Source: Symbiobacterium thermophilum IAM 14863
GTDB taxonomy: Bacteria; Bacillota; Sulfobacillia; Symbiobacteriales; Symbiobacteriaceae
Length of the DNA stretch: 64,000 bases
NCBI RefSeq assembly: GCF_000009905.1
Contig: NC_006177.1
Coordinates: forward strand, 744,001 to 808,000
Direction of reading: 5' to 3'
Every line of letters starts with the position of its first letter. Positions within the stretch are counted from its first letter, which is position 1. Shown here piece by piece: positions 1 through 64,000 of this stretch. The translations under genes were made by a program, and so were the position numbers. The notes beneath the pieces were generated by a model. That model saw only the letters and a list, made by a program, of their open reading frames with translations. It was not told the DNA's origin and searched no databases.

Positions 1-918
1 CAGCTGAAGGAGGCGATCCAGCAGATCGCCGCCGGCGCGACCCGTTCGGCCGGGGAGACGAAGAGGGCCTCGACGCTGCTGCACGAGATGGCAGAGCGGC
101 TGGACGCCATGGTGGCCGACGCCGCGGCGACCGCCGACCGGGCCAGCGGGGCGGTGGAGCAGGCGGCCGTCGGGGCGGAGGTCCTTCAGCGGGCCCTCTA
201 CGAGATCCAGCAGATCGCCGAGGCGATGGGGGAGACCGCGGCGCGCATCCGGGAGCTGGAGCGTCACTCGGACCAGATCAGCGCGATCACCGAGGTCATC
301 GCCACCATCGCGGATCAGACCAACCTGCTGGCCCTGAACGCGGCCATCGAGGCGGCCCGGGCCGGGGAGCACGGCCGCGGCTTCGCCGTGGTCGCAGACG
401 AGGTGCGGAAGCTGGCGGAGCAGTCCGGGGCTTCATCCCGGGAGATTGCCGAGCTGGTGCGGCAGATCCAGATCTCCACCGCTGAGGCCGTCCGGGTGAC
501 CGAACAGGGCACCGACCGGGCCCGGTCCGGCAACCAGCTGGCGATGGAGGCGGGCCGGGCCCTGGAGGACATCATGGATATCCTCCATCGGGCAGCCGAA
601 TCGGTATCCACCATCGCCGATGCCGCCGAAAGGGTGAGGGGCGACTCCGCACAGGTGCTGCAGACCTTCACCGAGGTGGCGGCCCTGACGGAGGAGAACA
701 CCGCCGCGGCGGAGGAGATGGCGGCGGGGGCCAACGAGGTGACGGGATCGGTGGCCAGGATCACCGAGGTCGCGCAGGCCAACGCCGCCGCGGCCCAGGA
801 GGTCTCGGCTTCGGTGGAGGAGCTGACGGCCGCGTCCGAGCAGGTGGCGGCCACGGCCCAGAGCCTCCTGACCACGGTCAGGGAACTGCAGTCGGATGTG
901 GAGCGGTTCAGACTGTAA
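1..918 (+). CDS. Methyl-accepting chemotaxis protein, C-terminal part (5' end outside window)
   Basis: The reading frame is open from base 1, so only the cytoplasmic signalling half of a chemoreceptor is present (about 305 residues). The sequence is a long heptad-rich coiled coil of Ala/Glu. The hairpin tip that binds CheA and CheW is intact ([20 protein letters not shown], coded near 322-381), followed by the typical [12 protein letters not shown]. The protein ends in VERFRL. It is very similar, with the same length and same last residues, to the C-terminal half of the receptor at 59724-61622, so the two are paralogues. Sensor and membrane segments are outside the window, so the ligand cannot be guessed. 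Confidence 0.95.
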
Positions 919-934
919 CAGGGGAAGCAGAGCG

Positions 935-976
935 GGGGCTGTCCTCAGAGCAGATCATTCTGCGGGGGACAGCCCC
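935..976 (+). terminator. Stem-loop after the chemoreceptor
   Basis: Ten-base arms ggggctgtcc (935-944) and ggacagcccc (967-976) pair perfectly, and the loop holds a second small hairpin (gcaga/tctgc, 950-963). It starts 17 bases after the stop codon. No T run follows, so termination is probable rather than certain. Confidence 0.6.
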
Positions 977-1578
977 TTCGGTCTCCTTCGACCGGGTTTT
1001 CCGACGCCGTCGCCGGCGTGTGTGACGTCGCAACCGTCCGGACCGGGCCGTCCGGTGGGTCGGTGCCTGCGCCTCTGCGCACCGGTGCGCACAGGATCGC
1101 TTACCCCCTGGCGATCGCCGAGCTGATGCCTGCCCGTCCATGCAGGTGAGGCAACCCTTGGGCTCTGTGGCCCGAGAGGATACAACGCTGCACGGTCCAT
1201 CTCTGGCACTGGGAAAGCCCACAGAGATTCCGTATGACGTATTTGAGAATTCGGCCATATATGATAGAATTCAGCAAGCGGGACCTGCAGCGCAAGAATG
1301 CCCTTGGCTGATGGAAGACCTTCTCACCACGGGCCGGCCGGGTGTTGGAGCGGATCGCTGTGCTTGGCTTCCGTCTGGTTGCTCACTGGAGTCTGCCGCT
1401 GGCTCCTGCCGCCGCTTGGGGTCTGAACGCATGACCACCCGATGCGACCAGATGGTGAGTACAGGCGTCTCTCCCTTGCCCGAGCGTACTGGTAGCAGGA
1501 CGCAAGTTCTCTCGACCCGTGGCGCAGTCTCAGAGCTGACGGGGATATCTGGAAACTCAGAGACGGCGAGGTGTTCTG
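977..1578. other. About 600 bases without a convincing gene
   Basis: This stretch is less GC-rich than its surroundings and has no frame with the third-position GC bias seen in neighbouring genes. An open frame at 1140-1595 overlaps the next gene and lacks a ribosome binding site. An AT-rich patch at 1240-1275 contains TATGAT and two gaattc sites and could hold the promoter of the exporter at 1579, but no well-spaced -35 box is seen. Confidence 0.5.
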
Positions 1579-2346
1579 ATGGTACCGGTGCTTGAAGCGC
1601 GGGCGCTTACGAAGGAGTACGCGCGCGGACGGTTGCCAGTGACCGTGCTCCGCGGCGTCGACGTGCAGGTGCACCCGTCCGAGTTCCTGGCGATCATGGG
1701 ACCCAGCGGATCCGGCAAGTCCACGCTGCTGCACATCCTCGGCGCGCTGGATCAGCCCACTGGGGGCGAGATTCGCTTCGAGGGGCAACTGGTCCCCGAG
1801 TGGGGCCGGGAGCCCGGGGCGACCGAGTTCCGCCGGCGCCGCCTCGGTTTCGTGTTCCAGTCCTTCAACCTCGTGCGCAGCCTGACGGCGCGGGAGAACG
1901 TGGGGCTGCCGCTGATTCTGCAAGGCGCGCCCGCCAGCGTCGTGGAGCGTGAGACGGAGGTATGGCTGAAGCGGGTCGGCCTCTGGGACCGGCGTGACCA
2001 CTATCCGTACGAGCTGTCCGGCGGGGAGCAGCAGCGGACTGCGGTGGCCAGGGCGCTGGTGCACAACCCTGCGCTGCTCCTGGCGGACGAGCCGACGGGC
2101 AACCTCGATTCCGCCAACGGGCTGCAGGTGCTCGACCTTCTCGAGCGGGTCTGCCGGGAGCAGGGCACGACCGTCCTCCTGGTGACCCACGATCCCGTCG
2201 CGGCTTCCCGGGCCGACCGGGTCGTGTACCTCCGGGACGGGCGCATCGTGGACGAATGGGAGCAGGGGCGCGACTGGACGCGATCCATGCGCGTGCAGCA
2301 CACCCTGTCCAGGCTGCAGCACCTGGTGGAAGGTGAGGCCTCATGA
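1579..2346 (+). CDS. ABC transporter ATP-binding protein, LolD/MacB type
   Basis: This 255-residue ATPase would power the permease that follows. Walker A is GPSGSGKST at residues 41-49, the signature is LSGGEQQR near 146-153, and Walker B is LLLADEPTGNLD near 165-176; the LADEPTGNLDS form is typical of the LolD/MacB/FtsE group that partners FtsX-like permeases. The ATG at 1579 follows a gaggtg ribosome binding site. The last four bases overlap the permease start (ATGA), so the two are translationally coupled. Family members export lipoproteins, peptides or antibiotics, or transmit mechanical signals; the substrate here is unknown. Confidence 0.93.
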   Translation: MVPVLEARALTKEYARGRLPVTVLRGVDVQVHPSEFLAIMGPSGSGKSTLLHILGALDQPTGGEIRFEGQLVPEWGREPGATEFRRRRLGFVFQSFNLVRSLTARENVGLPLILQGAPASVVERETEVWLKRVGLWDRRDHYPYELSGGEQQRTAVARALVHNPALLLADEPTGNLDSANGLQVLDLLERVCREQGTTVLLVTHDPVAASRADRVVYLRDGRIVDEWEQGRDWTRSMRVQHTLSRLQHLVEGEAS

Positions 2347-4904
2347 TGGTCCGGCCGTCTGGACTGGCCTGGCGCTCCCTGAGGCACAGCCCGCGCCGGG
2401 TTGCCCTGACGGTGGCCGGCGCCGCCCTGGGCGTTGGGCTGACCGTGGCGGTCCTCTGCCTGGCTTCCATGGCCCGGGCCGGGGTCGAGGCCAGGATCCA
2501 GGAGGAGTTTGGCGGCATCGACCTGGTGGTGGGGTCCATGGACGGCCGGACTTGGTTCGGCCCTGAGGACCTGGCGGAGATCGAGGCCATCGCCGGCGTG
2601 CGCGACGTCGGCGTCGCCTACTTCCCGTTCGCGGGTGACCCCTTCGAGACCGACCAGGCCATCCGCTACGTCGGTCTCTCCCCGCATCCCGGGACCCTGC
2701 AGCTCTTCAAGCTGCCCCGTCCGGTCGGGGATGACGAGGTCTTCGTCAGCGACCAGATGGCAGCGGACATGGGGATCTCCGCGGGCCAGACGGTGACCCT
2801 TCCCTTCCCCGATCAGCCCCGCACGTTCCGGGTGGGCGAAATCGTATCGCCGCCCCTGCGTGCCGGCACTCCCAAACTCGCCTACTTCTCCCTGCGGACC
2901 ATGCAGGATGTCGCCGGACAGCCAGGCGCCATCACCGCCTTCTACATCCGGTTGATCGATCCCAGGCTCAAGCTTCAGACGGCAGATGACATTCAAGAGG
3001 CCCTCGAGCGCAGGCATCCTGGAGTTGCCCGTGACCTCACGGTGGACATGGCTTTCGAGGCGGACGAGGCGCGGCGGACCGCAGGCGGGCTCAGAAGCCT
3101 CGGCCTGCTGACGGGCAGCCTGACCCTGCTGGTCAGCGCGCTTCTGGTGGTGGGCGTGACCCAGTTCACCCTGCGGGAGCGGCTCCAGGAGATCGCCCTG
3201 TTGAGGGCGGTTGGCGCGACGCTGAAGCAAGCCCGCCGGGCGCTGCTGGTCGAGGTCCTCCTGCTCGGCGGACTCGGCGCCCTGACGGGGACGGCGGCCG
3301 GGATAGTGCTGGCTCCGGCTGTCGGCCGGATCCTTTCCCCCGCCCTGGGTGTTCCGCTCGTCACGGCCTTACCGTCCATCGGTGAGCTCCTGCCCGCCGT
3401 CCTGCTCGGCTGGGGGCTGCAGGTGGCTGCTGTCTGGATTCCGGTGCGGCGCGCGACGCGGGTGCCGCCTGTCCAGGCGGCCCGGCAGACCGAGGTGGAC
3501 GAGGCGATGGCGCCTTTCCGGTGGTGGGTGCCCCTCGCCGCGCTGCTGGGCGCCCTGCTCTTCCAGGTCCTTGGCGCCGCGGTTCCCGGGGGAAGAAACG
3601 AGGAACTGCTGCTGTTCCTGGCGCTCCTCAGCGGCCTCTGTGGGGTGGCGGCCTGTTTCAGCCTGGTGTGGCCCGTTCTGCGGCTGGCGATGCTGGTTAT
3701 GCGGCCGCTCCTGGCGGGACGGGGCCGTGTGTTGCTCCTTGCCCTGCGGAACGCCGAGAGCCTGCAGCGTCAGGGCCGGTGGACCACGGTGATCATCGGG
3801 AGCGCTCTGGCCGCCGCCGTCGTGGGGTTCACCCTGGTTCGCACGTATGAAGAGCAACAGACGCAGGCACTGCGGGCTCAGTTTCCCACACCCCTGGTGG
3901 TGGCCACGTACATCGATACGGTCGCCTGGGAGAAGGGGGAGAAGATCGTTGGACTGCCGGGTGTGGTACAGGCCGCGGCCGTGGGCTGGGACGTGGGGGC
4001 CGACTGGGCCAACGCGTCGGAGTATCCGGTTGACCCGGAGTTTTCCGAGTCCCAGACGGTGAGAGGGGGACTGCGGCTTTCGCTCGTGCCGGTGGACATG
4101 CACGGGCTGGCCGACCTGGGGCTGGTTCCCCCCGAGGCGCTGGGTGAGGGGCCGAGGGCGGTGATCACCCGCGCCATGGCCCGCCAGACCGGGCTTCAGG
4201 TGGGCGACGTGATCCGCCTTTCGGGACCGGCCGGTGAACGCTTCCCTCCGATCACGGTCGACCCGTTCGAACTGCGGGTGGCGGCCGTCATCCCGGAGCC
4301 AGTGGCCGGTCTGTGGGACACCGACATCCTGGTGGATCACGACCAGCTCCCTCTGCGGGAGGAAGCCGACAGACTTGATAAGGTGCTGATCAACTTCCCG
4401 TTGGAGCAGTATGAACTGGTTGAGGCTGAACTGACCGCGCTCAAAGCCGAAATCCCCGAGCTCACCTGGAGCACCGAGGAGCAGGCGCGCGCTGCGTTGC
4501 GCGAGCGGACTCGCCGACAGCGCGCGATCCTCAGCACCGGCGTGGGCGTGCTGGTGCTCATGGGCCTGCTGGCGACGGTGAACACGATGGCCGCCAGCCT
4601 GCACGGCCGCCGGCGGGAGCACGCGACGCTGCGGGCCGCGGGCATCGCGGTGCCGCTCCTGTTCCGCATGGTGCTGGCGGAGAACCTGCTGCTGACGGCG
4701 GGCGCCCTGATCAGCGGGTTCGCTGCCGGCCTGAGCTTCCTCTACCTGTCGGTGGTCGTCACGGCCGGCTGGACGATCTGGATCCCCATGCCGCTGGTCG
4801 GCGCGGTCGCAGGCGCTAGCCTGCTCACCGCGGTGCTGGTGGCGCTGTTCGCCGCCCGCACGGCTGCGCGCACACAGGTTCTGGACGCGCTGCGCCAGGA
4901 GTGA
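2343..4904 (+). CDS. FtsX-like ABC transporter permease (duplicated core)
   Basis: This 853-residue membrane protein has an N-terminal membrane segment (VALTVAGAALGVGLTVAV), a large extracytoplasmic MacB-type domain (about residues 45-250), and then a three-helix FtsX domain containing EIALLRAVGA. A second set of the same modules follows: a segment near residue 480 (TVIIGSALAAAVVGF), an external domain, and a C-terminal FtsX domain with EHATLRAAGI. Such double-core permeases do not need a second permease subunit. It is translated as a pair with the ATPase through the ATGA overlap and probably forms a complete exporter or lipid/lipoprotein remodelling pump. Substrate unknown. Confidence 0.92.
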   Translation: MMVRPSGLAWRSLRHSPRRVALTVAGAALGVGLTVAVLCLASMARAGVEARIQEEFGGIDLVVGSMDGRTWFGPEDLAEIEAIAGVRDVGVAYFPFAGDPFETDQAIRYVGLSPHPGTLQLFKLPRPVGDDEVFVSDQMAADMGISAGQTVTLPFPDQPRTFRVGEIVSPPLRAGTPKLAYFSLRTMQDVAGQPGAITAFYIRLIDPRLKLQTADDIQEALERRHPGVARDLTVDMAFEADEARRTAGGLRSLGLLTGSLTLLVSALLVVGVTQFTLRERLQEIALLRAVGATLKQARRALLVEVLLLGGLGALTGTAAGIVLAPAVGRILSPALGVPLVTALPSIGELLPAVLLGWGLQVAAVWIPVRRATRVPPVQAARQTEVDEAMAPFRWWVPLAALLGALLFQVLGAAVPGGRNEELLLFLALLSGLCGVAACFSLVWPVLRLAMLVMRPLLAGRGRVLLLALRNAESLQRQGRWTTVIIGSALAAAVVGFTLVRTYEEQQTQALRAQFPTPLVVATYIDTVAWEKGEKIVGLPGVVQAAAVGWDVGADWANASEYPVDPEFSESQTVRGGLRLSLVPVDMHGLADLGLVPPEALGEGPRAVITRAMARQTGLQVGDVIRLSGPAGERFPPITVDPFELRVAAVIPEPVAGLWDTDILVDHDQLPLREEADRLDKVLINFPLEQYELVEAELTALKAEIPELTWSTEEQARAALRERTRRQRAILSTGVGVLVLMGLLATVNTMAASLHGRRREHATLRAAGIAVPLLFRMVLAENLLLTAGALISGFAAGLSFLYLSVVVTAGWTIWIPMPLVGAVAGASLLTAVLVALFAARTAARTQVLDALRQE

Positions 4905-4959
4905 ACGCCTCGCCTTGCGGCCCCGCGACCGGGGCAGAGGAGGGACGACCGAAGCGCCA

Positions 4960-4993
4960 AGGCCCCTGTGGCAGCGATCCGCCACAGGGGCCT
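4960..4993. terminator. Bidirectional terminator between convergent genes
   Basis: Thirteen-base arms aggcccctgtggc (4960-4972) and gccacaggggcct (4981-4993) are perfect complements around an 8-base loop. The stem sits between the permease stop (4904) and the stop of the minus-strand gene at 5003, so it can serve both. Confidence 0.85.
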
Positions 4994-5002
4994 CGTGCGT
5001 GC

Positions 5003-5476
5003 TCAGTGGCACCGGAGCCCTTCCAGCATGGTGTGGACGAGCCGCTGCAGGTCCTCGGGCCGGGCGGTCGGTCTGTTGCCCCTCATCGCCGGGCTCAGCT
5101 CCAGCCGCAGCCGGCGGCCGGTGAACGGGCAGTCGATTTCCACCTCGGCCGCCGGCACCTCCCGCCGGGGCAGCAGACCCCGCCGCACGGTGGTGAACCG
5201 GTGCCGAACGTCGTGGACGTCCGGGGCGGAAGGTGTTGCGGTGAGCCGCAGCTCCACCTCGGCCCGGGCGAATTCCGGCGCCTCCGGCGCCACGGCCACC
5301 AGCCGGTAGGTCGCCCGCCCCTCGCTCATCCAGCGCTGGTCCGCCCGCTCGCTCCAGCGGTCGATCTCGGGCTGGGAGGGGCCCTCCAGCACCCGCCAGC
5401 CGTCGGGCACGGCAAGGAGGAGGATGTTGGTGGTGCCCATCACCAGGTTGCGGGCGGCGAGAAGCTGCTCCCGCAT
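5003..5476 (-). CDS. Hypothetical protein, last gene of the CstA/ArsA-like operon
   Basis: This 157-residue protein of unknown function has no signal peptide, membrane segment or motif that I recognise. It is soluble and charged, with an N-terminal stretch (TTNILLLAVPDGWRVLEGPS) and a central beta-rich part with alternating charged and hydrophobic residues; one CPF triplet lies near residue 117. It starts four bases after the stop of the upstream ArsA-like ATPase gene, so it belongs to the same transcript and may be a partner of those ATPases. The start ATG at 5476 has agga-like purines in front inside the previous gene. Confidence 0.7.
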   Translation of the reverse strand: MREQLLAARNLVMGTTNILLLAVPDGWRVLEGPSQPEIDRWSERADQRWMSEGRATYRLVAVAPEAPEFARAEVELRLTATPSAPDVHDVRHRFTTVRRGLLPRREVPAAEVEIDCPFTGRRLRLELSPAMRGNRPTARPEDLQRLVHTMLEGLRCH

Positions 5477-5480
5477 GGCT

Positions 5481-6506
5481 CTAGGCGATGTAGAGGGCGG
5501 CGTCGGCCGGGGCGAACATGTCGCGCGCCACCTGCTTCAGGGCGTCGAGCCCGTGGACCTCCGACTTGTAGAGCGGGATGTACGAGCGGACCAGCGGACC
5601 CAGGTCCTGCTCGATGACCTGCATGTAGCCCATCTGCTCCCGGAACTTGTTCTGCAGGTACTCGTCGCCGGCCGCCCGGCGGGCCTCGTCGGCCCGGATG
5701 CAGGAGTTGACCAGCACGCCGCCCACCGGGATGTCGTACGCCCGCACCTGCTCGATGAACCGCTTGACCACCGAGATGGGGAGCGTCAGCGGCAGCGTGA
5801 CGAAGAAGAAGGCCGTCACCTCCGGGTCCACCAGCAGCTTCTTCACGCGGGTGAACCGGTCGTTCATGTCCAGCAGGTCCGCCAGCATCGGGTCCTTGCG
5901 GACCTCTTCCTCGACCTTCTCCTTCCGGAAGGAGAGCTGCACCCGCAGCGACAGGGCCTCCTTGCGGCTCTGGATCATCCGGCTGAGCCAGAGGCCGTAG
6001 ATCTTCGACAGACCGATGAGCCGGATGGCGTTGGCCACCGCGGCGGTGTCGAAGACGATGCGGTCGAAGTCCCGGGCCTCGTTCAGCATGACGTCGATCA
6101 TCTTGTCGAACATCGCCGACTCCTCGAAGGCGGGGTTGGTGACGGCGATGTCGACGAAGGGGCCGGCGTCCACGGGGATGTCCGCGTACTTCAGGAACTC
6201 CCGCACGCGCTTGGCGATGTTCTCCCGGTACCGGGCCACCACGTCGGAGGCGTCCACCTCCACCGCCCACAGGTTGGGCACCCCTTCCACCTGGCGGAAC
6301 TGGCCGCCGGAGAGGTTCTGCCCGAAGACCGAGGTGAGCGAGTGGACGGGGTTGAGGGAGGCCACCAGCGTCTTCTTGCCTTCCAGGGCGAACTGGTAGG
6401 CCAGCACCGCGGCCGTCACGGTCTTGCCGACGCCGCCCTTGCCGCCGGTGAAGATGTACCGCAGGTTCGGCCGGCTGTCCAGGAACTCCCGCAGCGTCTG
6501 TGCCAT
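5481..6506 (-). CDS. ArsA/Get3-like ATPase with Asp-to-Asn change in switch I
   Basis: This 341-residue P-loop ATPase belongs to the ArsA/Get3 branch of the SIMIBI class. The deviant Walker A GKGGVGKT lies at residues 22-29. The switch I motif, normally STDPxHSLSD, reads SLNPVHSLTS, so the Asp that activates water in Get3 is Asn52 here. Switch II, usually DTAPTGHTLR, is DTAAVANAIR. Both changes suggest weak or absent hydrolysis and a regulatory or dimer-partner role. I chose the ATG at 6506, which has GGGAGGTG nine bases upstream, over the GTG at 6518 that would overlap the upstream gene. Only one base separates it from the sister ATPase gene. Arsenite export is unlikely because no arsenic genes are nearby. 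Confidence 0.88.
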   Translation of the reverse strand: MAQTLREFLDSRPNLRYIFTGGKGGVGKTVTAAVLAYQFALEGKKTLVASLNPVHSLTSVFGQNLSGGQFRQVEGVPNLWAVEVDASDVVARYRENIAKRVREFLKYADIPVDAGPFVDIAVTNPAFEESAMFDKMIDVMLNEARDFDRIVFDTAAVANAIRLIGLSKIYGLWLSRMIQSRKEALSLRVQLSFRKEKVEEEVRKDPMLADLLDMNDRFTRVKKLLVDPEVTAFFFVTLPLTLPISVVKRFIEQVRAYDIPVGGVLVNSCIRADEARRAAGDEYLQNKFREQMGYMQVIEQDLGPLVRSYIPLYKSEVHGLDALKQVARDMFAPADAALYIA

Positions 6507-6507
6507 C

Positions 6508-7527
6508 TCACGCCACACCTCCCCGCACGGCGGGCAACTCCACCTGGCAGTTGATCAGGTACTCCGACGCGGTCTTGATCATCTCGATGCCCTTGGGCTC
6601 CCGGGTGAACATGGGGACCACCGCCTGCACCTTGTCGCCGAACTTCTGGGCGATGGTGCGCAGGTGCTCCTGCTGCATCGCCACCCGGTTGCGCAGGTAG
6701 TCGGAGGTGCCGTCCTGCTGCAGCAGCTCGGCGGGATAGACCTGGTTGACCACCAGGCCGGACATCTCGATCCCCAGGTTCTCGAACATCGTCAGGGCCC
6801 GCTCGGTGTCGAGGATCGCCATCTGCTCCGGGATCAGCACCATGAAGAAGGCCGTCCGGCGCCTGGCCGTCAGGAGGTCGGTGAAGGACTTGATCTTGTT
6901 GCGGATGTCGATCAGCTCCTTCATGACCTCGTCTTCGCGGGCGGCCTCGCCCTTCAGCGTCGCGGCCACCGCGTCGTACTCGGCCACCTTCGCCCGGGCG
7001 TCGGTGATCTTCTCCACCCACTTGGAGAGGATGTCGGCCATGGCCACCATCCGTACCCCGTGGCCGAACGGCGGCATGTCGAAGATGTAGATGTCGTACT
7101 CCTTCCTGGCCACCAGCTCCGCCATGGCGTCGTAGGTGGCGCTTTCGTACATGGCCGGCTCGGCCGACGTGGAGTCGATGTACTCCTCGATCTCCCGGGG
7201 CACCGCGTCCAGCCCGTACATGTCCATGATCTTCTGCTTCACCTGCTGCTGGTACTCCGCTACCCGGCGGTCGGCGTCGATCTCCACCACGAACAGGTTG
7301 GGCAGGATCTCCACCTCGCCCTGACCGTAGATGTTCCGCTCGAAGATGTCGGAGAGCGACGCCTGCGGGTCCGTGGAGAAGAGCAAGGTCCGCTTCTTCT
7401 TCACCTGGGACATGTAGTAGGCCAGCCCGGAGGAGCTGGTGGTCTTGCCCAGCCCGCCCTTGCCGGCGAAGATGACGATCTCGGCGTCCGGGTTCTGCTC
7501 AAAGTAGGCACCCAAGCCCTTCGGCAC
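6508..7527 (-). CDS. ArsA/Get3-like ATPase (canonical switch I)
   Basis: This 339-residue sister of the downstream ATPase has Walker A GKGGLGKT at residues 22-29 and an intact switch I, STDPQASLSD (Asp53). Switch II is DMPPFGHGVR, close to the DTAPTGHTLR of ArsA/Get3. The two proteins align along their length, so they arose by duplication and may form a heterodimer or a pseudo-dimer resembling two-domain ArsA. The GTG start at 7527 follows GAGGGGG. Get3 proteins deliver tail-anchored membrane proteins and ArsA drives ArsB; neither partner is present, while a CstA transporter and small proteins are in the same operon. Confidence 0.88.
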   Translation of the reverse strand: MPKGLGAYFEQNPDAEIVIFAGKGGLGKTTSSSGLAYYMSQVKKKRTLLFSTDPQASLSDIFERNIYGQGEVEILPNLFVVEIDADRRVAEYQQQVKQKIMDMYGLDAVPREIEEYIDSTSAEPAMYESATYDAMAELVARKEYDIYIFDMPPFGHGVRMVAMADILSKWVEKITDARAKVAEYDAVAATLKGEAAREDEVMKELIDIRNKIKSFTDLLTARRRTAFFMVLIPEQMAILDTERALTMFENLGIEMSGLVVNQVYPAELLQQDGTSDYLRNRVAMQQEHLRTIAQKFGDKVQAVVPMFTREPKGIEMIKTASEYLINCQVELPAVRGGVA

Positions 7528-7575
7528 GTCTCTTGCCCCCTCACTTTCCGTACCGCCCCTCGGGGGCGGCGACGT

Positions 7576-7851
7576 CTAGTAGATGGCGTCCGTGAAGTCG
7601 CGCTCCCGGAAGACCCGCTGCTTCCACGACTCGATGTTGGGCACCGCGTACGGCAGGATCCGCAGCGAGTAGTAGGGCGGCAGCACCGGGATGCCCAGCA
7701 TGTCGCCCAGTGTGATGAACATGAACAGGTGCTCCATGTGCATGCGGGTGCGCAGGGCCGCGGTCACGTTGCCGTGGCTCGCCATGCCGTAAAGCACACC
7801 CTTCAGGGCGGTGAGAAACCCGCCCTTCTTCTGCTCCTTCTTGTCAGCCAA
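7576..7851 (-). CDS. Small hypothetical protein, related to the 9947-10285 product
   Basis: This 91-residue protein has a basic N-terminus (MADKKEQKKGG) and a hydrophobic, His/Met-rich centre (RMHMEHLFMFITLGDMLGIP) followed by a pattern LRILPYAVP..ESWK. The same pattern (LGELLGIP, LRLLPFVLP, GWK) occurs in the 112-residue protein encoded on the other side of the CstA gene, so the two are distant paralogues. The gene lies between cstA and the ArsA-like ATPase genes on one transcript. The hydrophobic segment could attach to or insert in the membrane, which would suit a small subunit of the CstA transporter or a client of the ATPases. No function is known to me. Confidence 0.78.
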   Translation of the reverse strand: MADKKEQKKGGFLTALKGVLYGMASHGNVTAALRTRMHMEHLFMFITLGDMLGIPVLPPYYSLRILPYAVPNIESWKQRVFRERDFTDAIY

Positions 7852-7921
7852 GCCCGTTTCACCTCCGGTGATGGGGGCCGCCCGGGCGGCTCCGCGGACG
7901 CCCGGGCAGCCCGGTCAGGTT

Positions 7922-9697
7922 CTAATCCCCGCTGGTGGCGACCCGCGGGCTGGAGCCCAGCCCCCGCCGGGCCTCGGCGTAGGCCGAGTAGGTCTTGTAG
8001 GCCATCACCAGGCCCAGGACGAAGAGCGCGACCCCCACCAGGACGAAGATGCCGTCCATGGCCCGGCTGAACCCCGGGTACTGGTTGAACGGGTACTGCA
8101 CCAGCGTGGGGGTTGTGCCCAGGAAGGCCGGGAGGTAGACCTTCACCACCTGCCAGCCGATGGCGGTGATGGTGGTGACCATCATGAAGGTCGCCGGGAT
8201 CAGGGTGTAGACCGTGGGCGCCTGCACGCGGGCGAGATGGATGGTGATGAGCATCAGCGCCAGGCCCGCGAGGAGCTGGTTGGAGCCGCCGAAGTAGAGC
8301 CACAGGTTGTTCCAGGAGCCGGTGGCCGCAAAGGCCAGCGGGATCAGCAGGCCGATGAAGGTGGCGACGTGCTTCTGGCCCAGGATGGCCAGTCGGCCCT
8401 GGAAGACCTCGGTGGAGACCAGCCGCCAGAAGCGGGTGACCAGGGCCTGTACCGTCAGGGCGTAGAGGATGAGGCACACGCCGAAGTACGCCCGCAAGAA
8501 GCCCACCGCGGCCTCGCCTCCCAGGAACGGGGCGGTGAACTTGATGGCGCCGGCCACCCAGGAGCCCACGTTGCCGGTGAGCTGCTCCCGCGGGATGATC
8601 ATGTAGGCGGCCAGGGAGGCCAGGGCCAGCAGCCCCTCGGAGAGCATGGCGCCGGCGCCGACCGGGTGGGCGTCGGTCTCGATGTCCAGCTGCTTGGCGG
8701 TGGAAGAGCTGGAAACCAGGCTGTGCCAGCCCGAGATGGAGCCGCAGGCGATGGCCACGAACATCAGTGGCCACATCGGGTTATTGCCGGTGGGGTTGAA
8801 GCCGATCCAGGCCGGCTGCTCCAGCCGGACGCCGGTGAAGTTGGAGACGAGGGCGCCGATGAGGATCAGGATCACCGCCAGGAAGGTGGGGAAGAAGGAG
8901 ACGTAGTTGACCGGCTGGATGAACGTGGGCAGCGGCAGGACCGACGCGAGGTACAGGACGACGCAGGCGACGATGCACCAGATCAGCAGGGACCACGGGC
9001 CGGCGATGCCGCCCGCCTCCACGCCCTGGGCGGGGTTCGGCGGCCAGGCGCCCTGGGGCGTCTGCAGGAACGGGAAGGAGGCGGCGGCCCAGATGACCAG
9101 GGCCATGAGGACGATGGACAGCGCCGTGGCCGTCACCACGTTGGCCCGCATCTTGTAGAGCATCTGTCCGGCCAGCACGCCGACCAGCAGGATGCCGACG
9201 GTGGCCGCAAAGGTGGACGGGAACGTGTGCCAGAACAGGGCGATGAAGTAGATGAAGGTCGCGGAGATGATCAGGAGATAGAACAGGATGAAGCCCAGGA
9301 GGGTGTTTCGGCCGGTGTTGCCGGTGAACTCGTAGGTGATGGGTCCGAAAGAGCGTCCCTGGTTGCGGATGGAGAGCATGATGGCGCCGTAGTCCTGGAG
9401 CCAGCCGATGAAGAAGTTGCCCAGGATGATCCACGCCAGCGCCGGGGCCCAGCCGTATTGGATGGCGATGTACGGACCCAGGATGGGACCGAGCGCGGCG
9501 ACGCTCTTGAACTGGTAACCCCACAGGACGTACTTGCTGACCGGGAAGTACTCCACCCCGTCCGTATACATGTGGGCCGGCGTCGTCCGCTTGGGATCCG
9601 GTTTCCACACGTTCCGGTCGAACCACTTGCCGTACCCGAAGTACGCGATGCCATAGGCAACCAGCGCAAGCAGAACGAACAGGGCCGGTGAGCTCAT
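7922..9697 (-). CDS. cstA: Carbon starvation protein CstA family transporter
   Basis: This 591-residue membrane protein has about 16 hydrophobic segments. It carries CstA landmarks: an N-terminal GYGKWFDRNVW, then TDGVEYFPVSKYVLWGYQF, AALGPILGPYIAIQYGW, and SGWHSLVSSSSTAKQ in the middle. Characterised CstA and BtsT proteins take up pyruvate or peptides when carbon is scarce. The ATG at 9697 is preceded by aggagg. It is the first gene of an operon that continues with the 91-residue protein, two ArsA-like ATPases and the 157-residue protein, and it is divergent from a second small transcript at 9947. Regulation is probably from the 249-base intergenic region. Confidence 0.95.
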   Translation of the reverse strand: MSSPALFVLLALVAYGIAYFGYGKWFDRNVWKPDPKRTTPAHMYTDGVEYFPVSKYVLWGYQFKSVAALGPILGPYIAIQYGWAPALAWIILGNFFIGWLQDYGAIMLSIRNQGRSFGPITYEFTGNTGRNTLLGFILFYLLIISATFIYFIALFWHTFPSTFAATVGILLVGVLAGQMLYKMRANVVTATALSIVLMALVIWAAASFPFLQTPQGAWPPNPAQGVEAGGIAGPWSLLIWCIVACVVLYLASVLPLPTFIQPVNYVSFFPTFLAVILILIGALVSNFTGVRLEQPAWIGFNPTGNNPMWPLMFVAIACGSISGWHSLVSSSSTAKQLDIETDAHPVGAGAMLSEGLLALASLAAYMIIPREQLTGNVGSWVAGAIKFTAPFLGGEAAVGFLRAYFGVCLILYALTVQALVTRFWRLVSTEVFQGRLAILGQKHVATFIGLLIPLAFAATGSWNNLWLYFGGSNQLLAGLALMLITIHLARVQAPTVYTLIPATFMMVTTITAIGWQVVKVYLPAFLGTTPTLVQYPFNQYPGFSRAMDGIFVLVGVALFVLGLVMAYKTYSAYAEARRGLGSSPRVATSGD

Positions 9698-9946
9698 CCT
9701 TCCATCAACCTCCTCTCACTGGATTGGGCGCCTGTCGCGTTGGGGCAAGCCGTTCTTTCCCGGTGACCCTGCACCCCCCCTTTCCGCTACGGCTCCCGAG
9801 AACCGGGACGGTTGCGCAAATGGTCAGTCGTGTCCAATATATTGTCCGCATTCGCAGCAATTCCTGCCGAATTGGCAATATTTCAATGAAAGTGTGTTGC
9901 GCGGCAGGGATCCGCCCCCTCGTTTCCGAACTGGAAGGGGGAGGTG
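9698..9946. promoter_or_regulatory. Divergent promoter region between cstA and the small-protein operon
   Basis: The segment 9820-9890 is far richer in A+T than its surroundings and contains the self-complementary caatatattg (9834-9845 area) and an overlapping aattggcaat/attggcaatatt. On the plus strand TTGCGC is 17 bases upstream of CAATAT, a usable though imperfect sigma-A promoter. No catabolite-repression operator was recognised. Confidence 0.45.
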
Positions 9947-10285
9947 ATGGAGGTGGGGGGACAGCACGGCGGTCACGGGCACGGGCACCAGCCGTGGGTG
10001 AAGCACGCACCGCTGCACGCCCGGCCCCGCACCTTGCGGGAGAAGGTCCGGCAGTTCTTCTGGGGCTTGCTCTTCTTCGAGTGGTATCACGAGCTCCGGC
10101 ACGAACGGGCCAAGTACAGCGACGTGCTGAACCTGGTCCTCTTCGGCGAGCTCCTGGGGATCCCGCTGATGAACTCCAGCATCGGGCTGCGCCTCCTGCC
10201 TTTCGTCCTGCCGGAGCTGGACGGATGGAAGCACCGGCAGCTGGAGGAGCGGGAGGTCATCGAGGAGGTCCCGCACGTGCACTGA
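9947..10285 (+). CDS. Small His-rich hypothetical protein, paralogue of 7576-7851
   Basis: This 112-residue protein begins with a His-rich tail (GGQHGGHGHGHQPWVKHAP) and ends in HVH, so it may bind a metal ion. The centre (LNLVLFGELLGIPL, LRLLPFVLPELDGWK) matches the 91-residue protein on the other side of cstA. The ATG at 9947 is used in preference to the GTG three bases upstream because it lies further from the GGGGGAGG ribosome binding site. The gene is followed after 21 bases by the 184-residue membrane-anchored protein. The pairing of two homologous small proteins with one CstA suggests a common role in transport or assembly, which is inference. Confidence 0.78.
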   Translation: MEVGGQHGGHGHGHQPWVKHAPLHARPRTLREKVRQFFWGLLFFEWYHELRHERAKYSDVLNLVLFGELLGIPLMNSSIGLRLLPFVLPELDGWKHRQLEEREVIEEVPHVH

Positions 10286-10306
10286 TGGTTTCCCGGAGGC
10301 GATCCC

Positions 10307-10861
10307 ATGCGGCATGAGCAGATCATCGTCGCCGCCGTGGCCGGGGTCTTCTTTGTCTGGTACTTCGCGGGCGCGTGGCTCAACCGGCGGCGGGGCGCGC
10401 AGATCCTGGGCGCGGTCAGGCAGGCGGTCGGCGCCGTGGGGCGGGGGGCCACGGTCCGCTGGCACGGCCGTTCGGCCTTTGAGGTGGCGGTGGCGGAGCC
10501 GTTGGCGCCGCTTGCCGCGTTCCGGCTCCTGTGCCTGCTGGAGCCGCGCGACTTCCCCCTGGCCCTGGCCTGGAACCGGCTGCGGGGGCGACGGGACCAG
10601 GTGGTGATCCACGCCGAGTTCGCCCGACCGCCGCGGGAGGGGCGGCCGCTGGCCCTCGCGGAATGCGACATCCCCGGGCTGACCGGGGCGGCCCTGAGCG
10701 GGTCGCCGCCGCACCTTCGCCTGACCCTGCAGGTGGCCGTGGGCGGGGAAGATGCGATCGCCCGGGCCTTCGCCCTGGCGCGGCAGCTGGCGGAGCAGCC
10801 CCCCCGGGGGCAGCCGCCGGGCGGAGTGCGGGCGGCCTCGGCCGGGGGTGCGGCCACATAG
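10307..10861 (+). CDS. Hypothetical membrane-anchored protein
   Basis: This 184-residue protein has one N-terminal membrane segment (IIVAAVAGVFFVWYFAGAWL, residues 6-25) followed by basic residues, so the rest should stay in the cytoplasm. The body is Arg/Ala/Leu-rich and probably a small alpha/beta domain; the last 20 residues are Gly/Pro/Ala-rich and probably disordered. The ATG at 10307 follows GGAGG with eight-base spacing. It is the second gene of the transcript that diverges from cstA. I recognise no family. Confidence 0.72.
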   Translation: MRHEQIIVAAVAGVFFVWYFAGAWLNRRRGAQILGAVRQAVGAVGRGATVRWHGRSAFEVAVAEPLAPLAAFRLLCLLEPRDFPLALAWNRLRGRRDQVVIHAEFARPPREGRPLALAECDIPGLTGAALSGSPPHLRLTLQVAVGGEDAIARAFALARQLAEQPPRGQPPGGVRAASAGGAAT

Positions 10862-10863
10862 AG

Positions 10864-10891
10864 AGCGGGGAGGGCAGATGCCCTCCCCGCT
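10864..10891. terminator. Terminator between convergent genes
   Basis: Perfect 11-base arms agcggggaggg (10864-10874) and ccctccccgct (10881-10891) around a 6-base loop, directly after the stop at 10861 and ahead of the minus-strand macrodomain gene end at 10945. No T run. Confidence 0.75.
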
Positions 10892-10944
10892 GTGCGCGCA
10901 GACCAGGATCAACACTGTCTCCGCCGAAAAAGCGGCCGGACCGC

Positions 10945-11481
10945 CTAGGAAGCGCCCAGGATCTCCCCGGCCACCTGCTCGTAGACCCGGGTGTCGCCGG
11001 GGCTGTAGCAGCAGAAGGTGACCCTGAGCGGCGAGTCGTTCTCCAGCAGGTACGCCTTCACCGTCGCCTGGGCCACCCGGGCCGCCTGCTCGATGGGGTA
11101 CCCGTAGGCGCCGGTGGAGATGGAGGGGAAGGCGATGGTGCGGTAGCCGGCGGCTTCCGCCAGCTCCAGGGCGCGTCGGTAGCAGGAGGCCAGGGTCTCC
11201 GCCTCGCCGTGGTTCCCGCCCCGCCAGATGGGCCCGACCGCGTGCGCGACGGCCTTCGCCGGCAGCCGGTATCCCTTGGTCATCTTCACCTCGCCGGGCC
11301 GGGCGCCGCCCAGGGTGCGGCACTCCTCCAGGAGTTGCGGGCCCGCCGCCCGGTGGATCGCGCCGTCCACCCCGCCGCCGCCCAGCAGGCTCGGGTTGGC
11401 GGCGTTGACGATCACGTCCACGTGCAGCGTCGTGATGTCGGCCGTGACGATCTCGATCCGTCCGTCCAGCCAGGTGCTCAT
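10945..11481 (-). CDS. Macrodomain protein (O-acetyl-ADP-ribose deacetylase type)
   Basis: This 178-residue protein is a single macrodomain. It shows the ADP-ribose binding features: D-I-T-T near residue 15, [19 protein letters not shown] (residues 26-44) and [10 protein letters not shown] (about 119-128). The family removes acetyl or ADP-ribose groups from O-acetyl-ADP-ribose, proteins or nucleic acids. The ATG at 11481 follows GGAGGG with proper spacing; the much longer open frame upstream is not coding. It stands alone as a single-gene unit and ends against the terminator at 10864-10891. Confidence 0.93.
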
Positions 11482-11661
11482 TCCGTATCCCTCCAACCGG
11501 GGTTCTGTTTGAAGGTTCAGGGAGAGCGCATGCGAATCCTGCCGCTCCCCCTGCCGCGGGGTCCGGGACGGAGGGGTACGGCCCGGTCCCCTTTCGGTTA
11601 ACGGACGGTTAAAAATACAGAACAGTCTATTAAGAAAGAGTAGTCGAGCGCGGGTTGTAGA

Positions 11662-12156
11662 ATGAGTACTTGCCAATCCAAAGCGGCTCTGGCGATGCCC
11701 AACTACATCACCATGCGCCGACTGAACCTGATCGACACCCATCTGGCGATGATGCTGCCGTACGTGGCCTCCGCGTTCGGCACGTTCCTGCTCCGCCAGA
11801 CGTTCCGGCCGGTACCCCGTGAGCTGGAGGAGGCGGCGGCGATGGACGGCTGCGGGCCGCTGCGCACGCTGTGGCACGTGTTCATCCCGCTCGCCCGGCC
11901 CACGCTGGTGGCCTACGGGCTGGTCTCGGTGAGCTACCACTGGAACAACTTCTTCTGGCCGATGGTCGTCACCAACACGCCGGACACCCGGCCGCTGACC
12001 GTGGGCCTGGCCCTGTTCGCCAAGGCCGTGGAGGGCGGCTCGGACTGGGCCCTGGTGACGGCCGGCACGGTGATCGTCATCCTGCCGCTGCTGGCGCTGT
12101 TCCTCATCTTCCAGCGGCAGTTCATCAGCAGCTTCATGCACAGCGGGTTCAAGTGA
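11662..12156 (+). pseudogene. Truncated carbohydrate ABC permease (MalG/UgpE type), C-terminal remnant
   Basis: The 164-residue frame matches only the second half of a sugar ABC permease. It contains [12 protein letters not shown]-like sequence, the EAA loop ([25 protein letters not shown]) shortened here to its core EEAAAMDG, and a C-terminal hydrophobic segment followed by [12 protein letters not shown] normal family member has about 270-290 residues and three more N-terminal membrane segments. Homology begins near [10 protein letters not shown], a few codons after base 11700. No binding-protein, partner permease or ATPase gene is adjacent. This is most simply a deletion remnant; a functional short protein is unlikely. 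Confidence 0.8.
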
Positions 12157-12162
12157 GCGACG

Positions 12163-12189
12163 GGCGCCACGCCGAGGCGGCGTGGCGCC
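12163..12189. terminator. Bidirectional terminator between the permease remnant and the minus-strand exporter gene
   Basis: Perfect 11-base arms ggcgccacgcc (12163-12173) and ggcgtggcgcc (12179-12189) with a 5-base loop; the minus-strand gene ends at 12190, immediately against the stem. Confidence 0.75.
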
Positions 12190-14055
12190 TTAGTCTGCCA
12201 CCGCCCGCAGCAGGGCCTCCAGGCTGACGCCCTGCATCGCCTCCTGCCGCCACCCCGGGCTCAGACGGTCCAGCGCGAGGGCCTGGGCGGCACCGAGGGC
12301 GTAGACCCGGGAGCGGGGCGTCCCGCCCTCGCCGATGGGCTCGGCGAGTTCATCGAGCAGGGCGTCCAGGCCGTTCGCCTCCGCGTGGGCCTGCACGTAG
12401 CGGGCCAGTCCCTCCAGCCACTCGTAAAGCCGCTCCACCTCCAGCAGCGGATCCGCCTCCGGACCCAGCCGGCTCCGCCAGTACGCTGCCCGGGCGTCCC
12501 GCACCGCCAGGAACGCCCGCACGGCCGCGCGGACGCCGGCCTCGCCGGTCGCCTGCGCCGCCGCGCGCAGATGCTCCGCCTCCCGCGCCTGCAGCCGGTT
12601 GTTCTCCGCGTCCAAGTAGAGCTCATACCAGAGCCTCTCCTGCGCATGGCCCTCGTCCCAGCCGGCGGTCCACTCCTCGACCACGGGCATCTGGTAGGCG
12701 TGGAACAGCTCGTGCACCACCGCCCCCACGTACTCGTCCTCCGTGAGCCCGTCCCCGATCCGGGCGCCCACAAGCCCTTTCAGGAGCCCGGCCTCGCCGC
12801 CCGCCAGGAGCTCCTCGCCGGCCTCCAGGCCGCCCAGCGCCTGGTCCAGCAGCCGCCGGCCAGCCACCACGGCGACGGGCTGCTCGCCGACCTTCCAGAC
12901 GCCATTGGCCACGACGGGGATCTCCGGGCGCTGCAGCCGGACCACCTTCAGCGCTCCGGCTGCCACGGGCGTGCCGGGCGGAGCTTCGGCCCCGGCAGGG
13001 AAGTTGACCAGGTAGTTCACCCGCCCTTTGGTGAGCAGGATTGGGGTCGACTCGGGCTCCCAGCCGTCGAAGAGCCCGGCCACGTCCCGGGCCCGCCGCA
13101 GGGCCGCCTCCAGCAGGGCGGCGTCCTCTTCCGTCCAGGCCAGCGGGTCCGGCGCCCCCGCCAGGGCTGCCGCCAGCAGAATCCCTGCGCCCAGCCAGGC
13201 CAGGGCGATGCGGCGGGACGCTTCCCGCCACCCGAAGGCGGCCGCCGTCAGCCCTCCGGCGGCCCAGAGGTGGAGCAGCCCGCCCAGCAGCGGCCGGGGG
13301 TCCACCGCACCGCCGGGGGCGAAGAGCCGCAGGACCGACGCCGCGACTGCGCCCGTCGGGGGCAGCAGCGCCAGCCCGGCGCGGGCGAGAGGGGTCCACC
13401 AGCCGTCCGCGAGCGACACCAGGGCGGAGAGCTCGGGGCCGAAGGCGCCGAGCCCGTAGGCGAGCAGCCCCAGAAAGCCGGCGGCGGGCGCGGGCAGCCA
13501 CACCGAGCAGAGCGTGGTCACCGCCGCGACCGCGGCGGCGTTGAGCAGGAGCCCGGTCAGGGCGAGGAGCAGTGCGGGGACCAGGTCCGACCCACCCCGC
13601 ACCACCAGGGCCGGGAAGAGCGGCACCGCCAGGACCAGGAGAAAGAGCCACCCGCTGAGAACATTGCCAAGGAGGAACCCCGCGCCGATCTGCCAACGGG
13701 GAAGGGGCCGGACCAGGAGCAGCTCGGCGGTGCCCCGCTCGAACTCCCGGGGCAGGGTGTTCATGCTGAGCACCACGGTCACGACGGCCCCAACGAAGCC
13801 GGCCATGGCGAAGCCGACCCGCATCGCCCCGGCGGGGTCAGCCAGCAGGTCGTTGCCCGCGGCATCCCGCACCGAACTGCGGCTGCTGATCAGCACCACG
13901 CACATGAGGAGGAGGCCGACGGCGGTGAGGGCATAGAGCCCCCGGCTGCGCAGGGTCTCCCGCACGACGTTGAGCGCCACGGTCAGCACCGGCGCCCCGC
14001 CTGCCGCACCGGGCGCCGGCTGCGTGCCCCGTGCCTCGTCAGGCGTGAACGACAT
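12190..14055 (-). CDS. ABC-2 type permease fused to an HExxH (zincin-like) domain
   Basis: The 621-residue product has two parts. Residues 1-300 form an ABC-2 permease with six or so membrane segments, including the cytoplasmic PREFERGTAELLLVRPLPRW typical of the family. Residues 310-621 are soluble and contain VVHELFHAYQM, an HExxH zinc-protease signature (His448, Glu449, His452), with acidic ENN about 35 residues later as a possible third ligand. The permease partner ATPase is encoded upstream and overlaps this gene. The ATG at 14055 has GGGAGGAGG eight bases ahead; the upstream GTG is too close. The peptidase part may process the exported substrate. I know of no named family with this fusion. 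Confidence 0.85.
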   Translation of the reverse strand: MSFTPDEARGTQPAPGAAGGAPVLTVALNVVRETLRSRGLYALTAVGLLLMCVVLISSRSSVRDAAGNDLLADPAGAMRVGFAMAGFVGAVVTVVLSMNTLPREFERGTAELLLVRPLPRWQIGAGFLLGNVLSGWLFLLVLAVPLFPALVVRGGSDLVPALLLALTGLLLNAAAVAAVTTLCSVWLPAPAAGFLGLLAYGLGAFGPELSALVSLADGWWTPLARAGLALLPPTGAVAASVLRLFAPGGAVDPRPLLGGLLHLWAAGGLTAAAFGWREASRRIALAWLGAGILLAAALAGAPDPLAWTEEDAALLEAALRRARDVAGLFDGWEPESTPILLTKGRVNYLVNFPAGAEAPPGTPVAAGALKVVRLQRPEIPVVANGVWKVGEQPVAVVAGRRLLDQALGGLEAGEELLAGGEAGLLKGLVGARIGDGLTEDEYVGAVVHELFHAYQMPVVEEWTAGWDEGHAQERLWYELYLDAENNRLQAREAEHLRAAAQATGEAGVRAAVRAFLAVRDARAAYWRSRLGPEADPLLEVERLYEWLEGLARYVQAHAEANGLDALLDELAEPIGEGGTPRSRVYALGAAQALALDRLSPGWRQEAMQGVSLEALLRAVAD

Positions 14056-14749
14056 CGGCCTCACCTCCTCCCATCAGCTCCAGGAACCGGGCCTCCAGGT
14101 CGCCGGCGGGCGGCTCCACGGCCGCGAGCCGGCCCGCCTTCATGATCGCCACCCGGTCGGCGACCTGGGCCGCGTCGCTGACGATGTGGGTGTTAAGCAC
14201 GATGGTCTTCCCCGCCTCCTTCAGGCGGCGGATCAGGCGCCGCATGGCCACCCGGCCGGCAGGGTCCAGGCCGGAGGTCGGCTCGTCCAGGAAGAGCACC
14301 TCCGGATCGCCCACCAGCGCCTGGGCCACGGCCAGCCGCTGGAGCATGCCCTTGCTGAAGCCGCCCACCCGCTCCCGGGCGGCCCCGGCAAGGCCCACCA
14401 GGTCCAGGATGCCATCCAGGTCGGCCTGGTCCGGGCGCAGGCCGCTGAGCTTGCGGAAAAAGTCCAGGGTCTCCCGGGCGGTGAGGAAGGGGTGGAAGCG
14501 CGGGGTCTCGGGGGAGTAGCCGACCCGGGCGTGTACCCAGGGGTGGCCGGCCGGCAGGCCGAGGACCAGCGCCCGGCCGGCGGTGGGGCGCAGGAGCCCC
14601 AGCAGCAGCCGGACGGTGGTGCTCTTGCCGGCGCCGTTGTGGCCCAGCAGGCCCAGGCACTCGCCCCGGCGGACGGAGAGGTCGATGCCCCGCACCGCCT
14701 CCACCCGGCCGAACCGGCGCACAAGCCCCTCAGCACGGATCACTTCCAT
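14039..14749 (-). CDS. ABC transporter ATP-binding protein (ABC-2 exporter, drug/CcmA type)
   Basis: This 236-residue ATPase carries Walker A GHNGAGKST near residues 38-46, a signature region SKGMLQRLAVAQAL near 130, and Walker B LFLDEPTSGLDP. This form is typical of ATPases that pair with ABC-2 permeases. The 3' end overlaps the following permease-peptidase gene, indicating co-translation. The ATG at 14749 is 11 bases after GGAGG; an internal GTG directly abuts the same site and is less likely. The unit diverges from the two-component system at 14861, which may regulate it. Confidence 0.92.
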   Translation of the reverse strand: MEVIRAEGLVRRFGRVEAVRGIDLSVRRGECLGLLGHNGAGKSTTVRLLLGLLRPTAGRALVLGLPAGHPWVHARVGYSPETPRFHPFLTARETLDFFRKLSGLRPDQADLDGILDLVGLAGAARERVGGFSKGMLQRLAVAQALVGDPEVLFLDEPTSGLDPAGRVAMRRLIRRLKEAGKTIVLNTHIVSDAAQVADRVAIMKAGRLAAVEPPAGDLEARFLELMGGGEADVVHA

Positions 14750-14765
14750 CGCGATGTTCACCTCC

Positions 14766-14779
14766 GCAGACCAGTCTGC
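14766..14779. promoter_or_regulatory. Short inverted repeat between exporter and two-component genes
   Basis: gcagac (14766-14771) and gtctgc (14774-14779) form a perfect 6-base inverted repeat with a 2-base centre in the 111-base divergent region. It may be a regulator site. The neighbouring TAAACGG and CTAAAAC at 14823-14838 are loosely repeated as expected for an OmpR-type regulator. Confidence 0.3.
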
Positions 14780-14860
14780 CGGACCAAGGTCACAGGCCGG
14801 TTCGGCGCAGGTCAACGGGAGATAAACGGTGGCTAAAACCAAGGGGGTGCCTGCCCGCCC

Positions 14861-15538
14861 ATGCAGCCGCAGCACATCCTGGTGGCCGATGACGAACCGG
14901 AGTTGATCGAGATCCTCACCGATTACCTGGAGGCCGAAGGCTACGCCGTCACCGGGGTGGAGACCGGGGAGGAGGCCGTGGCCCGGGTGCGGGACGGCGC
15001 GTTTGACTGCGTTGTGCTCGACGTGATGCTGCCGGGCATGAGCGGCTTCGAGGCCTGCCGCGCCATTCGTGCGTTCAGCGACGTGCCGATCCTCTTCCTC
15101 AGCGCCCGCGGGGAGGACGCCGACAAGATCCGCGGCCTCGGACTGGGCGGCGACGACTACGTGGCCAAGCCCTTCAGCCCGCCTGAGGTGGTGGCGAGGG
15201 TCAAGGCCCTCCTGCGCCGCTACCGGCCTTCCGCCGAACAGTGGCGGTTCGGGCCGCTCACCATCGACCCGAAGGGCTACCGCGTCTGGCGGGACGGCCG
15301 GGAGGTCGCGATGACGGCGAAGGAACTGGAGCTCCTGATCTTCCTCGCCCGCCACCCGGGCCAGGTCTTCAGCCGGGAGCAGCTCTACGACCGGGTGTGG
15401 GGCGATTTCGGCGACCCCCGCACGGTCACGGTGCACATCAACCGGATCCGGGAGAAGATCGAGGCCGACCCCTCCCGGCCGCAGTTCATCCAGACCGTGC
15501 GCGGTCTTGGGTACCGGTTCACGGGGGTGCCGCGATGA
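14861..15538 (+). CDS. OmpR/PhoB-family response regulator
   Basis: This 225-residue transcription factor has a receiver domain (residues 1-120) with acidic pocket DDEPE, phosphorylated Asp54 in VVLDVMLPGMSGF, the Ser/Thr of LFLSA and the Lys of YVAKPF. A winged-helix DNA-binding domain follows (about 125-225) with the recognition helix region VTVHINRIREKIE and the terminal TVRGLGYRF. The ATG at 14861 lies ten bases after aggggg. The histidine kinase start overlaps its stop (ATGA). It is divergent from the ABC exporter at 14749 and probably controls it. Confidence 0.95.
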   Translation: MQPQHILVADDEPELIEILTDYLEAEGYAVTGVETGEEAVARVRDGAFDCVVLDVMLPGMSGFEACRAIRAFSDVPILFLSARGEDADKIRGLGLGGDDYVAKPFSPPEVVARVKALLRRYRPSAEQWRFGPLTIDPKGYRVWRDGREVAMTAKELELLIFLARHPGQVFSREQLYDRVWGDFGDPRTVTVHINRIREKIEADPSRPQFIQTVRGLGYRFTGVPR

Positions 15539-16914
15539 CCCGCCGCTGGAGCCTGCGGACCCTGGCCCTGACCGCCGTGCTGGCGGCCCTGCTCCTGCCC
15601 CTGCTGGCCCTGGGCGGCGGGCTCGTGGGCACGGTGGCCCTCAACGCCGGGATGGTCAGCCTGGCCGAGGACGAGGTGGCCGCGGCGGAGCGGGCGGTCG
15701 CCCGGCTGGTGACGGAACGGTGGGACGAGCTGGGCGGACCGGCGTTCGCCGCGGAACTCGGAGAGCTGCAGTCTCGATGGTCTTTCGCCCTGGAGGTGCG
15801 CGGCCTGGATGACCGGGTGCGCTACGCCAGCCCGTCGGTGGCGGACGGCAGACTGGTGAGCAGCGGCTTTCGCCTCGAGCCCACCCAGCGGGTCCGGCTT
15901 CTGCAGCGGAACGGCGAACCGCTGGGCCTCCTGGTGCTCTGGGTCTGGCCGCAGGCGGCGCTCTCCGGTGTGGGCGCCGCGGCCAGGGTGGGCTTCGGGC
16001 TCGCGCTGGCCTCGCTGCTCGCCCTGCTCGTGGGGGTGCTGGTCTGGACCGGCCGGGCGGTGCTGCGCCCGCTGCGCGCGCTGGAGGCCGCCACCCGGGC
16101 GGTGGCCGAGGGCGACCTGGATTTTGCCTTGCCCCGCTCGCGGGTCCAGGAACTGGACGCCCTGGGACAGGCCTTCACCGCGATGCGGGACCGGCTGCAG
16201 GCGGCCCTGGAGCGGCAGGCGGCGCTGCAGGAGGAGCGCCGGCAGCTGATCGCCGCGATCGGCCATGACCTGCGGACGCCGCTCTCCTCGGTGCGCGCCT
16301 TCGCCGAGGGGCTGCGGGACGGCCTCGCCCGGGAGCCGGCGAAGGCGGCGCACTACGCCGACGTGATCCTCCGGAAGACCGCGGAGGTCGAGCGGCTGGT
16401 GGAGGACCTGTTTCAGTTCTCCCGGCTGGAGCTGCCGGAGACCCGGGCGGCGCTGCGGGAGGTGGACCTGGCCGCGTTCCTGAAGGCCACCCTGGGCGCC
16501 TTCGGCGCGCAGGCCGAGCAGAAGGGGGTGGTCCTGGCCGCCGAGGGGCCTGACCTGACGGCCGGGCTTGACCCGGCGCTGCTGGGCCGCGCCCTCGACA
16601 ACCTGATCGCCAACGCCCTGCGCCACACGCCCCCCGGGGGGCAGATCCGCCTCACCTGGGGCCGCCACGGCGGGGAGGTGTGCATCGCCGTGGCCGACAC
16701 CGGGGAGGGCATCCCGCCGGAGGAGCTGCCGCACCTCTTCACGCCCATGCACCGCCCTGACCGCTCCCGTTCCCGGCGCAGCGGCGGGGCCGGTCTGGGA
16801 CTGGCCATCGCCGCCCGCATCGCGGCGCTCCACGGCGGGCGGATCACCTGCGAGAGCCGGGTGGGGGAGGGTACCACGTTTACGCTCATCCTGCCCGCGG
16901 CGCCGCTGCCCTGA
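15535..16914 (+). CDS. Sensor histidine kinase
   Basis: This 459-residue membrane kinase has a first membrane segment at about residues 10-32 and a second near 145-170, bounding a roughly 110-residue external sensor. A HAMP linker follows (RPLRALEAATRAVAEGDLDF). The dimerisation helix holds the phosphorylated His244 in IGHDLRTPLSS. The ATP-binding domain shows the N box NLIANALRHTPPGG, G1 DTGEGIP, the F box LFTPMHRPD and G2 GGAGLGLAIA. The start overlaps the response regulator stop, so the pair is co-translated. The signal is unknown. Confidence 0.95.
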   Translation: MTRRWSLRTLALTAVLAALLLPLLALGGGLVGTVALNAGMVSLAEDEVAAAERAVARLVTERWDELGGPAFAAELGELQSRWSFALEVRGLDDRVRYASPSVADGRLVSSGFRLEPTQRVRLLQRNGEPLGLLVLWVWPQAALSGVGAAARVGFGLALASLLALLVGVLVWTGRAVLRPLRALEAATRAVAEGDLDFALPRSRVQELDALGQAFTAMRDRLQAALERQAALQEERRQLIAAIGHDLRTPLSSVRAFAEGLRDGLAREPAKAAHYADVILRKTAEVERLVEDLFQFSRLELPETRAALREVDLAAFLKATLGAFGAQAEQKGVVLAAEGPDLTAGLDPALLGRALDNLIANALRHTPPGGQIRLTWGRHGGEVCIAVADTGEGIPPEELPHLFTPMHRPDRSRSRRSGGAGLGLAIAARIAALHGGRITCESRVGEGTTFTLILPAAPLP

Positions 16915-16986
16915 CGCACGCCGCGGGAGCGGCGCAGGCGCCGGCGCGGGGCAGGATCCGGCCGAGCCGACATGGAACCGTAGCGG

Positions 16987-18072
16987 TTGGACGTACACGG
17001 CGCAGCATACGCTACGCACGGGAAGGGGGTAACCGGCATCGCAGCGCTGGACATTCAACAGGGAGTCTCTCTGCGCGACTACTCGACGATGCGCCTGGGC
17101 GGCTGGGCGGCCTATCTCGCCCACGTCCGGAGCCCTGCGGAGGTGGAGGAGGGCATCGCCTGGGCCGAGGCCCGCCACCTGCCGGTGATCATGGTCGGCG
17201 GCGGCAGCAACATCATCTGGCGGGACGAGGGGTTCGCCGGCCTGGTGCTGGTCAACCGCATCCCCGGATTTGAACTGGCGGACCAGGGCGGGCACTTGCT
17301 CCTGACCGTGGGCGCAGGCGAGAACTGGGACTCGGTGGTGGCGCGGGCGGTCGCCGCGGGCGCGTCGGGCATCGAACGGCTGAGCCTGATTCCCGGCACC
17401 GCGGGGGCCACCCCGGTCCAGAACGTAGGCGCCTACGGACAGGAGATCGCGGACGTGCTGGTGTCGGTGGACGCGTACGACCGGCAGGAAAGGCGCTTCG
17501 TGCGCATTCCGGCGGCGGAGTGTGCCTTCGGGTACCGGCGTTCCCGCTTCAACCAGGCCGACCGCGGCCGGTTCTTCATCACCGCGCTGACGCTGCGGCT
17601 GCTGCGGGAGCCCCCGAGAGCCCCCTTCTATCCGGCCCTGGGCCGGTACCTGGAGGAGCGGGGCCTCACCCACCCCACGGTGCAGCAGGTGCGGGACGCG
17701 GTCATCGCCATCCGCCGCGCCAAGTTGCCCGATCCGGCCCACGTCGCCAACTGCGGCTCCTTCTTCCGCAACCCGATCATCCCGGCCCCGCAGGCTGCGG
17801 AGCTCCTCCGTCGCTACCCCGACATGCCGCACTGGCCCGTGCCCGGCGGCGGGGTGAAGCTGGCGGCCGGCTGGCTGATCGACCGGGCGGGCTTCCGGGG
17901 CGTGGCCGACCCGGAGACCGGGATGGGCACGTGGCCGGCGCAGGCGCTGGTGGTCGTCAACCACCGGGCGTCCAGCACCGCAGACCTGCTGCGCTTCAAG
18001 CAGAAGGTCCAGGACGAGGTGCGGAGGCGCTTCGGGGTGACCCTGGAGCAGGAGCCGGAGCTTCTCCCCTGA
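16987..18072 (+). CDS. murB: UDP-N-acetylenolpyruvoylglucosamine reductase
   Basis: MurB reduces enolpyruvyl-UDP-GlcNAc to UDP-MurNAc with FAD and NADPH in the cytoplasm. The FAD-binding segment has VGGGSNIIW and [17 protein letters not shown]; the catalytic Ser is in NCGSFFRNP (codon 17758-17760). It contains the YRRSRF loop of the E. coli-type (type I) enzymes, which is unlike the shorter B. subtilis type. The start is uncertain. The open frame reaches a TTG at 16987 without a good ribosome binding site, whereas AAGGGGG at 17024-17030 lies eight bases before an ATC at 17038, and homology begins just after that codon. A true start at 17038 would give about 344 residues, close to the E. coli length. 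Confidence 0.92.
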
Positions 18073-18092
18073 ACCCTGCCGGCGCACACCCC

Positions 18093-18136
18093 AAGCGGCG
18101 CGCCCCGGGCCCAAAGCGGCGCGGGGCGCGCCGCTT
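18093..18136 (+). terminator. Terminator after murB
   Basis: Fourteen-base perfect arms (18093-18106, aagcggcgcgcccc, and 18123-18136, ggggcgcgccgctt) with a 16-base loop, 20 bases after the murB stop. Confidence 0.75.
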
Positions 18137-18263
18137 GCCGTTGTGCCTTTCGGGTAGCGACCCGAGAACGTTCTGGGGGCGCTTTGGACCAGGGGATGTA
18201 CGACGGTGCTCCTAATCCCATAGACTAAATATTTCAGTTCTTTCCATTCGGAATCTGGAGTAC

Positions 18264-18293
18264 TTGAACTATTGTATTTGGCTAGCATAACAT
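18264..18293 (+). promoter_or_regulatory. Predicted sigma-A promoter of the chemoreceptor gene
   Basis: TTGAAC (18264-18269) and TAACAT (18288-18293) are 18 bases apart in an AT-rich stretch that stands out from the surrounding sequence. The chosen start codon is 58 bases downstream of the -10 box. Confidence 0.55.
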
Positions 18294-18351
18294 AGTTTCC
18301 AGCGCGTCCAATCTTGGCATGATGGTTCCTGTGGAAAGGAGAGGAATCAGG

Positions 18352-20196
18352 GTGCGCTGGGGTCTTCGCACAACACTGACCGTTGGCGCCATCGCGATCG
18401 TCGCGGTTCTGGTCTCCACCATTTTCATGGTGGTGCGTGCCCTCAACATCCAGCGGGAACAGTACGACGACCTGGCGAACGACCTTCGCATGGCCCAGAT
18501 CAAGGCCACCCAGCTGCAGTCCCACGCCCAGGGCCAGGCCCGCAGCCTCTGGGCCTACGCCGCAACGGGCAGCGTCGACTACCTGGACCAGTTCGAGACC
18601 TATCGGCAGTACGCCGATGAGGCGTCCAACTGGCTGGCCGCCACCGTGGAGAGCGAGCAGGGCGTGAAGCTGCTGACGGCCCTGCGCGACGCGGAAACCG
18701 CCGTGTCGAAGGCCGTCGAGTCGCTGAACCGGCTGAACCTGACGGATCTCAGGGCCCAGCTCCCCGCGTTGATGCCGCTCATGGACGACTACATCGACGC
18801 GGCCAACGCCATTGCCGAGTACGTGGACGGCGCCGCCGGATACCAGGAGATCGCCACCATCGAGGCGACGAACCGGCAGCGGCTGGTCGTCATCGGCCTC
18901 ATCGTCGGGTACGGCGTCGTCTCGGCGATCATCGCCCTGGTCGTGATCCGGGGCGTCGTGGGCGTCTTAGAGCAGGTGCGGGCGGCCGTGGTCCAGGTCG
19001 CCGACGGCGACCTCTCGGACGTGGAACTGCGGTATGACGGCAACGACCCGGTGGGCCAGATGTGCCGCTCGCTCAGGGAGATGATCCCGGCCTTGCGGGG
19101 GCTGGTCGCCGGCGTCGGCGACACCTCCCGCGCCGTCACCGAGTCCGCGGCCGAACTGCACGCGACCACGGAGGAGATGTCCCGTTCGGCCACCATGGTG
19201 GCGGAGGCCATCTCCCAGATTGCCCGGGGCACCGGCGAGCAGGCGGCCGCCGCGGACAACATCCAGTCCCGCATGCGGCAGCTCCGGGAGGCGATCGACC
19301 AGATCGCCGGCGGCGCCGAGGAGCAGGCAAAGCAGGCGCAGCGGGCCGTGGAGGACCTGGCGGGGATGCTGGAGCAGCTCTCGCAGGCGTCCGCACACGT
19401 GCGGAACGTGAACCGTCTGGCCGCCGACGCCCTGGCCACCGCCCAGGAGGGCCAGTCCACCGTGCTGCGCTCGGCCGCGGGCATGGCCGAGATCCAGGCC
19501 AGCGTGGCCGCCACGGCTGAGCAGGTGGCGGGGCTGGGCGAGCTGTCGCAGCAGATCGGCGCCATCACGGAGGCGATCACCGCCATCGCGGATCAGACCA
19601 ACCTGCTCGCCCTCAACGCGGCGATCGAGGCCGCCCGGGCCGGCGAGCACGGGCGCGGCTTCTCGGTGGTCGCGGACGAGGTGCGGAAGCTGGCGGAGCG
19701 GGCCGCCTCCTCGGCCAACGAGATCGCGGCGCTTATCAGCCGGATCCAGGCGAGCACCACCGAGGCCGTCGAGAGCATGAACCGGGTCAACGCGCAGGTC
19801 GAGGCCGGCGTTGAGATGGCCCGTTCCGCCGAACAGGGGTTGGGCCGCATCGTCACCATGGTCAGGGACACCCAGGAGCACGCGGCCGAGGTCGTGCGGG
19901 TGACCGAGAAGCTGGTGGAGGACAGCAGGGGGATCCAGTCGGCCGTGTCCGAGATGGCGGCGGTCGCCGAGGAGAACTCCGCCGCCACGGAGGAGATGGC
20001 CGCCAGTTCGGATTCCGTCCTGGAGGCCGTGGCCGTCATTGCCTCCTCGGCGCAGGAGACGGCCGCCGCGGCCCAGGAGGTGTCCGCCTCCACCGAGGAG
20101 CTGACCGCCGGCGCCGAGACCATCGCGCAGTCCACCCAGCGGCTGGCGGGCATGTCCCGGGAGCTACTCTCCCGGGTCGGACGGTTCCGGTACTAG
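18352..20196 (+). CDS. Methyl-accepting chemotaxis protein
   Basis: This 614-residue receptor has an N-terminal membrane segment ([19 protein letters not shown]), a helical external sensor of about 150 residues (four-helix-bundle type), and a second membrane segment ([20 protein letters not shown]). A HAMP region and a long signalling coiled coil with [20 protein letters not shown] follow. It ends in VGRFRY. I chose the GTG at 18352, which follows AAGGAGAGG, rather than the ATG at 18319. The coiled coil is clearly more divergent from the receptors at 1 and 59724 than those are from each other. It is a single-gene unit ending in a good terminator. Confidence 0.94.
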
Positions 20197-20211
20197 AACG
20201 AAGCGGTTGCG

Positions 20212-20235
20212 GGCGACCGCCGGAAGGCGGTCGCC
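20212..20235 (+). terminator. Terminator after the chemoreceptor
   Basis: Perfect 10-base arms ggcgaccgcc (20212-20221) and ggcggtcgcc (20226-20235) with a ggaa loop, followed by ttctgcttt. Confidence 0.8.
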
Positions 20236-20341
20236 TTCTGCTTTGGCCGCGGCCCTGCCGGCGGCCGCCCCCGGGCGGACGGGAGGGAAGGACATCGGAA
20301 CGGCCGGCTGGAATCGAATACGAGAAAGTGGGTGGATTTGG

Positions 20342-21328
20342 GTGATCCGCGTAGATGGACTGACCATTGCCGGAAAGCTGACCGACATCCGCCTCACCGT
20401 ACAGCCGGGCGAACTGGTGGCCGTGGTGGGGAGCAGGGGCAGCGGCAAGAGCACCCTGGTGCGGGCCCTGGTGGGCCTCGTTCCCCCGGACGGCGGGACG
20501 GTGACGGTGGGCGGCCATCCCGCCGGGTCGGACGCCGGCCGCGCCCTGGTGGGCGCGGCCAGCGAGGCCTGGGGACTGATGGAGCGGCTGACGGTATGGG
20601 AGAACCTGAACACCTTCGCCCGGCTCCGAGGCGCGCCCCGGGACCGGGCCGCGGCGCTGCTGAACCGGCTTGACCTGGGCGGCCGGCGCGACGTGCGGGT
20701 CGACCGGCTCACCCCGGGGGAGGCGGCACGGCTGCGCCTCGCCTGCGCCCTGGTTCACGACCCGTCCGTGCTGTTCCTCGACGAGCCCGCCGGGGACATC
20801 GACAGCGAGAGCGCAAGCCTCATCGCCTTCACCGTCGCCCAGGAGGCGGAGGCGGGGAAGACCGTCCTGGTGATGACCTTCGGCGACCCCCGGATCCTGG
20901 GGGTGGCCTCACGGATCTGCTACCTGGAGGGCGGCCGCCTGGTGGAGCCGGAGGCCGCAGCCGCCGGGGAACCGGCGCCGCCGTCCGCCGTCCGCAGGCC
21001 CGTCCCCCATGTGGCGGCCCGCAAAGGCGACCGGGTCCTGCTCTTCCGCCCGGAGGAGATCCGCTTCGCCTACGCCCGGGACAAGGCGGTCTACATCGAG
21101 ACCCCGGAGGGAACCTGCGGGGTCAGCTTCACCCTGGCGGAACTGGAGGAGCGGCTGGCCGACAGCGGGTTCTTCCGCAGCCACAAAGCGTACCTGGTCA
21201 ACCTCGCGTACGTCAGGGAGATCGCCGCGTGGACCCGGGACTCCTACTCCCTCATCCTGAAGGACGGCGAGGAGGTGCCGCTCAGCAAGCACCGCGCCCA
21301 CGAGCTGCGGGTGCGTCTCAACGGATAG
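20342..21328 (+). CDS. ABC ATPase domain fused to a LytTR DNA-binding domain
   Basis: The 328-residue protein begins with an ABC ATPase-like domain (Walker A GSRGSGKST at residues 30-38, Walker B VLFLDEPAGD). Its signature, normally LSGGQ, is degenerate (LTPGEAAR). From about residue 225 a LytTR domain follows, with IRFAYARDKAVYIET, SHKAYLVNLAYVREI and LSKHRAHELRVRL. It therefore looks like a regulator that uses an ABC module as sensor or partner. GTG at 20342 follows gggtgg. A three-part direct repeat that resembles LytTR operators lies just downstream, ahead of a normal ABC exporter pair, so it probably controls that exporter and may report its activity. Confidence 0.9.
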   Translation: MIRVDGLTIAGKLTDIRLTVQPGELVAVVGSRGSGKSTLVRALVGLVPPDGGTVTVGGHPAGSDAGRALVGAASEAWGLMERLTVWENLNTFARLRGAPRDRAAALLNRLDLGGRRDVRVDRLTPGEAARLRLACALVHDPSVLFLDEPAGDIDSESASLIAFTVAQEAEAGKTVLVMTFGDPRILGVASRICYLEGGRLVEPEAAAAGEPAPPSAVRRPVPHVAARKGDRVLLFRPEEIRFAYARDKAVYIETPEGTCGVSFTLAELEERLADSGFFRSHKAYLVNLAYVREIAAWTRDSYSLILKDGEEVPLSKHRAHELRVRLNG

Positions 21329-21339
21329 CGGAGGGCTTG

Positions 21340-21372
21340 CCGCCAGTTGTCGCCCGTTATCCGCCAGTTGTC
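21340..21372 (+). promoter_or_regulatory. Direct repeats resembling a LytTR operator
   Basis: The 12-mer ccgccagttgtc occurs at 21340-21351 and again at 21361-21372, exactly 21 bases apart (two DNA turns). Between them CCCGTTATC (21353-21361) is a third, weaker copy, so GTT recurs at 21346, 21356 and 21367 with spacing of 10 and 11. Known LytTR sites are 9-base repeats with a central GTT and about 21-base spacing. It precedes the exporter genes at 21432 and follows the LytTR gene. Confidence 0.65.
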
Positions 21373-21431
21373 CGGAAGCGGCGGAGTCGCCCGCCCCGCC
21401 CGTGCGATGATGGGGGCGGAGGTGGTGAGCC

Positions 21432-22280
21432 GTGATCAGCCTGACCCAGGTGACCATGCGCTACGGCGGGACGGTCGCCCTCGACGGCGTGGACCTGCAG
21501 GTCGCCGCCGGCGAGACCCTGGGACTGCTGGGGCCCAACGGGGCCGGGAAGACCACGGCGCTGCGGCTGCTGGCCGGGATGGCCCCGCCGTTCCGCGGGC
21601 GGGTGTCGGTGATGGGCGTCGACCCGTGGTCGGAGCCTGACCGGGTGCGGACCCGGATGGGGGTACTGCCGGAAGGCACGGGCCTGTTCGATCGGCTGAC
21701 CGTGGGAGAGAACCTGGCGCTCTTCGCCGGCCTCTACGGGCTCGGCCGGGAGAGCGTCCAGCGGGCCCTGGACGCGACGGGGGCGGCCCACCTGACCGGC
21801 CGGCGCGTCGGCAGCCTGTCAAAGGGGGAGCGGCAGCGGGTGGCCCTCGCCCGGGCCGTGCTCCACGATCCGGAGTTGCTCATCCTGGACGAGCCGACGT
21901 CGGGGCTCGATCCCGCCGCGGCCGCGTCGCTGCACCAGATCATCCGGGACATGCAGGCGCGGGGCCGCACCGTGGTCCTGGCCAGCCACGACATGGCGGA
22001 GGTGGAGGCCCTGTGCGACCGGGTGGCCATCCTGGACCGGGGCCGCCTGGTGGCCTGCGACGCCCCCGCCGCCCTGAAGGCGCGGCACGGGCGACGGTGG
22101 GTGAGGGTCACCGTCGCCGGAAGCGAGGGGCCGGAGACCCTGCGCTGGCCGCTGGAGGAGGCGGCCTGGGTCGAGGTCGCGGCGCGGCATCAGGCGCTGG
22201 GGACGCTGCTGGCCGTGCACACGGAGGAGGCAACGCTGTCCGAGGTCTTCCTGAAGACGACGGGGAGGGAACTGGCATGA
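21432..22280 (+). CDS. ABC transporter ATP-binding protein
   Basis: This 282-residue ATPase has Walker A GPNGAGKTT near residues 36-44, signature LSKGERQRVALARAV near 128, and Walker B LLILDEPTSGLDP. The C-terminal extension after residue 215 is typical of CcmA/NatA-type ATPases that pair with ABC-2 permeases. GTG at 21432 follows GGAGGTGG. It overlaps the permease by four bases (ATGA). Expression is probably under the LytTR-containing protein encoded upstream. Confidence 0.93.
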   Translation: MISLTQVTMRYGGTVALDGVDLQVAAGETLGLLGPNGAGKTTALRLLAGMAPPFRGRVSVMGVDPWSEPDRVRTRMGVLPEGTGLFDRLTVGENLALFAGLYGLGRESVQRALDATGAAHLTGRRVGSLSKGERQRVALARAVLHDPELLILDEPTSGLDPAAAASLHQIIRDMQARGRTVVLASHDMAEVEALCDRVAILDRGRLVACDAPAALKARHGRRWVRVTVAGSEGPETLRWPLEEAAWVEVAARHQALGTLLAVHTEEATLSEVFLKTTGRELA

Positions 22281-22978
22281 GGATGGTGGCCCTGGCACAG
22301 GCCCAGCTGCAGGACGTGATCCGGAACCCGCTGCTGGTGCTGTTTGCGGCCCTCCTGCCCGCGATGGGGATCATGATGAGGCTGGTCATGCCCGAAAGCG
22401 CCCGGCCCCTGCTGGTGGTCATGCTCTCGGTGATGGCCCCCTACTTCGTCGGGTGGAACGTGGCGGGCATCACGCTGGCGGAGGAGAAGGAGAAGCGGCG
22501 GCTGGAGGCGCTGTTCCTCACGCCCGTGCGCCCCTGGCAGGTGGTGATGGTCAAGGGAGCGCTGGCGCTGGCCGGCACCCTGGTCATGGGGGCGGTGATG
22601 CTGGCCGTCGGGGGAAAGGTGCCCGTGCGGCCCGGGATCTGGTTTCTCGCCTACCTGCTGCTGACGCTCTTCGCCGTCGGCGCCGGGACGCTCCTGGGGC
22701 TTCTCTTCAAGGACATGCGGTCCATGTCCATCGGCGGGACGCCGGTTCAGATCCTGCTGCTCTTCGCCACCACGCTTCCCTGGGCCCTGGCAGGCCCCGT
22801 GCTGTGGGAGGTCCAGGCCTGGCTGCCCACGCGGCCGGTGGTCGACCTGATGCAGGCGGGGTTCTTCGGCGAGGAGGTGCCGGTCCTCCGGCACGCACTG
22901 GTGATGCTGGGCTACGTCGCCGCAGTCTGGCTGGCCAACGTGAGCCTGGTGCGCCGGCTCTCCTTCCTGGTGCGGTGA
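22277..22978 (+). CDS. ABC-2 type permease
   Basis: This 233-residue membrane protein has six predicted segments, starting with LLVLFAALLPAMGIMMRL. The conserved cytoplasmic EEKEKRRLEALFLTPVRPWQ of ABC-2 permeases follows the second segment. With its translationally coupled ATPase (ATGA overlap) it forms a small exporter, probably working as a dimer. Substrate unknown; LytTR-controlled exporters of this size often handle peptides or antibiotics, but that is analogy only. Confidence 0.92.
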   Translation: MRMVALAQAQLQDVIRNPLLVLFAALLPAMGIMMRLVMPESARPLLVVMLSVMAPYFVGWNVAGITLAEEKEKRRLEALFLTPVRPWQVVMVKGALALAGTLVMGAVMLAVGGKVPVRPGIWFLAYLLLTLFAVGAGTLLGLLFKDMRSMSIGGTPVQILLLFATTLPWALAGPVLWEVQAWLPTRPVVDLMQAGFFGEEVPVLRHALVMLGYVAAVWLANVSLVRRLSFLVR

Positions 22979-22995
22979 CGAAGGGAGGCGCGTCG

Positions 22996-24117
22996 GTGCG
23001 CAAGCTCACCGCTGCACTGCTGGCGCTGCTCCTGCTGGCGGGCTGTGCGCCGGGGGACGGACCGGCCGGCGGCGAAATCCGGCGTCGTGCCCTGACCATC
23101 GCCCTGGACGAGACCTGGACCGCGGCCGCGGAGCTCACCTACCCGGCCGGGGGCGACGGGCCCTGGCCGGCGGTGATCCTGTTCCACGGGTCGGGGCCCA
23201 TGGACATGGATGCCACCAACGTGGACGCCGGAGGCCGGGTGGTGTCGGCCAACTTCCGGCTGCTGGCGGAGCGGCTGGCCCGGTCGGGCTATGTCGTCCT
23301 CCGCTTCCACAAGCGGGGGGTGAGGCGACCGGGTGACTACGACCCGGAGCAGGCCTACCGTGCGACTACCAACCAGCTCATCGCCGACGCCGGGCGGGTG
23401 ATCGCAGCCGCCCGGGAGCAGCCCGAGGTGGATGGCGGCCGCATCTACCTGTACGGCTGGAGCCAGGGTGCGCAGGTCGCCGCCCACGCCGCCCTGGCCG
23501 ACCGGGGGGTGGCGGGGGTGATCCTGCAGGGGCCGCCCACCGGGGGCTGGGCGGAGACCCTGCGCTACCAGCACCTGGAACTCGGGCTCCGTCTGCTGGC
23601 GGAGGTGGACGCAGACGGGGACGGCAAGCTGTCGGCGAGGGAGTGGATGGACGTGCCGCCGGGACCCGCCGCGCTGATGGGCAGCTTCTACGTCTGGGCG
23701 CCGGACTCCACGCCCTGGGCGTCGAAGATGCGGGCAGACACCGACCGGGACGGCGACGGGCTCATCGACCTGGAGGCGGAGCTGCGGCCGGCCATTGAAG
23801 CGCTTATCGCCAATCCCGCCGTGAACCCCATGATGGATCCCGCCAACGAGCCGGCTGAATCCCTGGCGGAGATCGCACCCCGTCTGGGCCGGCCGGTGCT
23901 GATCCTGCACGGGGAGCACGACGGGTTCGTGCCGGTGTCGGACGGCGAGGCCATCGCCGCCGCGGCGCCGGAGACCGCCACCCTGCGCCGCCTTCCCGGG
24001 CTCGGCCACGCCCTGAGCCCCACCGCGGACCCTGCCCGGGACGAGTTCGGCCCGATGGACGAGGCGGCGATCGCCGCGCTGCTGGAGTGGCTGCAGGCGC
24101 AGGCGGCGGCCCGGTGA
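22996..24117 (+). CDS. Lipoprotein alpha/beta hydrolase with EF-hand-like inserts
   Basis: The 373-residue product starts with a lipoprotein signal (LLALLLLAGC, modified Cys near residue 18). The hydrolase fold has FHGSGPM as oxyanion segment, nucleophile Ser156 in YGWSQGA, Asp309 in GEHDGFV and His338 in GLGHAL. In the cap region between strands are two DxDxDG calcium-loop-like motifs: DADGDGKLSAREW (about residues 205-217) and DTDRDGDGLIDLE (about 247-259). The GTG at 22996 follows GGGAGG; it lies 17 bases after the exporter gene and is probably in the same transcript. Substrate is likely an ester or peptide outside the cell. Confidence 0.88.
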   Translation: MRKLTAALLALLLLAGCAPGDGPAGGEIRRRALTIALDETWTAAAELTYPAGGDGPWPAVILFHGSGPMDMDATNVDAGGRVVSANFRLLAERLARSGYVVLRFHKRGVRRPGDYDPEQAYRATTNQLIADAGRVIAAAREQPEVDGGRIYLYGWSQGAQVAAHAALADRGVAGVILQGPPTGGWAETLRYQHLELGLRLLAEVDADGDGKLSAREWMDVPPGPAALMGSFYVWAPDSTPWASKMRADTDRDGDGLIDLEAELRPAIEALIANPAVNPMMDPANEPAESLAEIAPRLGRPVLILHGEHDGFVPVSDGEAIAAAAPETATLRRLPGLGHALSPTADPARDEFGPMDEAAIAALLEWLQAQAAAR

Positions 24118-24302
24118 AGGCACGGCACGTGGGGCTTGCCGATTCGCTGTGGAGGGCTGGTTCCGCCCGCAGGGCGGCGCCGGCCCTCGTGACGCGGATC
24201 GACGCCCGGGGGCCGCGCGGCCGTCTCCGGCGGTCCAGGGTTCCGGTGTGCCCCAAGTAAGGGGAATGATCGTGAAGAACACAGGGAATATTTATGTTGC
24301 GT

Positions 24303-24321
24303 TCAGGTTTCTCTCAGGTTT
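24303..24321 (+). promoter_or_regulatory. Tandem repeat resembling a response-regulator site
   Basis: TCAGGTTT occurs at 24303-24310 and 24314-24321, 11 bases apart, in the AT-rich promoter region of the YceI lipoprotein gene. Direct repeats one helical turn apart are typical of OmpR/PhoB-type sites. No tidy -35/-10 pair was found; TTGCGT lies just upstream at 24296. Confidence 0.4.
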
Positions 24322-24365
24322 TCTGTCCAAACTAGTACCCATCAACCGATTCTGGAGGGGTTCTT

Positions 24366-25049
24366 CTGAAGCGAGCGACCACACTCGTGAGCCTGGCCCT
24401 GGTGGCGTTGCTGGCAGCCGGGTGTGCCCGGGGGGCGGCGCAGCCCCCGGTTGAGCCCCAGCCCGCGGCGGAGACGGGAACGGCGCCGGCCGCCGCGGAG
24501 GACAGCACGTCCGCCGGCGTGGACGGAACCGCCTACTACGTGGACACGGCCCAGTCCCAGGCCTCCTACGCCGTCGATGAGACCTTCCTCGGGCAGCGGC
24601 TTGACGTGACCGCGGTGGGCAGGACCTCCGCGCTGTCCGGGGCGATCGTGCTCCAGGACGGCGTCATCCAGCCGTCCACCGTCGAGGTCGACCTGACGAC
24701 CCTGCGCAGCGACCAGTCCCGGCGGGACAACCAGGTCCAGCGGGTGCTGGACACCCGCAACCACCCCAAGGCCGTCTTCCGCATCCAGGGGGCCGAGGGC
24801 GACCCCGTCCTGACGGAGGGGCAGGAGGTGCCCATCCGGCTGACGGGGACCATGACCATCAAGGGCGTGGACAGGCCCCTCACCTTCGAGGGCACGGCGA
24901 AGCTCACCGGCGGGGTCCTGACGCTCACCGCCCAGACCACCTTCGCCATGACGGACTTCGGCGTGGACCCGCCCAACATCGCCAACTTCGTGGCGGTGGA
25001 AGACGAGGTGACCGTCTCGGTCACCTTCGTGGGGCAGGCGCAGAGCTAG
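24366..25049 (+). CDS. YceI-family lipoprotein
   Basis: The product is a lipid-binding lipocalin-like YceI domain attached to the membrane. A CTG at 24366, seven bases after GGAGG, would add LKRATTLV to the later GTG start at 24387 and completes a proper signal peptide: basic start, hydrophobic core, lipobox LLAAGC. After a Pro/Ala/Glu linker, the YceI domain spans roughly residues 55-225, with YYVDTAQSQASYAV, SDQSRRDNQVQRVLDT, HPKAVFRI and MTIKGVDRPLTF. YceI proteins bind long-chain or isoprenoid lipids such as quinone precursors. It is transcribed alone and ends in a strong terminator. Confidence 0.92.
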   Translation: MKRATTLVSLALVALLAAGCARGAAQPPVEPQPAAETGTAPAAAEDSTSAGVDGTAYYVDTAQSQASYAVDETFLGQRLDVTAVGRTSALSGAIVLQDGVIQPSTVEVDLTTLRSDQSRRDNQVQRVLDTRNHPKAVFRIQGAEGDPVLTEGQEVPIRLTGTMTIKGVDRPLTFEGTAKLTGGVLTLTAQTTFAMTDFGVDPPNIANFVAVEDEVTVSVTFVGQAQS

Positions 25050-25062
25050 TGCACGCGCCGCG

Positions 25063-25100
25063 GAGCGGCTCCCACCCCGGCCCAGGGGTGGGAGCCGCTC
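25063..25100 (+). terminator. Strong terminator after the YceI gene
   Basis: Sixteen-base perfect arms (25063-25078 gagcggctcccacccc and 25085-25100) with a 6-base loop. Confidence 0.85.
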
Positions 25101-25206
25101 GCCGCTTTCGGCGGCCGCCGCGCGCTTCTTTCTCCCATTGCTGAAACGGCGTGGACGTGTACCCCGTCTGTCACAGTGAATCCGATCCAAACAAGGAGGT
25201 AGGCGC

Positions 25207-26571
25207 ATGAAACTCTGGAAGAAGACCGCTGCGCTCAGCGCCCTCGTGATGGGCGTGTCCGCAGCTCCCGCACTGGCCACAAGCGTCCCGGCCGATACGC
25301 CTGTCGACGCGACTCCGATCTCCGCCCCGGTGGAGATCCTGCCCATCGTGGCCCCCGAGGAGGCCGGGAGCTTCCTGCGGCTGGTGGGGCCGGTGGAGTG
25401 GGTGGACCTGGAGGGCGGCTTCTGGGCCGTGGCCGGCATGCGGCTGATCGGGGATCAGGAGGAGATCGCGCAGTTCGCCGGCCAGGAGGTGGTGGTCGAG
25501 GGCACCGAGTTCACCGGGATCTCGTTCCACATGGTCCCGGCCATCGAGGTGATGAGCATCCGGCTGGCCGGCGAGGTCGAGGCCATGGCCCCGGTGCTCC
25601 GGGACGTGGGCGCGGACGCGCCGCTGCCGAGGGAGATCCTCGTGAACGGCAAGCCGGTCGCCCGGGAGCTCGGCAGCCCCGTGGTGGCTGACGGCGTCCT
25701 GCTGGTGCCCCTGCGGGCCATCGCCGAGGCGATGGGCGCCGAGGTGGCCTGGGACGGCGAGGGGCAGCTCGTGCGGGTCGGCCTGGCTGACCGGACCGTG
25801 ATCTTCCGCATCGGTCAGCAGGAGGCGGAGGTGCTGGACGCGGCGGTCGCACCGGCCGGCAGCGCCCGGATCTCCATGGCCCAGCCCGCCCAGATCGTGG
25901 GCGACCGGACCATGATCTCGGCGGACGCCATTACCACGGTGTTCGGCCTGCGCCAGACCGAGGCGGAGGAAGGCGTGATGAGCCTGGTGCCCGGCGACGT
26001 GGCCGACCTGACGGCGCCGGAGCCGGTCACCCTGCCGGACGACGCGTTCCACGACCTTCTGACCGGCAGGATCCGCCAGGTCGAGGACGGGCGCATCCTG
26101 CTGGAGGGCCCGCCGATGGCCAACGGGGAGCCGATGCTGATCTGGCTCACCGTCTCGGATGACACGCAGATCACCGTGGGCGAGGGCGCCGGCACCGCCG
26201 CCGACCTGCAGGTGGGCGCCGAGGTGATCGTCTCGCTCTCCGGCCCGATTCTGGAGTCCTTCCCGGCCCGGGGCGGCGCGGACAGCATTCAGGTGCTGCC
26301 GGCGCCGAAGGCGGACATCCTCACCGGCGTGATCAAGGAGATCGAGGGCGGCCGGATCCTGCTGGAGGGCGAGCCCATGGACAGCGGCGAGCCTTTCCTG
26401 GCGTGGCTGGCCGTGGATGAGAACACCGTCATCACCATCGGCGACGCCGGGGCTACCGCCGCCGACCTGCAGGTGGGCGCCCGGGTTGAGGTGGAGCTGA
26501 CCGGTCCCATGCTGATGTCCTACCCCGCCCAGGGCGGCGCGGCCCGGATCCGGATCCTGCCGGCGGAATAG
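25207..26571 (+). CDS. Secreted stalk-domain (copper amine oxidase N-like) protein with C-terminal tandem repeats
   Basis: The 454-residue product has a signal peptide (ALSALVMGVSAAPALA). A region at about 50-130 contains IAQFAGQEVVVEGTEF. The copper-amine-oxidase-N stalk domain lies at about 140-230 (ILVNGKPVARE, PLRAIAEAMGAEVAWD). Two tandem repeats of about 85 residues follow; each starts LTGxIxxxExGRILLEG and ends GGAxxIxxLPA. Stalk domains are common in cell-wall proteins of Firmicutes. A very good AAGGAGGT ribosome binding site seven bases before the ATG suggests high expression. No anchor motif is seen. Function unknown. Confidence 0.85.
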   Translation: MKLWKKTAALSALVMGVSAAPALATSVPADTPVDATPISAPVEILPIVAPEEAGSFLRLVGPVEWVDLEGGFWAVAGMRLIGDQEEIAQFAGQEVVVEGTEFTGISFHMVPAIEVMSIRLAGEVEAMAPVLRDVGADAPLPREILVNGKPVARELGSPVVADGVLLVPLRAIAEAMGAEVAWDGEGQLVRVGLADRTVIFRIGQQEAEVLDAAVAPAGSARISMAQPAQIVGDRTMISADAITTVFGLRQTEAEEGVMSLVPGDVADLTAPEPVTLPDDAFHDLLTGRIRQVEDGRILLEGPPMANGEPMLIWLTVSDDTQITVGEGAGTAADLQVGAEVIVSLSGPILESFPARGGADSIQVLPAPKADILTGVIKEIEGGRILLEGEPMDSGEPFLAWLAVDENTVITIGDAGATAADLQVGARVEVELTGPMLMSYPAQGGAARIRILPAE

Positions 26572-26610
26572 GTCTGCCGAAGGTCGACGACTGGGGTCCT
26601 CACGAGCGGC

Positions 26611-26646
26611 GCAAGCGGTCCCGCCTGTCACGGCGGGGCCGCTTGC
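26611..26646 (+). terminator. Terminator after the stalk-domain gene
   Basis: Fifteen-base arms gcaagcggtcccgcc (26611-26625) and ggcggggccgcttgc (26632-26646) pair with one wobble around a 6-base loop. Confidence 0.75.
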
Positions 26647-26702
26647 GCGCCCTGGACCAGGTTGACGGATGGTGGCCCTCGAACCCGCACCGGACTGTCT
26701 GA

Positions 26703-26730
26703 CGTCTCATAATTAATAAGCCATGAGACG
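26703..26730 (+). promoter_or_regulatory. Inverted repeat in the leader of pgpA
   Basis: cgtctcat (26703-26710) and atgagacg (26723-26730) pair perfectly around a 12-base AT-rich loop (aattaataagcc). It sits 22 bases upstream of the ATG and could be an operator or a stem in the mRNA leader. The AT-rich loop could also hold a -10 box. Confidence 0.35.
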
Positions 26731-26751
26731 GACCAGAACAGGAGGAACCGG

Positions 26752-27234
26752 ATGTACAAGACGGTAGTGAAGATGCTGGAAGACCGCGGCGTGATGCTCA
26801 GGGAGATCGCCGAGGTCGTGTATGAGATCCAGAAGTCCTACTATGACTCGCTGCCGCTGGAGGAATGCCTCGAGAGCGTGGAGGCGGTGGTGAAGAAGCG
26901 GGAGGTCCAGAACGCCATCCTGACCGGGCTGGCCCTGGATATGCTCGCGGAGGAGGGCAAGCTGCCCGAGCCGCTGCAGTCCATCGTCGCCGGCGACGAC
27001 TTCCTCTTCGGTGTCGACGAAATCGTGGCTCTCTCGATCACCAACATATACGGCTCCATCGGCCTCACCAACTTCGGCTATCTGGACAAGACCAAGCCGC
27101 TGGTGATCGGCCGGCTCAACTCCCACAAGAACGGCGGGTGCCACACGTTCCTGGACGACCTGGTCTCCGCCATCGCCGCGGCGGCGGCCAGCCGCATCGC
27201 CCACGCCCGCCGGCCCAGCAACAACGAGGACTGA
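26752..27234 (+). CDS. pgpA: Phosphatidylglycerophosphatase A-like protein (YutG family)
   Basis: The 160-residue product matches the YutG/PgpA family of Firmicutes: LEDRGVMLREIAEVVYEIQ, then ECLESVEAVVKKREVQNAILTG, GVDEIVALSITNIYGSIGLTN and CHTFLDDLVSAIAAAAASR. Family members dephosphorylate phosphatidylglycerol phosphate or are related proteins whose lipid substrate is less certain. No membrane segment is evident, unlike the enterobacterial PgpA. The ATG at 26752 follows aggagg. It lies alone, facing the sigma-54 regulator gene across a terminator-like repeat. Confidence 0.85.
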   Translation: MYKTVVKMLEDRGVMLREIAEVVYEIQKSYYDSLPLEECLESVEAVVKKREVQNAILTGLALDMLAEEGKLPEPLQSIVAGDDFLFGVDEIVALSITNIYGSIGLTNFGYLDKTKPLVIGRLNSHKNGGCHTFLDDLVSAIAAAAASRIAHARRPSNNED

Positions 27235-27257
27235 ACCGCACAGGCCCGGAACCGCCT

Positions 27258-27288
27258 GGCCGCCGGAGCGCACGCCGCCCCGGCGGCC
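27258..27288. terminator. Possible bidirectional terminator
   Basis: ggccgccgg (27258-27266) and ccggcggcc (27280-27288) pair perfectly between the convergent ends at 27234 and 27303; loop 13 bases, no T run. Confidence 0.5.
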
Positions 27289-27302
27289 TCTGCGCGCCCG
27301 CC

Positions 27303-28670
27303 CTACCCGCGCCCGGTCCGCTCCTGCCGCGCCTTCCACTCCCGGATCTTGCGCGCGGCCGTCGTCTGGTGGATCCCCAATGCCCGGCCCACCTTCACGG
27401 AGCTGCCGAACCGGCGGTACGCCTCCCCGACCAGCTCCAGCTCCAGCGCTGCGACCGCCTCCTTCAGCGGCACGATCTCCCGCACCTGCACCGGCGGCCC
27501 CCCGGGTGCGGGCAGGGGCAGGTGCTCCGGCCGGATCTCCCGCTCATCCAGGGTCACCACCAACCGCTCCACCAGGTTCTCCAGCTCCCGGACGTTGCCC
27601 GGCCAGCTGTAGGCCACCAGCCGCTCCACCGCCTCGGGGGTGAGGGTGCGCTCCACCCGATACCGGGCGCAGAACCGGTCCAGGAAGGTCCTGGCCAGGA
27701 CCGGGATGTCCTCCGGCCGCTCCCGCAGCGGCGGGATCTTCACGGGCACCACGTTGAGCCGGTAGTACAGGTCCGCCCGGAAGCGGCCTTCGGCCACCAT
27801 CGCTTCCAGGTCCCGGTGCGTCGCGGCGATGATCCGGATGTCCACCGCCGTGGGGGTGACGGCCCCGAGCCGGATGATGCGCCGCTCCTGGATCACGTGC
27901 AGCAGCTTGACCTGCAGCTCCAGCGGCACGTCGCCGATCTCGTCGATGAACAGCGTGCCGCCGTGGGCCTGCTCAATGAGCCCGGGCTTGCCCTCCCGCC
28001 GGGCCCCCGTGAAGGAGCCGGGCGAGTAGTCGAAGAGCTCGGACTCCAGCAGGCTCCCCGGCAGGGCGGCGCAGTCGATGCGCACGAAGGGTCCGCTGCG
28101 GCGCGGGCTCAGCCGGTGGATCTCGGCCGCCAGCACCCCCTTGCCCACGCCGGACTCCCCCAGGAGGAGGATGGTGGAGTCGACCGGCGCCACCCGCCGG
28201 ATCAGGTCCATGACCCGCTGCATGGCCAGCGACGAGCCGACCACCTCGGCGCGCCCCGCCTGCCCGGCGCGCAGCCCGGCCAGTTCGTGGCGGTACCGTT
28301 CCCGCTCCTGGGTCATCCGCTCCACCTGCCGCTCCAGCCGATCCAGTTCCGTGATGTCCCGGGCCGTGGCCAGCACCCAGCCCTCCGGCAGCGGCACCGC
28401 CGTCAGCGCCAGCCGGCGCCCCGCCCGCTCCAGGACCATCGCCTGCCGCTCCCCGGTCTCCAGGCAGCGGCGCAGCACCGGCGGCACCCACTTGTCCCCG
28501 TCCTCCAGATCGGCCGGCCGGCGGTCCAGCAGCCTGGCCCGGGGGGTGCCCAGGAGCTGGGCCATGGCGCCGTTCACCAGCCGGATCCGCCCGTCCGGCG
28601 CGACCGCCAGGACGCCTTCGGCCAGGCCATCCAGCAGGGCGCGCACCACCGTTTCCGCCAGCGGAGCCAT
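27303..28670 (-). CDS. Sigma-54-dependent transcriptional activator with PAS domain
   Basis: This 455-residue activator has a PAS-like sensor (about residues 8-105), a coiled linker and an AAA+ core. Walker A is GESGVGKG, the sigma-54 contact loop is GSFTGA (usually GAFTGA), Walker B is [12 protein letters not shown], and the arginine finger region is FRADLYYRL. The C-terminal Fis-type helix-turn-helix contains [17 protein letters not shown]. The ATG at 28670 is seven bases after GGGAGG; two upstream in-frame ATGs lack such a site. It is divergent from the Liv/PaaK operon, which has a -24/-12 promoter, so it is the obvious activator. Two CTAAGC-N6-GCTTAG palindromes in the gap are its likely sites. 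Confidence 0.93.
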
Positions 28671-28736
28671 GCACATCCCTCCCGCAGAACCACAAATCAT
28701 AATTCTCTGGAATACAAACCATTCCTGCTTATGGAC

Positions 28737-28754
28737 CTAAGCAGGAATGCTTAG
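28737..28754. promoter_or_regulatory. Palindrome, copy 1 of the likely activator-binding site
   Basis: CTAAGC-aggaat-GCTTAG, an 18-base palindrome. Its left half is also the right arm of a longer perfect repeat, cattcctgctta (28720-28731) with taagcaggaatg (28738-28749). It is 67 bases ahead of the activator start and about 210 bases ahead of the -24 box, a usual distance for a sigma-54 enhancer. Confidence 0.65.
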
Positions 28755-28816
28755 GCCGGCCAGTCCACACGGGGGGCGGCCCGCGATCCGGCGACCCCGC
28801 CCGCCGGCGCCACAGG

Positions 28817-28834
28817 CTAAGCGAGGATGCTTAG
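28817..28834. promoter_or_regulatory. Palindrome, copy 2 of the likely activator-binding site
   Basis: CTAAGC-gaggat-GCTTAG, the same palindrome as at 28737-28754 with a different centre, 80 bases further on and about 130 bases ahead of the -24 element. Confidence 0.65.
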
Positions 28835-28858
28835 CTTGTGCGGCCGGGCCGTCCACGC

Positions 28859-28900
28859 GCTTGTGCCTCCCTGAATGGTTCAGGGAGGCACAAGCCTTTT
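28859..28900 (+). terminator. Long perfect hairpin with T tract between enhancer and promoter
   Basis: Seventeen-base perfect arms (28859-28875, gcttgtgcctccctgaa, and 28879-28895) around a 3-base loop, followed by cTTTT on the plus strand. It has every feature of an intrinsic terminator but lies upstream of the -24/-12 promoter. It may stop transcription entering the operon from upstream. Confidence 0.6.
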
Positions 28901-28963
28901 CCGGTGCACCGCGGCGTCGCTCCTGGGCGCGCCTTGGGGGGACCGCAGGGCAGCCGACGAGGT

Positions 28964-28978
28964 TGGCACGGCACTTGC
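28964..28978 (+). promoter_or_regulatory. Sigma-54 (-24/-12) promoter of the Liv/PaaK operon
   Basis: TGGCAC-ggcac-TTGC matches the sigma-54 consensus TGGCAC-N5-TTGC at every conserved position, with GG (28965-28966) and GC (28977-28978) 12 bases apart. The start codon of the first ligase gene is 32 bases downstream. Confidence 0.88.
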
Positions 28979-29009
28979 GTACTCGGTTCCGGGGGGAAGG
29001 GGGGATGCC

Positions 29010-30347
29010 ATGCAGATCGAGCTTGAGCGGTCCCACTGGCAGCCCGAAGCGGAGCGCATGGGGCGCGCGGAGCTGGCACGGCTTCAGGCGGAGCGGCTCC
29101 GGGCCCAGGTGGAGCGGGCCCTGGCCTCGCCGTTCTACCGGCGGCTCTGGCAGGGCGTGGGGCCCATCGACCCCGCCGATTTCCGGACCCCGGCCGACGT
29201 GGCCCGACTGCCCTTCCTGCACAAGTCGGACCTGGTGGATGCGCAGCTCCGGAAGCCGCCGCTGGGCGATCTGCCCATGAGCCCGGCCGAGGAGCGGCGG
29301 GAGGTCTATCCGGTGCACGTGGTGGGCGGCTCGCTCTACACCGTGTACGGCGAACGGGACCTGGCCCGCACCGCGGAGATCGGTGCGCGGATCATGTGGG
29401 GGCTGGGGCTCCGACCCGGAGAGCTGATCCACAACGCCTTCGGCTACGGCCTCTTCGCCGGCGGGATTTCCTGGCACCGGGCGGCCCGGGCCATGGGGGC
29501 GGCGATCATCCCAATCGGCACGGACTCGGTGAAGCGGCAGGTCGAGATGCTGTTCAACTTCCGGCCGGTGATGCTCATCGGCGCGCCGTCCCACGCCGTC
29601 TACCTGGCCGAGCGCATCCAGGAGCGGGGGCTCTCGCCCCGGGACATCGGGCTCCGCTACGGCCTCTTCGGCGGCGAGCCCGGCGCCGGAGAGCCCATCA
29701 CCCGGAAGCGGCTGGAGCGGCTCTACGGTTGCCCCGCCTTCGACTTCTACGGCATCACCGAGGTCGGCCCGCTCCTCGCCGGCGAGTGCCGGCTGCAGCA
29801 GGGGCTCCACTGGGCCGAGGACCACGTGCTGGTGGAGGTGATCAACCCCGCGACGATGGCGCCGTGCGCCGAGGGCGAGACCGGTGTGCTGGTGCTGACC
29901 GACCTGACCCGGGAGGACATGCCGCTGATCCGCTACTGGACAGGGGACATGGCGACCCTGGTCACCGAGCCCTGCGGTTGCGGCAGAACCCTCGCCCGCT
30001 CCCCCGGCGGGGTGCGGGGCCGGCTGGACGAGCTGGTCATGATCCGCGGCGCGAAGTTCTACCCGGTGCAGGTGGAGCGGGTGCTCTCGAGCTACGGCAC
30101 CCTGGCGGACGAGTACCGGATCGTGCTGGAGCGGGATCCGGCGACGTGGCTGGACCGCTGCACGGTGCAGGTGGAGGCGGCGCCGGGCGAGTTCCCCTCG
30201 CCGGCCCTGGAGGAGCGGATCAGCCGGCGGCTCTCGGACGAGCTGGCCGTGGACGTCGCGGTGCAGATCCTGCCCTACGGGTCGCTGGAGCGGTCGCCCC
30301 GCCGGGTGCGGATCGTCGACCGCCGCGCCGGGAGCGGGGGGCCTTGA
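29010..30347 (+). CDS. Phenylacetate-CoA ligase family protein (first of operon)
   Basis: This 445-residue AMP-forming ligase resembles PaaK. It has SPFYRRLW, a Pro-rich start (RTPADVARLPFLHKSDLV), YGLFGGEPGAGEPITRKRLE, FDFYGITEVGP as the adenylate-binding A5-type motif, YWTGDMATL, and RGRLDELVMIRGAKFYPVQVE in the C-terminal domain. Family members activate phenylacetate or other aryl or short acids as CoA thioesters; the G-rich P-loop is less clear than in PaaK (VVGGSLYTVYG). The ATG at 29010 has AAGGGGGG ahead and is 32 bases from the sigma-54 promoter. It is the first of eight co-oriented genes that include a Liv-type transporter. Confidence 0.88.
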   Translation: MQIELERSHWQPEAERMGRAELARLQAERLRAQVERALASPFYRRLWQGVGPIDPADFRTPADVARLPFLHKSDLVDAQLRKPPLGDLPMSPAEERREVYPVHVVGGSLYTVYGERDLARTAEIGARIMWGLGLRPGELIHNAFGYGLFAGGISWHRAARAMGAAIIPIGTDSVKRQVEMLFNFRPVMLIGAPSHAVYLAERIQERGLSPRDIGLRYGLFGGEPGAGEPITRKRLERLYGCPAFDFYGITEVGPLLAGECRLQQGLHWAEDHVLVEVINPATMAPCAEGETGVLVLTDLTREDMPLIRYWTGDMATLVTEPCGCGRTLARSPGGVRGRLDELVMIRGAKFYPVQVERVLSSYGTLADEYRIVLERDPATWLDRCTVQVEAAPGEFPSPALEERISRRLSDELAVDVAVQILPYGSLERSPRRVRIVDRRAGSGGP

Positions 30348-30433
30348 GCCCGCGGCGCCGGGCCGTGGGGCGGCGGAGGCAGCCGATGGGCACGACGGCG
30401 GACACGAGGTGTGAGCGAAGGAGGTGGCACGGG

Positions 30434-31216
30434 GTGAGCGAGATGCACCTGGCGGTTGAGGAGGTGGCGATCGGGTTCGGCGGGGTGAAGGCCCTGGACG
30501 GGGTCTCGCTGGCCGCCCGGAAGGGGTCCATCACCAGCATCATCGGGCCCAACGGGGCGGGGAAGACCAGCCTGATCAACTGCATCTCGGGGCGCTACAT
30601 TCCCCAGCAGGGGCGGATTCTGTTTGAGGGGCGCGAGATCACCCGGATGCCGCCTGCCCGGCGGGCGGAGCTGCGCATCGCCCGCACATTTCAGAACATC
30701 GCCCTGTTCAAGCACATGACCGTCCTCGAGAACCTGATGGTCGGCCGCCACGCCCTGATGCGCTCGGGGCTGCTGGCCTGCGGCCTCTGGTGGGGCCCGG
30801 CCAGGCGGGAGGAGATCGAGCACCGCAAGGCGGTGGAGGAGATCATCGATTTCCTCGAGATCGCGCACGTCCGGCGCAAGCCCGTGGGGATGCTGCCCTA
30901 CGGCCTGCAGAAGCGGGTGGAGCTGGGCAGGGCCCTGGCGCTGGAGCCCCGGCTGCTGCTCCTGGACGAGCCGATGGCCGGCATGAACGCCGAGGAGAAG
31001 GAGGACATGGTCCGCTTCATCCTCGACATCAACCAGGAGCGGGGGGTCACCTGCGTGTTGATCGAGCACGACATGGGCGTGGTCATGGACATCTCGGACT
31101 GGGTGGTGGTGCTGGACTTCGGCCGCAAGATCGGCGAGGGAACGCCCGAGGAAGTGCGCCGGAACCCCGAAGTGATCCGGGCCTACCTGGGGGACAAGGA
31201 CCTGGCGGTGGTGTAA
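30434..31216 (+). CDS. livG: Branched-chain amino acid-type ABC ATPase (LivG-like)
   Basis: The 260-residue ATPase has Walker A GPNGAGKTS near residue 36, RIARTFQNIALFKHMTVLENL, signature LPYGLQKRVELGRAL and Walker B LLLLDEPMAGMN. This arrangement, with the extra segment around residue 120 (MRSGLLACGLWWG), is typical of LivG. The signature LPYG replaces LSGG, common in LivG. GTG at 30434 follows aggaggtgg. It works with LivF (36569), permeases at 33202 and 34100 and the binding protein at 35340. Confidence 0.93.
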   Translation: MSEMHLAVEEVAIGFGGVKALDGVSLAARKGSITSIIGPNGAGKTSLINCISGRYIPQQGRILFEGREITRMPPARRAELRIARTFQNIALFKHMTVLENLMVGRHALMRSGLLACGLWWGPARREEIEHRKAVEEIIDFLEIAHVRRKPVGMLPYGLQKRVELGRALALEPRLLLLDEPMAGMNAEEKEDMVRFILDINQERGVTCVLIEHDMGVVMDISDWVVVLDFGRKIGEGTPEEVRRNPEVIRAYLGDKDLAVV

Positions 31217-31228
31217 GGGGGTGGTGTG

Positions 31229-33205
31229 GTGAGCGCAGAGCAGCTGGATACGTTGCCGAAGCGGCTGCAGGCGATGGCCGCGCGGTACGGCCGCAGCCGG
31301 GTCGCCCTCCGGGAAAAGGAGTACGGCATCTGGCAGGAGTACACGTGGCAGGACTACCTGGACCACGTGCGCGACTTCTGCCTGGGCCTGGTCTCCCTGG
31401 GCTTCCGGCGGGGCGACAAGATTGCGATCGTGGGCGACAACCGGCCGGAGTGGGTCATCGCCGAGCTGGCCGCGCAGTCCGCCGGCGGGACGTCGGTGGG
31501 CATCTACCAGGACTCGCTGGCCCGGGAGATGGCCTACGTCATCGACCACTCGGACGCCGTCGTCGTGGTCGTGGAGGACCAGGAGCAGGTGGACAAGATC
31601 CTGGAGGTGCGGGACCTCATCCCCAAGGTGCGGTACCTGGTCTACTACGATCCCAAGGGGCTGCGCACGTACACCGACCCGTGGCTGCTGTACTTTCCGC
31701 AGGTCATGGAGATGGGCCGGGAGTACGGCCGGCGGCACCCGGGCCTGTTCGAGGAGATGGTCGCGGCCGGGGACGGGGAGGACACCGCGATCATCTGCTA
31801 CACCTCCGGCACGACGGGCCACCCCAAGGGCGCGATGCTGAGCCACCGGAACCTGCTGGCGATGGGTGACACGATTCAGACCGTGGACCCGCTGACCCCG
31901 GACGACGACTTCCTCTCCTTCCTGCCCCTGGCCTGGATCGGGGAGCAGATGACCGCCCTGGCGATGCACCTCTCCGTCGGCTTCACCGTCAACTTCCCCG
32001 AAGAGCCGGACACGGTGCAGGAGAACCTGCGGGAGATCGGCCCCCACGTGATGTTCTCGCCGCCCCGGATCTGGGAGGACATGGTGACCCGGGTCCAGGT
32101 GCGGATCCAGGACGCCGGCTGGCTGAAGCGCAGGCTCTGGGAGTTCTTCCTCCCGGTGGGGCTCCGGGTGGCCGACGCCCGCTTCGCCCACCGGCCGGTG
32201 CCGCTGAAGGACCGCCTGCTGTACGCCCTGGGCGAGTTCCTGGTCTACAGCGCCGTCAAGGACCACCTGGGGCTCTCCCGGCTGAAGCGGGCCTACACCG
32301 GCGGCGCGGCGCTGGGGCCGGACGTCTTCCGGTTCTACCACGCCCTGGGCGTGAACCTGAAGCAGATCTACGGCCAGACGGAGATCGTGGGGATCGCGGT
32401 GCTGCACCGGGACGACGACATCCGCTTCCACACGGTGGGCACGCCGCTGCCCGGCGGCGAGATGGCCATCTCCCCGGAGGGGGAGATCCTGCTCCGGAGC
32501 CGGGCGGTGTTCCAGGGCTACTACAAGATGCCCGAGGAGAGCGCCAGGGCCCTGGCCGGCGGCTGGCTGCACACCGGCGACGCCGGGTACATCGAGGAGG
32601 AGTCGGGGCACCTGGTGGTGATTGACCGGCTGAAGGACGTGATGCGGCTGAGCACCGGCGAGATCTTCTCGCCCAACTTCATCGAGAACAAGCTGAAGTT
32701 CTCTCCCTACATCAAGGAAGCGGTGGCGGTGGGCGACCGCCGCACCCACGTGGTGGCGATGGTCAACATCGACCTGCAGTCGGTGGGCCACTGGGCCGAG
32801 GGACAGGGGATTCCGTACACCACCTACCAGGACCTGTCCCAGAAGGGGCCGGTGCTGGACCTGATCGCCGGCGAGATCGCCCGGGTCAACGCCGAGTTGC
32901 CCGAGGCGGCCCGCATCCGCTCGTTCGTGATCCTGCACAAGGAGCTGGACGCGGACGACGAGGAGCTGACCCGCACCCGGAAGCTCCGGCGCGGGTTCGT
33001 GTACCAGAAGTACGCCCCGGTGATCGAGGGGCTTTACGCCGGGGCGGACGAGATCCCCGTGCAGAGCAAGGTCCGCTACCGGGACGGCCGGGAGGCGGTC
33101 ATCGAGACGGTGCTGCAGGTGCGGAGGCTCCTGCCCGTGCCCGGCGCCGCCCCGGAGGTCGAGCAGCCTGAGCCGCGCGCGGCCGGAGGAGGTGGCGTCG
33201 GATGA
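31229..33205 (+). CDS. AMP-forming long-chain acyl-CoA synthetase (FAA1/FadD15 type)
   Basis: This 658-residue ligase activates a carboxylic acid with ATP and CoA. The AMP-binding signature YTSGTTGHPKGA (bases 31798-31833) is intact; IYGQTEIVG and the hinge-like TGDAGYIEEESGHLVVIDRLKD are present. The sequence is of the large FAA1-like type, which usually acts on long-chain or bulky acids. Two GTG codons (31226 and 31229) are possible; the second has better spacing from AAGGGGGTGG. It lies between livG and livH, so the imported or internal substrate is likely CoA-activated. The stop overlaps livH by four bases. Confidence 0.92.
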   Translation: MSAEQLDTLPKRLQAMAARYGRSRVALREKEYGIWQEYTWQDYLDHVRDFCLGLVSLGFRRGDKIAIVGDNRPEWVIAELAAQSAGGTSVGIYQDSLAREMAYVIDHSDAVVVVVEDQEQVDKILEVRDLIPKVRYLVYYDPKGLRTYTDPWLLYFPQVMEMGREYGRRHPGLFEEMVAAGDGEDTAIICYTSGTTGHPKGAMLSHRNLLAMGDTIQTVDPLTPDDDFLSFLPLAWIGEQMTALAMHLSVGFTVNFPEEPDTVQENLREIGPHVMFSPPRIWEDMVTRVQVRIQDAGWLKRRLWEFFLPVGLRVADARFAHRPVPLKDRLLYALGEFLVYSAVKDHLGLSRLKRAYTGGAALGPDVFRFYHALGVNLKQIYGQTEIVGIAVLHRDDDIRFHTVGTPLPGGEMAISPEGEILLRSRAVFQGYYKMPEESARALAGGWLHTGDAGYIEEESGHLVVIDRLKDVMRLSTGEIFSPNFIENKLKFSPYIKEAVAVGDRRTHVVAMVNIDLQSVGHWAEGQGIPYTTYQDLSQKGPVLDLIAGEIARVNAELPEAARIRSFVILHKELDADDEELTRTRKLRRGFVYQKYAPVIEGLYAGADEIPVQSKVRYRDGREAVIETVLQVRRLLPVPGAAPEVEQPEPRAAGGGGVG

Positions 33206-34095
33206 GCAGCGGCCTCGGCTTCTTCCTGAACCTGCTGGTCAACGGCATCGTCGTGGGGGCCCTCTACGCCCTGGTGGCCCTGGGCTTCGTGCTCATCTAC
33301 AAGGCCAGCGGGGTGATCAACCTGGCCCAGGGCGAGCTGGTGCTGCTCGGGGCCTACATCGGGCTCACGTTCACCACCGAGTTGAACCTCCCGTTTGCGC
33401 TGGCCCTGCTGCTCACCATCGCGGTCAGCGCGCTGGTGGGCGTGGCCATCGAGCGGGCGGTGCTCCGGCCGTTCATCGGCGAGCCGCCGATCTCCATCAT
33501 CATGGTGACGATGGGGCTCTCCTTCCTGATCAAGGCCGTGATTCACGGGATCTGGGGCACCGACATGCGCTCCTTCCAGGGGCTCTTCCGCAGCGAGCCC
33601 ATCGTCATCGGGCCGGTGGCCATCTCCGAGGTTTTCCTCTGGGGCCTGGTGGCGGCCCTGATCCTGCTGGTCCTGCTCAACGCCTTCTTCAAGTACAGCC
33701 TGCTGGGCATCGCCATGCGGGCGACGGCCGACGACGAGCAGGCGGCGCTCTCCATGGGCATCTCCGTGAAGCGGGTCCTGGCGGCGACGTGGGCGGTGGC
33801 GGCGATGGTGGCCGCGGTGGGCGGCATCTTCCTGGGGAACATCGCCGGCGTGAACCCCCTGCTCACCTCCTACGGGCTGAAGGTGCTGCCGGTGGCCATC
33901 CTCGGCGGGCTGGACTCGATCCCCGGCGCCATCCTGGGCGGCTTCCTCATCGGCATCCTGGAGGCGCTGACCGGCGGCTACCTGGACCAGTACCTGACCG
34001 GCATCAAGGAAGTGGTGCCCTTTGTCGTCATGATCGTCATCCTGCTGATCCGGCCGTACGGCCTGTTCGGCAAGGAGATCATCGAAAGGGTGTAG
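33202..34095 (+). CDS. livH: Branched-chain amino acid-type ABC permease (LivH-like)
   Basis: This 297-residue inner-membrane protein has about eight hydrophobic segments, starting LLVNGIVVGALYALVALGFVLIYKASGVINLAQGE, cited here only by its INLAQGE core, a LivH hallmark. It also has ALRATADDEQAALSMGI-like text (MRATADDEQAALSMGI) and LGGLDSIPGAILGG. The ATG overlaps the synthetase stop (ATGA). It forms a heterodimeric channel with LivM. Confidence 0.95.
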   Translation: MSSGLGFFLNLLVNGIVVGALYALVALGFVLIYKASGVINLAQGELVLLGAYIGLTFTTELNLPFALALLLTIAVSALVGVAIERAVLRPFIGEPPISIIMVTMGLSFLIKAVIHGIWGTDMRSFQGLFRSEPIVIGPVAISEVFLWGLVAALILLVLLNAFFKYSLLGIAMRATADDEQAALSMGISVKRVLAATWAVAAMVAAVGGIFLGNIAGVNPLLTSYGLKVLPVAILGGLDSIPGAILGGFLIGILEALTGGYLDQYLTGIKEVVPFVVMIVILLIRPYGLFGKEIIERV

Positions 34096-34099
34096 GCCT

Positions 34100-35179
34100 G
34101 TGCAGCGACTGTTGCGGTACCCGTTCGCCCTGGAGTGCGGGGTGTACATCACCACCTACGAGCAGGACCACGCCCTGCACCAGACCCCGCTGGCCGTGGC
34201 CCGCGGCTGGGTGCTGGTCGCCCTGCTCTACGCGATCCCGTGGTTCCTGCCCAACTACTACGTCTCGATCCTGAACATGGTGGCGATCTACACCATCGCC
34301 GCGCTGGGGCTCAACCTGCTCACCGGCGTGACCGGGCAGATCTCGGTGGGCCACGGCGCCTTCACCGGGATGGGCGCCTTCACGGTGGGCTACCTGATGA
34401 AGCAGGGGCTCCCGTTCTGGGTCGCGATGCCGCTGGCCGGGCTCACCGCCGCCGCCGTCGGGGCCCTCTTCGGGCTGCCGTCCGCCCGCCTGAAGGGGCT
34501 TTACCTCGCCATCGCCTCGCTGGCGGCGCAGGTGATCCTCACGTTCTTCTTCACCCGGGCCGACTGGTTCACCGGGGGCATCCACTCGATGTCGGTCAGG
34601 CGGCCGAGCTTCTTCGGTCACACCCTCTCCGGTGAACGCAGCTACTTCTACCTGGCCCTGACGGTGGCGCTGCTGCTCGGGGTCTTCGCCCAGAACCTGC
34701 TCCGCACCCGGATCGGGCGGGCGTTCATGGCCGTGCGGGACCGGGACCTGGCGGCCGAGGTCATGGGCATCGACCTGTTCCGGACGAAGGTGACGGCCTT
34801 TGCGCTGTCGGCGTTCTACGCCGGCATCGCCGGGGCGATCTGGGCTCCGTACGTGATGATCATCTCGCCGGAGCAGTTCGAGATCCACCTGTCCATCGAG
34901 CTGCTCGCGATGATCATCATCGGCGGCATGGGCTCGGTGATGGGGTCCGTCTACGGCGCCGCCTTCATGACGGTCATGCCGATCGTGGTGCGGGAGCTGG
35001 CGATGCTGCTGGAGCCGGTGTTCCCGTCCGTTGGCACCAAGCTGCTGCTGATCCGGGATGCGGCCTTCGGCGCCGCGATCGTGCTCTTCCTGATATTCGA
35101 GCCCGAGGGGCTGGCCAAGCTCTGGCGGAACATCAAGGATTACTTTCGGCTCTGGCCCTTCGGTTACAGCAAGTCGTGA
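34100..35179 (+). CDS. livM: Branched-chain amino acid-type ABC permease (LivM-like)
   Basis: This 359-residue membrane protein has about ten segments. It contains LGLNLLTGVTGQISVGHGAF, AVRDRDLAAEVMGID and MIIIGGMGSVMGSVYGA, all LivM features. An N-terminal extension of about 30 residues (VYITTYEQDHALHQTP) precedes the first segment. GTG at 34100 lies four bases after the livH stop. Its partners are LivH and the two ATPases. Confidence 0.95.
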   Translation: MQRLLRYPFALECGVYITTYEQDHALHQTPLAVARGWVLVALLYAIPWFLPNYYVSILNMVAIYTIAALGLNLLTGVTGQISVGHGAFTGMGAFTVGYLMKQGLPFWVAMPLAGLTAAAVGALFGLPSARLKGLYLAIASLAAQVILTFFFTRADWFTGGIHSMSVRRPSFFGHTLSGERSYFYLALTVALLLGVFAQNLLRTRIGRAFMAVRDRDLAAEVMGIDLFRTKVTAFALSAFYAGIAGAIWAPYVMIISPEQFEIHLSIELLAMIIIGGMGSVMGSVYGAAFMTVMPIVVRELAMLLEPVFPSVGTKLLLIRDAAFGAAIVLFLIFEPEGLAKLWRNIKDYFRLWPFGYSKS

Positions 35180-35249
35180 GCGGTGAGCGATGGGAGGGGC
35201 TGTGCGCCGTAACCCGAGGTTCTGCGTTGCGGGGCACAGCACACGTGGT

Positions 35250-35280
35250 CCCCTGTGCCGAGGGGGGATCGGCGCAGGGG
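35250..35280 (+). other. Stem-loop ahead of the binding-protein gene
   Basis: cccctgtgccga (35250-35261) and tcggcgcagggg (35269-35280) pair with one G-U wobble around a 7-base loop, in the 160-base gap between livM and livK. Stems at this position often protect the downstream mRNA so that the binding protein is made in excess; that role is inference. Confidence 0.4.
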
Positions 35281-35339
35281 ACGTGGACAGCGACCGCCTG
35301 CGGAAGCCGGCGGACGAGAGCAGAGGAGGTAGGGGAAGG

Positions 35340-36551
35340 ATGCGGTGGCAGAAGCGGGTCTGGAATCTCGTGGGGGCGCTCCTGTGTCTCGCGCTGCTGG
35401 CCGGCTGTGGCGGCCGGGGCTCGGGCGCCGGCGGATCCGGCGGGTCGGCCGCCCAAGGGCCGATCAAGGTCGGCGGGATCTTCGACATCACCGGCGCGAC
35501 GGGCGACGTGGGCAAACCACACGCCGACGGGGCCCGGGCGTGGTTCGACTACCTGAACAACGAGCTGGGCGGGGTGAACGGCCGGAAGGTGGAACTGGTC
35601 TGGGGCGACTACGCCTACCAGGTGCCCAAGGCGGTGGAACTGTACAAGAAGTACGTGAACGAGGACAAGGTGGTCGCGATCCTGGGCTGGGGCACCGGCG
35701 ACACCGAAGCGATGAAGGAGCTGATCGCCCAGGACAAGATCCCGTACCTGTCAGGCTCCTTCGCGGAGAGCCTGACGGATCCGTCGGTCACCCCGTACAA
35801 CTTCATCGTCTCGTCCACCTACTCGCAGCAGGCCCGGGTGCTGCTGGACTGGATCAAGGAGCAGAAGCCTGACGCGAAGGTCGGCATCATCTTCCACGAC
35901 TCGCCCTTCGGCCAGGCGCCCGTGGCGGATGCCAAGGCCTACGCGCAGCAGATCGGCCTCACCTGGGTGGGCGAGGCGGCGCTGCCCGGCGCGGCGGCGG
36001 ACGCGGTCACCCAGGTGCTGGACCTGCACAACAAGGGCGTCGAGTTCATCATGATCCAGAACGTGGTGAAGGGCACGGCCCAGGTGCTGAAGGCCGTCCA
36101 GCAGCAGGGCCTGCGCGACAAGATCCAGGTCGTGGGCATGACCTACTCGGTGGACGAGACGCTGCTCACCGCGGCCGGTGACGCGGCGGAGGGCTTCGTC
36201 GGCACCCCGGCCTTCGTCTTCCCGTACGACGAGGGGCCCGGAATCGACGAGGCGGTGGCCTACGCCGAGAAGATCGGCCTGAAGCGGGAGGACCTGACCC
36301 AGAAGTGGCTCCAGGGCTGGGTGTTCGGCCGCATCCTGACCGAGGCGATCCGCCGGGCCGGCGAGGACGTCACCGGCGAGACCCTGAAGGCCGCGTTCGA
36401 GACCTTCAACGAACTGGACCTGGGCGGGATCGGCGCCCCGCTGACGTTTACGCCCACGGACCACGGCGGCATGGACAGGGCCCGCATCTACCAGGTGCAG
36501 AACGGCCGCTTCGTGGCGATCACGGACTTCGTGGAGCCCAAGGGGAAGTAG
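35340..36551 (+). CDS. livK: Branched-chain amino acid/amide-type ABC substrate-binding lipoprotein (LivK-like)
   Basis: This 403-residue binding protein has a lipoprotein signal (LLCLALLAGC, Cys23) and a Gly/Ser linker, followed by a Leu/Ile/Val-binding-type domain: IKVGGIFDITGATGDVG, ARAWFDYLNNELGGVNGRKVEL, LGWGTGDTEAMKELI and VGIIFHDSPFGQ. The ligand pocket residues do not match the classic amino acid set closely, so an organic or aromatic acid is possible. The ATG follows gaggaggtagggg. It is the extracytoplasmic component of the Liv transporter of this operon. Confidence 0.93.
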   Translation: MRWQKRVWNLVGALLCLALLAGCGGRGSGAGGSGGSAAQGPIKVGGIFDITGATGDVGKPHADGARAWFDYLNNELGGVNGRKVELVWGDYAYQVPKAVELYKKYVNEDKVVAILGWGTGDTEAMKELIAQDKIPYLSGSFAESLTDPSVTPYNFIVSSTYSQQARVLLDWIKEQKPDAKVGIIFHDSPFGQAPVADAKAYAQQIGLTWVGEAALPGAAADAVTQVLDLHNKGVEFIMIQNVVKGTAQVLKAVQQQGLRDKIQVVGMTYSVDETLLTAAGDAAEGFVGTPAFVFPYDEGPGIDEAVAYAEKIGLKREDLTQKWLQGWVFGRILTEAIRRAGEDVTGETLKAAFETFNELDLGGIGAPLTFTPTDHGGMDRARIYQVQNGRFVAITDFVEPKGK

Positions 36552-36568
36552 GGATGTGAGGTGGTCCG

Positions 36569-37360
36569 GTGCTCGTTCTGAATAACGTGGAAGTGATGTA
36601 TGAGCGGGTCATCCTGGTGCTGAAGGGCATGTCGCTGCAGGTGCCCGAGGGAAAGGTGGTGGCGCTGCTGGGCGCCAACGGGGCGGGCAAGACGACGACC
36701 CTGAAGGCGATCTCCGGTCTGCTGAAGTCGGAGAACGGCGAGGTCACGGACGGCAAGATCGAGTTCATGGGCGAGAGGATCACCAACCTCGAGGCGGCCG
36801 AGATCGTCCGCAAGGGGATCTTCCAGGTGATGGAGGGCCGGCACGTCTTCGAGCACCTGACGGTGGAGGAGAACCTGCTTGCCGGGAGCTACACCCGCAC
36901 CGACCGGCGGAACGTGCGCAGCGACCTGGACATGGTCTACCATTACTTCCCCAAGCTGGTGCACCGGCGGCGGCAGAAGGCCGGCTACCTCTCGGGCGGG
37001 GAGCAGCAGATGGTGGCCATCGGGCGGGCCCTGATGGCCCGGCCGAAGCTGGTGCTGCTGGATGAGCCGTCGCTGGGGCTCGCCCCCCGTCTGGTGCGGG
37101 AGATCTTCGATATCATCCGGCGGCTGAACGAGGAGACGAAGACCACGTTCCTGGTGGTGGAGCAGAACGCCATGGTGGCCCTCTCCATCGCTCACTACGG
37201 CTACGTGATGGAGAACGGCCGGATCGTCCTGGAGGGGCCGGTGCAGACGCTCCTGAACAACGAGGACGTCAAGGAGTTCTACCTCGGCCTCACCGGCGTG
37301 GGGCGGAAGAGTTACCGGGAGGCGAAGGCCTACAAGCGCAGGAAACGGTGGTTGGCATGA
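36569..37360 (+). CDS. livF: Branched-chain amino acid-type ABC ATPase (LivF-like)
   Basis: The 263-residue ATPase has Walker A GANGAGKTT near residue 36, LEAAEIVRKGIFQVMEGRHVFEHLTVEEN reduced here to its GIFQVMEGR core, signature LSGGEQQMVAIGRAL, and Walker B LVLLDEPSLGLAP. The DEPSLGLAP form marks LivF. It is read just after livK and overlaps the last ligase gene by four bases (ATGA). A C-terminal basic extension (KSYREAKAYKRRKRW) is longer than in most LivF proteins. Confidence 0.94.
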   Translation: MLVLNNVEVMYERVILVLKGMSLQVPEGKVVALLGANGAGKTTTLKAISGLLKSENGEVTDGKIEFMGERITNLEAAEIVRKGIFQVMEGRHVFEHLTVEENLLAGSYTRTDRRNVRSDLDMVYHYFPKLVHRRRQKAGYLSGGEQQMVAIGRALMARPKLVLLDEPSLGLAPRLVREIFDIIRRLNEETKTTFLVVEQNAMVALSIAHYGYVMENGRIVLEGPVQTLLNNEDVKEFYLGLTGVGRKSYREAKAYKRRKRWLA

Positions 37361-38604
37361 AGGGGAAGGGAGCAGGGGGCGGCGCCGGAGGCCTGAGCCT
37401 CTGGGTGCCGCCCGGAGGAGAGGAGCGGTTGCGGAAGGTGCTGGCGGCGGCCCGGGCGGGGAGCCCGGTCTGGCGGGAGCGGCTGGACGCCGCCGGCCTC
37501 GCTGATGCGGAGCCCGGCGGGGACGGAATGCCCGGCGGCCCCCGCTGGCAGGCCCTGCCGGTGCTCCGCAAGGAGTTGCTGGGCAGCGTGCAGGCCGGAT
37601 CCCCGCCCTTCGGCGGGCTGCTGGGCGTCCCCGTGGAGCAGCTGGCCCGCATCTTCGTCAGCCCCGGCGACGTGTACGACCCGCAGGGCACCGATCCGGA
37701 CTACTGGCGGTTCGGCAAGGTCCTCGCCGCCGCGGGCTTCGAGCGGGGCGAGCGGGTGCTCAACTGCTTCAGCTACCATCTGACGCCGGCGGGGTTCATG
37801 TTCGACGCCGCCGCCCGGGCGCTGGGGTGCGTGGTGGTCCCGGCCGGAGTCGGGCAGCAGGACCTGCAGATCCGGGTGGCGCGGGCGGTGGGGGCCACCG
37901 GTTACACCGGGCTGCCTTCGTACCTGCTGGCCCTGCTGGACCGGGCGGCGGCCGCGGGCACGCCGTTGCCGCTGCGCCGGGCGGTGGTGACCGGCGAGCC
38001 GCTGCCCGAGGCGCTGCGGGCGCGGATCGAGGCCCACGGTGTGACGGTCCGCCAGGCCTACGGCACGGCGGACGTGGGCCTGATCGGCTACGAGTGCGGG
38101 CGCGGCGCCGGGCTGCACATCGACGACGGGGTCATCGTCGAGATCTGCGACCCGGACGGCCGGACGCTGCCCCCCGGGGAGGTGGGGGAGGTCGTCGTCA
38201 CGGCCCTGCAGGAGACCTATCCGCTCATCCGGTTCGGCACGGGCGACCTGAGCGCGCTCGTGGCGGAGCCCTGCCCCTGCGGCCGCCCGTCGGCCCGCCT
38301 GAAGGGGTGGATGGGCCGGGTGAGCGAGGTCACCAAGGTCCGGGGGATCTTCCTCTACCCGAAGCAGTTGGAGGCGGCGATGGCCGGGCTGGCCGGCGGC
38401 GTGCAGCGCTGGCGTGCGGTGGTGGAGCGGGACGCGGATCACCGGGACGTGCTGCGCATCGAGTTCGCCGGGCAGGCGGATCCCCGGGCCGTGCGGGACG
38501 CCGTCCGGGCGGCTGTGCGGCTGAACCCGGACGTGCTGGTCGTCCCCCCCGGCGCGATCCCGGCCGACGGGCCGCTCTTCCAGGACCGGCGCAACTGGGA
38601 CTGA
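37357..38604 (+). CDS. Second phenylacetate-CoA ligase family protein
   Basis: This 415-residue protein is a shorter, more divergent PaaK-like ligase. It has LPVLRKELLG, FVSPGDVYDPQGTD, LPSYLLALL, VVTGEPLPEALRARIE, QAYGTADVGLIGYEC (the A5-type motif), RFGTGDLSAL and KVRGIFLYPKQLE. The N-terminal phosphate-binding loop is partly lost (FVSPGDVYDP). A final Asp/Trp/Asn-rich tail replaces the usual catalytic Lys loop, so it may be a modified or ancillary enzyme. The start ATG at 37357 overlaps livF. It is the last gene before the terminator. Confidence 0.85.
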   Translation: MKGKGAGGGAGGLSLWVPPGGEERLRKVLAAARAGSPVWRERLDAAGLADAEPGGDGMPGGPRWQALPVLRKELLGSVQAGSPPFGGLLGVPVEQLARIFVSPGDVYDPQGTDPDYWRFGKVLAAAGFERGERVLNCFSYHLTPAGFMFDAAARALGCVVVPAGVGQQDLQIRVARAVGATGYTGLPSYLLALLDRAAAAGTPLPLRRAVVTGEPLPEALRARIEAHGVTVRQAYGTADVGLIGYECGRGAGLHIDDGVIVEICDPDGRTLPPGEVGEVVVTALQETYPLIRFGTGDLSALVAEPCPCGRPSARLKGWMGRVSEVTKVRGIFLYPKQLEAAMAGLAGGVQRWRAVVERDADHRDVLRIEFAGQADPRAVRDAVRAAVRLNPDVLVVPPGAIPADGPLFQDRRNWD

Positions 38605-38627
38605 GCGACGGAGCGAAAGACGCCCCC

Positions 38628-38659
38628 GGGGGCAGCCCCGGGGGCGTCTCGCACGAATT
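38628..38659. terminator. Bidirectional terminator at the end of the Liv operon
   Basis: Perfect 14-base arms agacgcccccgggg (38628-38641) and ccccgggggcgtct (38646-38659) with a gcag loop between the convergent stops at 38604 and 38669. Confidence 0.85.
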
Positions 38660-38668
38660 CGGTTCGGA

Positions 38669-39379
38669 TTACCGGTCGGGCTGCTCCGCCAACAGCTCTT
38701 CGAGCAGGTCCCTGTCGGTCTCCGCAAAGCCGGCCAGCAGGTCCGCCCAGCCGCGGTAGTACGCGGTTTCGGCGTGCTGCCTCACGTCGGCGGCGAACCG
38801 GGGCACCCACTGCATCAGGTGGTCGTCGAGGAACGCCTGCTGATCCTGCAGGATGGTGTGGACCCCGTCGATGTCGCCCGCGGCCGCCGCTCCCGCGGCC
38901 AGGCGGCAGGTCTCGTACAGGAAGCTCAGCTCCAGCCCGATGTGGTCGTCGGGCTCAGTGCCCAGCTTCGGCGCCACCAGCCCGTACCGGCGGTACGCCT
39001 CCCTGACCTCCAGGGTCACTTCCTGGAAGACCAGCCGGTCCACCGTGCGGTAGGCCGATTCATAGGGCGGAGCCGGGAGCCGGGCGGGCCCGACGAACAG
39101 GCGGGTGTAGTCCCAGACCAGTCGGTCGACCGCTTCGGCGGACCGGTTGGCGGGGTCGGCGAGGAAGGCGCCGACCGCTGCGGTGCCCTGCTGAATCGCC
39201 GGATGATCCTGGCCGAAGGGGAACAGCCGCACGGCTCCGGTCTCGGCCAGGTTTTCGATCTGCTCACGCTGCGGCTCGACGAGGAAGGCCTGCATCAGCA
39301 GCGCGTAGGCGAAGCCCCGGGCCTCCAGGACGGTTTCCAGTTCCCCCTGCATGGCCAGGACATGGGCGGTGGTCACCAT
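38669..39379 (-). CDS. TorD/DmsD-family molybdoenzyme chaperone
   Basis: This 236-residue all-helical protein resembles the TorD family, which binds the signal peptide and helps insert the molybdenum cofactor into DmsA-type enzymes. Landmarks are LVWDYTRLFVGPARLPAPPYESAY, here cited by YTRLFVGP and PPYES, and DDHIGLELSFLYE. The ATG at 39379 is eight bases after GGGAG; the upstream GTG has no site. It is the last gene of the DmsABC operon, 45 bases after dmsC. Confidence 0.85.
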   Translation of the reverse strand: MVTTAHVLAMQGELETVLEARGFAYALLMQAFLVEPQREQIENLAETGAVRLFPFGQDHPAIQQGTAAVGAFLADPANRSAEAVDRLVWDYTRLFVGPARLPAPPYESAYRTVDRLVFQEVTLEVREAYRRYGLVAPKLGTEPDDHIGLELSFLYETCRLAAGAAAAGDIDGVHTILQDQQAFLDDHLMQWVPRFAADVRQHAETAYYRGWADLLAGFAETDRDLLEELLAEQPDR

Positions 39380-39424
39380 GCACAACACTCCCGCTGGTTC
39401 TGGATGTGAACGGTACGCAGGGGC

Positions 39425-40279
39425 CTAGCCGATCGACATGGGCACGCCTGTGGCGTAGAACAGGTAGCGGCCCACCAGTTCGCCGGCCACCATGCACACC
39501 AGCGCCGCGTAGACCAGTCCGCTGGTCTTCTGGCCCGCGGAGAGCCGGCGCCACGCGATCAGCAGCGGCACGGCCCCTCCGGCCAGGGTGAGCGCCCACC
39601 GCAGGGCGAGCCAGCCCGCGAAGGGGCCGCCCAGCAACTGGAGCGAGGCCTGCGCCTCGGCGCCGCCGTTGCCCAGCGAGGCCAGGTACAGCGGGTAGGC
39701 GACGAGGCCGAGGATCAGGGCTGCGATCGCCGCCCCGACCAGCTGCTGCAGGTCGCCGGCCGCCTCCTCCACCGAGCGGCCGAAGAAGGCGACCAGGCCC
39801 GCCGCGAGCCCGGCGCCGGCCAGCACGGTGGTGCCCACGAACGCCGCGTAGGTGCCCCAGCCCTGCCAGGCGGGGATCACGGTGGCCGTGTAGACCGCGC
39901 CCATGCTGAACACCGCCACGGCACCGGCCAGGGCGGTCAGCGCCGAGAGGGCCTTCCGACCCGGTGCGGACTTCTCCAGGAGGACGGTGGCGGCCAGGAG
40001 GGCGAAGAATGCGCCGCTGAAAAAGATCTCGCGCGAGAGCCAGGACGTGGCGAGCCGGCGCAGCGAGGTGAAGGCCAGCATCGGCCTACCCAGGTGGAAC
40101 AGCGACGCCACCAGCGCCACCGCCATGATCGGCAGCAGGACGGCGATGGACCTGCGATAGACCGCATCCATCGCCTCGCTGCGGTTGCGCAGCCGCAGCC
40201 AGGAAAGCAGGATGAAGGCGCCGACGGACGCCTGACTGAGCACCGTGAAGAGCACCAGGGCGAACTCCTTGGTTTCCAT
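39425..40279 (-). CDS. dmsC: DmsC-type membrane anchor subunit
   Basis: This 284-residue protein has eight predicted membrane segments and the DmsC-like N-terminus (ELALVLFTVLSQASVGAF, which is EFALVLFTVLSQASVGAF here), LFHLGRPMLAF and SREIFFSGAF. It anchors the catalytic dimer and oxidises menaquinol. ATG at 40279 lies 15 bases after the dmsB stop with gggaggt ahead. Confidence 0.9.
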   Translation of the reverse strand: METKEFALVLFTVLSQASVGAFILLSWLRLRNRSEAMDAVYRRSIAVLLPIMAVALVASLFHLGRPMLAFTSLRRLATSWLSREIFFSGAFFALLAATVLLEKSAPGRKALSALTALAGAVAVFSMGAVYTATVIPAWQGWGTYAAFVGTTVLAGAGLAAGLVAFFGRSVEEAAGDLQQLVGAAIAALILGLVAYPLYLASLGNGGAEAQASLQLLGGPFAGWLALRWALTLAGGAVPLLIAWRRLSAGQKTSGLVYAALVCMVAGELVGRYLFYATGVPMSIG

Positions 40280-40294
40280 CGCTTGACCTCCCTC

Positions 40295-40852
40295 CTACCG
40301 CCGGGCTTGCGGCTTCAGGGTGACCAGCATCGAGGGCCCGGTCAGCTCGGCGCCCGGGGCTCCCCAGCTGGTGAAGACCTCGGCTTCGGGATGCCTGCGC
40401 TTCAGTTCGTCCAGGTCGCCGAACTCCAGCGCGCGCATGACGCAGGCGTCCACGCAGGCCGGGTTCTGACCCCGTTCGACCAGGTCGACGCAGCCGTTGC
40501 ACTTGCCCACGACACCCTGCTCCTCGAGGTAGTGCCGGGCGCCGTAGGGGCACGACCAGACGCAGTACTGGCACCCGATACAGGCCTCCTGGTCGACCAG
40601 GACCAGGCCGTCTTCCTCCCGCTTGTAGGAGGCGCCGGTCGGGCAGTTGGTCACGCACCGCGGGTCGCTGCAGTGGTTGCACGAGATGGAGATGTTGAAG
40701 ATCCACGGCTTCGGGTACCGCCCGCCCTCAAAGGTGTAGACATTGCGGTACATGACCCCCAGGGGCAGGTCGTTCTTATCCTTGCACGCGATGTAGCAAG
40801 CCTTGCACCCGACGCAGGCGGTCATGTCATAGTAAAAGCCTTTCTGTGCCAC
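40295..40852 (-). CDS. dmsB: DmsB-type four-cluster iron-sulfur subunit
   Basis: This 185-residue electron-transfer subunit has four cysteine groups for [4Fe-4S] clusters: CVGCKACYIAC (residues 13-23), CNHCSDPRCVTNCP, CIGCQYCVWSCP and CNGCVDLVERGQNPACVDAC in part. It carries electrons from DmsC to DmsA. It lies 15 bases after dmsA. Confidence 0.93.
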   Translation of the reverse strand: MAQKGFYYDMTACVGCKACYIACKDKNDLPLGVMYRNVYTFEGGRYPKPWIFNISISCNHCSDPRCVTNCPTGASYKREEDGLVLVDQEACIGCQYCVWSCPYGARHYLEEQGVVGKCNGCVDLVERGQNPACVDACVMRALEFGDLDELKRRHPEAEVFTSWGAPGAELTGPSMLVTLKPQARR

Positions 40853-40867
40853 GGTGACGCCGCCTCC

Positions 40868-43444
40868 TTACTTCAGGGGGATCCGCGGCTCCCAGGTGTG
40901 GTCGGGTGCCAGCGGCTCGTCGTAACGCGTGACCTCGACGATACAGGAGTTCCACGCCGAGATGCCCTGGCCGGAGGGGATTCCGCCGCAGAGGATGTTG
41001 TCGGCGCCGGCCTTGTCGATCTGCTTCTCCTCGTCCATCTCCACCCAGGCCCCGTGGGGCAGTCCCACGACGCCGGGCATGATCAGGTCGGTGACGTGCG
41101 CCCGGCGCAGGACCTTGCCGTGACGGCTGGTGATGAGCACGGTGTCGCCGTCCTTGATGCCCCGGGCGGCGGCGTCCTGGCTGTTCAGCATCACCATGCT
41201 GGGGAAGGCCTCGCGGAGCCAGGTCACGTTGTCGAAGACGCTGTGGGAGCGCCGCGGGTAGTGCGGGTTGATGACCTGGAGCGGGTACTCGCCCTTGATC
41301 TTCTTCTCCCAGTCCGCGAAGGTGTCCTCATAGCCTTCCTTGCGCGGCTGGTAGGTGGGGATCGGATCAATCTCGGTGAAGCCGTAGCCCTTGATCAGGT
41401 CCGCGAGAGCCTGGCAGTGGATCTCCAGCTTGCCGCTGGCGGTGTTGAGCGGGTTGTTCTCGGGATCCTTCCGGAAGGCCTCGTAGGCGATGAAGCCAAG
41501 CTTGTCGCCCGGACGGCGGGGCACCTGGTAGATGCCGCGCTCCTCGAACTCCTTCAGGGTGATGCGCCCCTGCTGCGGCTTGCCTTCCACGCCCCATTCG
41601 GCGATGTCTTCCTCGGTGATGGTGAGCAGCGGTTCGTACCCCGAACCGTCTTCCTTCATCACCTTCGACCCGGCCAGCTGGTTGAAGAGCTGCTGCTTCT
41701 CGGAGATCGGGTAGATGTCCTCTTCCTTGAAGCCCAGCCGCTTGGCGATCTCGGTGGCGATCCAGGCGTCGTCCTTGGCCTCGAACAGCGGCTGCGTGAC
41801 GTTGGTGTAGTAGATGAGGATCTCGCGGTTGCCGGTCAGCAGGCCGCCCAGCCGCTCCCAGGGCGTGGTCACGGGCAGCACGATGTCCGCGTACTTCGAG
41901 TTGGTGGTGAGGAACTGGCTGTGGGAGACCACGAACTCGACGTGGCGGTGCGCCTCGATGCCCTTGGTCATGCCGTCCCGGGTCTGCAGGATGGCGCCGC
42001 CGCCGTGGTAGATCATCTGGATGTTGATGTCCCGGACGTCGTTGTAGCCTGCGGTGTACTTGCCGGTGAGGACCGCGTTCCAGAGCTCGCTGTCGTTGAT
42101 CGATTCGTTGATCGGGTTCTTGATGCCCGGCAGGCCGGCGCCGCCGCTCGTCACCAGGTTGGGGCCGCCGTTGGCGGTATGCCGGTGGCAGCTCACGCCC
42201 GTCATGCGGCCCGGCTGGCCCATGTGGCCGGTCATCGCGCCGAAGGTCATGAACATCTGGGGCCAGCTGTCGGAGTTGCGCGTGCGGGCGGGCGCCCAGG
42301 CGGTGAGCAGGGCGACGCGCGGGGTGGTCGCGATCTCCCGGGCCAGCCGGCGGATGGTGTGCGGATCGACGCCGCAGATCTCGGAGGCCCACTCCGGCGT
42401 CTTGGGCTGGCCGTCGTAGGTGCCCAGGACGTAGTCCTTGAAGTTCTCCTTCGGGTCGGCGCCCTCCGGCATGTGGTCCGCGTCGAAGCCGACCGTGCAG
42501 CGGTTCAGGAAGTCCCAGTCGATCAGCGGGTTGTTGACGGGATCGTCTTCGGTGATCAGGGTGTAGGCCATGCCCAGCATCATCGCGTGGTCGGTGCCGG
42601 GCCGGATGGGGATCCACTCATCGGCCAGCAGCTCCGCCGACTGGTGGTAGATCGGGTCGATGAAGATGAACTTGGCCCCGGCCTTCTTGGCCTGCAGGTA
42701 GTGGTAGGTCGGGCTGCCGCCCGCGCTCCACGCCGGGTTCCCGCCCCAGATCACGATCAGGTTGGAATTACGCAGGTCGAGCCGGTCGTTGATGCTGGTA
42801 TCGTTGTACCCTTCCGCCATGCCGAACTTGGCCGGCCCCCAGCGCCAGCTTCCCCACGACGTCGTGCCCCAGGTGCCCACATACCCGCCGTAGAGCGCCA
42901 GGGTGCGGCCGATCTCGCTGCCGCCGGTGGAGAGGATGGCGCGGTTGCCGTACTTCTCCACGATCCGCTTGATCTCGCTGGCGACGATGTCCAGCGCCTC
43001 GTCCCACGAGATGCGGACCCACTCGTCGCGACCCCGGAGGTCCTTCCGGCCGCCGCCGGGTTCCCAGTGCTTGCGCTTCATCGGGTACCGGAGCCGGTCC
43101 ACCGCGAAGACCTGCTTCCGCTGCGACCGGCCGCGGGCGCAGCCGCGCTGCTGCGGGAAGTCGGGCGAGTCTTCGTGGGTGTCGTCGGTCTTCTGTCGGA
43201 TGACGACGCCGTCCCTGACCAGGGCCTTGTTCAGGCACCGGCCGCCACAGTTGTGCCAGCAGGCCGCGGTGACCCACTTGCCCTCTTCGGCAGCGGGAGC
43301 TGCCTTGGCCTTTGCCGGGTCCAGTTTGAGCAGCCCCGTCTGGTTGCCGAGCAGCAGCGCTGCGCCTGCGGTTGCGGCGCTCCAGCCCAGGAACCGACGC
43401 CGATCGAGCTTATACTGGCCTGCTGATCGGATGAGTTTGGCCAT
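40868..43444 (-). CDS. dmsA: DmsA-type molybdopterin oxidoreductase, catalytic subunit
   Basis: This 858-residue enzyme has a Tat signal (DRRRFLGWSAA, residues 14-24) and a first domain with ACWHNCGGRC and a downstream RGCARGRSQR that together ligate a [4Fe-4S] cluster. The rest is a molybdopterin guanine dinucleotide-binding fold: RISWDEALDIVA, VIWGGNPAW, and the C-terminal VFDNVTWLREAFPS and GDTVLITSRHGK. It is closest by eye to DMSO reductases, but the same family covers other sulfoxide, N-oxide and selenate or arsenate enzymes, so the electron acceptor is uncertain. ATG at 43444 follows GGAGGTGG. The order is dmsA-dmsB-dmsC-chaperone. Confidence 0.92.
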   Translation of the reverse strand: MAKLIRSAGQYKLDRRRFLGWSAATAGAALLLGNQTGLLKLDPAKAKAAPAAEEGKWVTAACWHNCGGRCLNKALVRDGVVIRQKTDDTHEDSPDFPQQRGCARGRSQRKQVFAVDRLRYPMKRKHWEPGGGRKDLRGRDEWVRISWDEALDIVASEIKRIVEKYGNRAILSTGGSEIGRTLALYGGYVGTWGTTSWGSWRWGPAKFGMAEGYNDTSINDRLDLRNSNLIVIWGGNPAWSAGGSPTYHYLQAKKAGAKFIFIDPIYHQSAELLADEWIPIRPGTDHAMMLGMAYTLITEDDPVNNPLIDWDFLNRCTVGFDADHMPEGADPKENFKDYVLGTYDGQPKTPEWASEICGVDPHTIRRLAREIATTPRVALLTAWAPARTRNSDSWPQMFMTFGAMTGHMGQPGRMTGVSCHRHTANGGPNLVTSGGAGLPGIKNPINESINDSELWNAVLTGKYTAGYNDVRDINIQMIYHGGGAILQTRDGMTKGIEAHRHVEFVVSHSQFLTTNSKYADIVLPVTTPWERLGGLLTGNREILIYYTNVTQPLFEAKDDAWIATEIAKRLGFKEEDIYPISEKQQLFNQLAGSKVMKEDGSGYEPLLTITEEDIAEWGVEGKPQQGRITLKEFEERGIYQVPRRPGDKLGFIAYEAFRKDPENNPLNTASGKLEIHCQALADLIKGYGFTEIDPIPTYQPRKEGYEDTFADWEKKIKGEYPLQVINPHYPRRSHSVFDNVTWLREAFPSMVMLNSQDAAARGIKDGDTVLITSRHGKVLRRAHVTDLIMPGVVGLPHGAWVEMDEEKQIDKAGADNILCGGIPSGQGISAWNSCIVEVTRYDEPLAPDHTWEPRIPLK

Positions 43445-43745
43445 GTGCGTCCACCTCCACGGGTTATTCACCATTCCCCGTGCCCGGGACTTCGTCCGCA
43501 GGGTGGCCACGGGCACGGGGACGCAGGCAACTACGTCCAGTTTTCTTGATTTGGCTGCCGGGGCGAAAGGACCCCATCGCTTATTTTTCGGTACTCGAAG
43601 GCCTTAGCCGCTGGTTCCTTGGGTCAGGGAACCGCTACGTGTACAGCGTGTAGGTCCGAATAGCCCGGATGGGCCATGGTGGAGTCACAGCGGGCCGGCC
43701 CGGAAGAGATGACCCGGGGCACAAGCCAGGTGCGGGTGCAGGCGC
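43445..43745. other. Intergenic region upstream of the dms operon
   Basis: No gene is seen. A palindromic pair, ggttcc (43613-43618) with ggaacc (43628-43633), and an A/T-rich patch at 43575-43595 could mark the operator and promoter of dmsA. A TTGAT half-site is present near 43546 but no complete FNR box was found. Confidence 0.4.
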
Positions 43746-43782
43746 GCGAAACGCCCCCGGCGCAGGGCCGGGGGTGTTTCGC
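43746..43782 (-). terminator. Terminator after the sortase gene
   Basis: Sixteen-base arms (43746-43761 gcgaaacgcccccggc and 43767-43782) pair with one wobble, directly past the stop of the minus-strand sortase gene at 43784. Confidence 0.75.
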
Positions 43783-43783
43783 G

Positions 43784-44464
43784 TCAGTTTGGGGGAGCCA
43801 TTCCGACCAGCGGCGACTGCAGCCGTGCCTGGACGATCAGGCGCATTTCGTCGCTGCCCGGGGGATCGCAGGTGGTCAGGGTGAGGGTCGGCTGGTCGGT
43901 GGGATCGATCACCGACAGGTCGTACGGGTCAGTGACGAAGACACGCTCGACGACGAATGTGAGGCTGCGGTCCGGGTAGTGGACGAGCAGAAGGTCTCCC
44001 GGCTCCAGCCGGTCCAGGTGGTAGAAGAAGGACGGGCGGCCGCGCAGGGTGCGGTGGCCGGCCAGCGCGGCGTTCCCCACCTCCCCGGGCAGCACCGTCT
44101 GGGGATAATGGCCCGGTCCCTGTTCCAGCACCGCATTGTCGACCCCGTCGCCCACCGCATAGGTGACCCCGAAGCGGGGGATGGCGATGTGGTAGAGGGG
44201 CGTAACGCCGGCGGCCGCAGAGCCTGCCCCGCCGTCCGGGGCGGTCGCCGCACCCGGCCCGGTGGCACCGGCCCCGCCGCCGGTGCCGGCCGTCCCGTCG
44301 GCTGCGCCGGGTCGCTCTTCCGCCGGGGCCGTTTCGTCGAACATCATCACCGGCGAGGGAGGAGGCATCTCTGCCTGGCGGCGGTACGCCAGCTCCTCGT
44401 AAGCGTGTCGGGCGGCCGGGACGAGCAGCAGCAGGGCGCCGAGAATCAGCAGCAGGTTGCCCAC
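43784..44464 (-). CDS. Sortase, class E/D-like
   Basis: This transpeptidase (226 residues from GTG at 44464) has an N-terminal membrane anchor, a Gly/Ala-rich linker (about residues 45-85), and a sortase domain with catalytic His137 (LAGHRT), Cys199 (LTTCDPP) and Arg208 (EMRLIV). The TLTTC motif is typical of sortases. The GTG has no ribosome binding site; the frame continues upstream to an ATT at 44521 that is nine bases after GGAGG and adds 19 basic residues, a normal cytoplasmic lead for the anchor. A candidate substrate is the 46023-47720 protein. Confidence 0.88.
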   Translation of the reverse strand: MGNLLLILGALLLLVPAARHAYEELAYRRQAEMPPPSPVMMFDETAPAEERPGAADGTAGTGGGAGATGPGAATAPDGGAGSAAAGVTPLYHIAIPRFGVTYAVGDGVDNAVLEQGPGHYPQTVLPGEVGNAALAGHRTLRGRPSFFYHLDRLEPGDLLLVHYPDRSLTFVVERVFVTDPYDLSVIDPTDQPTLTLTTCDPPGSDEMRLIVQARLQSPLVGMAPPN

Positions 44465-44623
44465 GCGGACGCGGGCCGACCGGCGGGACCCGCTCGGGCC
44501 CGTGAACTCGCGTCGAGGAATGGCGGACCACCTCCTTCTCGCAGCAGGAGCCGATCGGCCGGGAGTCGAACATTATTCAATCGTTTATGTCGGGGACGAT
44601 GCCGGCGATGGGGAGGGAACGGC

Positions 44624-44815
44624 ATGGACTCGTTTCAACTTGTCTTCCTGTTTGTGGCCTTCCTCGTGCTGGTCTTCACCGTCCTGAAATGGGTCCGGCT
44701 GCTGCGGAAGCTGGATGCCGCCCTCCAGGCCGCCCAGGAGGCGGCCCGCCGCCAGCGCGGGCAGGATGCCGGGCTTCAGGATGCCGGGTCCTCTTCGCCG
44801 GTCATCCAGCGCTGA
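44624..44815 (+). CDS. Small single-span membrane protein
   Basis: A 63-residue protein: one membrane segment (LVFLFVAFLVLVFTVLKWV, residues 6-24) followed by a charged amphipathic helix rich in Ala, Gln and Arg. The ATG at 44624 follows GGGAGGGAAC. Its 3' end overlaps the 3' end of the convergent gene at 44776 by 40 bases. It diverges from the sortase gene. Coding is likely from the site and the amphipathic pattern, but no family is known to me. Confidence 0.55.
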   Translation: MDSFQLVFLFVAFLVLVFTVLKWVRLLRKLDAALQAAQEAARRQRGQDAGLQDAGSSSPVIQR

Positions 44816-45963
44816 ATGTCCGCCAGCCCGACCGGCTTGATCTTCAGGTCCAGGTCCTTCCCGACTACCACCCGTGCCCGTTCCGGCACGGCGAAGAGGA
44901 TGAAGGTCCGGTCGCCCACGGTGACCTGGCGGAAGGACTCCAGATCCGCCGGCGTCAGGGTGATCTCGATGCTGCCGGCCCGCATCTTCATGCGGGTCGG
45001 CTTTTCCGCGCCGCCGAAGAGCGAGTTGTAGGCGGGACGGTAGGAGAGGTCGCCGAACGCCGACTCCCAGCGGGCCTGGAAGCCCAGCCGGTCGACGCCG
45101 TGGCCCACCGCCTTCTCCATGCTGCGGACCACGGATTCGGCGCTGAGCCCGTCCGCGGCCTCGTCCAGCAGGTCAGCGCCCATTCGCCGGAACAGGTCGT
45201 GGGGCACCTCTCCCGTCGCGTTCTGCTCGGTAATCATCCGGAGGAGCGCCTGGCCCTCCCGCCGGGGGCTCAATCGGCGTGTGGCCTCCAGCGCCTTGAA
45301 CCACGCGGCGGCGCCGCTGCCGGCGTACACCATGAGGTCGGCGATCTCCCTCCCCTCCGCATCGAGGCAGGGGAAGAACACGGCCCGGGAGACGCTGCCA
45401 CGCTTGATCACGTTGTTCAGCACCTGGGTGCGGAAGCTGCCGGTGTGCTCGTCGAAGAGCGACTCTTCCCGATCTTCCAGGTCCAGGACGGTCGCAAAGC
45501 TGAACCGCAGGGGCGTGGCCCCGAGCTCCGGCACCGCCCGGAACCGCAGAATGGCCACCAGGTGATTCTTGATGGCCCCGGCGGCCATCACCTTGTACGC
45601 CAACACGTTGCCCAGGTCCACCAGGGACTGGGGGTGGACCTCCTCCATGTCGCGGATGGCCTCCAGCACCTCCACCGACGGGCGGTTATGGAGCCGGTCG
45701 TATTCCGCCGAGGCCACCTTGTCGACCGGCAGGACCTCCCCGGTGTACATGCAGGGGAAGTTGACCTCCCCCTGTGCGCCCTCGATGGCCTGGTACAGGT
45801 GCTGCGTCAGGATCGCCCGCAGCTGCGGATCGAGGTCGCTCCACCTGTAGGCGTCGGCGTGGGCGAGGAGCTTGCGATCCTCGTCCCGCTTGATGTGGCC
45901 GAGATATACGTCGGTGACGGACAGACTGCCTTCCCGCGCCACCAGCTGCAGCTTCTGAAGCAA
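44776..45963 (-). CDS. Conserved hypothetical protein, possibly nucleoid-associated (NdpA-like)
   Basis: This 395-residue cytosolic protein has no signal or membrane segments. The outline (AILRFRAVPELGATPL-type strands, a central FFPCLDAEGREIADLMVY, a C-terminal DLKIKPVGLADIQRW) weakly resembles the YejK/NdpA nucleoid-associated family; the match is by eye and should be treated as a guess. The TTG at 45963 has GGAGGG seven bases ahead and is preferred to the TTG at 45978 that is inside that site. The gene lies between the sortase and its likely substrate, though separated by a small overlapping gene. Confidence 0.7.
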   Translation of the reverse strand: MLQKLQLVAREGSLSVTDVYLGHIKRDEDRKLLAHADAYRWSDLDPQLRAILTQHLYQAIEGAQGEVNFPCMYTGEVLPVDKVASAEYDRLHNRPSVEVLEAIRDMEEVHPQSLVDLGNVLAYKVMAAGAIKNHLVAILRFRAVPELGATPLRFSFATVLDLEDREESLFDEHTGSFRTQVLNNVIKRGSVSRAVFFPCLDAEGREIADLMVYAGSGAAAWFKALEATRRLSPRREGQALLRMITEQNATGEVPHDLFRRMGADLLDEAADGLSAESVVRSMEKAVGHGVDRLGFQARWESAFGDLSYRPAYNSLFGGAEKPTRMKMRAGSIEITLTPADLESFRQVTVGDRTFILFAVPERARVVVGKDLDLKIKPVGLADIQRWMTGEEDPAS

Positions 45964-46022
45964 CGATTCGCCCTCCAAACGGTATGAGTGTGGGCCGCAC
46001 GAGAGACGGCAGTGCTATCGTA

Positions 46023-47720
46023 TCATGCCATCGCCTTTCTGCCCATCCTGCGCAGCAGCCAGCCCGACGCGAGCAGCAGGCCGCCTGCGACGTAGTAGCC
46101 GAGGTGGGGTGGCGGGGTCAGGCCGTCGCCGGTGCAGGCCAGGGTGAAGTCACGGGCCAGGGTCACCTGGCCGGGCTGGACGATTACCTGCTGGGACACC
46201 GGACGATCGCCGGGGTTCTGCAGGGTGAGGGTCCAGACGCCGGGGGCCAGGTCGGAGAGGGTGTAGTCCAGCCAGATGCCGATCCGGCCGGTGGCGGCCA
46301 CGGCGGTGCCGACCGTCTCCCCGGACTCGCGGGTCGCCCATACCCGGGCCGCGCCCGTGCGCGGTGCGCAGATCCGGCCGGCGATGCTGCCGGGGGCGAC
46401 GTCGAAGACGGGTTCCGTCTGCTCCCACATCAGCCGGATGACGACCACCCGGTGAGGCTCCTCCTCCGTCAGCCGCACCCGGGTCTGGCCGCTCCGGATC
46501 GGGCCCTCGGGATCCGTGGGATCCCCGGACTCCGCATACACGGTGTAGTCACCCAGGGGGAGCTCCGTCAGGTGCAGTTCCCCTGCCCGATCCGTGTAAC
46601 CGGCCCGGTCTCCGACGATGACGATGGCCCCCGCAATGGGCACCTCGCGCCCGCCGTTGCGCGAACTGGCGTCCACCACCCGCACCGTGAGCGAGCCGGT
46701 CGGGGTCTCCGGTTCAGGCTGTGCCTCCTGCGGAGGGGGAAGCGGGCGGGGCGGCCACGTGAGCACGATGGTGATGGTGGCCTCGGGCTGTTCCGCGATG
46801 ATCTGCGCGGCGCCGGTTCCGCTCAGCGGGTCGGCCCCGGTCAGCGGGTTGACGGCTGTCGCCAGCGCCGTGTAGGCACCGAAAGGCAGGCCGTCGAAGA
46901 CCACCTGGCCCAGCGGGTCGGTCGCGGCCGACAGGTCCGCGAGCTGGACCTCGGCGCCCTCCAGGGGCATCAGGTCGCCGTTGCCGGCGGGATCGCCGAG
47001 CACCCGGACAATGATCCGGCCGGAAGCCGGCGCAACGGACTCTGTTTCAGGCGTCGGCGGCCGGTCCGGCGGGGGGCTTCCACCGCCACCACCGCCACCG
47101 CCGCCACCGCCACCGCCACCGCCCGGGCCTCCGCCGCCCGGGTCGCCCGTGCCCTTCGCGAGCAGGTCGATGAAGATCTTGCCGAGCTCGCCCTGGTAGA
47201 CATTCTCGGCTGTAAAGGGCCAGGCGTAGGTGACCGTGATCGTGCGGGTTTCACCCGCGGGCAGGTCGGGCATGTCGTGGTAGGCGGCGTCGTACGCGTA
47301 AGTCCGGCCCGTGTCGTCCTGTATGGTCAGCATCACGGGAACGGATCCCGAGAAGAGCACGCCCTCCACCCTGCCCCGCAGTTGCAGCCGAAGGGCGGCG
47401 GTGCCACCGTTGATCACGCGATAGGTCCCGACCGGACCTGAGTCGCCCGGGGCCAGGTTCTGCAGATCGGGACACTCGATCGGCAGCGGATAGACGCGAT
47501 CCTCCGTCAGCTGCGGGATCGTCACCTGGTAGGTGGTGTTGCGGCACTCGGGCCCACCGGCCTTTTCCCATAGCAACTCTTCTGCCTCCATGGCCAGGAG
47601 CCAGGCAGCCGACGTTTCCGGCTCGCGGGCGAACGCCGGCATGGCTGCCACCACCAGCCCCGCCACGGAGAGCAGCACAGCCAGCAGCGACTGCAGCTGG
47701 CGCAGGACGCGGCGCTTCAT
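46023..47720 (-). CDS. Cell-surface protein with Gly-rich linker and prealbumin-like repeats
   Basis: The 565-residue product has a signal peptide (LLAVLLSVAGLVVAAMPAFA), then a domain of about 170 residues containing paired Cys (ECRN, IECPD). A run of about 20 Gly follows, then two to three beta-sandwich repeats of the CnaB type (SGRIIVRVLGDPAGNG, GSLTVRVVDASSRNG, GSIAGRICAP). It ends with a C-terminal membrane segment (YYVAGGLLLASGWLL) and a basic tail (RRMGRKAMA). This is the layout of a sortase substrate or membrane-anchored wall protein, but no LPxTG is present; LTPPPHLG lies where the sorting motif should be. The ATG at 47720 follows GGAGGGAGG. Confidence 0.82.
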   Translation of the reverse strand: MKRRVLRQLQSLLAVLLSVAGLVVAAMPAFAREPETSAAWLLAMEAEELLWEKAGGPECRNTTYQVTIPQLTEDRVYPLPIECPDLQNLAPGDSGPVGTYRVINGGTAALRLQLRGRVEGVLFSGSVPVMLTIQDDTGRTYAYDAAYHDMPDLPAGETRTITVTYAWPFTAENVYQGELGKIFIDLLAKGTGDPGGGGPGGGGGGGGGGGGGGGSPPPDRPPTPETESVAPASGRIIVRVLGDPAGNGDLMPLEGAEVQLADLSAATDPLGQVVFDGLPFGAYTALATAVNPLTGADPLSGTGAAQIIAEQPEATITIVLTWPPRPLPPPQEAQPEPETPTGSLTVRVVDASSRNGGREVPIAGAIVIVGDRAGYTDRAGELHLTELPLGDYTVYAESGDPTDPEGPIRSGQTRVRLTEEEPHRVVVIRLMWEQTEPVFDVAPGSIAGRICAPRTGAARVWATRESGETVGTAVAATGRIGIWLDYTLSDLAPGVWTLTLQNPGDRPVSQQVIVQPGQVTLARDFTLACTGDGLTPPPHLGYYVAGGLLLASGWLLRRMGRKAMA

Positions 47721-47895
47721 TCCCTTTGTCCTCCCTCCAGAAATGCGGACCTGGAGGAAGTGTAACATCATGCGCCGTTGTGAACTGGGTGAATCTGCGG
47801 ATGGTTTCGTCGGCTGATTCTCGCCCGCGCGGGTGATGCCAAGGGTGAGCCCGGGGCGGGCCGAGGAGGAAGCGGTGCGCTGCGACGACGCGCAG

Positions 47896-47921
47896 GGAGG
47901 GAGCGGCGGACCGCTCCCTCC
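47896..47921 (-). terminator. Terminator after the subtilase gene
   Basis: Perfect 11-base arms ggagggagcgg (47896-47906) and ccgctccctcc (47911-47921) with a 4-base loop, 17 bases past the stop of the minus-strand gene. Confidence 0.75.
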
Positions 47922-47937
47922 GGCGGCGGGGTGGCTG

Positions 47938-50900
47938 TCACCGGACGACCTCCACCGTCAAGGTGACGGTGTCCTCGTTCCCTTCCAGGTCGGTGACCGT
48001 CAGCGTCACCGTGTACGTGCCGGTCTCCGCCCACTGGTGGATCATCACCGGCGTGGGCTGGAGCGACCGGGTACCGTCGCCCATGTCCCACTCATACCAG
48101 ACGATCGGCAGGCGGGACGTGGACTTCAGGCCGCTGTACACCACGGTGTGATTGCGCCTGGCCATGGTGGGGCCCTCGATCACGGCCTTCGGCCCCTCGG
48201 TTTCCTCGGCGGTCACCACCACGTCGAGCGTTACCACGGTGGTCTGGCCGTTCCGGTCCGTCGCCGTCACGGTGATGGTGTACGTACCGGGCTCCCCGTA
48301 CCGGTGCGTGATGCTCCGGCCGGGCTGGATGGGGGTGCCGTCGCCCATGTCCCACTCGTAGCGGACGATGGGGACGTCGGAGCTGAGCTGACCCGCATCC
48401 CAGCGGGCGTTGGTGTTGACCTCGACGGAGGTGGGCCCTTGGATGACGGCCACGGGGCTGCCGGGCTCGCCGGGCTCGCCGGGCTCACCGGGCTCGCCGG
48501 GCTCACCGGGCTCCGCATCGGGGACGATGGTCAGGAGGCCCGGGGCGGTCGCCCGCACCGTATTGCCGGCGGCATCCATCGCCCGGAAGCGGACGAACGC
48601 CTGCGGCAGGCTCATCCCTTCGGGCACCGTGAACGTGCCCTCGTAGTGCCCGGGCTCCGTCTCGGTCATGGCGATCTCGCCGGGTTCCAGGCCGAACGTG
48701 GCGTCGTCGCCGTGCGTCGAGCCGCCGCCCAGGTTCGGCACGATGCTGAACGCCGCCAGGGCTAGGCCGGGTTCGGAGTCAAAGGAGACCGTCAGGGTGT
48801 CGCCGGGGCGCAGCGTGAGATCGGTGTCGGGATGCAGGTTGCTGAGTTCGGGCGGGACCGTGTCCACCGTCATGGTCACGGCGGCGGACGTCGCGTTCCC
48901 GGCCCGGTCGACGGCCGTAACGGTGATGAGGTTCTCACCCTCGCGGACGATGATCTCGGCGGTGAACCGGCCGTCGTCATCCACCTCGGCCGCCGTGCCG
49001 TTCACGTCAACCCCGGCCAGGTACGGGTCCACGGCCTGGCCCGTGACCGTGAGCAGGCGGTGGTTCTGCACCGCGCCGTCCGCCGGGTGCTCGATGACCA
49101 GCTCGGGGGCGGTGAGGTCGACGACGATCCGGACGGGGGCCGACGGGCTCGTGCTGCCGCCGTCCGCGTCGGTGGCCACGGCCGTCAGGGCGTACTCGCC
49201 CTCGTCCAGCGTCAGCACGGCTGCGAAGGCGCCCTCCGGGCCGGCTGTGGTCTCCGCTGCCGGCACGCCGTTGGCGAAGATGGTCACGGTCGTGTTCGGC
49301 GCGCTCGTGCCCTCGACGAGGACCTCAGTCTGGTTGGTGAAGGCGCCGTCCGTCGGGCTCAGGATGACCGGCGGCGCGATCTCCGTGGAGATCAGGGCCC
49401 GGATCATGGCGTTGCCGTAGGCCGCAAACGGTTCAAATTCGCGGGCGTCCAGGACGTACCACGTGCGGCCCTGGTCAGACGACTCGTCGAAGGCCAGGCC
49501 GGGCACGTACGGGTAGTCATCCGTCTGCAGCACGGCCACGTAGAAGTCGCCCTGCACCGTGAGGCCGTACGGCCGCAGGTCCACCTCGGTCCAGCCGCCG
49601 CGGACGGCGTTGTCCACCCGGATGGGACCGAGCAGGAGCCTGCCGGGCGAGCCGTCGGGCTGGCTGCCGTACACGGCCACCAGGAAGCTGTTCCCGCCCG
49701 GAACCGGCCAGTCGCTGCTCCAGAACCGGACCCGCGCGCCCGTCACCATCACGGTCTGGCCCGGCTCGGGCGACATCCGAACGGCGAAGCCGCTGTTGGG
49801 CGCCCCGATGGCCCTGGCGTTCTCCGCGGTGCCGTCGTCATAGGCGAGCTCGCCGGGCAGTCCCGCGAAGGAGTTCAGAGCGACCGCAATCTCGGTGGTC
49901 TCGCCCGCCAGGACCTCCACCGGGATTTCCACCATCTGGTGGTTCGGGTGGGAGACCCGCACCGTGTAGGAGCCTACCAGCAGGTCCAGCGTGAACCGGC
50001 CGGTGGCGTCGGTGAAGGTCGGCGCGACCCGTGCGTCTTCGAGCGCCTGCACGCGGGCGCCCCGGATGGGCTCACCGGTGATGGCGTTGGTGACGGTGCC
50101 GGTCACGAAGCCGCGCGGGATCGGCTCCATCAGGAAGTTGACGCTCAGGTCCTCGCCGGGGCCCAGCGTGACCCGTCGGGTCTGCGGATAGTAGCCGTAG
50201 GCTTCCGCCAGGAGGGTGTAGTCGCCGGCGGGGAGCAGCAGCGCGTACGTGCCGTCGACCGGGTTGGTGCGCACCACGCGGCCGCTCTCCAGGGCGGTGA
50301 CCGTGCCCTCCAGCACCGGCAGCGCCTGGATGATCACGGCGGGCTCATCGCTCTCCACCCGGTACCGGGTAACGGACGCGTCCGGCAGCGGCATCCGCAG
50401 GCTGGCGGGCTGGGCATGCTTCTCATCCTTCAGGGTGATGGGGTCGCCGGGGTCGGAGAAGCTCAGGTCGACGCGTGCGGCGCCGGACTCTGTGCCGACG
50501 ACCATGACGTCATCGACGTACCAGCCGGGATAGGTGACGGAGACGTCGGAGGTGAACCGGAACCGGATCTGCACGGTCTGGCCCACGTAGTCGGTGAGGT
50601 CGATGATCGGGGTTTCGGGACCGACCGGGGGCGAGCCCGACGGCGAGTTGTAGACGGCCAGCTCGGTCCACGTCTCGCCGCCGTCCGCGGTGATCTCCAC
50701 CCGTCCGAAGTCGTAGTTCCGTTCCAGCTGGTACCAGTGGGTGAAGCTGAGGGCGGCCGTCGCGAGGCCGTTCAGATCGATGGGCGGGGAGATCAGGGAG
50801 GCGTTGGCGTTGTTGGGATAGTTGCCCGACAGGTTGGTGGCCCACAGGTGCTCGCCGGAGAAGGCCCTGCCGGGGCCGCTGGTGGGCACACCCCACTGCC

Positions 50901-53637
50901 ACGGGTCGTTGGTGCCGGCGGTCGTCCACTCGCCCGGACCGGCCTCCATGTCGTCCCTGAACCGGATGTCCACGACAGGCGGGGTCGCGGCGGCCTCACT
51001 GGAGTACGCGCTCTCGTTGCCGAAGAGGTCGGTGGCCGTCACCACGTAGTAGTAGGTGGTGCCGCCTTCCACGGTCGTGTCGTGATAGGCCGGCTGGGTG
51101 GTAGAGCCGATGGGCGCGTACCCCTCGCCCGGGCTGGTCGACCGGTAGACCGTGTAGTGGTGCAGGTCGACGGCTTCGCTGGCGTCCCAGGTGAGGGCGA
51201 CCGAGCCCAGCGCCGTCCCCTGCGCGGTCAGGTTGGCCGGTGCGGCCGGCGGCTCGTCGTCGACGTACACCTCCACGTCATCGATGTACCAGCCCTGCCG
51301 GGTGACACTGCCGTCGCTGTCCAGGACGAAGGCGACGTAGATGTCGGACAGCCCTGCGTAGGCGGAGAGGTCGAGCACCGCTTCAAGGTACGACCCGCTG
51401 CTGCCGGTGAAGGAGGCCAGGATGTCCCAGGTCTCGCCATAGTTCGCGGTGGCGGCCACGATGCCGCGGTCGAAGTTGTTCTCGAACTCGTACCAGTGCT
51501 TGAACCGGAGAGCGGCCGGACCGTCGCGCAGGTCGATGGGCGGGGTGATCAGGTAGGCCTCGGCGTTGTTCGCGTAGTTGCTGTGCAGGTTGGTGGCGGC
51601 CACGTTCCGTCCGGAGTAGGCTGCGCCAGGGCCGGTGGTCGGCTCACCGATCTGCCACTGGTCCGCGGGCGAACCGGCGGTGGTCCAGCCAGTGATCAGG
51701 CCGGCCACGGCCTGCTCGAAGTCTTCCAGGTAGCCCGGCGTAATGCCGTCGATGAGCGCGACCACATGCGGCTGGGTGCGGGTACCGCTGTAGGCGTGGT
51801 TGTTGCCATAGTCGACAGCTTCAATGTAGTACTCCACCGTGTCGGCGGTGGATAGCTCGCCCGGGATGGTGGCGATGAAGGTTCCGCCCCTGTGGTCACC
51901 GGAGACCTGGGTCATGTCCACGATGCCCCACCAGGTGAGACCGGGCTGCCGGAAGCGCAGGTACACCGCCGTCAGGGCGACGTCGTCCGTGATCTCGGCC
52001 GCGATGACGGTGGGCGCGCGCTTGAATCCCTGGGCGACGGGCGTGTGCCGGATGGTCGGGCCGATGAAGTCCTCGCCTTCCGTGGCCAGCCGGCCGGAGA
52101 TGCGGCCGTCGGCGACGCCCAGGATGGAGGCCGCCGCCTTGTGCGCGTCGACGACGCCGTACCCGTATCCGTTGTTGGGAACGCTCGGATACTGGTCGCT
52201 CGTCAGCGGCTCCGCGGTGCCGGTGAGGATCTCCTCGATCTCATCCACGGTCAGGCTGGCGTCCGCCTGCCGGAGCAGGGCCGCCACCCCGGCCACGTGC
52301 GGCGCGGCCATCGACGTGCCGTTCATCAGGCCGTACAGGCCGCCGGGCAGGGCGGAACGGACCAGCGTACCCGGCGCCGACACCTCGGGCTTGATCTCGC
52401 CGTAGGGGGTCGGCCCGCGGCCGGAGGATCCGTTGAGGACGTCATCCTTTCGGATGTTGCCCACGGCGATGGATTCGGGGTAGTTGGCGGGCACGGCCAC
52501 GGTGCCCGGTTCAGGGCCGCTGTTGCCGGCGGCGAAGATGGGGACGATCCCTGCCGCACGCCAGGCTTCGACGACGGACCGGAACCACTCGTTGATGCCC
52601 GGGCCGCCGCCCCAGGAGTTGTTGACCACGTCAGGCGCGTTGGCCGGGTCCCCGCCCGGGTTCAACAGCCACTGGGCGCCCTCCAGGATCCAGCTGGTGT
52701 AGCCGCTCCCGGTCTCATCCAGGATCTTGACGGCGATCCACTGCGCCCCGGGGGCGACGCCGATCTGAACCTGGCCGTCGGGGGTGCGGCCGACCATGGT
52801 GCCCATGGTGTGGGTGCCGTGGCCGTCGTCATCATAGGGCTGGGGGCGCCGGTTCACCACGTCCAGCCAGAACGCGCTGTGGTCGGAGGCGCCGTTGCCC
52901 CGGTACTGGGCGGCCAGCGCCGGATGGGTGCCATCCACGCCGGTGTCCAGATTGGCGACCACCACGCCGGTGCCGTCGATGTCAAACTGGTTCCACACCC
53001 CGGGGGCGCCGATGCGCGCGATGTTCCATTCGGGCTGGCCGGTGGCCACGGCCGCGGGCTCCTCCACGGCCACCAGTTCGGACCGGATGAGGTGGATCTC
53101 CTCGTCCGCGTAGATGGCCTCCACTTCCGGGAGGGCGGCGATCTTCTGCATCGTCGCCTGGTCGGAGGTGACCGCCACCATGTTGACAATCCAGAAGGGC
53201 TGGAACGACTTGACCTGTCCCGTTGCCTGGGCCTTCTCCAGGAAAGAGACCAGCCCGGCCTGAGACAGCTCCGCCGCTTCCTGGAGGCTGTTGACAACCG
53301 CGCGGCGGGCCGCCACCTCGGCGGTCGCAGGGGATGGCGCCAGCTCCCGGGCGGCGCTGGCAGCCCCCATGATGTCCGCCTCGACCCTCAGCTTCACCAG
53401 GTAGCGGACCTGCTCGCTGCTCTTGAAGGCTTCGAGGACGCTGGACTGGATCTTGGCCAGTGCGCGGGCCGGGGATTCGTCGGTGACGGAGTGCACCAGG
53501 GGCATCCTGGGCTCCGTCTGCACGGGTCCGGGGCGCATGTCGGCGCCGACCGCCGCCGGCGCCTGGGCCGGGACGGCGGCGGCGAGGAGCAGCGCCAGAC
53601 CGGAGCGCAGAAGCCGGGAACGGATCGCTGATCGCAT
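47938..53637 (-). CDS. Very large secreted subtilisin-like serine protease with MAM, FN3, carboxypeptidase-regulatory and PKD modules
   Basis: This 1899-residue exoprotease has a signal peptide, an inhibitor I9-like propeptide region (about residues 65-185), and an S8 domain with triad Asp231 (NLDTGVDGTHP), His273 (DGHGTHTMGT) and Ser442 (NGTSMAAPHVAG). Two lectin/MAM-like domains follow, each with WQ(I/W)G..TSGPG and GWY(I/V)DDV, separated by a fibronectin III domain. Two prealbumin-like regions, bacterial Ig-like domains, a short Gly-Glu-Pro repeat and two C-terminal PKD domains (YEWDMGDGT twice) complete the chain. It resembles bacillopeptidase F, extended. No sorting motif is seen. It probably degrades extracellular protein. 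ATG at 53637 follows GGGAGGTGG. Confidence 0.93.
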   Translation of the reverse strand: MRSAIRSRLLRSGLALLLAAAVPAQAPAAVGADMRPGPVQTEPRMPLVHSVTDESPARALAKIQSSVLEAFKSSEQVRYLVKLRVEADIMGAASAARELAPSPATAEVAARRAVVNSLQEAAELSQAGLVSFLEKAQATGQVKSFQPFWIVNMVAVTSDQATMQKIAALPEVEAIYADEEIHLIRSELVAVEEPAAVATGQPEWNIARIGAPGVWNQFDIDGTGVVVANLDTGVDGTHPALAAQYRGNGASDHSAFWLDVVNRRPQPYDDDGHGTHTMGTMVGRTPDGQVQIGVAPGAQWIAVKILDETGSGYTSWILEGAQWLLNPGGDPANAPDVVNNSWGGGPGINEWFRSVVEAWRAAGIVPIFAAGNSGPEPGTVAVPANYPESIAVGNIRKDDVLNGSSGRGPTPYGEIKPEVSAPGTLVRSALPGGLYGLMNGTSMAAPHVAGVAALLRQADASLTVDEIEEILTGTAEPLTSDQYPSVPNNGYGYGVVDAHKAAASILGVADGRISGRLATEGEDFIGPTIRHTPVAQGFKRAPTVIAAEITDDVALTAVYLRFRQPGLTWWGIVDMTQVSGDHRGGTFIATIPGELSTADTVEYYIEAVDYGNNHAYSGTRTQPHVVALIDGITPGYLEDFEQAVAGLITGWTTAGSPADQWQIGEPTTGPGAAYSGRNVAATNLHSNYANNAEAYLITPPIDLRDGPAALRFKHWYEFENNFDRGIVAATANYGETWDILASFTGSSGSYLEAVLDLSAYAGLSDIYVAFVLDSDGSVTRQGWYIDDVEVYVDDEPPAAPANLTAQGTALGSVALTWDASEAVDLHHYTVYRSTSPGEGYAPIGSTTQPAYHDTTVEGGTTYYYVVTATDLFGNESAYSSEAAATPPVVDIRFRDDMEAGPGEWTTAGTNDPWQWGVPTSGPGRAFSGEHLWATNLSGNYPNNANASLISPPIDLNGLATAALSFTHWYQLERNYDFGRVEITADGGETWTELAVYNSPSGSPPVGPETPIIDLTDYVGQTVQIRFRFTSDVSVTYPGWYVDDVMVVGTESGAARVDLSFSDPGDPITLKDEKHAQPASLRMPLPDASVTRYRVESDEPAVIIQALPVLEGTVTALESGRVVRTNPVDGTYALLLPAGDYTLLAEAYGYYPQTRRVTLGPGEDLSVNFLMEPIPRGFVTGTVTNAITGEPIRGARVQALEDARVAPTFTDATGRFTLDLLVGSYTVRVSHPNHQMVEIPVEVLAGETTEIAVALNSFAGLPGELAYDDGTAENARAIGAPNSGFAVRMSPEPGQTVMVTGARVRFWSSDWPVPGGNSFLVAVYGSQPDGSPGRLLLGPIRVDNAVRGGWTEVDLRPYGLTVQGDFYVAVLQTDDYPYVPGLAFDESSDQGRTWYVLDAREFEPFAAYGNAMIRALISTEIAPPVILSPTDGAFTNQTEVLVEGTSAPNTTVTIFANGVPAAETTAGPEGAFAAVLTLDEGEYALTAVATDADGGSTSPSAPVRIVVDLTAPELVIEHPADGAVQNHRLLTVTGQAVDPYLAGVDVNGTAAEVDDDGRFTAEIIVREGENLITVTAVDRAGNATSAAVTMTVDTVPPELSNLHPDTDLTLRPGDTLTVSFDSEPGLALAAFSIVPNLGGGSTHGDDATFGLEPGEIAMTETEPGHYEGTFTVPEGMSLPQAFVRFRAMDAAGNTVRATAPGLLTIVPDAEPGEPGEPGEPGEPGEPGSPVAVIQGPTSVEVNTNARWDAGQLSSDVPIVRYEWDMGDGTPIQPGRSITHRYGEPGTYTITVTATDRNGQTTVVTLDVVVTAEETEGPKAVIEGPTMARRNHTVVYSGLKSTSRLPIVWYEWDMGDGTRSLQPTPVMIHQWAETGTYTVTLTVTDLEGNEDTVTLTVEVVR
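48461..48514 (-). repeat. Six 9-base repeats coding (Gly-Glu-Pro)n
   Basis: Six consecutive copies of ccgggctcg, with third-position changes in the last base (g, a or c), code a Gly-Glu-Pro collagen-like linker in the protease. Such in-frame repeats can vary in number between strains. Confidence 0.85.
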
Positions 53638-53824
53638 GAACGCTCCACCTCCCAACGGGTTTTCGAGGGTTGGGGCCCCTGCCCTCGGTGGAGGGGGTGT
53701 TCGCCCATGCGCACAGCAATTCCTGCCATAGTCTGAATTTCCCTACAAATAAGCCGTCAGCGAAACGCCCGCCCGGCCGGGCGGCAAATCAGCCCCCGGA
53801 ACGACGGTCTGGCGGGACTTCACC

Positions 53825-53834
53825 GCATAGACTG
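53825..53834 (+). promoter_or_regulatory. Sporulation-type -10 box upstream of yhbH
   Basis: GCATAGACTG lies 52 bases ahead of the yhbH start. CATAGACT matches the sigma-E -10 consensus CATACAnT at seven of eight positions if a G for C change is allowed. The same 10-mer occurs upstream of spoVR at 61697. No clear -35 box was found in the GC-rich flank. Confidence 0.45.
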
Positions 53835-53885
53835 GAGTACGACCCGTGCACCGTCCCGGGTGCGCAGCGAGGAGGGGGGAGGAGC

Positions 53886-55028
53886 ATGGCCTCGACGTCT
53901 CGGCACGACTGGAGCCTGCATCGGAAGGGGCCCGTCGATCAGGCCCGGCACAATGAAAAGGTCAAGGAGGCGATCCGGCAGAACCTGCCCGAGATCATCG
54001 CCGAGGAGTCCATCATCACCTCCGACGGGAAGCGGCTTGTCAAAGTGCCCATCCGGACGCTGGAGGAGTACCGCTTCCGGTTCAACCCCAACCAGGGTAA
54101 GCGCGTGGGACAGGGTGACGGCGACTCGAAGGTCGGCGACGTGATCGCACGGGCCAGGCCCGGGGGCCAGGGCGGCGGCGGAACGCAGCCCGGGGACCAG
54201 CCCGGGGTCGACTACTACGAGGCCGAGGTGACGGTCGACGACCTGGCGGAGCTCATCTTCGAGGACCTCGGCCTGCCGGACCTGAGGCCGAAGTCGACGC
54301 AGGAGATCCCCACCGAGGAGGTGCGGTTCACCGAGGTCCGGAAGAAGGGGCCGATGTCCAACCTGGACCGGCGGCGGACCATCATGGAGAACCTGAAGCG
54401 GAACGCCCGCCGGGGCATGCCCGTTCTGGGCAACATCACCAACGACGACCTGCGGTTCAAGGTGTGGGAGCAGGAGATGCGCCCCAGCAGCAGCGCCGTC
54501 GTGATCGCGATGCGCGACGCCTCCGGATCTATGGGCGAATTTAAGAAGTATATCACCCGGAGCCTGTTCTTCTGGATGATTCGGTTCCTGCGCACCAAGT
54601 ACCAGGACGTGGAGATCGTCTTCATCACGCACCACTCCGAGGCGCAGGAAGTGGACGAGGAAGCGTTCTTCAAGATGGGCGAGAGCGGCGGCACGCGGGT
54701 CTCCTCGGCCTATAAGCTGGCGTTGGAGATCATCCAGGAGCGGTACGACCCCGAGCGGTGGAACATCTACCCGTTCCACTTCAGCGACGGCGACAACTGG
54801 AGCGACAACGACAACAGGCTGTGCGTGGAGCTGGTGGGAAAGCTGCTGGAGGTCTGCAATCTGTTCGGGTACGGGGAGATTCGCGAGGGCGGGTACACAA
54901 GTTCCCTGATGAGCGCGTTCTCGGCGATCAAGGACCCGCGGTTCGTGATCGTGACGATCACGGAGAAGCGGGACGTGTACCCGGCCTTGCAGAAGTGGTT
55001 CAGCCGCGGCGGTATGGCGGTGGGGTGA
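53886..55028 (+). CDS. yhbH: Sporulation protein YhbH (DUF444, von Willebrand A-like)
   Basis: This 380-residue protein has a basic N-terminal part (DQARHNEKVKEAIRQNLPEIIAEESI), a Gly/Gln-rich stretch and a von Willebrand A-like domain with a MIDAS DASGSMG, LFFWMIRFLRTKY and PFHFSDGDNWSDND. The family acts with the PrkA kinase and SpoVR in sporulation or stress; the E. coli partner is YeaH. The ATG at 53886 follows GGAGGGGGGAGG. It diverges from the subtilase. SpoVR is encoded 6.7 kb downstream, but no PrkA gene lies in the window. Confidence 0.93.
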   Translation: MASTSRHDWSLHRKGPVDQARHNEKVKEAIRQNLPEIIAEESIITSDGKRLVKVPIRTLEEYRFRFNPNQGKRVGQGDGDSKVGDVIARARPGGQGGGGTQPGDQPGVDYYEAEVTVDDLAELIFEDLGLPDLRPKSTQEIPTEEVRFTEVRKKGPMSNLDRRRTIMENLKRNARRGMPVLGNITNDDLRFKVWEQEMRPSSSAVVIAMRDASGSMGEFKKYITRSLFFWMIRFLRTKYQDVEIVFITHHSEAQEVDEEAFFKMGESGGTRVSSAYKLALEIIQERYDPERWNIYPFHFSDGDNWSDNDNRLCVELVGKLLEVCNLFGYGEIREGGYTSSLMSAFSAIKDPRFVIVTITEKRDVYPALQKWFSRGGMAVG

Positions 55029-55045
55029 GGCTCAGGAATCGGAGC

Positions 55046-55075
55046 CGGGGGACGCGCCGTGGGGGCCGTCCCCCG
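55046..55075 (+). terminator. Possible terminator after yhbH
   Basis: cgggggac (55046-55053) and gtcccccg (55068-55075) pair perfectly 17 bases past the stop; the 14-base loop and lack of T run make it weak. Confidence 0.4.
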
Positions 55076-55149
55076 GGGCCGCCCCGCGCAGGGAGGCTGC
55101 GGGCGGGGCTCGGCTTCGCCGTGCCGCGGGAGGGGCCTCGCGCAGCACG

Positions 55150-55179
55150 TTGACGCAGGCGGAGGCTGCACGATACAAT
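55150..55179 (+). promoter_or_regulatory. Strong sigma-A promoter upstream of the thiolase leader
   Basis: TTGACG (55150-55155) and TACAAT (55174-55179) are 18 bases apart, near consensus. The predicted start, near 55187, leaves a leader of about 225 bases before the thiolase TTG. Confidence 0.75.
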
Positions 55180-55186
55180 GGCGGAG

Positions 55187-55295
55187 GATCATCCGATAAG
55201 TTCGAATAATGGAGCTGAACGAGGGTAATGCTTATCGGTCTCACGCTGCACGCGCCAAGCTCAGCCAGGTCGACCCCGGGCTGAGCTTTACTCTT
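55187..55295 (+). ncRNA. Structured leader RNA or small RNA ending in a terminator-like hairpin
   Basis: Downstream of the promoter, ccgataag (55193-55200) pairs with cttatcgg (55231-55238), closing a 30-base loop that contains a smaller gttc/gaac stem. A second hairpin has 10-base arms aagctcagcc (55257-55266) and ggctgagctt (55279-55288), followed by TTACTCTT. This order (promoter, folded domain, hairpin with U-rich tail) is that of a riboswitch-type attenuator or a small RNA. It does not match any riboswitch consensus that I know. The downstream thiolase would be the regulated gene. Confidence 0.4.
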
Positions 55296-55412
55296 ACAAG
55301 TAATGTAGCGCCGTGAGCGCTGCTCCGTGGCGCGGCATGAACCGGGGAGGGGCGGCGGGCCGCTGCCCCCGGCGCAGACCCGAGGCTTTCGCCCACCAGG
55401 AGGTGTCCGTTT

Positions 55413-56627
<1,215 letters not shown>

Positions 56628-56655
56628 AGGGTCCGTCCGCGCCCCACCCGCCCGG

Positions 56656-57588
56656 CTACTCCTTCCTCGGCCCCACGAACGTCTGGAGCGCATCCGCCGA
56701 CCAGACCGGGACCAAAGGGGTCGAGTGCGACGCGGTCATCACCCGGTAGATCTCCGCAGAGAGCCGGGCGATGGCCGCGTCGGCTTCCTCCAGCGGCGCG
56801 CCCTCCGTGAGCACGACCAGGATGTACGGCCGGGTGGCGTATACGATGGCCGAATCGTGGTAGCTGCCCTCGTAGGAGCCGTGCTTGTGCATGTGAGGCA
56901 CGCCGTCCGGCAGGCCGGCGGTGATCCGCCCCCGATACGTCGCCGCCAGCAGCGGCCGGACGATCAGGCTCGCGCGCTCGGGATCCTCCAGGGACAACAC
57001 GTGCAGGTGCCGCCACCATTGAAGGACGCTCAGGGCGCTGGCCCGCGGCAGCCGGTCCTCGTGGGTCAGCCGCCCCCCGATGGTCTCCGTCCAGCGTTCA
57101 ATGTTCCCCCATCCCAGGCGGCGGCCCAGCATGTTGACGGCCACGTTGTCGCTGTAGGCCAGGGCCCAGTGGACCAGGTCCTGGACGGGGTACAGGTCGC
57201 CGAACTCGGCCGCCTCAAACGCCCCGGTCAGGGGCGGTTCCACGTCGGCCTCGGTGTACTCGATGAGATCCCCCCATCCGATCTTCCCAGCCCGGTACTG
57301 TTCCAGCGCGTAGAGGGCCACGGGCACCTTCACCGTGCTGGCCGGGTGGTAAAGCCGGTCTGCGTTGTGGAGCCAGCGCTGCCCGGTGAGGAGGTCCTCC
57401 AGCGCCACGCTGTACTCCCCGGGGAAGTCCGCCATCGCCCGGCTCACCGCCTCGGCGATGTGTGACGGCGGGATCGGGCTGGCGTAGACGGTGGGAAGCG
57501 GATCGCGCTCTTGCATCGTCGGCAGCTCGGGGGCGGTACTCAGGGTGAGCAAGCTGAGCAGCGCCCACGCCGCGGCTTGGGTGCGCAC
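56656..57588 (-). CDS. Class A beta-lactamase-like serine hydrolase
   Basis: This 310-residue secreted protein has a signal-like start (QAAAWALLSLLTLSTAP) and the serine beta-lactamase/transpeptidase motifs: S84xxK87 (PASTVKVP), SDN (ALAYSDNVAVNML) and K-H-G (HKHGSY) where class A enzymes have KTG. It belongs to the PF13354-type family, whose members are beta-lactamases or related amidases. The Glu of the omega loop cannot be placed with certainty. GTG at 57588 lies ten bases after AAGGAG; the longer frame upstream reads through the AT-rich promoter and is not coding. Confidence 0.85.
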   Translation of the reverse strand: MRTQAAAWALLSLLTLSTAPELPTMQERDPLPTVYASPIPPSHIAEAVSRAMADFPGEYSVALEDLLTGQRWLHNADRLYHPASTVKVPVALYALEQYRAGKIGWGDLIEYTEADVEPPLTGAFEAAEFGDLYPVQDLVHWALAYSDNVAVNMLGRRLGWGNIERWTETIGGRLTHEDRLPRASALSVLQWWRHLHVLSLEDPERASLIVRPLLAATYRGRITAGLPDGVPHMHKHGSYEGSYHDSAIVYATRPYILVVLTEGAPLEEADAAIARLSAEIYRVMTASHSTPLVPVWSADALQTFVGPRKE

Positions 57589-57777
57589 GCCCGTCACACT
57601 CCTTCGTACATATACAATAACGCCATAGAAGGACAAAGGGTATACGGAGTTGCGGGCTACGCTACGGCAACGAACGCAGCGGGGGACGGATGTGGTGTCC
57701 CGGCCCGGGGGTGCGAGCGGTCGCCGAGGTGGTATCATGATGGCCGGGTCGCACCGCTGCCGGCTGAGCGACCGCTG

Positions 57778-57806
57778 TTGACACAAATGTTACGAAAAGA
57801 TTATGC
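57778..57806 (+). promoter_or_regulatory. Sigma-A promoter of the aldehyde dehydrogenase
   Basis: TTGACA (57778-57783), 17 bases, TTATGC (57801-57806); the start GTG at 57841 is 35 bases further on. Confidence 0.8.
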
Positions 57807-57840
57807 TTAGCGCGACGATAACGCCTGGGAGGGAGCGCAG

Positions 57841-59295
57841 GTGTCTGCAGAGGGTTACAGGATGTACATCGGAGGAGAATGGCGTGAGGCGGTGAGCGGC
57901 AGGCGGTTCGAGGTGACCAACCCCGCCACCGGGGAGGTGATCGCGACCGTACCCGACGCAGGCAGGGAGGACGCCCGGGCGGCCATCGAGGCCGCCCACG
58001 CGGCCTTCGGCGAATGGTCCTCGCTGCCCGCCCACGTGCGCGCCCGGTACATGCGCAGGCTGTACGACCTGATCGTGCAGAACGTCGACCGGCTCGCCCG
58101 CGTGCTCACCGAGGAGAACGGCAAGCCCCTGGCGGAGGCCAAGGGCGAAGTGTTCAACGGCGCCGAGTATCTGAACTGGTACGCCGAGGAGACCCGGCGG
58201 ATCTACGGAGAGACGATTCCCAGCTCGTCCCGCAGGACGCGGATCTGGGTGCTGCGCCAACCGGTTGGCGTCGTCGGGGCGATCACGCCCTGGAACTTCC
58301 CGTCCTCGATGGTCACCCGCAAGATCGCGCCGGCGCTGGCGGCAGGCTGCACGGTGGTGCTGAAGCCGGCCGAGCAGACGCCGCTCAGCGCGCTGCTCAT
58401 CGCGGAGCTCATCCACGAGGCCGGACTGCCGGCCGGGGTGGTCAACGTCGTCACCACCCTGGATCCGGCGGCCGTGGGGCAGGAGTTCCTGGAAAACCGC
58501 CTGGTGCGGAAGATCTCGTTCACCGGCTCCACCGAGGTGGGCAAGCACCTGATGCAGGGCGCCGCGGCGCAGATGAAACGGGTCAGCATGGAGCTGGGCG
58601 GCAACGCGCCGTTCATCGTGTTCGAGGACGCCGACCTGGACGCCGCCGTGCAGGGCGTCGTGATCAGCAAGTTCCGCAACGCCGGCCAGACCTGCATCTG
58701 CGCCAACCGGATCTACGTGCAGGAGTCGATCGCCCCGGCCTTCACCGAACGGCTGGTGGAGGCGGTCCGCGGCCTGCGGGTGGGACACGGCCTGGAGGAG
58801 GGCATCAACGTCGGGCCGCTGATCGACGAGGCCGCGTACGTGAAGGTGGAAGGGCACGTGAGCGACGCCCGCGGCAAGGGAGCCCGGGTGCTCACCGGCG
58901 GCCATCGCCTGACGGGTCCGGGGTTCGACCGCGGCTTCTTCTATGCGCCGACCCTGCTCGACCAGGTCAGCGATGAGATGCGGATCGTGCACGAGGAGAC
59001 GTTCGGCCCGGTCGCGCCGATCCTGACGTTCCGCACCGAAGAGGAGGTGATCCGCCGGGCCAACGACACCAACTACGGCCTGGCGGCCTACATCTTCACC
59101 CGCAACCTGGGACGCACGGTGCGGGTCAGCGAGGCGCTGGAGTACGGGATGGTGGCCGTGAACGATTCGCTCCTGGCGGTTCCGCAGGCGCCCTTCGGCG
59201 GCGTCAAGGAGAGCGGCCTGGGGCGTGAGGGCGGCCATCACGGCCTGGATGACTACCTGGAGTACAAGTACCTCTCCGTGGTTCTGGATGGCTGA
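57841..59295 (+). CDS. NAD(P)-dependent aldehyde dehydrogenase (succinate-semialdehyde type)
   Basis: This 484-residue enzyme oxidises an aldehyde to an acid. It has the N-terminal NGEW-like start (YIGGEWREAVSG), coenzyme-binding GAITPWNFPSSMVTRK, VLKPAEQTPLSALL and FTGSTEVGKHL, catalytic Glu251 (SMELGGNAPF) and Cys285 (GQTCICANR). The closest family by eye is GabD-type succinate-semialdehyde dehydrogenase, with glutarate-semialdehyde as an alternative; the CIC pair is typical of this group. GTG at 57841 follows gggagggag. It is monocistronic, between a consensus promoter and a good terminator. Confidence 0.92.
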   Translation: MSAEGYRMYIGGEWREAVSGRRFEVTNPATGEVIATVPDAGREDARAAIEAAHAAFGEWSSLPAHVRARYMRRLYDLIVQNVDRLARVLTEENGKPLAEAKGEVFNGAEYLNWYAEETRRIYGETIPSSSRRTRIWVLRQPVGVVGAITPWNFPSSMVTRKIAPALAAGCTVVLKPAEQTPLSALLIAELIHEAGLPAGVVNVVTTLDPAAVGQEFLENRLVRKISFTGSTEVGKHLMQGAAAQMKRVSMELGGNAPFIVFEDADLDAAVQGVVISKFRNAGQTCICANRIYVQESIAPAFTERLVEAVRGLRVGHGLEEGINVGPLIDEAAYVKVEGHVSDARGKGARVLTGGHRLTGPGFDRGFFYAPTLLDQVSDEMRIVHEETFGPVAPILTFRTEEEVIRRANDTNYGLAAYIFTRNLGRTVRVSEALEYGMVAVNDSLLAVPQAPFGGVKESGLGREGGHHGLDDYLEYKYLSVVLDG

Positions 59296-59312
59296 GGTGC
59301 GGCCGCTTTCTT

Positions 59313-59338
59313 ACCCGCCCGGTATCGGGGCGGGTTTT
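59313..59338 (+). terminator. Terminator after the aldehyde dehydrogenase
   Basis: acccgccc (59313-59320) and gggcgggt (59328-59335) with a 7-base loop and TTTT after the stem. Confidence 0.85.
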
Positions 59339-59646
59339 CCGCGTCCGGCACGGCGGTGATGGGGGGACGGGAGACCGGTTCGGCCCTGGGATGGTGGCGG
59401 CGCGAAAGCGAGGAATGTTCGCGACTGACCGACTAAATACGTATATGCTTGAACATTCGGCTTGTGGCATGGTACCCTATTTTCTGTATTGGTGATGCGG
59501 ACTGTGGCCGGACAGAACCTGCCAGCCGCGGGGCCGACCAACGGATGGGTCGGCGTCGGGAGCTACCCCGATGCGCCTGTCGGTGCGCGCGGCGCGGCGG
59601 TCACTTGTTTGCACCGCAACTATTTATATTCATAAGAAGAACTTCT
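59339..59646. other. Intergenic region without a gene
   Basis: No supported frame. The last 70 bases are AT-rich and lead into the promoter of the chemoreceptor. A cyclic-di-GMP riboswitch was considered because chemoreceptors often carry one, but no conserved core was found. Confidence 0.45.
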
Positions 59647-59675
59647 TTGATTGTGTATTGCAAATGTGGTAAATT
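59647..59675 (+). promoter_or_regulatory. Sigma-A promoter of the chemoreceptor gene
   Basis: TTGATT (59647-59652), 17 bases, TAAATT (59670-59675) in a strongly AT-rich block. The predicted start is near 59682, which excludes the GTG at 59679 and supports a later start codon. Confidence 0.75.
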
Positions 59676-59723
59676 ATCGTGGGTGAGACCTGGATCCTGG
59701 GGATGAGGCAGGGGGTTCATGCT

Positions 59724-61622
59724 GTGAAGTTCCGCGTCCGCAACATGACATTCAAAGTCCCTAACATCAAGTTCAGCGTCCGCACCAAACTCGTTGCCGC
59801 CTTTGTGGCCGTTCTGGCCTTCCTGGCAGGCGTCACGGTTACGGGGTTCATCGGTCTTGATCAGGTTGTCACGCAGTACGAAGAGCTGTCCGGGCGCGTC
59901 CAGTTCATCCAGCTCCAGGGCCGCAAGGTGGAGTATCTGATGGCGGAGCAGGCCAGGGCGCTGAACGGCTACCTGTTGACCGGAGACCGTTCGTACCAGA
60001 AGGAGTTCGACGCGGCCGCAGCGGAGATGGCTGCGCTTCTGGAGGATATCGAGTCACGGCTTCAGACGGCAGGGGAAAGGGCCGTCCTTCGCCGCATCCA
60101 GGCCAACGCCGAGCTGTACCAGTCCACCGCAGCCGGCCTGTTCAGCCAGGCGTCCGAGTCGTCCAACCAGGTGCAGTACGCGGTGCGCAACACGCTGCCG
60201 ACCTTGCGCAACAACTTCATGACCAGCATCGAGGACCTGATCCTGCTGGGGGACGGGCTGGCGGTGGAGACCCGTCGGCAGGCCGGCGCCGCGGCCGAGC
60301 AGGCGCGCCTGATCATGGCCGGGGCGGCGGGGGCCGCTGTCGTCCTGAGCCTGGGCGTATCCGCCTTTCTGGGCAGGCAACTGGCGAACCCGGTGGTGGC
60401 CATTGCCCGGAGCGCCGCCCGGATAGCGGAGGGCGACCTGACGGTTGAGCCCCTGAAGGTACGGAACCGGGACGAACTGGGCGACATGGCCGCCGCCTTC
60501 AACCGGATGCTGGAAAGCCTGCGGTCGATCCTTCTGCAGGTCGGTGAGAGCACCCGGAGCGTCATGACCGCGTCCCAGGAGCTTTCCGCCGCGGCCGATA
60601 CGTCCGCCCGGACCGCCTCCGGCTCGGCCGAGGCGATCGCCCGGATGGCCGCGGGGGCGTCGGAGCAGGCCGGCGCCACGGCCGAGGCCAACGCCACGAT
60701 GAACCAGCTGAAGGACGCGATTCAGCAGATCGCCTCCGGCGCGACCCGGTCGGCCGTGGAGGTGCAGGAGGCGTCGACGCTGCTGCACGAGATGGCACAG
60801 CACCTGGACCAGGTCGTGACCGACGCCACTGCGACGGCAGAGCGGGCGGCGACCGCCGTGGAGCGCGCAGAGGCGGGCGCCGAGGTGCTGGGCCGGACGC
60901 TGGAGGAGATCGGGCGCATCGGGGAGGCCTCGCAGCGCATCGCGGAGCGGATCCGGGAACTGGAGCGGTTCTCCGGGCAGATCGGCGCGATCACCCAGGT
61001 CATCTCCGGCATCGCCGAGCAGACGAACCTGCTGGCGCTGAACGCGGCGATCGAGGCGGCGCGGGCCGGGGAGCACGGCCGGGGCTTCGCGGTGGTGGCC
61101 GACGAGGTGCGGAAGCTGGCGGAGCAGTCGGCGGCGTCGACCCGGGAGATCGGCGAGCTGGTGCAGCAGATCCAGGCCAGCACGGCGGAAGCGGTGCAGG
61201 CCGTGGAGGAGGGGACGGCCCGGGCGGCGCAGGGGAACGCGATGGCGGCGCAGGCTGGGGAGGCGCTGGCGGAGATCCTGGCGACGCTGAACCGGGCGGC
61301 GGCCCAGGTGGCTGCGATCGCGGAGTCTGCGGCGCAGGTGCGGAAGGACTCGGAGCGGGTGCTGCAGACGTTCAACGACCTGGCGGCGCTGACGGAGGAG
61401 AACACGGCGGCGACCGAGGAGATGGCGGCCGGTGCGCACGAGGTGACGCAGGCGGTGGCCCGGATCACCGACGTGGCGCAGAGCAACGCGGCGGCCGCGG
61501 AGGAGGTGTCGGCGTCGGTGGAGGAGCTGACGGCGACGGCGGAGGAAATCGCGGCATCTGCGCAGAGCCTGGCGGCGACGGCCAGGGAGCTGCAGGCGCA
61601 GGTGGAGAGGTTCAGGCTGTAG
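59724..61622 (+). CDS. Methyl-accepting chemotaxis protein
   Basis: This 632-residue receptor has a membrane segment ([21 protein letters not shown]), an external helical domain of about 160 residues with [19 protein letters not shown]-type CHASE3 features ([17 protein letters not shown]), a second segment ([20 protein letters not shown]), HAMP ([17 protein letters not shown]) and the signalling coil with [23 protein letters not shown] at 59724 follows gcaggggg and lies after the predicted transcription start; the longer frame from 59679 begins before it. The last 300 residues closely match the partial receptor at 1-918. Confidence 0.95.
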
Positions 61623-61634
61623 CAGGGCAGTACG

Positions 61635-61660
61635 GGCCCGGCCACTGCGGTGGCCGGGCC
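61635..61660 (+). terminator. Terminator after the chemoreceptor
   Basis: Perfect 11-base arms ggcccggccac (61635-61645) and gtggccgggcc (61650-61660) with a 4-base loop and tcttcct following. Confidence 0.8.
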
Positions 61661-61696
61661 TCTTCCTGCGTCGGCGTGCAGTTCCCGCCGGCCCTG

Positions 61697-61706
61697 GCAT
61701 AGACTG
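61697..61706 (+). promoter_or_regulatory. Sporulation-type -10 box upstream of spoVR
   Basis: GCATAGACTG, identical to the box upstream of yhbH (53825-53834), 34 bases ahead of the spoVR ATG. It lies 37 bases past the preceding terminator, so spoVR should have its own promoter. Confidence 0.45.
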
Positions 61707-61739
61707 TAGGAAGCCCACCGGGAGGGAGGAGACAGCCCC

Positions 61740-63101
61740 ATGGATGACCGTGACCTGCCGGCCCTGGAGGAAGCGATCGGGGAGATCTGGGAGACGGCGC
61801 GGCGGCTGGGCCTGGATCCGTTCCCCACCCACTTCGAGATCGTGCCGGCGACCATCCTGTATGAGTTCGGCGCCTACCTGCTGCCCGGCCGGTTCAGCCA
61901 CTGGACCCACGGCAAGGCGTACTACACGATGAAATCCTCCTACGACTACGGCCTCAGCAAGATCTACGAGCTGGTGATCAACGCCAACCCCAGCTACGCC
62001 TTCCTGCTGGAGACCAACTCGCTGCTGCAGAACAAGTTCGTCGTGGCCCACGTCTTCGGGCACACCGACTTCTTCAAGAACAACATCTGGTTTGCGCCCA
62101 CCAACCGGCAGATGCTGGAGACCGTGAGTCAGAACGCCCAGCGCATCCGGCAGTACGGCATCGAGGAGGGGGACTTGGAGGTCGAGCGCTTCCTGGACGC
62201 CGTGCTCTCCATTTCGGACCACATCGACCCGTACCCGCGGCGGGAGGCGCCGGAGCCCGAGCGGGAGCCGCCGCCCAGCGCGCATGACGGACCCTACGCG
62301 GACCTGTTCCCCCGGGAGGAGACCGGGGAGCGGAAGGCGGGGGGAAAACCGGGGAAGCCCGCACGGCGGAGGATCCCGCCCGCGCCCGAGAAGGACCTGC
62401 TCCTCTTCCTGCTGGAGCACGCGGACCATCTGGAGGACTGGCAGCGGGACATCATCGCCATCGTCCGGGAGGAATCGCTCTACTTCGTGCCCCAGATGCA
62501 GACGAAGATCATGAACGAGGGCTGGGCGTCGTTCTGGCACATGCGCATCATGCGGGAGCTGGACCTGACCGACGAGGAGTTCGTGGAGTTCGGCAAGCTG
62601 CACTCGGCCGTCTGCACGCCGGGGCATACGCGGATCAACCCGTACTATGTGGGGCTGAAGATCTTCGAGGACATCGAGAAGCGGTTTGGGCGCGAGAAGA
62701 TCTTCGAGGTGCGGGAGATGGAGAACGACGTCTCCTTCCTGCGCACCTACCTGACCGAGGAGCTGTGCCGGGATCTGGATCTCTTCGTCTACGAGCTGAA
62801 GGACGACGCCTGGAAGATCACCGACAAGCAGTGGGAGCGTGTGCGCGACGCGCTCTGCGACGCGATGACCAACTTCGGCCATCCCTACATCGTCGTGGAG
62901 GACGGTGACTACCGAGGGCGGAGGGAGCTGCTGCTGCGCCACCAGCACGACGGGCGCGACCTGGACCTGCCCTATGCCGAGAAGACCATGCAGTACCTGT
63001 ATCAGCTCTGGGGCCGGCCGGTGCACCTGGAGACCCAGGTGGAGGGCCGCCGGACCCGGATCACCTGCGAGGGCGAGAAGGTGACGATGGAAAAGCTCTG
63101 A
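61740..63101 (+). CDS. spoVR: Stage V sporulation protein R
   Basis: This 453-residue protein matches SpoVR, needed for normal spore cortex in Bacillus and linked to YhbH and PrkA. It has FPTHFEIVPATILYEFGAYL, HWTHGKAYY, ETNSLLQNKFVVAHVFGHTDFFKNN, and further on MNEGWASFWHMRIMRELDL and PYYVGLKIFEDIE; the His/Glu-rich patches suggest metal binding. A Pro/Arg-rich disordered insert lies at about residues 160-210. The ATG at 61740 follows GGGAGGGAGG. It is followed by a terminator and then a thiolase gene. Confidence 0.95.
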   Translation: MDDRDLPALEEAIGEIWETARRLGLDPFPTHFEIVPATILYEFGAYLLPGRFSHWTHGKAYYTMKSSYDYGLSKIYELVINANPSYAFLLETNSLLQNKFVVAHVFGHTDFFKNNIWFAPTNRQMLETVSQNAQRIRQYGIEEGDLEVERFLDAVLSISDHIDPYPRREAPEPEREPPPSAHDGPYADLFPREETGERKAGGKPGKPARRRIPPAPEKDLLLFLLEHADHLEDWQRDIIAIVREESLYFVPQMQTKIMNEGWASFWHMRIMRELDLTDEEFVEFGKLHSAVCTPGHTRINPYYVGLKIFEDIEKRFGREKIFEVREMENDVSFLRTYLTEELCRDLDLFVYELKDDAWKITDKQWERVRDALCDAMTNFGHPYIVVEDGDYRGRRELLLRHQHDGRDLDLPYAEKTMQYLYQLWGRPVHLETQVEGRRTRITCEGEKVTMEKL

Positions 63102-63104
63102 ACC

Positions 63105-63126
63105 GGGTGCGGCGAAGGCCGCACCC
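63105..63126 (+). terminator. Terminator after spoVR
   Basis: gggtgcggc (63105-63113) and gccgcaccc (63118-63126) with a gaag loop, three bases past the stop. Confidence 0.7.
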
Positions 63127-63271
63127 CGTCCTGTCGTTCCCATGGGGTGTGCACCGCTGCATGGCATCCTGCCCGGGCGGCGCCCTGGAAAAGGGACGCC
63201 GCGCGACGTGATCGAACTAAGAGACAACGACCGAATGGATGGAATCGACCGCACAAGGGGAGGGGATTTGC

Positions 63272-64000
63272 GTGGAAGACGTCCTGATCCTGGGCGGCGC
63301 AAGGACGCCCTTCGGCACCTTCGGCGGGGCGCTGCGGGACATCTCCGCGGTCGACCTCGGGGTGGCGGCCGCCCGCGCGGCCTTGGAGCGCACCGGGGTG
63401 CCGGCGGCCGCCGTGGACGAGGTGGTGGTGGGCAACGTCATCCACACGGGGAAGGACGGGCCGTACCTGGCGCGCCACATCGCGCTGTACGCCGGCGTCC
63501 CGGTGGAGACCCCGGCGCTGACGGTCAACCGGCTGTGCGGATCGGGCCTGCAGGCGGCGGTGTCGGCTGCGCACACCATCCGGGCCGGCGAGGCCAGTGT
63601 GGCCCTGGTGGGCGGCGTCGAGTCCATGAGCCAGGCCCCGTACCACCTGCGGGGTCGGTTCGGCGCGGGTATCGGGGCGCCCGAACTGGGAGACGCCCTC
63701 TGGGAGACCCTGACGGACAGCTACTGCGGCTGCGGCATGGCGATCACCGCCGAGAACCTCGCCGAGCGGTACGGCATCAGCCGGGAGGAGCAGGACCGCT
63801 TCGCCCTGCTCTCCCAGCAGCGGGCGGCCGCCGCCCGGGAGCGGCTGGCCGAGGAGATCGTGCCGGTGGAACTGCCGGCGCGGCGCGGGGCGCCTTCCCG
63901 GCTGGAGCAGGACGAGCACCCGCGCCCGGACACGACGTACGAGGCCCTGGCCCGCCTGCCTGCCCGTTTCAAGGAGGGCGGCACCGTGACGGCGGGCAAC
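63272..64000 (+). CDS. Thiolase, N-terminal part (continues past window)
   Basis: The frame starts with GTG at 63272, after AAGGGGAGGGG, and is open to the end of the window (243 codons). It begins EDVLILGGARTPFGTFGGAL and has [10 protein letters not shown] (active-site Cys), GGVESMSQAPYHL and SREEQDRFALLSQQRAA. The final DEHPRPDTTYEALARLPARF and GGTVTAGN are standard thiolase text. It resembles the thiolase at 55413 but is clearly a different paralogue. Catalytic His and second Cys are outside the window. It may be the first gene of a beta-oxidation or ketogenic operon. Confidence 0.93.
   Translation, partial: MEDVLILGGARTPFGTFGGALRDISAVDLGVAAARAALERTGVPAAAVDEVVVGNVIHTGKDGPYLARHIALYAGVPVETPALTVNRLCGSGLQAAVSAAHTIRAGEASVALVGGVESMSQAPYHLRGRFGAGIGAPELGDALWETLTDSYCGCGMAITAENLAERYGISREEQDRFALLSQQRAAAARERLAEEIVPVELPARRGAPSRLEQDEHPRPDTTYEALARLPARFKEGGTVTAGN

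Follow-up and report, generated by a model that had tools for sequence, protein, structure and literature searches.

A predicted sigma-54 switch with a TyrR-type activator at a Liv-type transport and acyl-CoA ligase operon of Symbiobacterium thermophilum

Results

The stretch of DNA analysed here, called the window, comprises 64 kb of the Symbiobacterium thermophilum IAM 14863 genome (contig NC_006177.1, positions 744,001 to 808,000), and coordinates refer to the window unless stated otherwise. Eight genes are closely packed on the forward strand from 29010 to 38604. The first encodes a PaaK-like acyl-CoA ligase (ligase 1, 29010-30347) and is followed by the genes for a LivG-type ABC ATPase (30440-31216), a FadD-like acyl-CoA synthetase of the long-chain type (31226-33205), a LivH-type permease (33202-34095) and a LivM-type permease (34100-35179). 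Then come a LivK-type solute-binding protein (35190-36551), a LivF-type ABC ATPase (36569-37360) and a second PaaK-like acyl-CoA ligase (ligase 2, 37348-38604), for which the model of the C-terminal AMP-binding domain gave no match. Homology of the LivK-type protein starts near residue 91, and its true start is probably inside the 35190-36551 frame. The domain and family matches confirmed the original prediction of an operon for a Liv-type transporter with three acyl-activating enzymes. The gene set looks like a module for carboxylic acid import coupled to CoA activation. The operon adjoins a convergent cluster of the molybdopterin-oxidoreductase type (38669-43516), which encodes a chaperone matching Nitrate_red_del together with membrane anchor, iron-sulfur and catalytic subunits, these three being read from the sequence only.

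A sigma-54 activator is encoded divergently on the reverse strand at 27303-28670 and was characterised by Pfam matches and orthologue alignment. The protein has a PAS domain, an AAA+ domain (Sigma54_activat, PF00158, E 2e-65), an AAA lid and a C-terminal HTH_50 domain (PF18024, E 1.9e-9, above the cut-off), which is the TyrR-type helix-turn-helix. PAS, AAA+ and Fis domains had been proposed for it; the first two were recovered by Pfam, whereas the third had to be replaced, as the C-terminal domain is HTH_50 and not HTH_8/Fis. An ACT domain was not found in the Pfam result, and on the NCBIfam TyrR equivalog the activator scores 252, below the cut-off of 576. Its best NCBIfam match is PrdR, with a score of 342 that is far under the cut-off of 795. 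The GAFTGA-type loop is present as GSFTGA, which was counted among the loop variants compatible with activation in a survey of the Clostridiales (PMC6615313).

The open reading frame of the activator reaches 28700, and GGAGGGATG before 28670 is conserved in the genus. Since homology begins at 28670, the ATG at this position, behind the conserved GGAGGG, is more likely to be the start than 28700. A small PgpA-domain protein is encoded next to the activator gene (26752-27234), and the two are also adjacent in two further genomes of the genus (G001 and G002).

The sequence TGGCAC-N5-TTGC that had been proposed as a sigma-54 promoter lies at 28964-28978 on the forward strand (TGGCACGGCACTTGC). It has GG at -24, GC at -12 and the correct spacing, and is close to TGGCAC-N5-TTGCW. 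Measured against the extended consensus, TTGGCACG-N4-TTGCW, the site reaches 12/13 and is the best and the only one above 11 in the window. In the form TGGCACG-N4-TTGC it is kept in all four genomes that we compared, followed in each by G or C, as against the usual A or T.

A lack of rpoN had been named as grounds for giving up the sigma-54 reading; the gene was found at genome positions 266831-267307 (E 5.5e-64). When the whole genome, a single contig of 3,566,135 bases (3.57 Mb), was searched for further -24/-12 promoters, TGGCAC-N5-TTGCW was found nine times as an exact match, and the reversed pattern used as a control was found once. Together with the site at 28964 this makes ten sites, eight of which have a sigma-54 activator domain at most 10 kb away; 0.5 were expected by chance, and none of 5,000 random draws exceeded 4. 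For a limit of 3 kb the count was six (0.16 expected). A promoter beside an activator is thus the usual arrangement in this genome. One consensus -24/-12 site (L036, genome 265873-265888) precedes the matched part of rpoN by about 1 kb and is distant from all sigma-54 activator genes.

Upstream of the promoter, the two palindromes with identical arms, CTAAGC-N6-GCTTAG, are exact at 28737-28754 and 28817-28834, and the distances of about 210 and 130 bases proposed for them are right when measured from the palindrome end to the -24 element. We consider them candidate upstream activator sites 1 and 2; both are conserved in the relatives. The genome search for this sequence that had been proposed revealed no exact copies other than these two in the whole 3.57 Mb, and allowing one mismatch added a single site. 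Perfect dyads with 6-bp arms were surveyed over the whole window with spacers of 0-12, which gave 30-60 dyads per spacer, and CTAAGC/GCTTAG was the sole case of a same-arm pair at most 300 bp apart. The original prediction did not recognise the palindrome. Its letters indeed differ from those of TyrR sites, yet these 18-bp 6-N6-6 dyads upstream of the target have the TyrR layout. Since the helix-turn-helix of the activator is of the TyrR type (HTH_50), the palindrome is supported as a putative variant of the TyrR-type 18-bp 6-N6-6 site with other letters. When 6-bp-arm dyads were counted by spacer in 110 pooled upstream regions of activator homologues, N6 was not in excess, a count that says little, as most of these proteins are only remotely related and have little more than the AAA+ domain in common.

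The four genomes compared were the present one, G001 and G002 of the same genus, and G007, which belongs to a different family of the order and consists of one contig of 3,599,694 bases. The activator orthologue is 89% identical in G002, 83% in G001 and 58% in G007, and in all three it is found beside the same operon. The gene order is identical in G001, in G007 and in the available part of G002, where the contig ends inside the operon. The two dyads with the N6 spacer are separated by 80 bp here, 82 bp in G002, 82 bp in G001 and 89 bp in G007, and, counting upstream from the -12 base, their centres lie at 214-238 and 132-156 bp. For each of the four genomes, 300 first-order shuffles of the region were made; counting N6 only, 0, 4, 1.3 and 0.7% of them equalled the dyad pair. 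An alternative spacer scores slightly above N6 in G001 and G007 and ties with it in G002, so that N6 in these genomes rests on position plus symmetry. When the three closest genomes were aligned, the dyads, a block on the activator side and the promoter stood out because the rest of the spacer is poorly conserved. The half-site in G007 is CTATGC, compared to CTAAGC here, and the helix-turn-helix region differs alongside it (GIHQSTAVRK is one version); the sigma-54 contact loop is GAFTGA in G007 and GSFTGA here. Taken together, these results support the overall reading of a sigma-54 circuit, since all of its named components are present, and three further genomes have kept the promoter, the dyad pair and the operon.

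The block on the activator side (28698-28732, reverse strand) runs from CATAATTCTCTGGAAT to ATTCCTGCTTA and is near-invariant in the three genomes of the genus. The promoter of the activator gene probably lies here; a search of the control region, this block included, gave no sigma-70 consensus. The block contains the symmetry GGAAT-N7-ATTCC, and AATTCTCTGGAAT within it has a loose likeness to the CodY box. A third conserved half-site, TGCTTA (28726-28731), is found at the edge of the block; paired with the left half of palindrome 1, it gives a dyad that faces outward. This overlapping dyad, TGCTTA-N6-TAAGCA (28726-28743), is exact here and in G002, with a spacer of 7 in G001. Since the half-site abuts the near-invariant block, an activator bound there could limit its own expression, acting as a possible autorepressor besides its proposed role at the operon.

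Between site 2 and the sigma-54 promoter lies a perfect 17-bp hairpin, GCTTGTGCCTCCCTGAA-TGG-TTCAGGGAGGCACAAGC, on the forward strand at 28859-28895. It is followed by CTTTTCC, which gives a short U tract and a terminator-like appearance, and its computed fold has -34.1 kcal/mol over 61 nt (z -5.1). As it is present in a single copy in the genome, we rejected a genome-wide repeat, and a family match in Rfam was not found. The hairpin is possibly an insulator, a terminator or an attenuator.

Discussion

From the sequence elements, the protein domains, rpoN, the conservation and the synteny, we consider it highly probable that the two dyads are bound by the activator, which opens the sigma-54 promoter of the importer and ligase operon once its PAS domain detects a carboxylic acid or a derivative of one. 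In the divergent control region (28670-29010), activator dimers would occupy the two 18-bp dyads. The ligand of the PAS domain, probably the carboxylic acid that the operon imports or a compound derived from it, would lead to the assembly of the AAA+ ring, and DNA looping would bring the activator into contact with the sigma-54 RNA polymerase at 28964-28978. ATP hydrolysis would then open the promoter, and transcription of the ligase-LivG-FadD-LivHMKF-ligase genes would allow the acid to be imported and trapped as a CoA thioester. With the upstream dyad positioned against its own promoter region, the activator may at the same time restrict its own synthesis.

Further loci with the LivG-FadD-LivHMKF-ligase module (L156-L162) were found in Bacillota, Deinococcota and Alphaproteobacteria. 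The same order, LivG-FadD-LivH-LivM-LivK-LivF-ligase, is carried by plasmids in Deinococcus taeanensis and in Azospirillum brasilense, and Xanthobacter autotrophicus has nearly the same order as here. Four other Bacillota genomes share the module, one of them without the last ligase. In the Bacillota genomes G062 and G133 a nearby sigma-54 activator has HTH_8, whereas it has HTH_50 here, and a CoA-transferase pair takes the place of ligase 1 in G062 and L156. Among the module loci of other lineages, -24/-12 sites were found in none of L156, L158 and L160, and L159 has one site (11/13, at 7688) about 250 bp before LivG; sigma-54 control of the module is not established outside this order.

A literature search found nothing direct on this module or on sigma-54 in this organism, and the context of the plasmid matches gave no named substrate. 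The inducer and substrate might be phenylacetate or another aryl acid and not a branched or hydroxylated short-chain acid, which would be compatible with the mechanism above. The best solved-structure matches of ligase 1 are phenylacetate-CoA ligases (4r1l, 2.5e-71); however, it also matches 2-hydroxyisobutyryl-CoA synthetase (6hdw, 5e-62). On the PaaK equivalog TIGR02155 the two ligases score 279.5 and 109.4 against a cut-off of 646.3, which places both far below it. The neighbours of the module elsewhere also argue against an aryl acid: in Azospirillum these are isobutyryl-CoA dehydrogenase, 3-hydroxyisobutyrate dehydrogenase and isovaleryl-CoA dehydrogenase, and in Xanthobacter a methylmalonyl-CoA-mutase-like pair. 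Because of these neighbouring branched-chain acid genes, phenylacetate and a branched or hydroxylated short acid are equally likely as the inducer, and we regard the aryl acid as a tentative, somewhat disfavoured candidate.

It is unlikely that another regulator, such as a repressor, occupies the dyads and that the activator uses less symmetric sites nearby. Such a regulator would fit the position of dyad 1, which adjoins the conserved block on the activator side, the conservation of the third, outward-facing half-site and the other symmetric elements of the intergenic region, such as the one in the block. However, the distance of the dyads from the promoter is standard for enhancers, their 18-bp 6-N6-6 form is that of TyrR sites (PMC4894688), and they are found only here in the genome and together with the activator gene in all four genomes. 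That a sigma-A promoter upstream of the hairpin mainly drives the operon, with the hairpin as attenuator and the sigma-54 promoter in a minor role, is very improbable. The hairpin with its short U tract between site 2 and the -24/-12 site, and its identical core in G002, would fit such a reading. However, G001 lacks the hairpin, all four genomes keep the -24/-12 site, and neither a sigma-70-type promoter nor an Rfam match was found in the region.

The proposed activation of the operon from the two dyads can be compared to known systems. TyrR sites have the sequence TGTAAA-N6-TTTACA, and the sites of GcsR from Pseudomonas aeruginosa are 18-bp palindromes, TGTAACG-N4-CGTTCCG (PMC4894688). As in the present case, GcsR/TyrR-like enhancer-binding proteins combine AAA+ with a TyrR-type helix-turn-helix, and in GcsR repeated 18-bp palindromes lie upstream of a sigma-54 promoter (PMC4894688). 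In contrast to GcsR, the half-sites here are CTAAGC/GCTTAG and form two inward-facing sites about 80 bp apart, not three; the N-terminus shows PAS alone in Pfam, and the target is an operon for acid import and activation. PAS-type sigma-54 activators of the Bacillota control catabolic operons, PrdR being one example, and 39 groups were described in the Clostridiales (PMC6615313). The activator gene beside its target, the upstream sites and the -24/-12 promoter are common to the PrdR-type systems and the present locus, whereas the PrdR score is far too low for PrdR itself. Symbiobacterium does not appear in the main text of the two sigma-54 surveys consulted, PMC6615313 included, nor does the target operon in the main text of the latter.

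A more speculative and rather doubtful extension is that the three conserved half-sites in 28726-28754 act as a switch, where one pairing turns the operon on and the other shuts the activator gene off, and that the half-site drifted between CTAAGC and CTATGC alongside the helix-turn-helix changes between families. If this is true, the drift would be a small natural series for DNA recognition by TyrR-type proteins.

In conclusion, the predicted circuit is a conserved, ordinary sigma-54 switch of the textbook kind, whose activator is of the TyrR type and whose site sequence is new, and it leaves the understanding of sigma-54 control unchanged. It yields a testable site motif and a target for one sigma-54 activator of Symbiobacterium. 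Through it, a TyrR-type regulator is also linked to a widespread import-and-activation module, and the inducer could reveal the substrate of this module.
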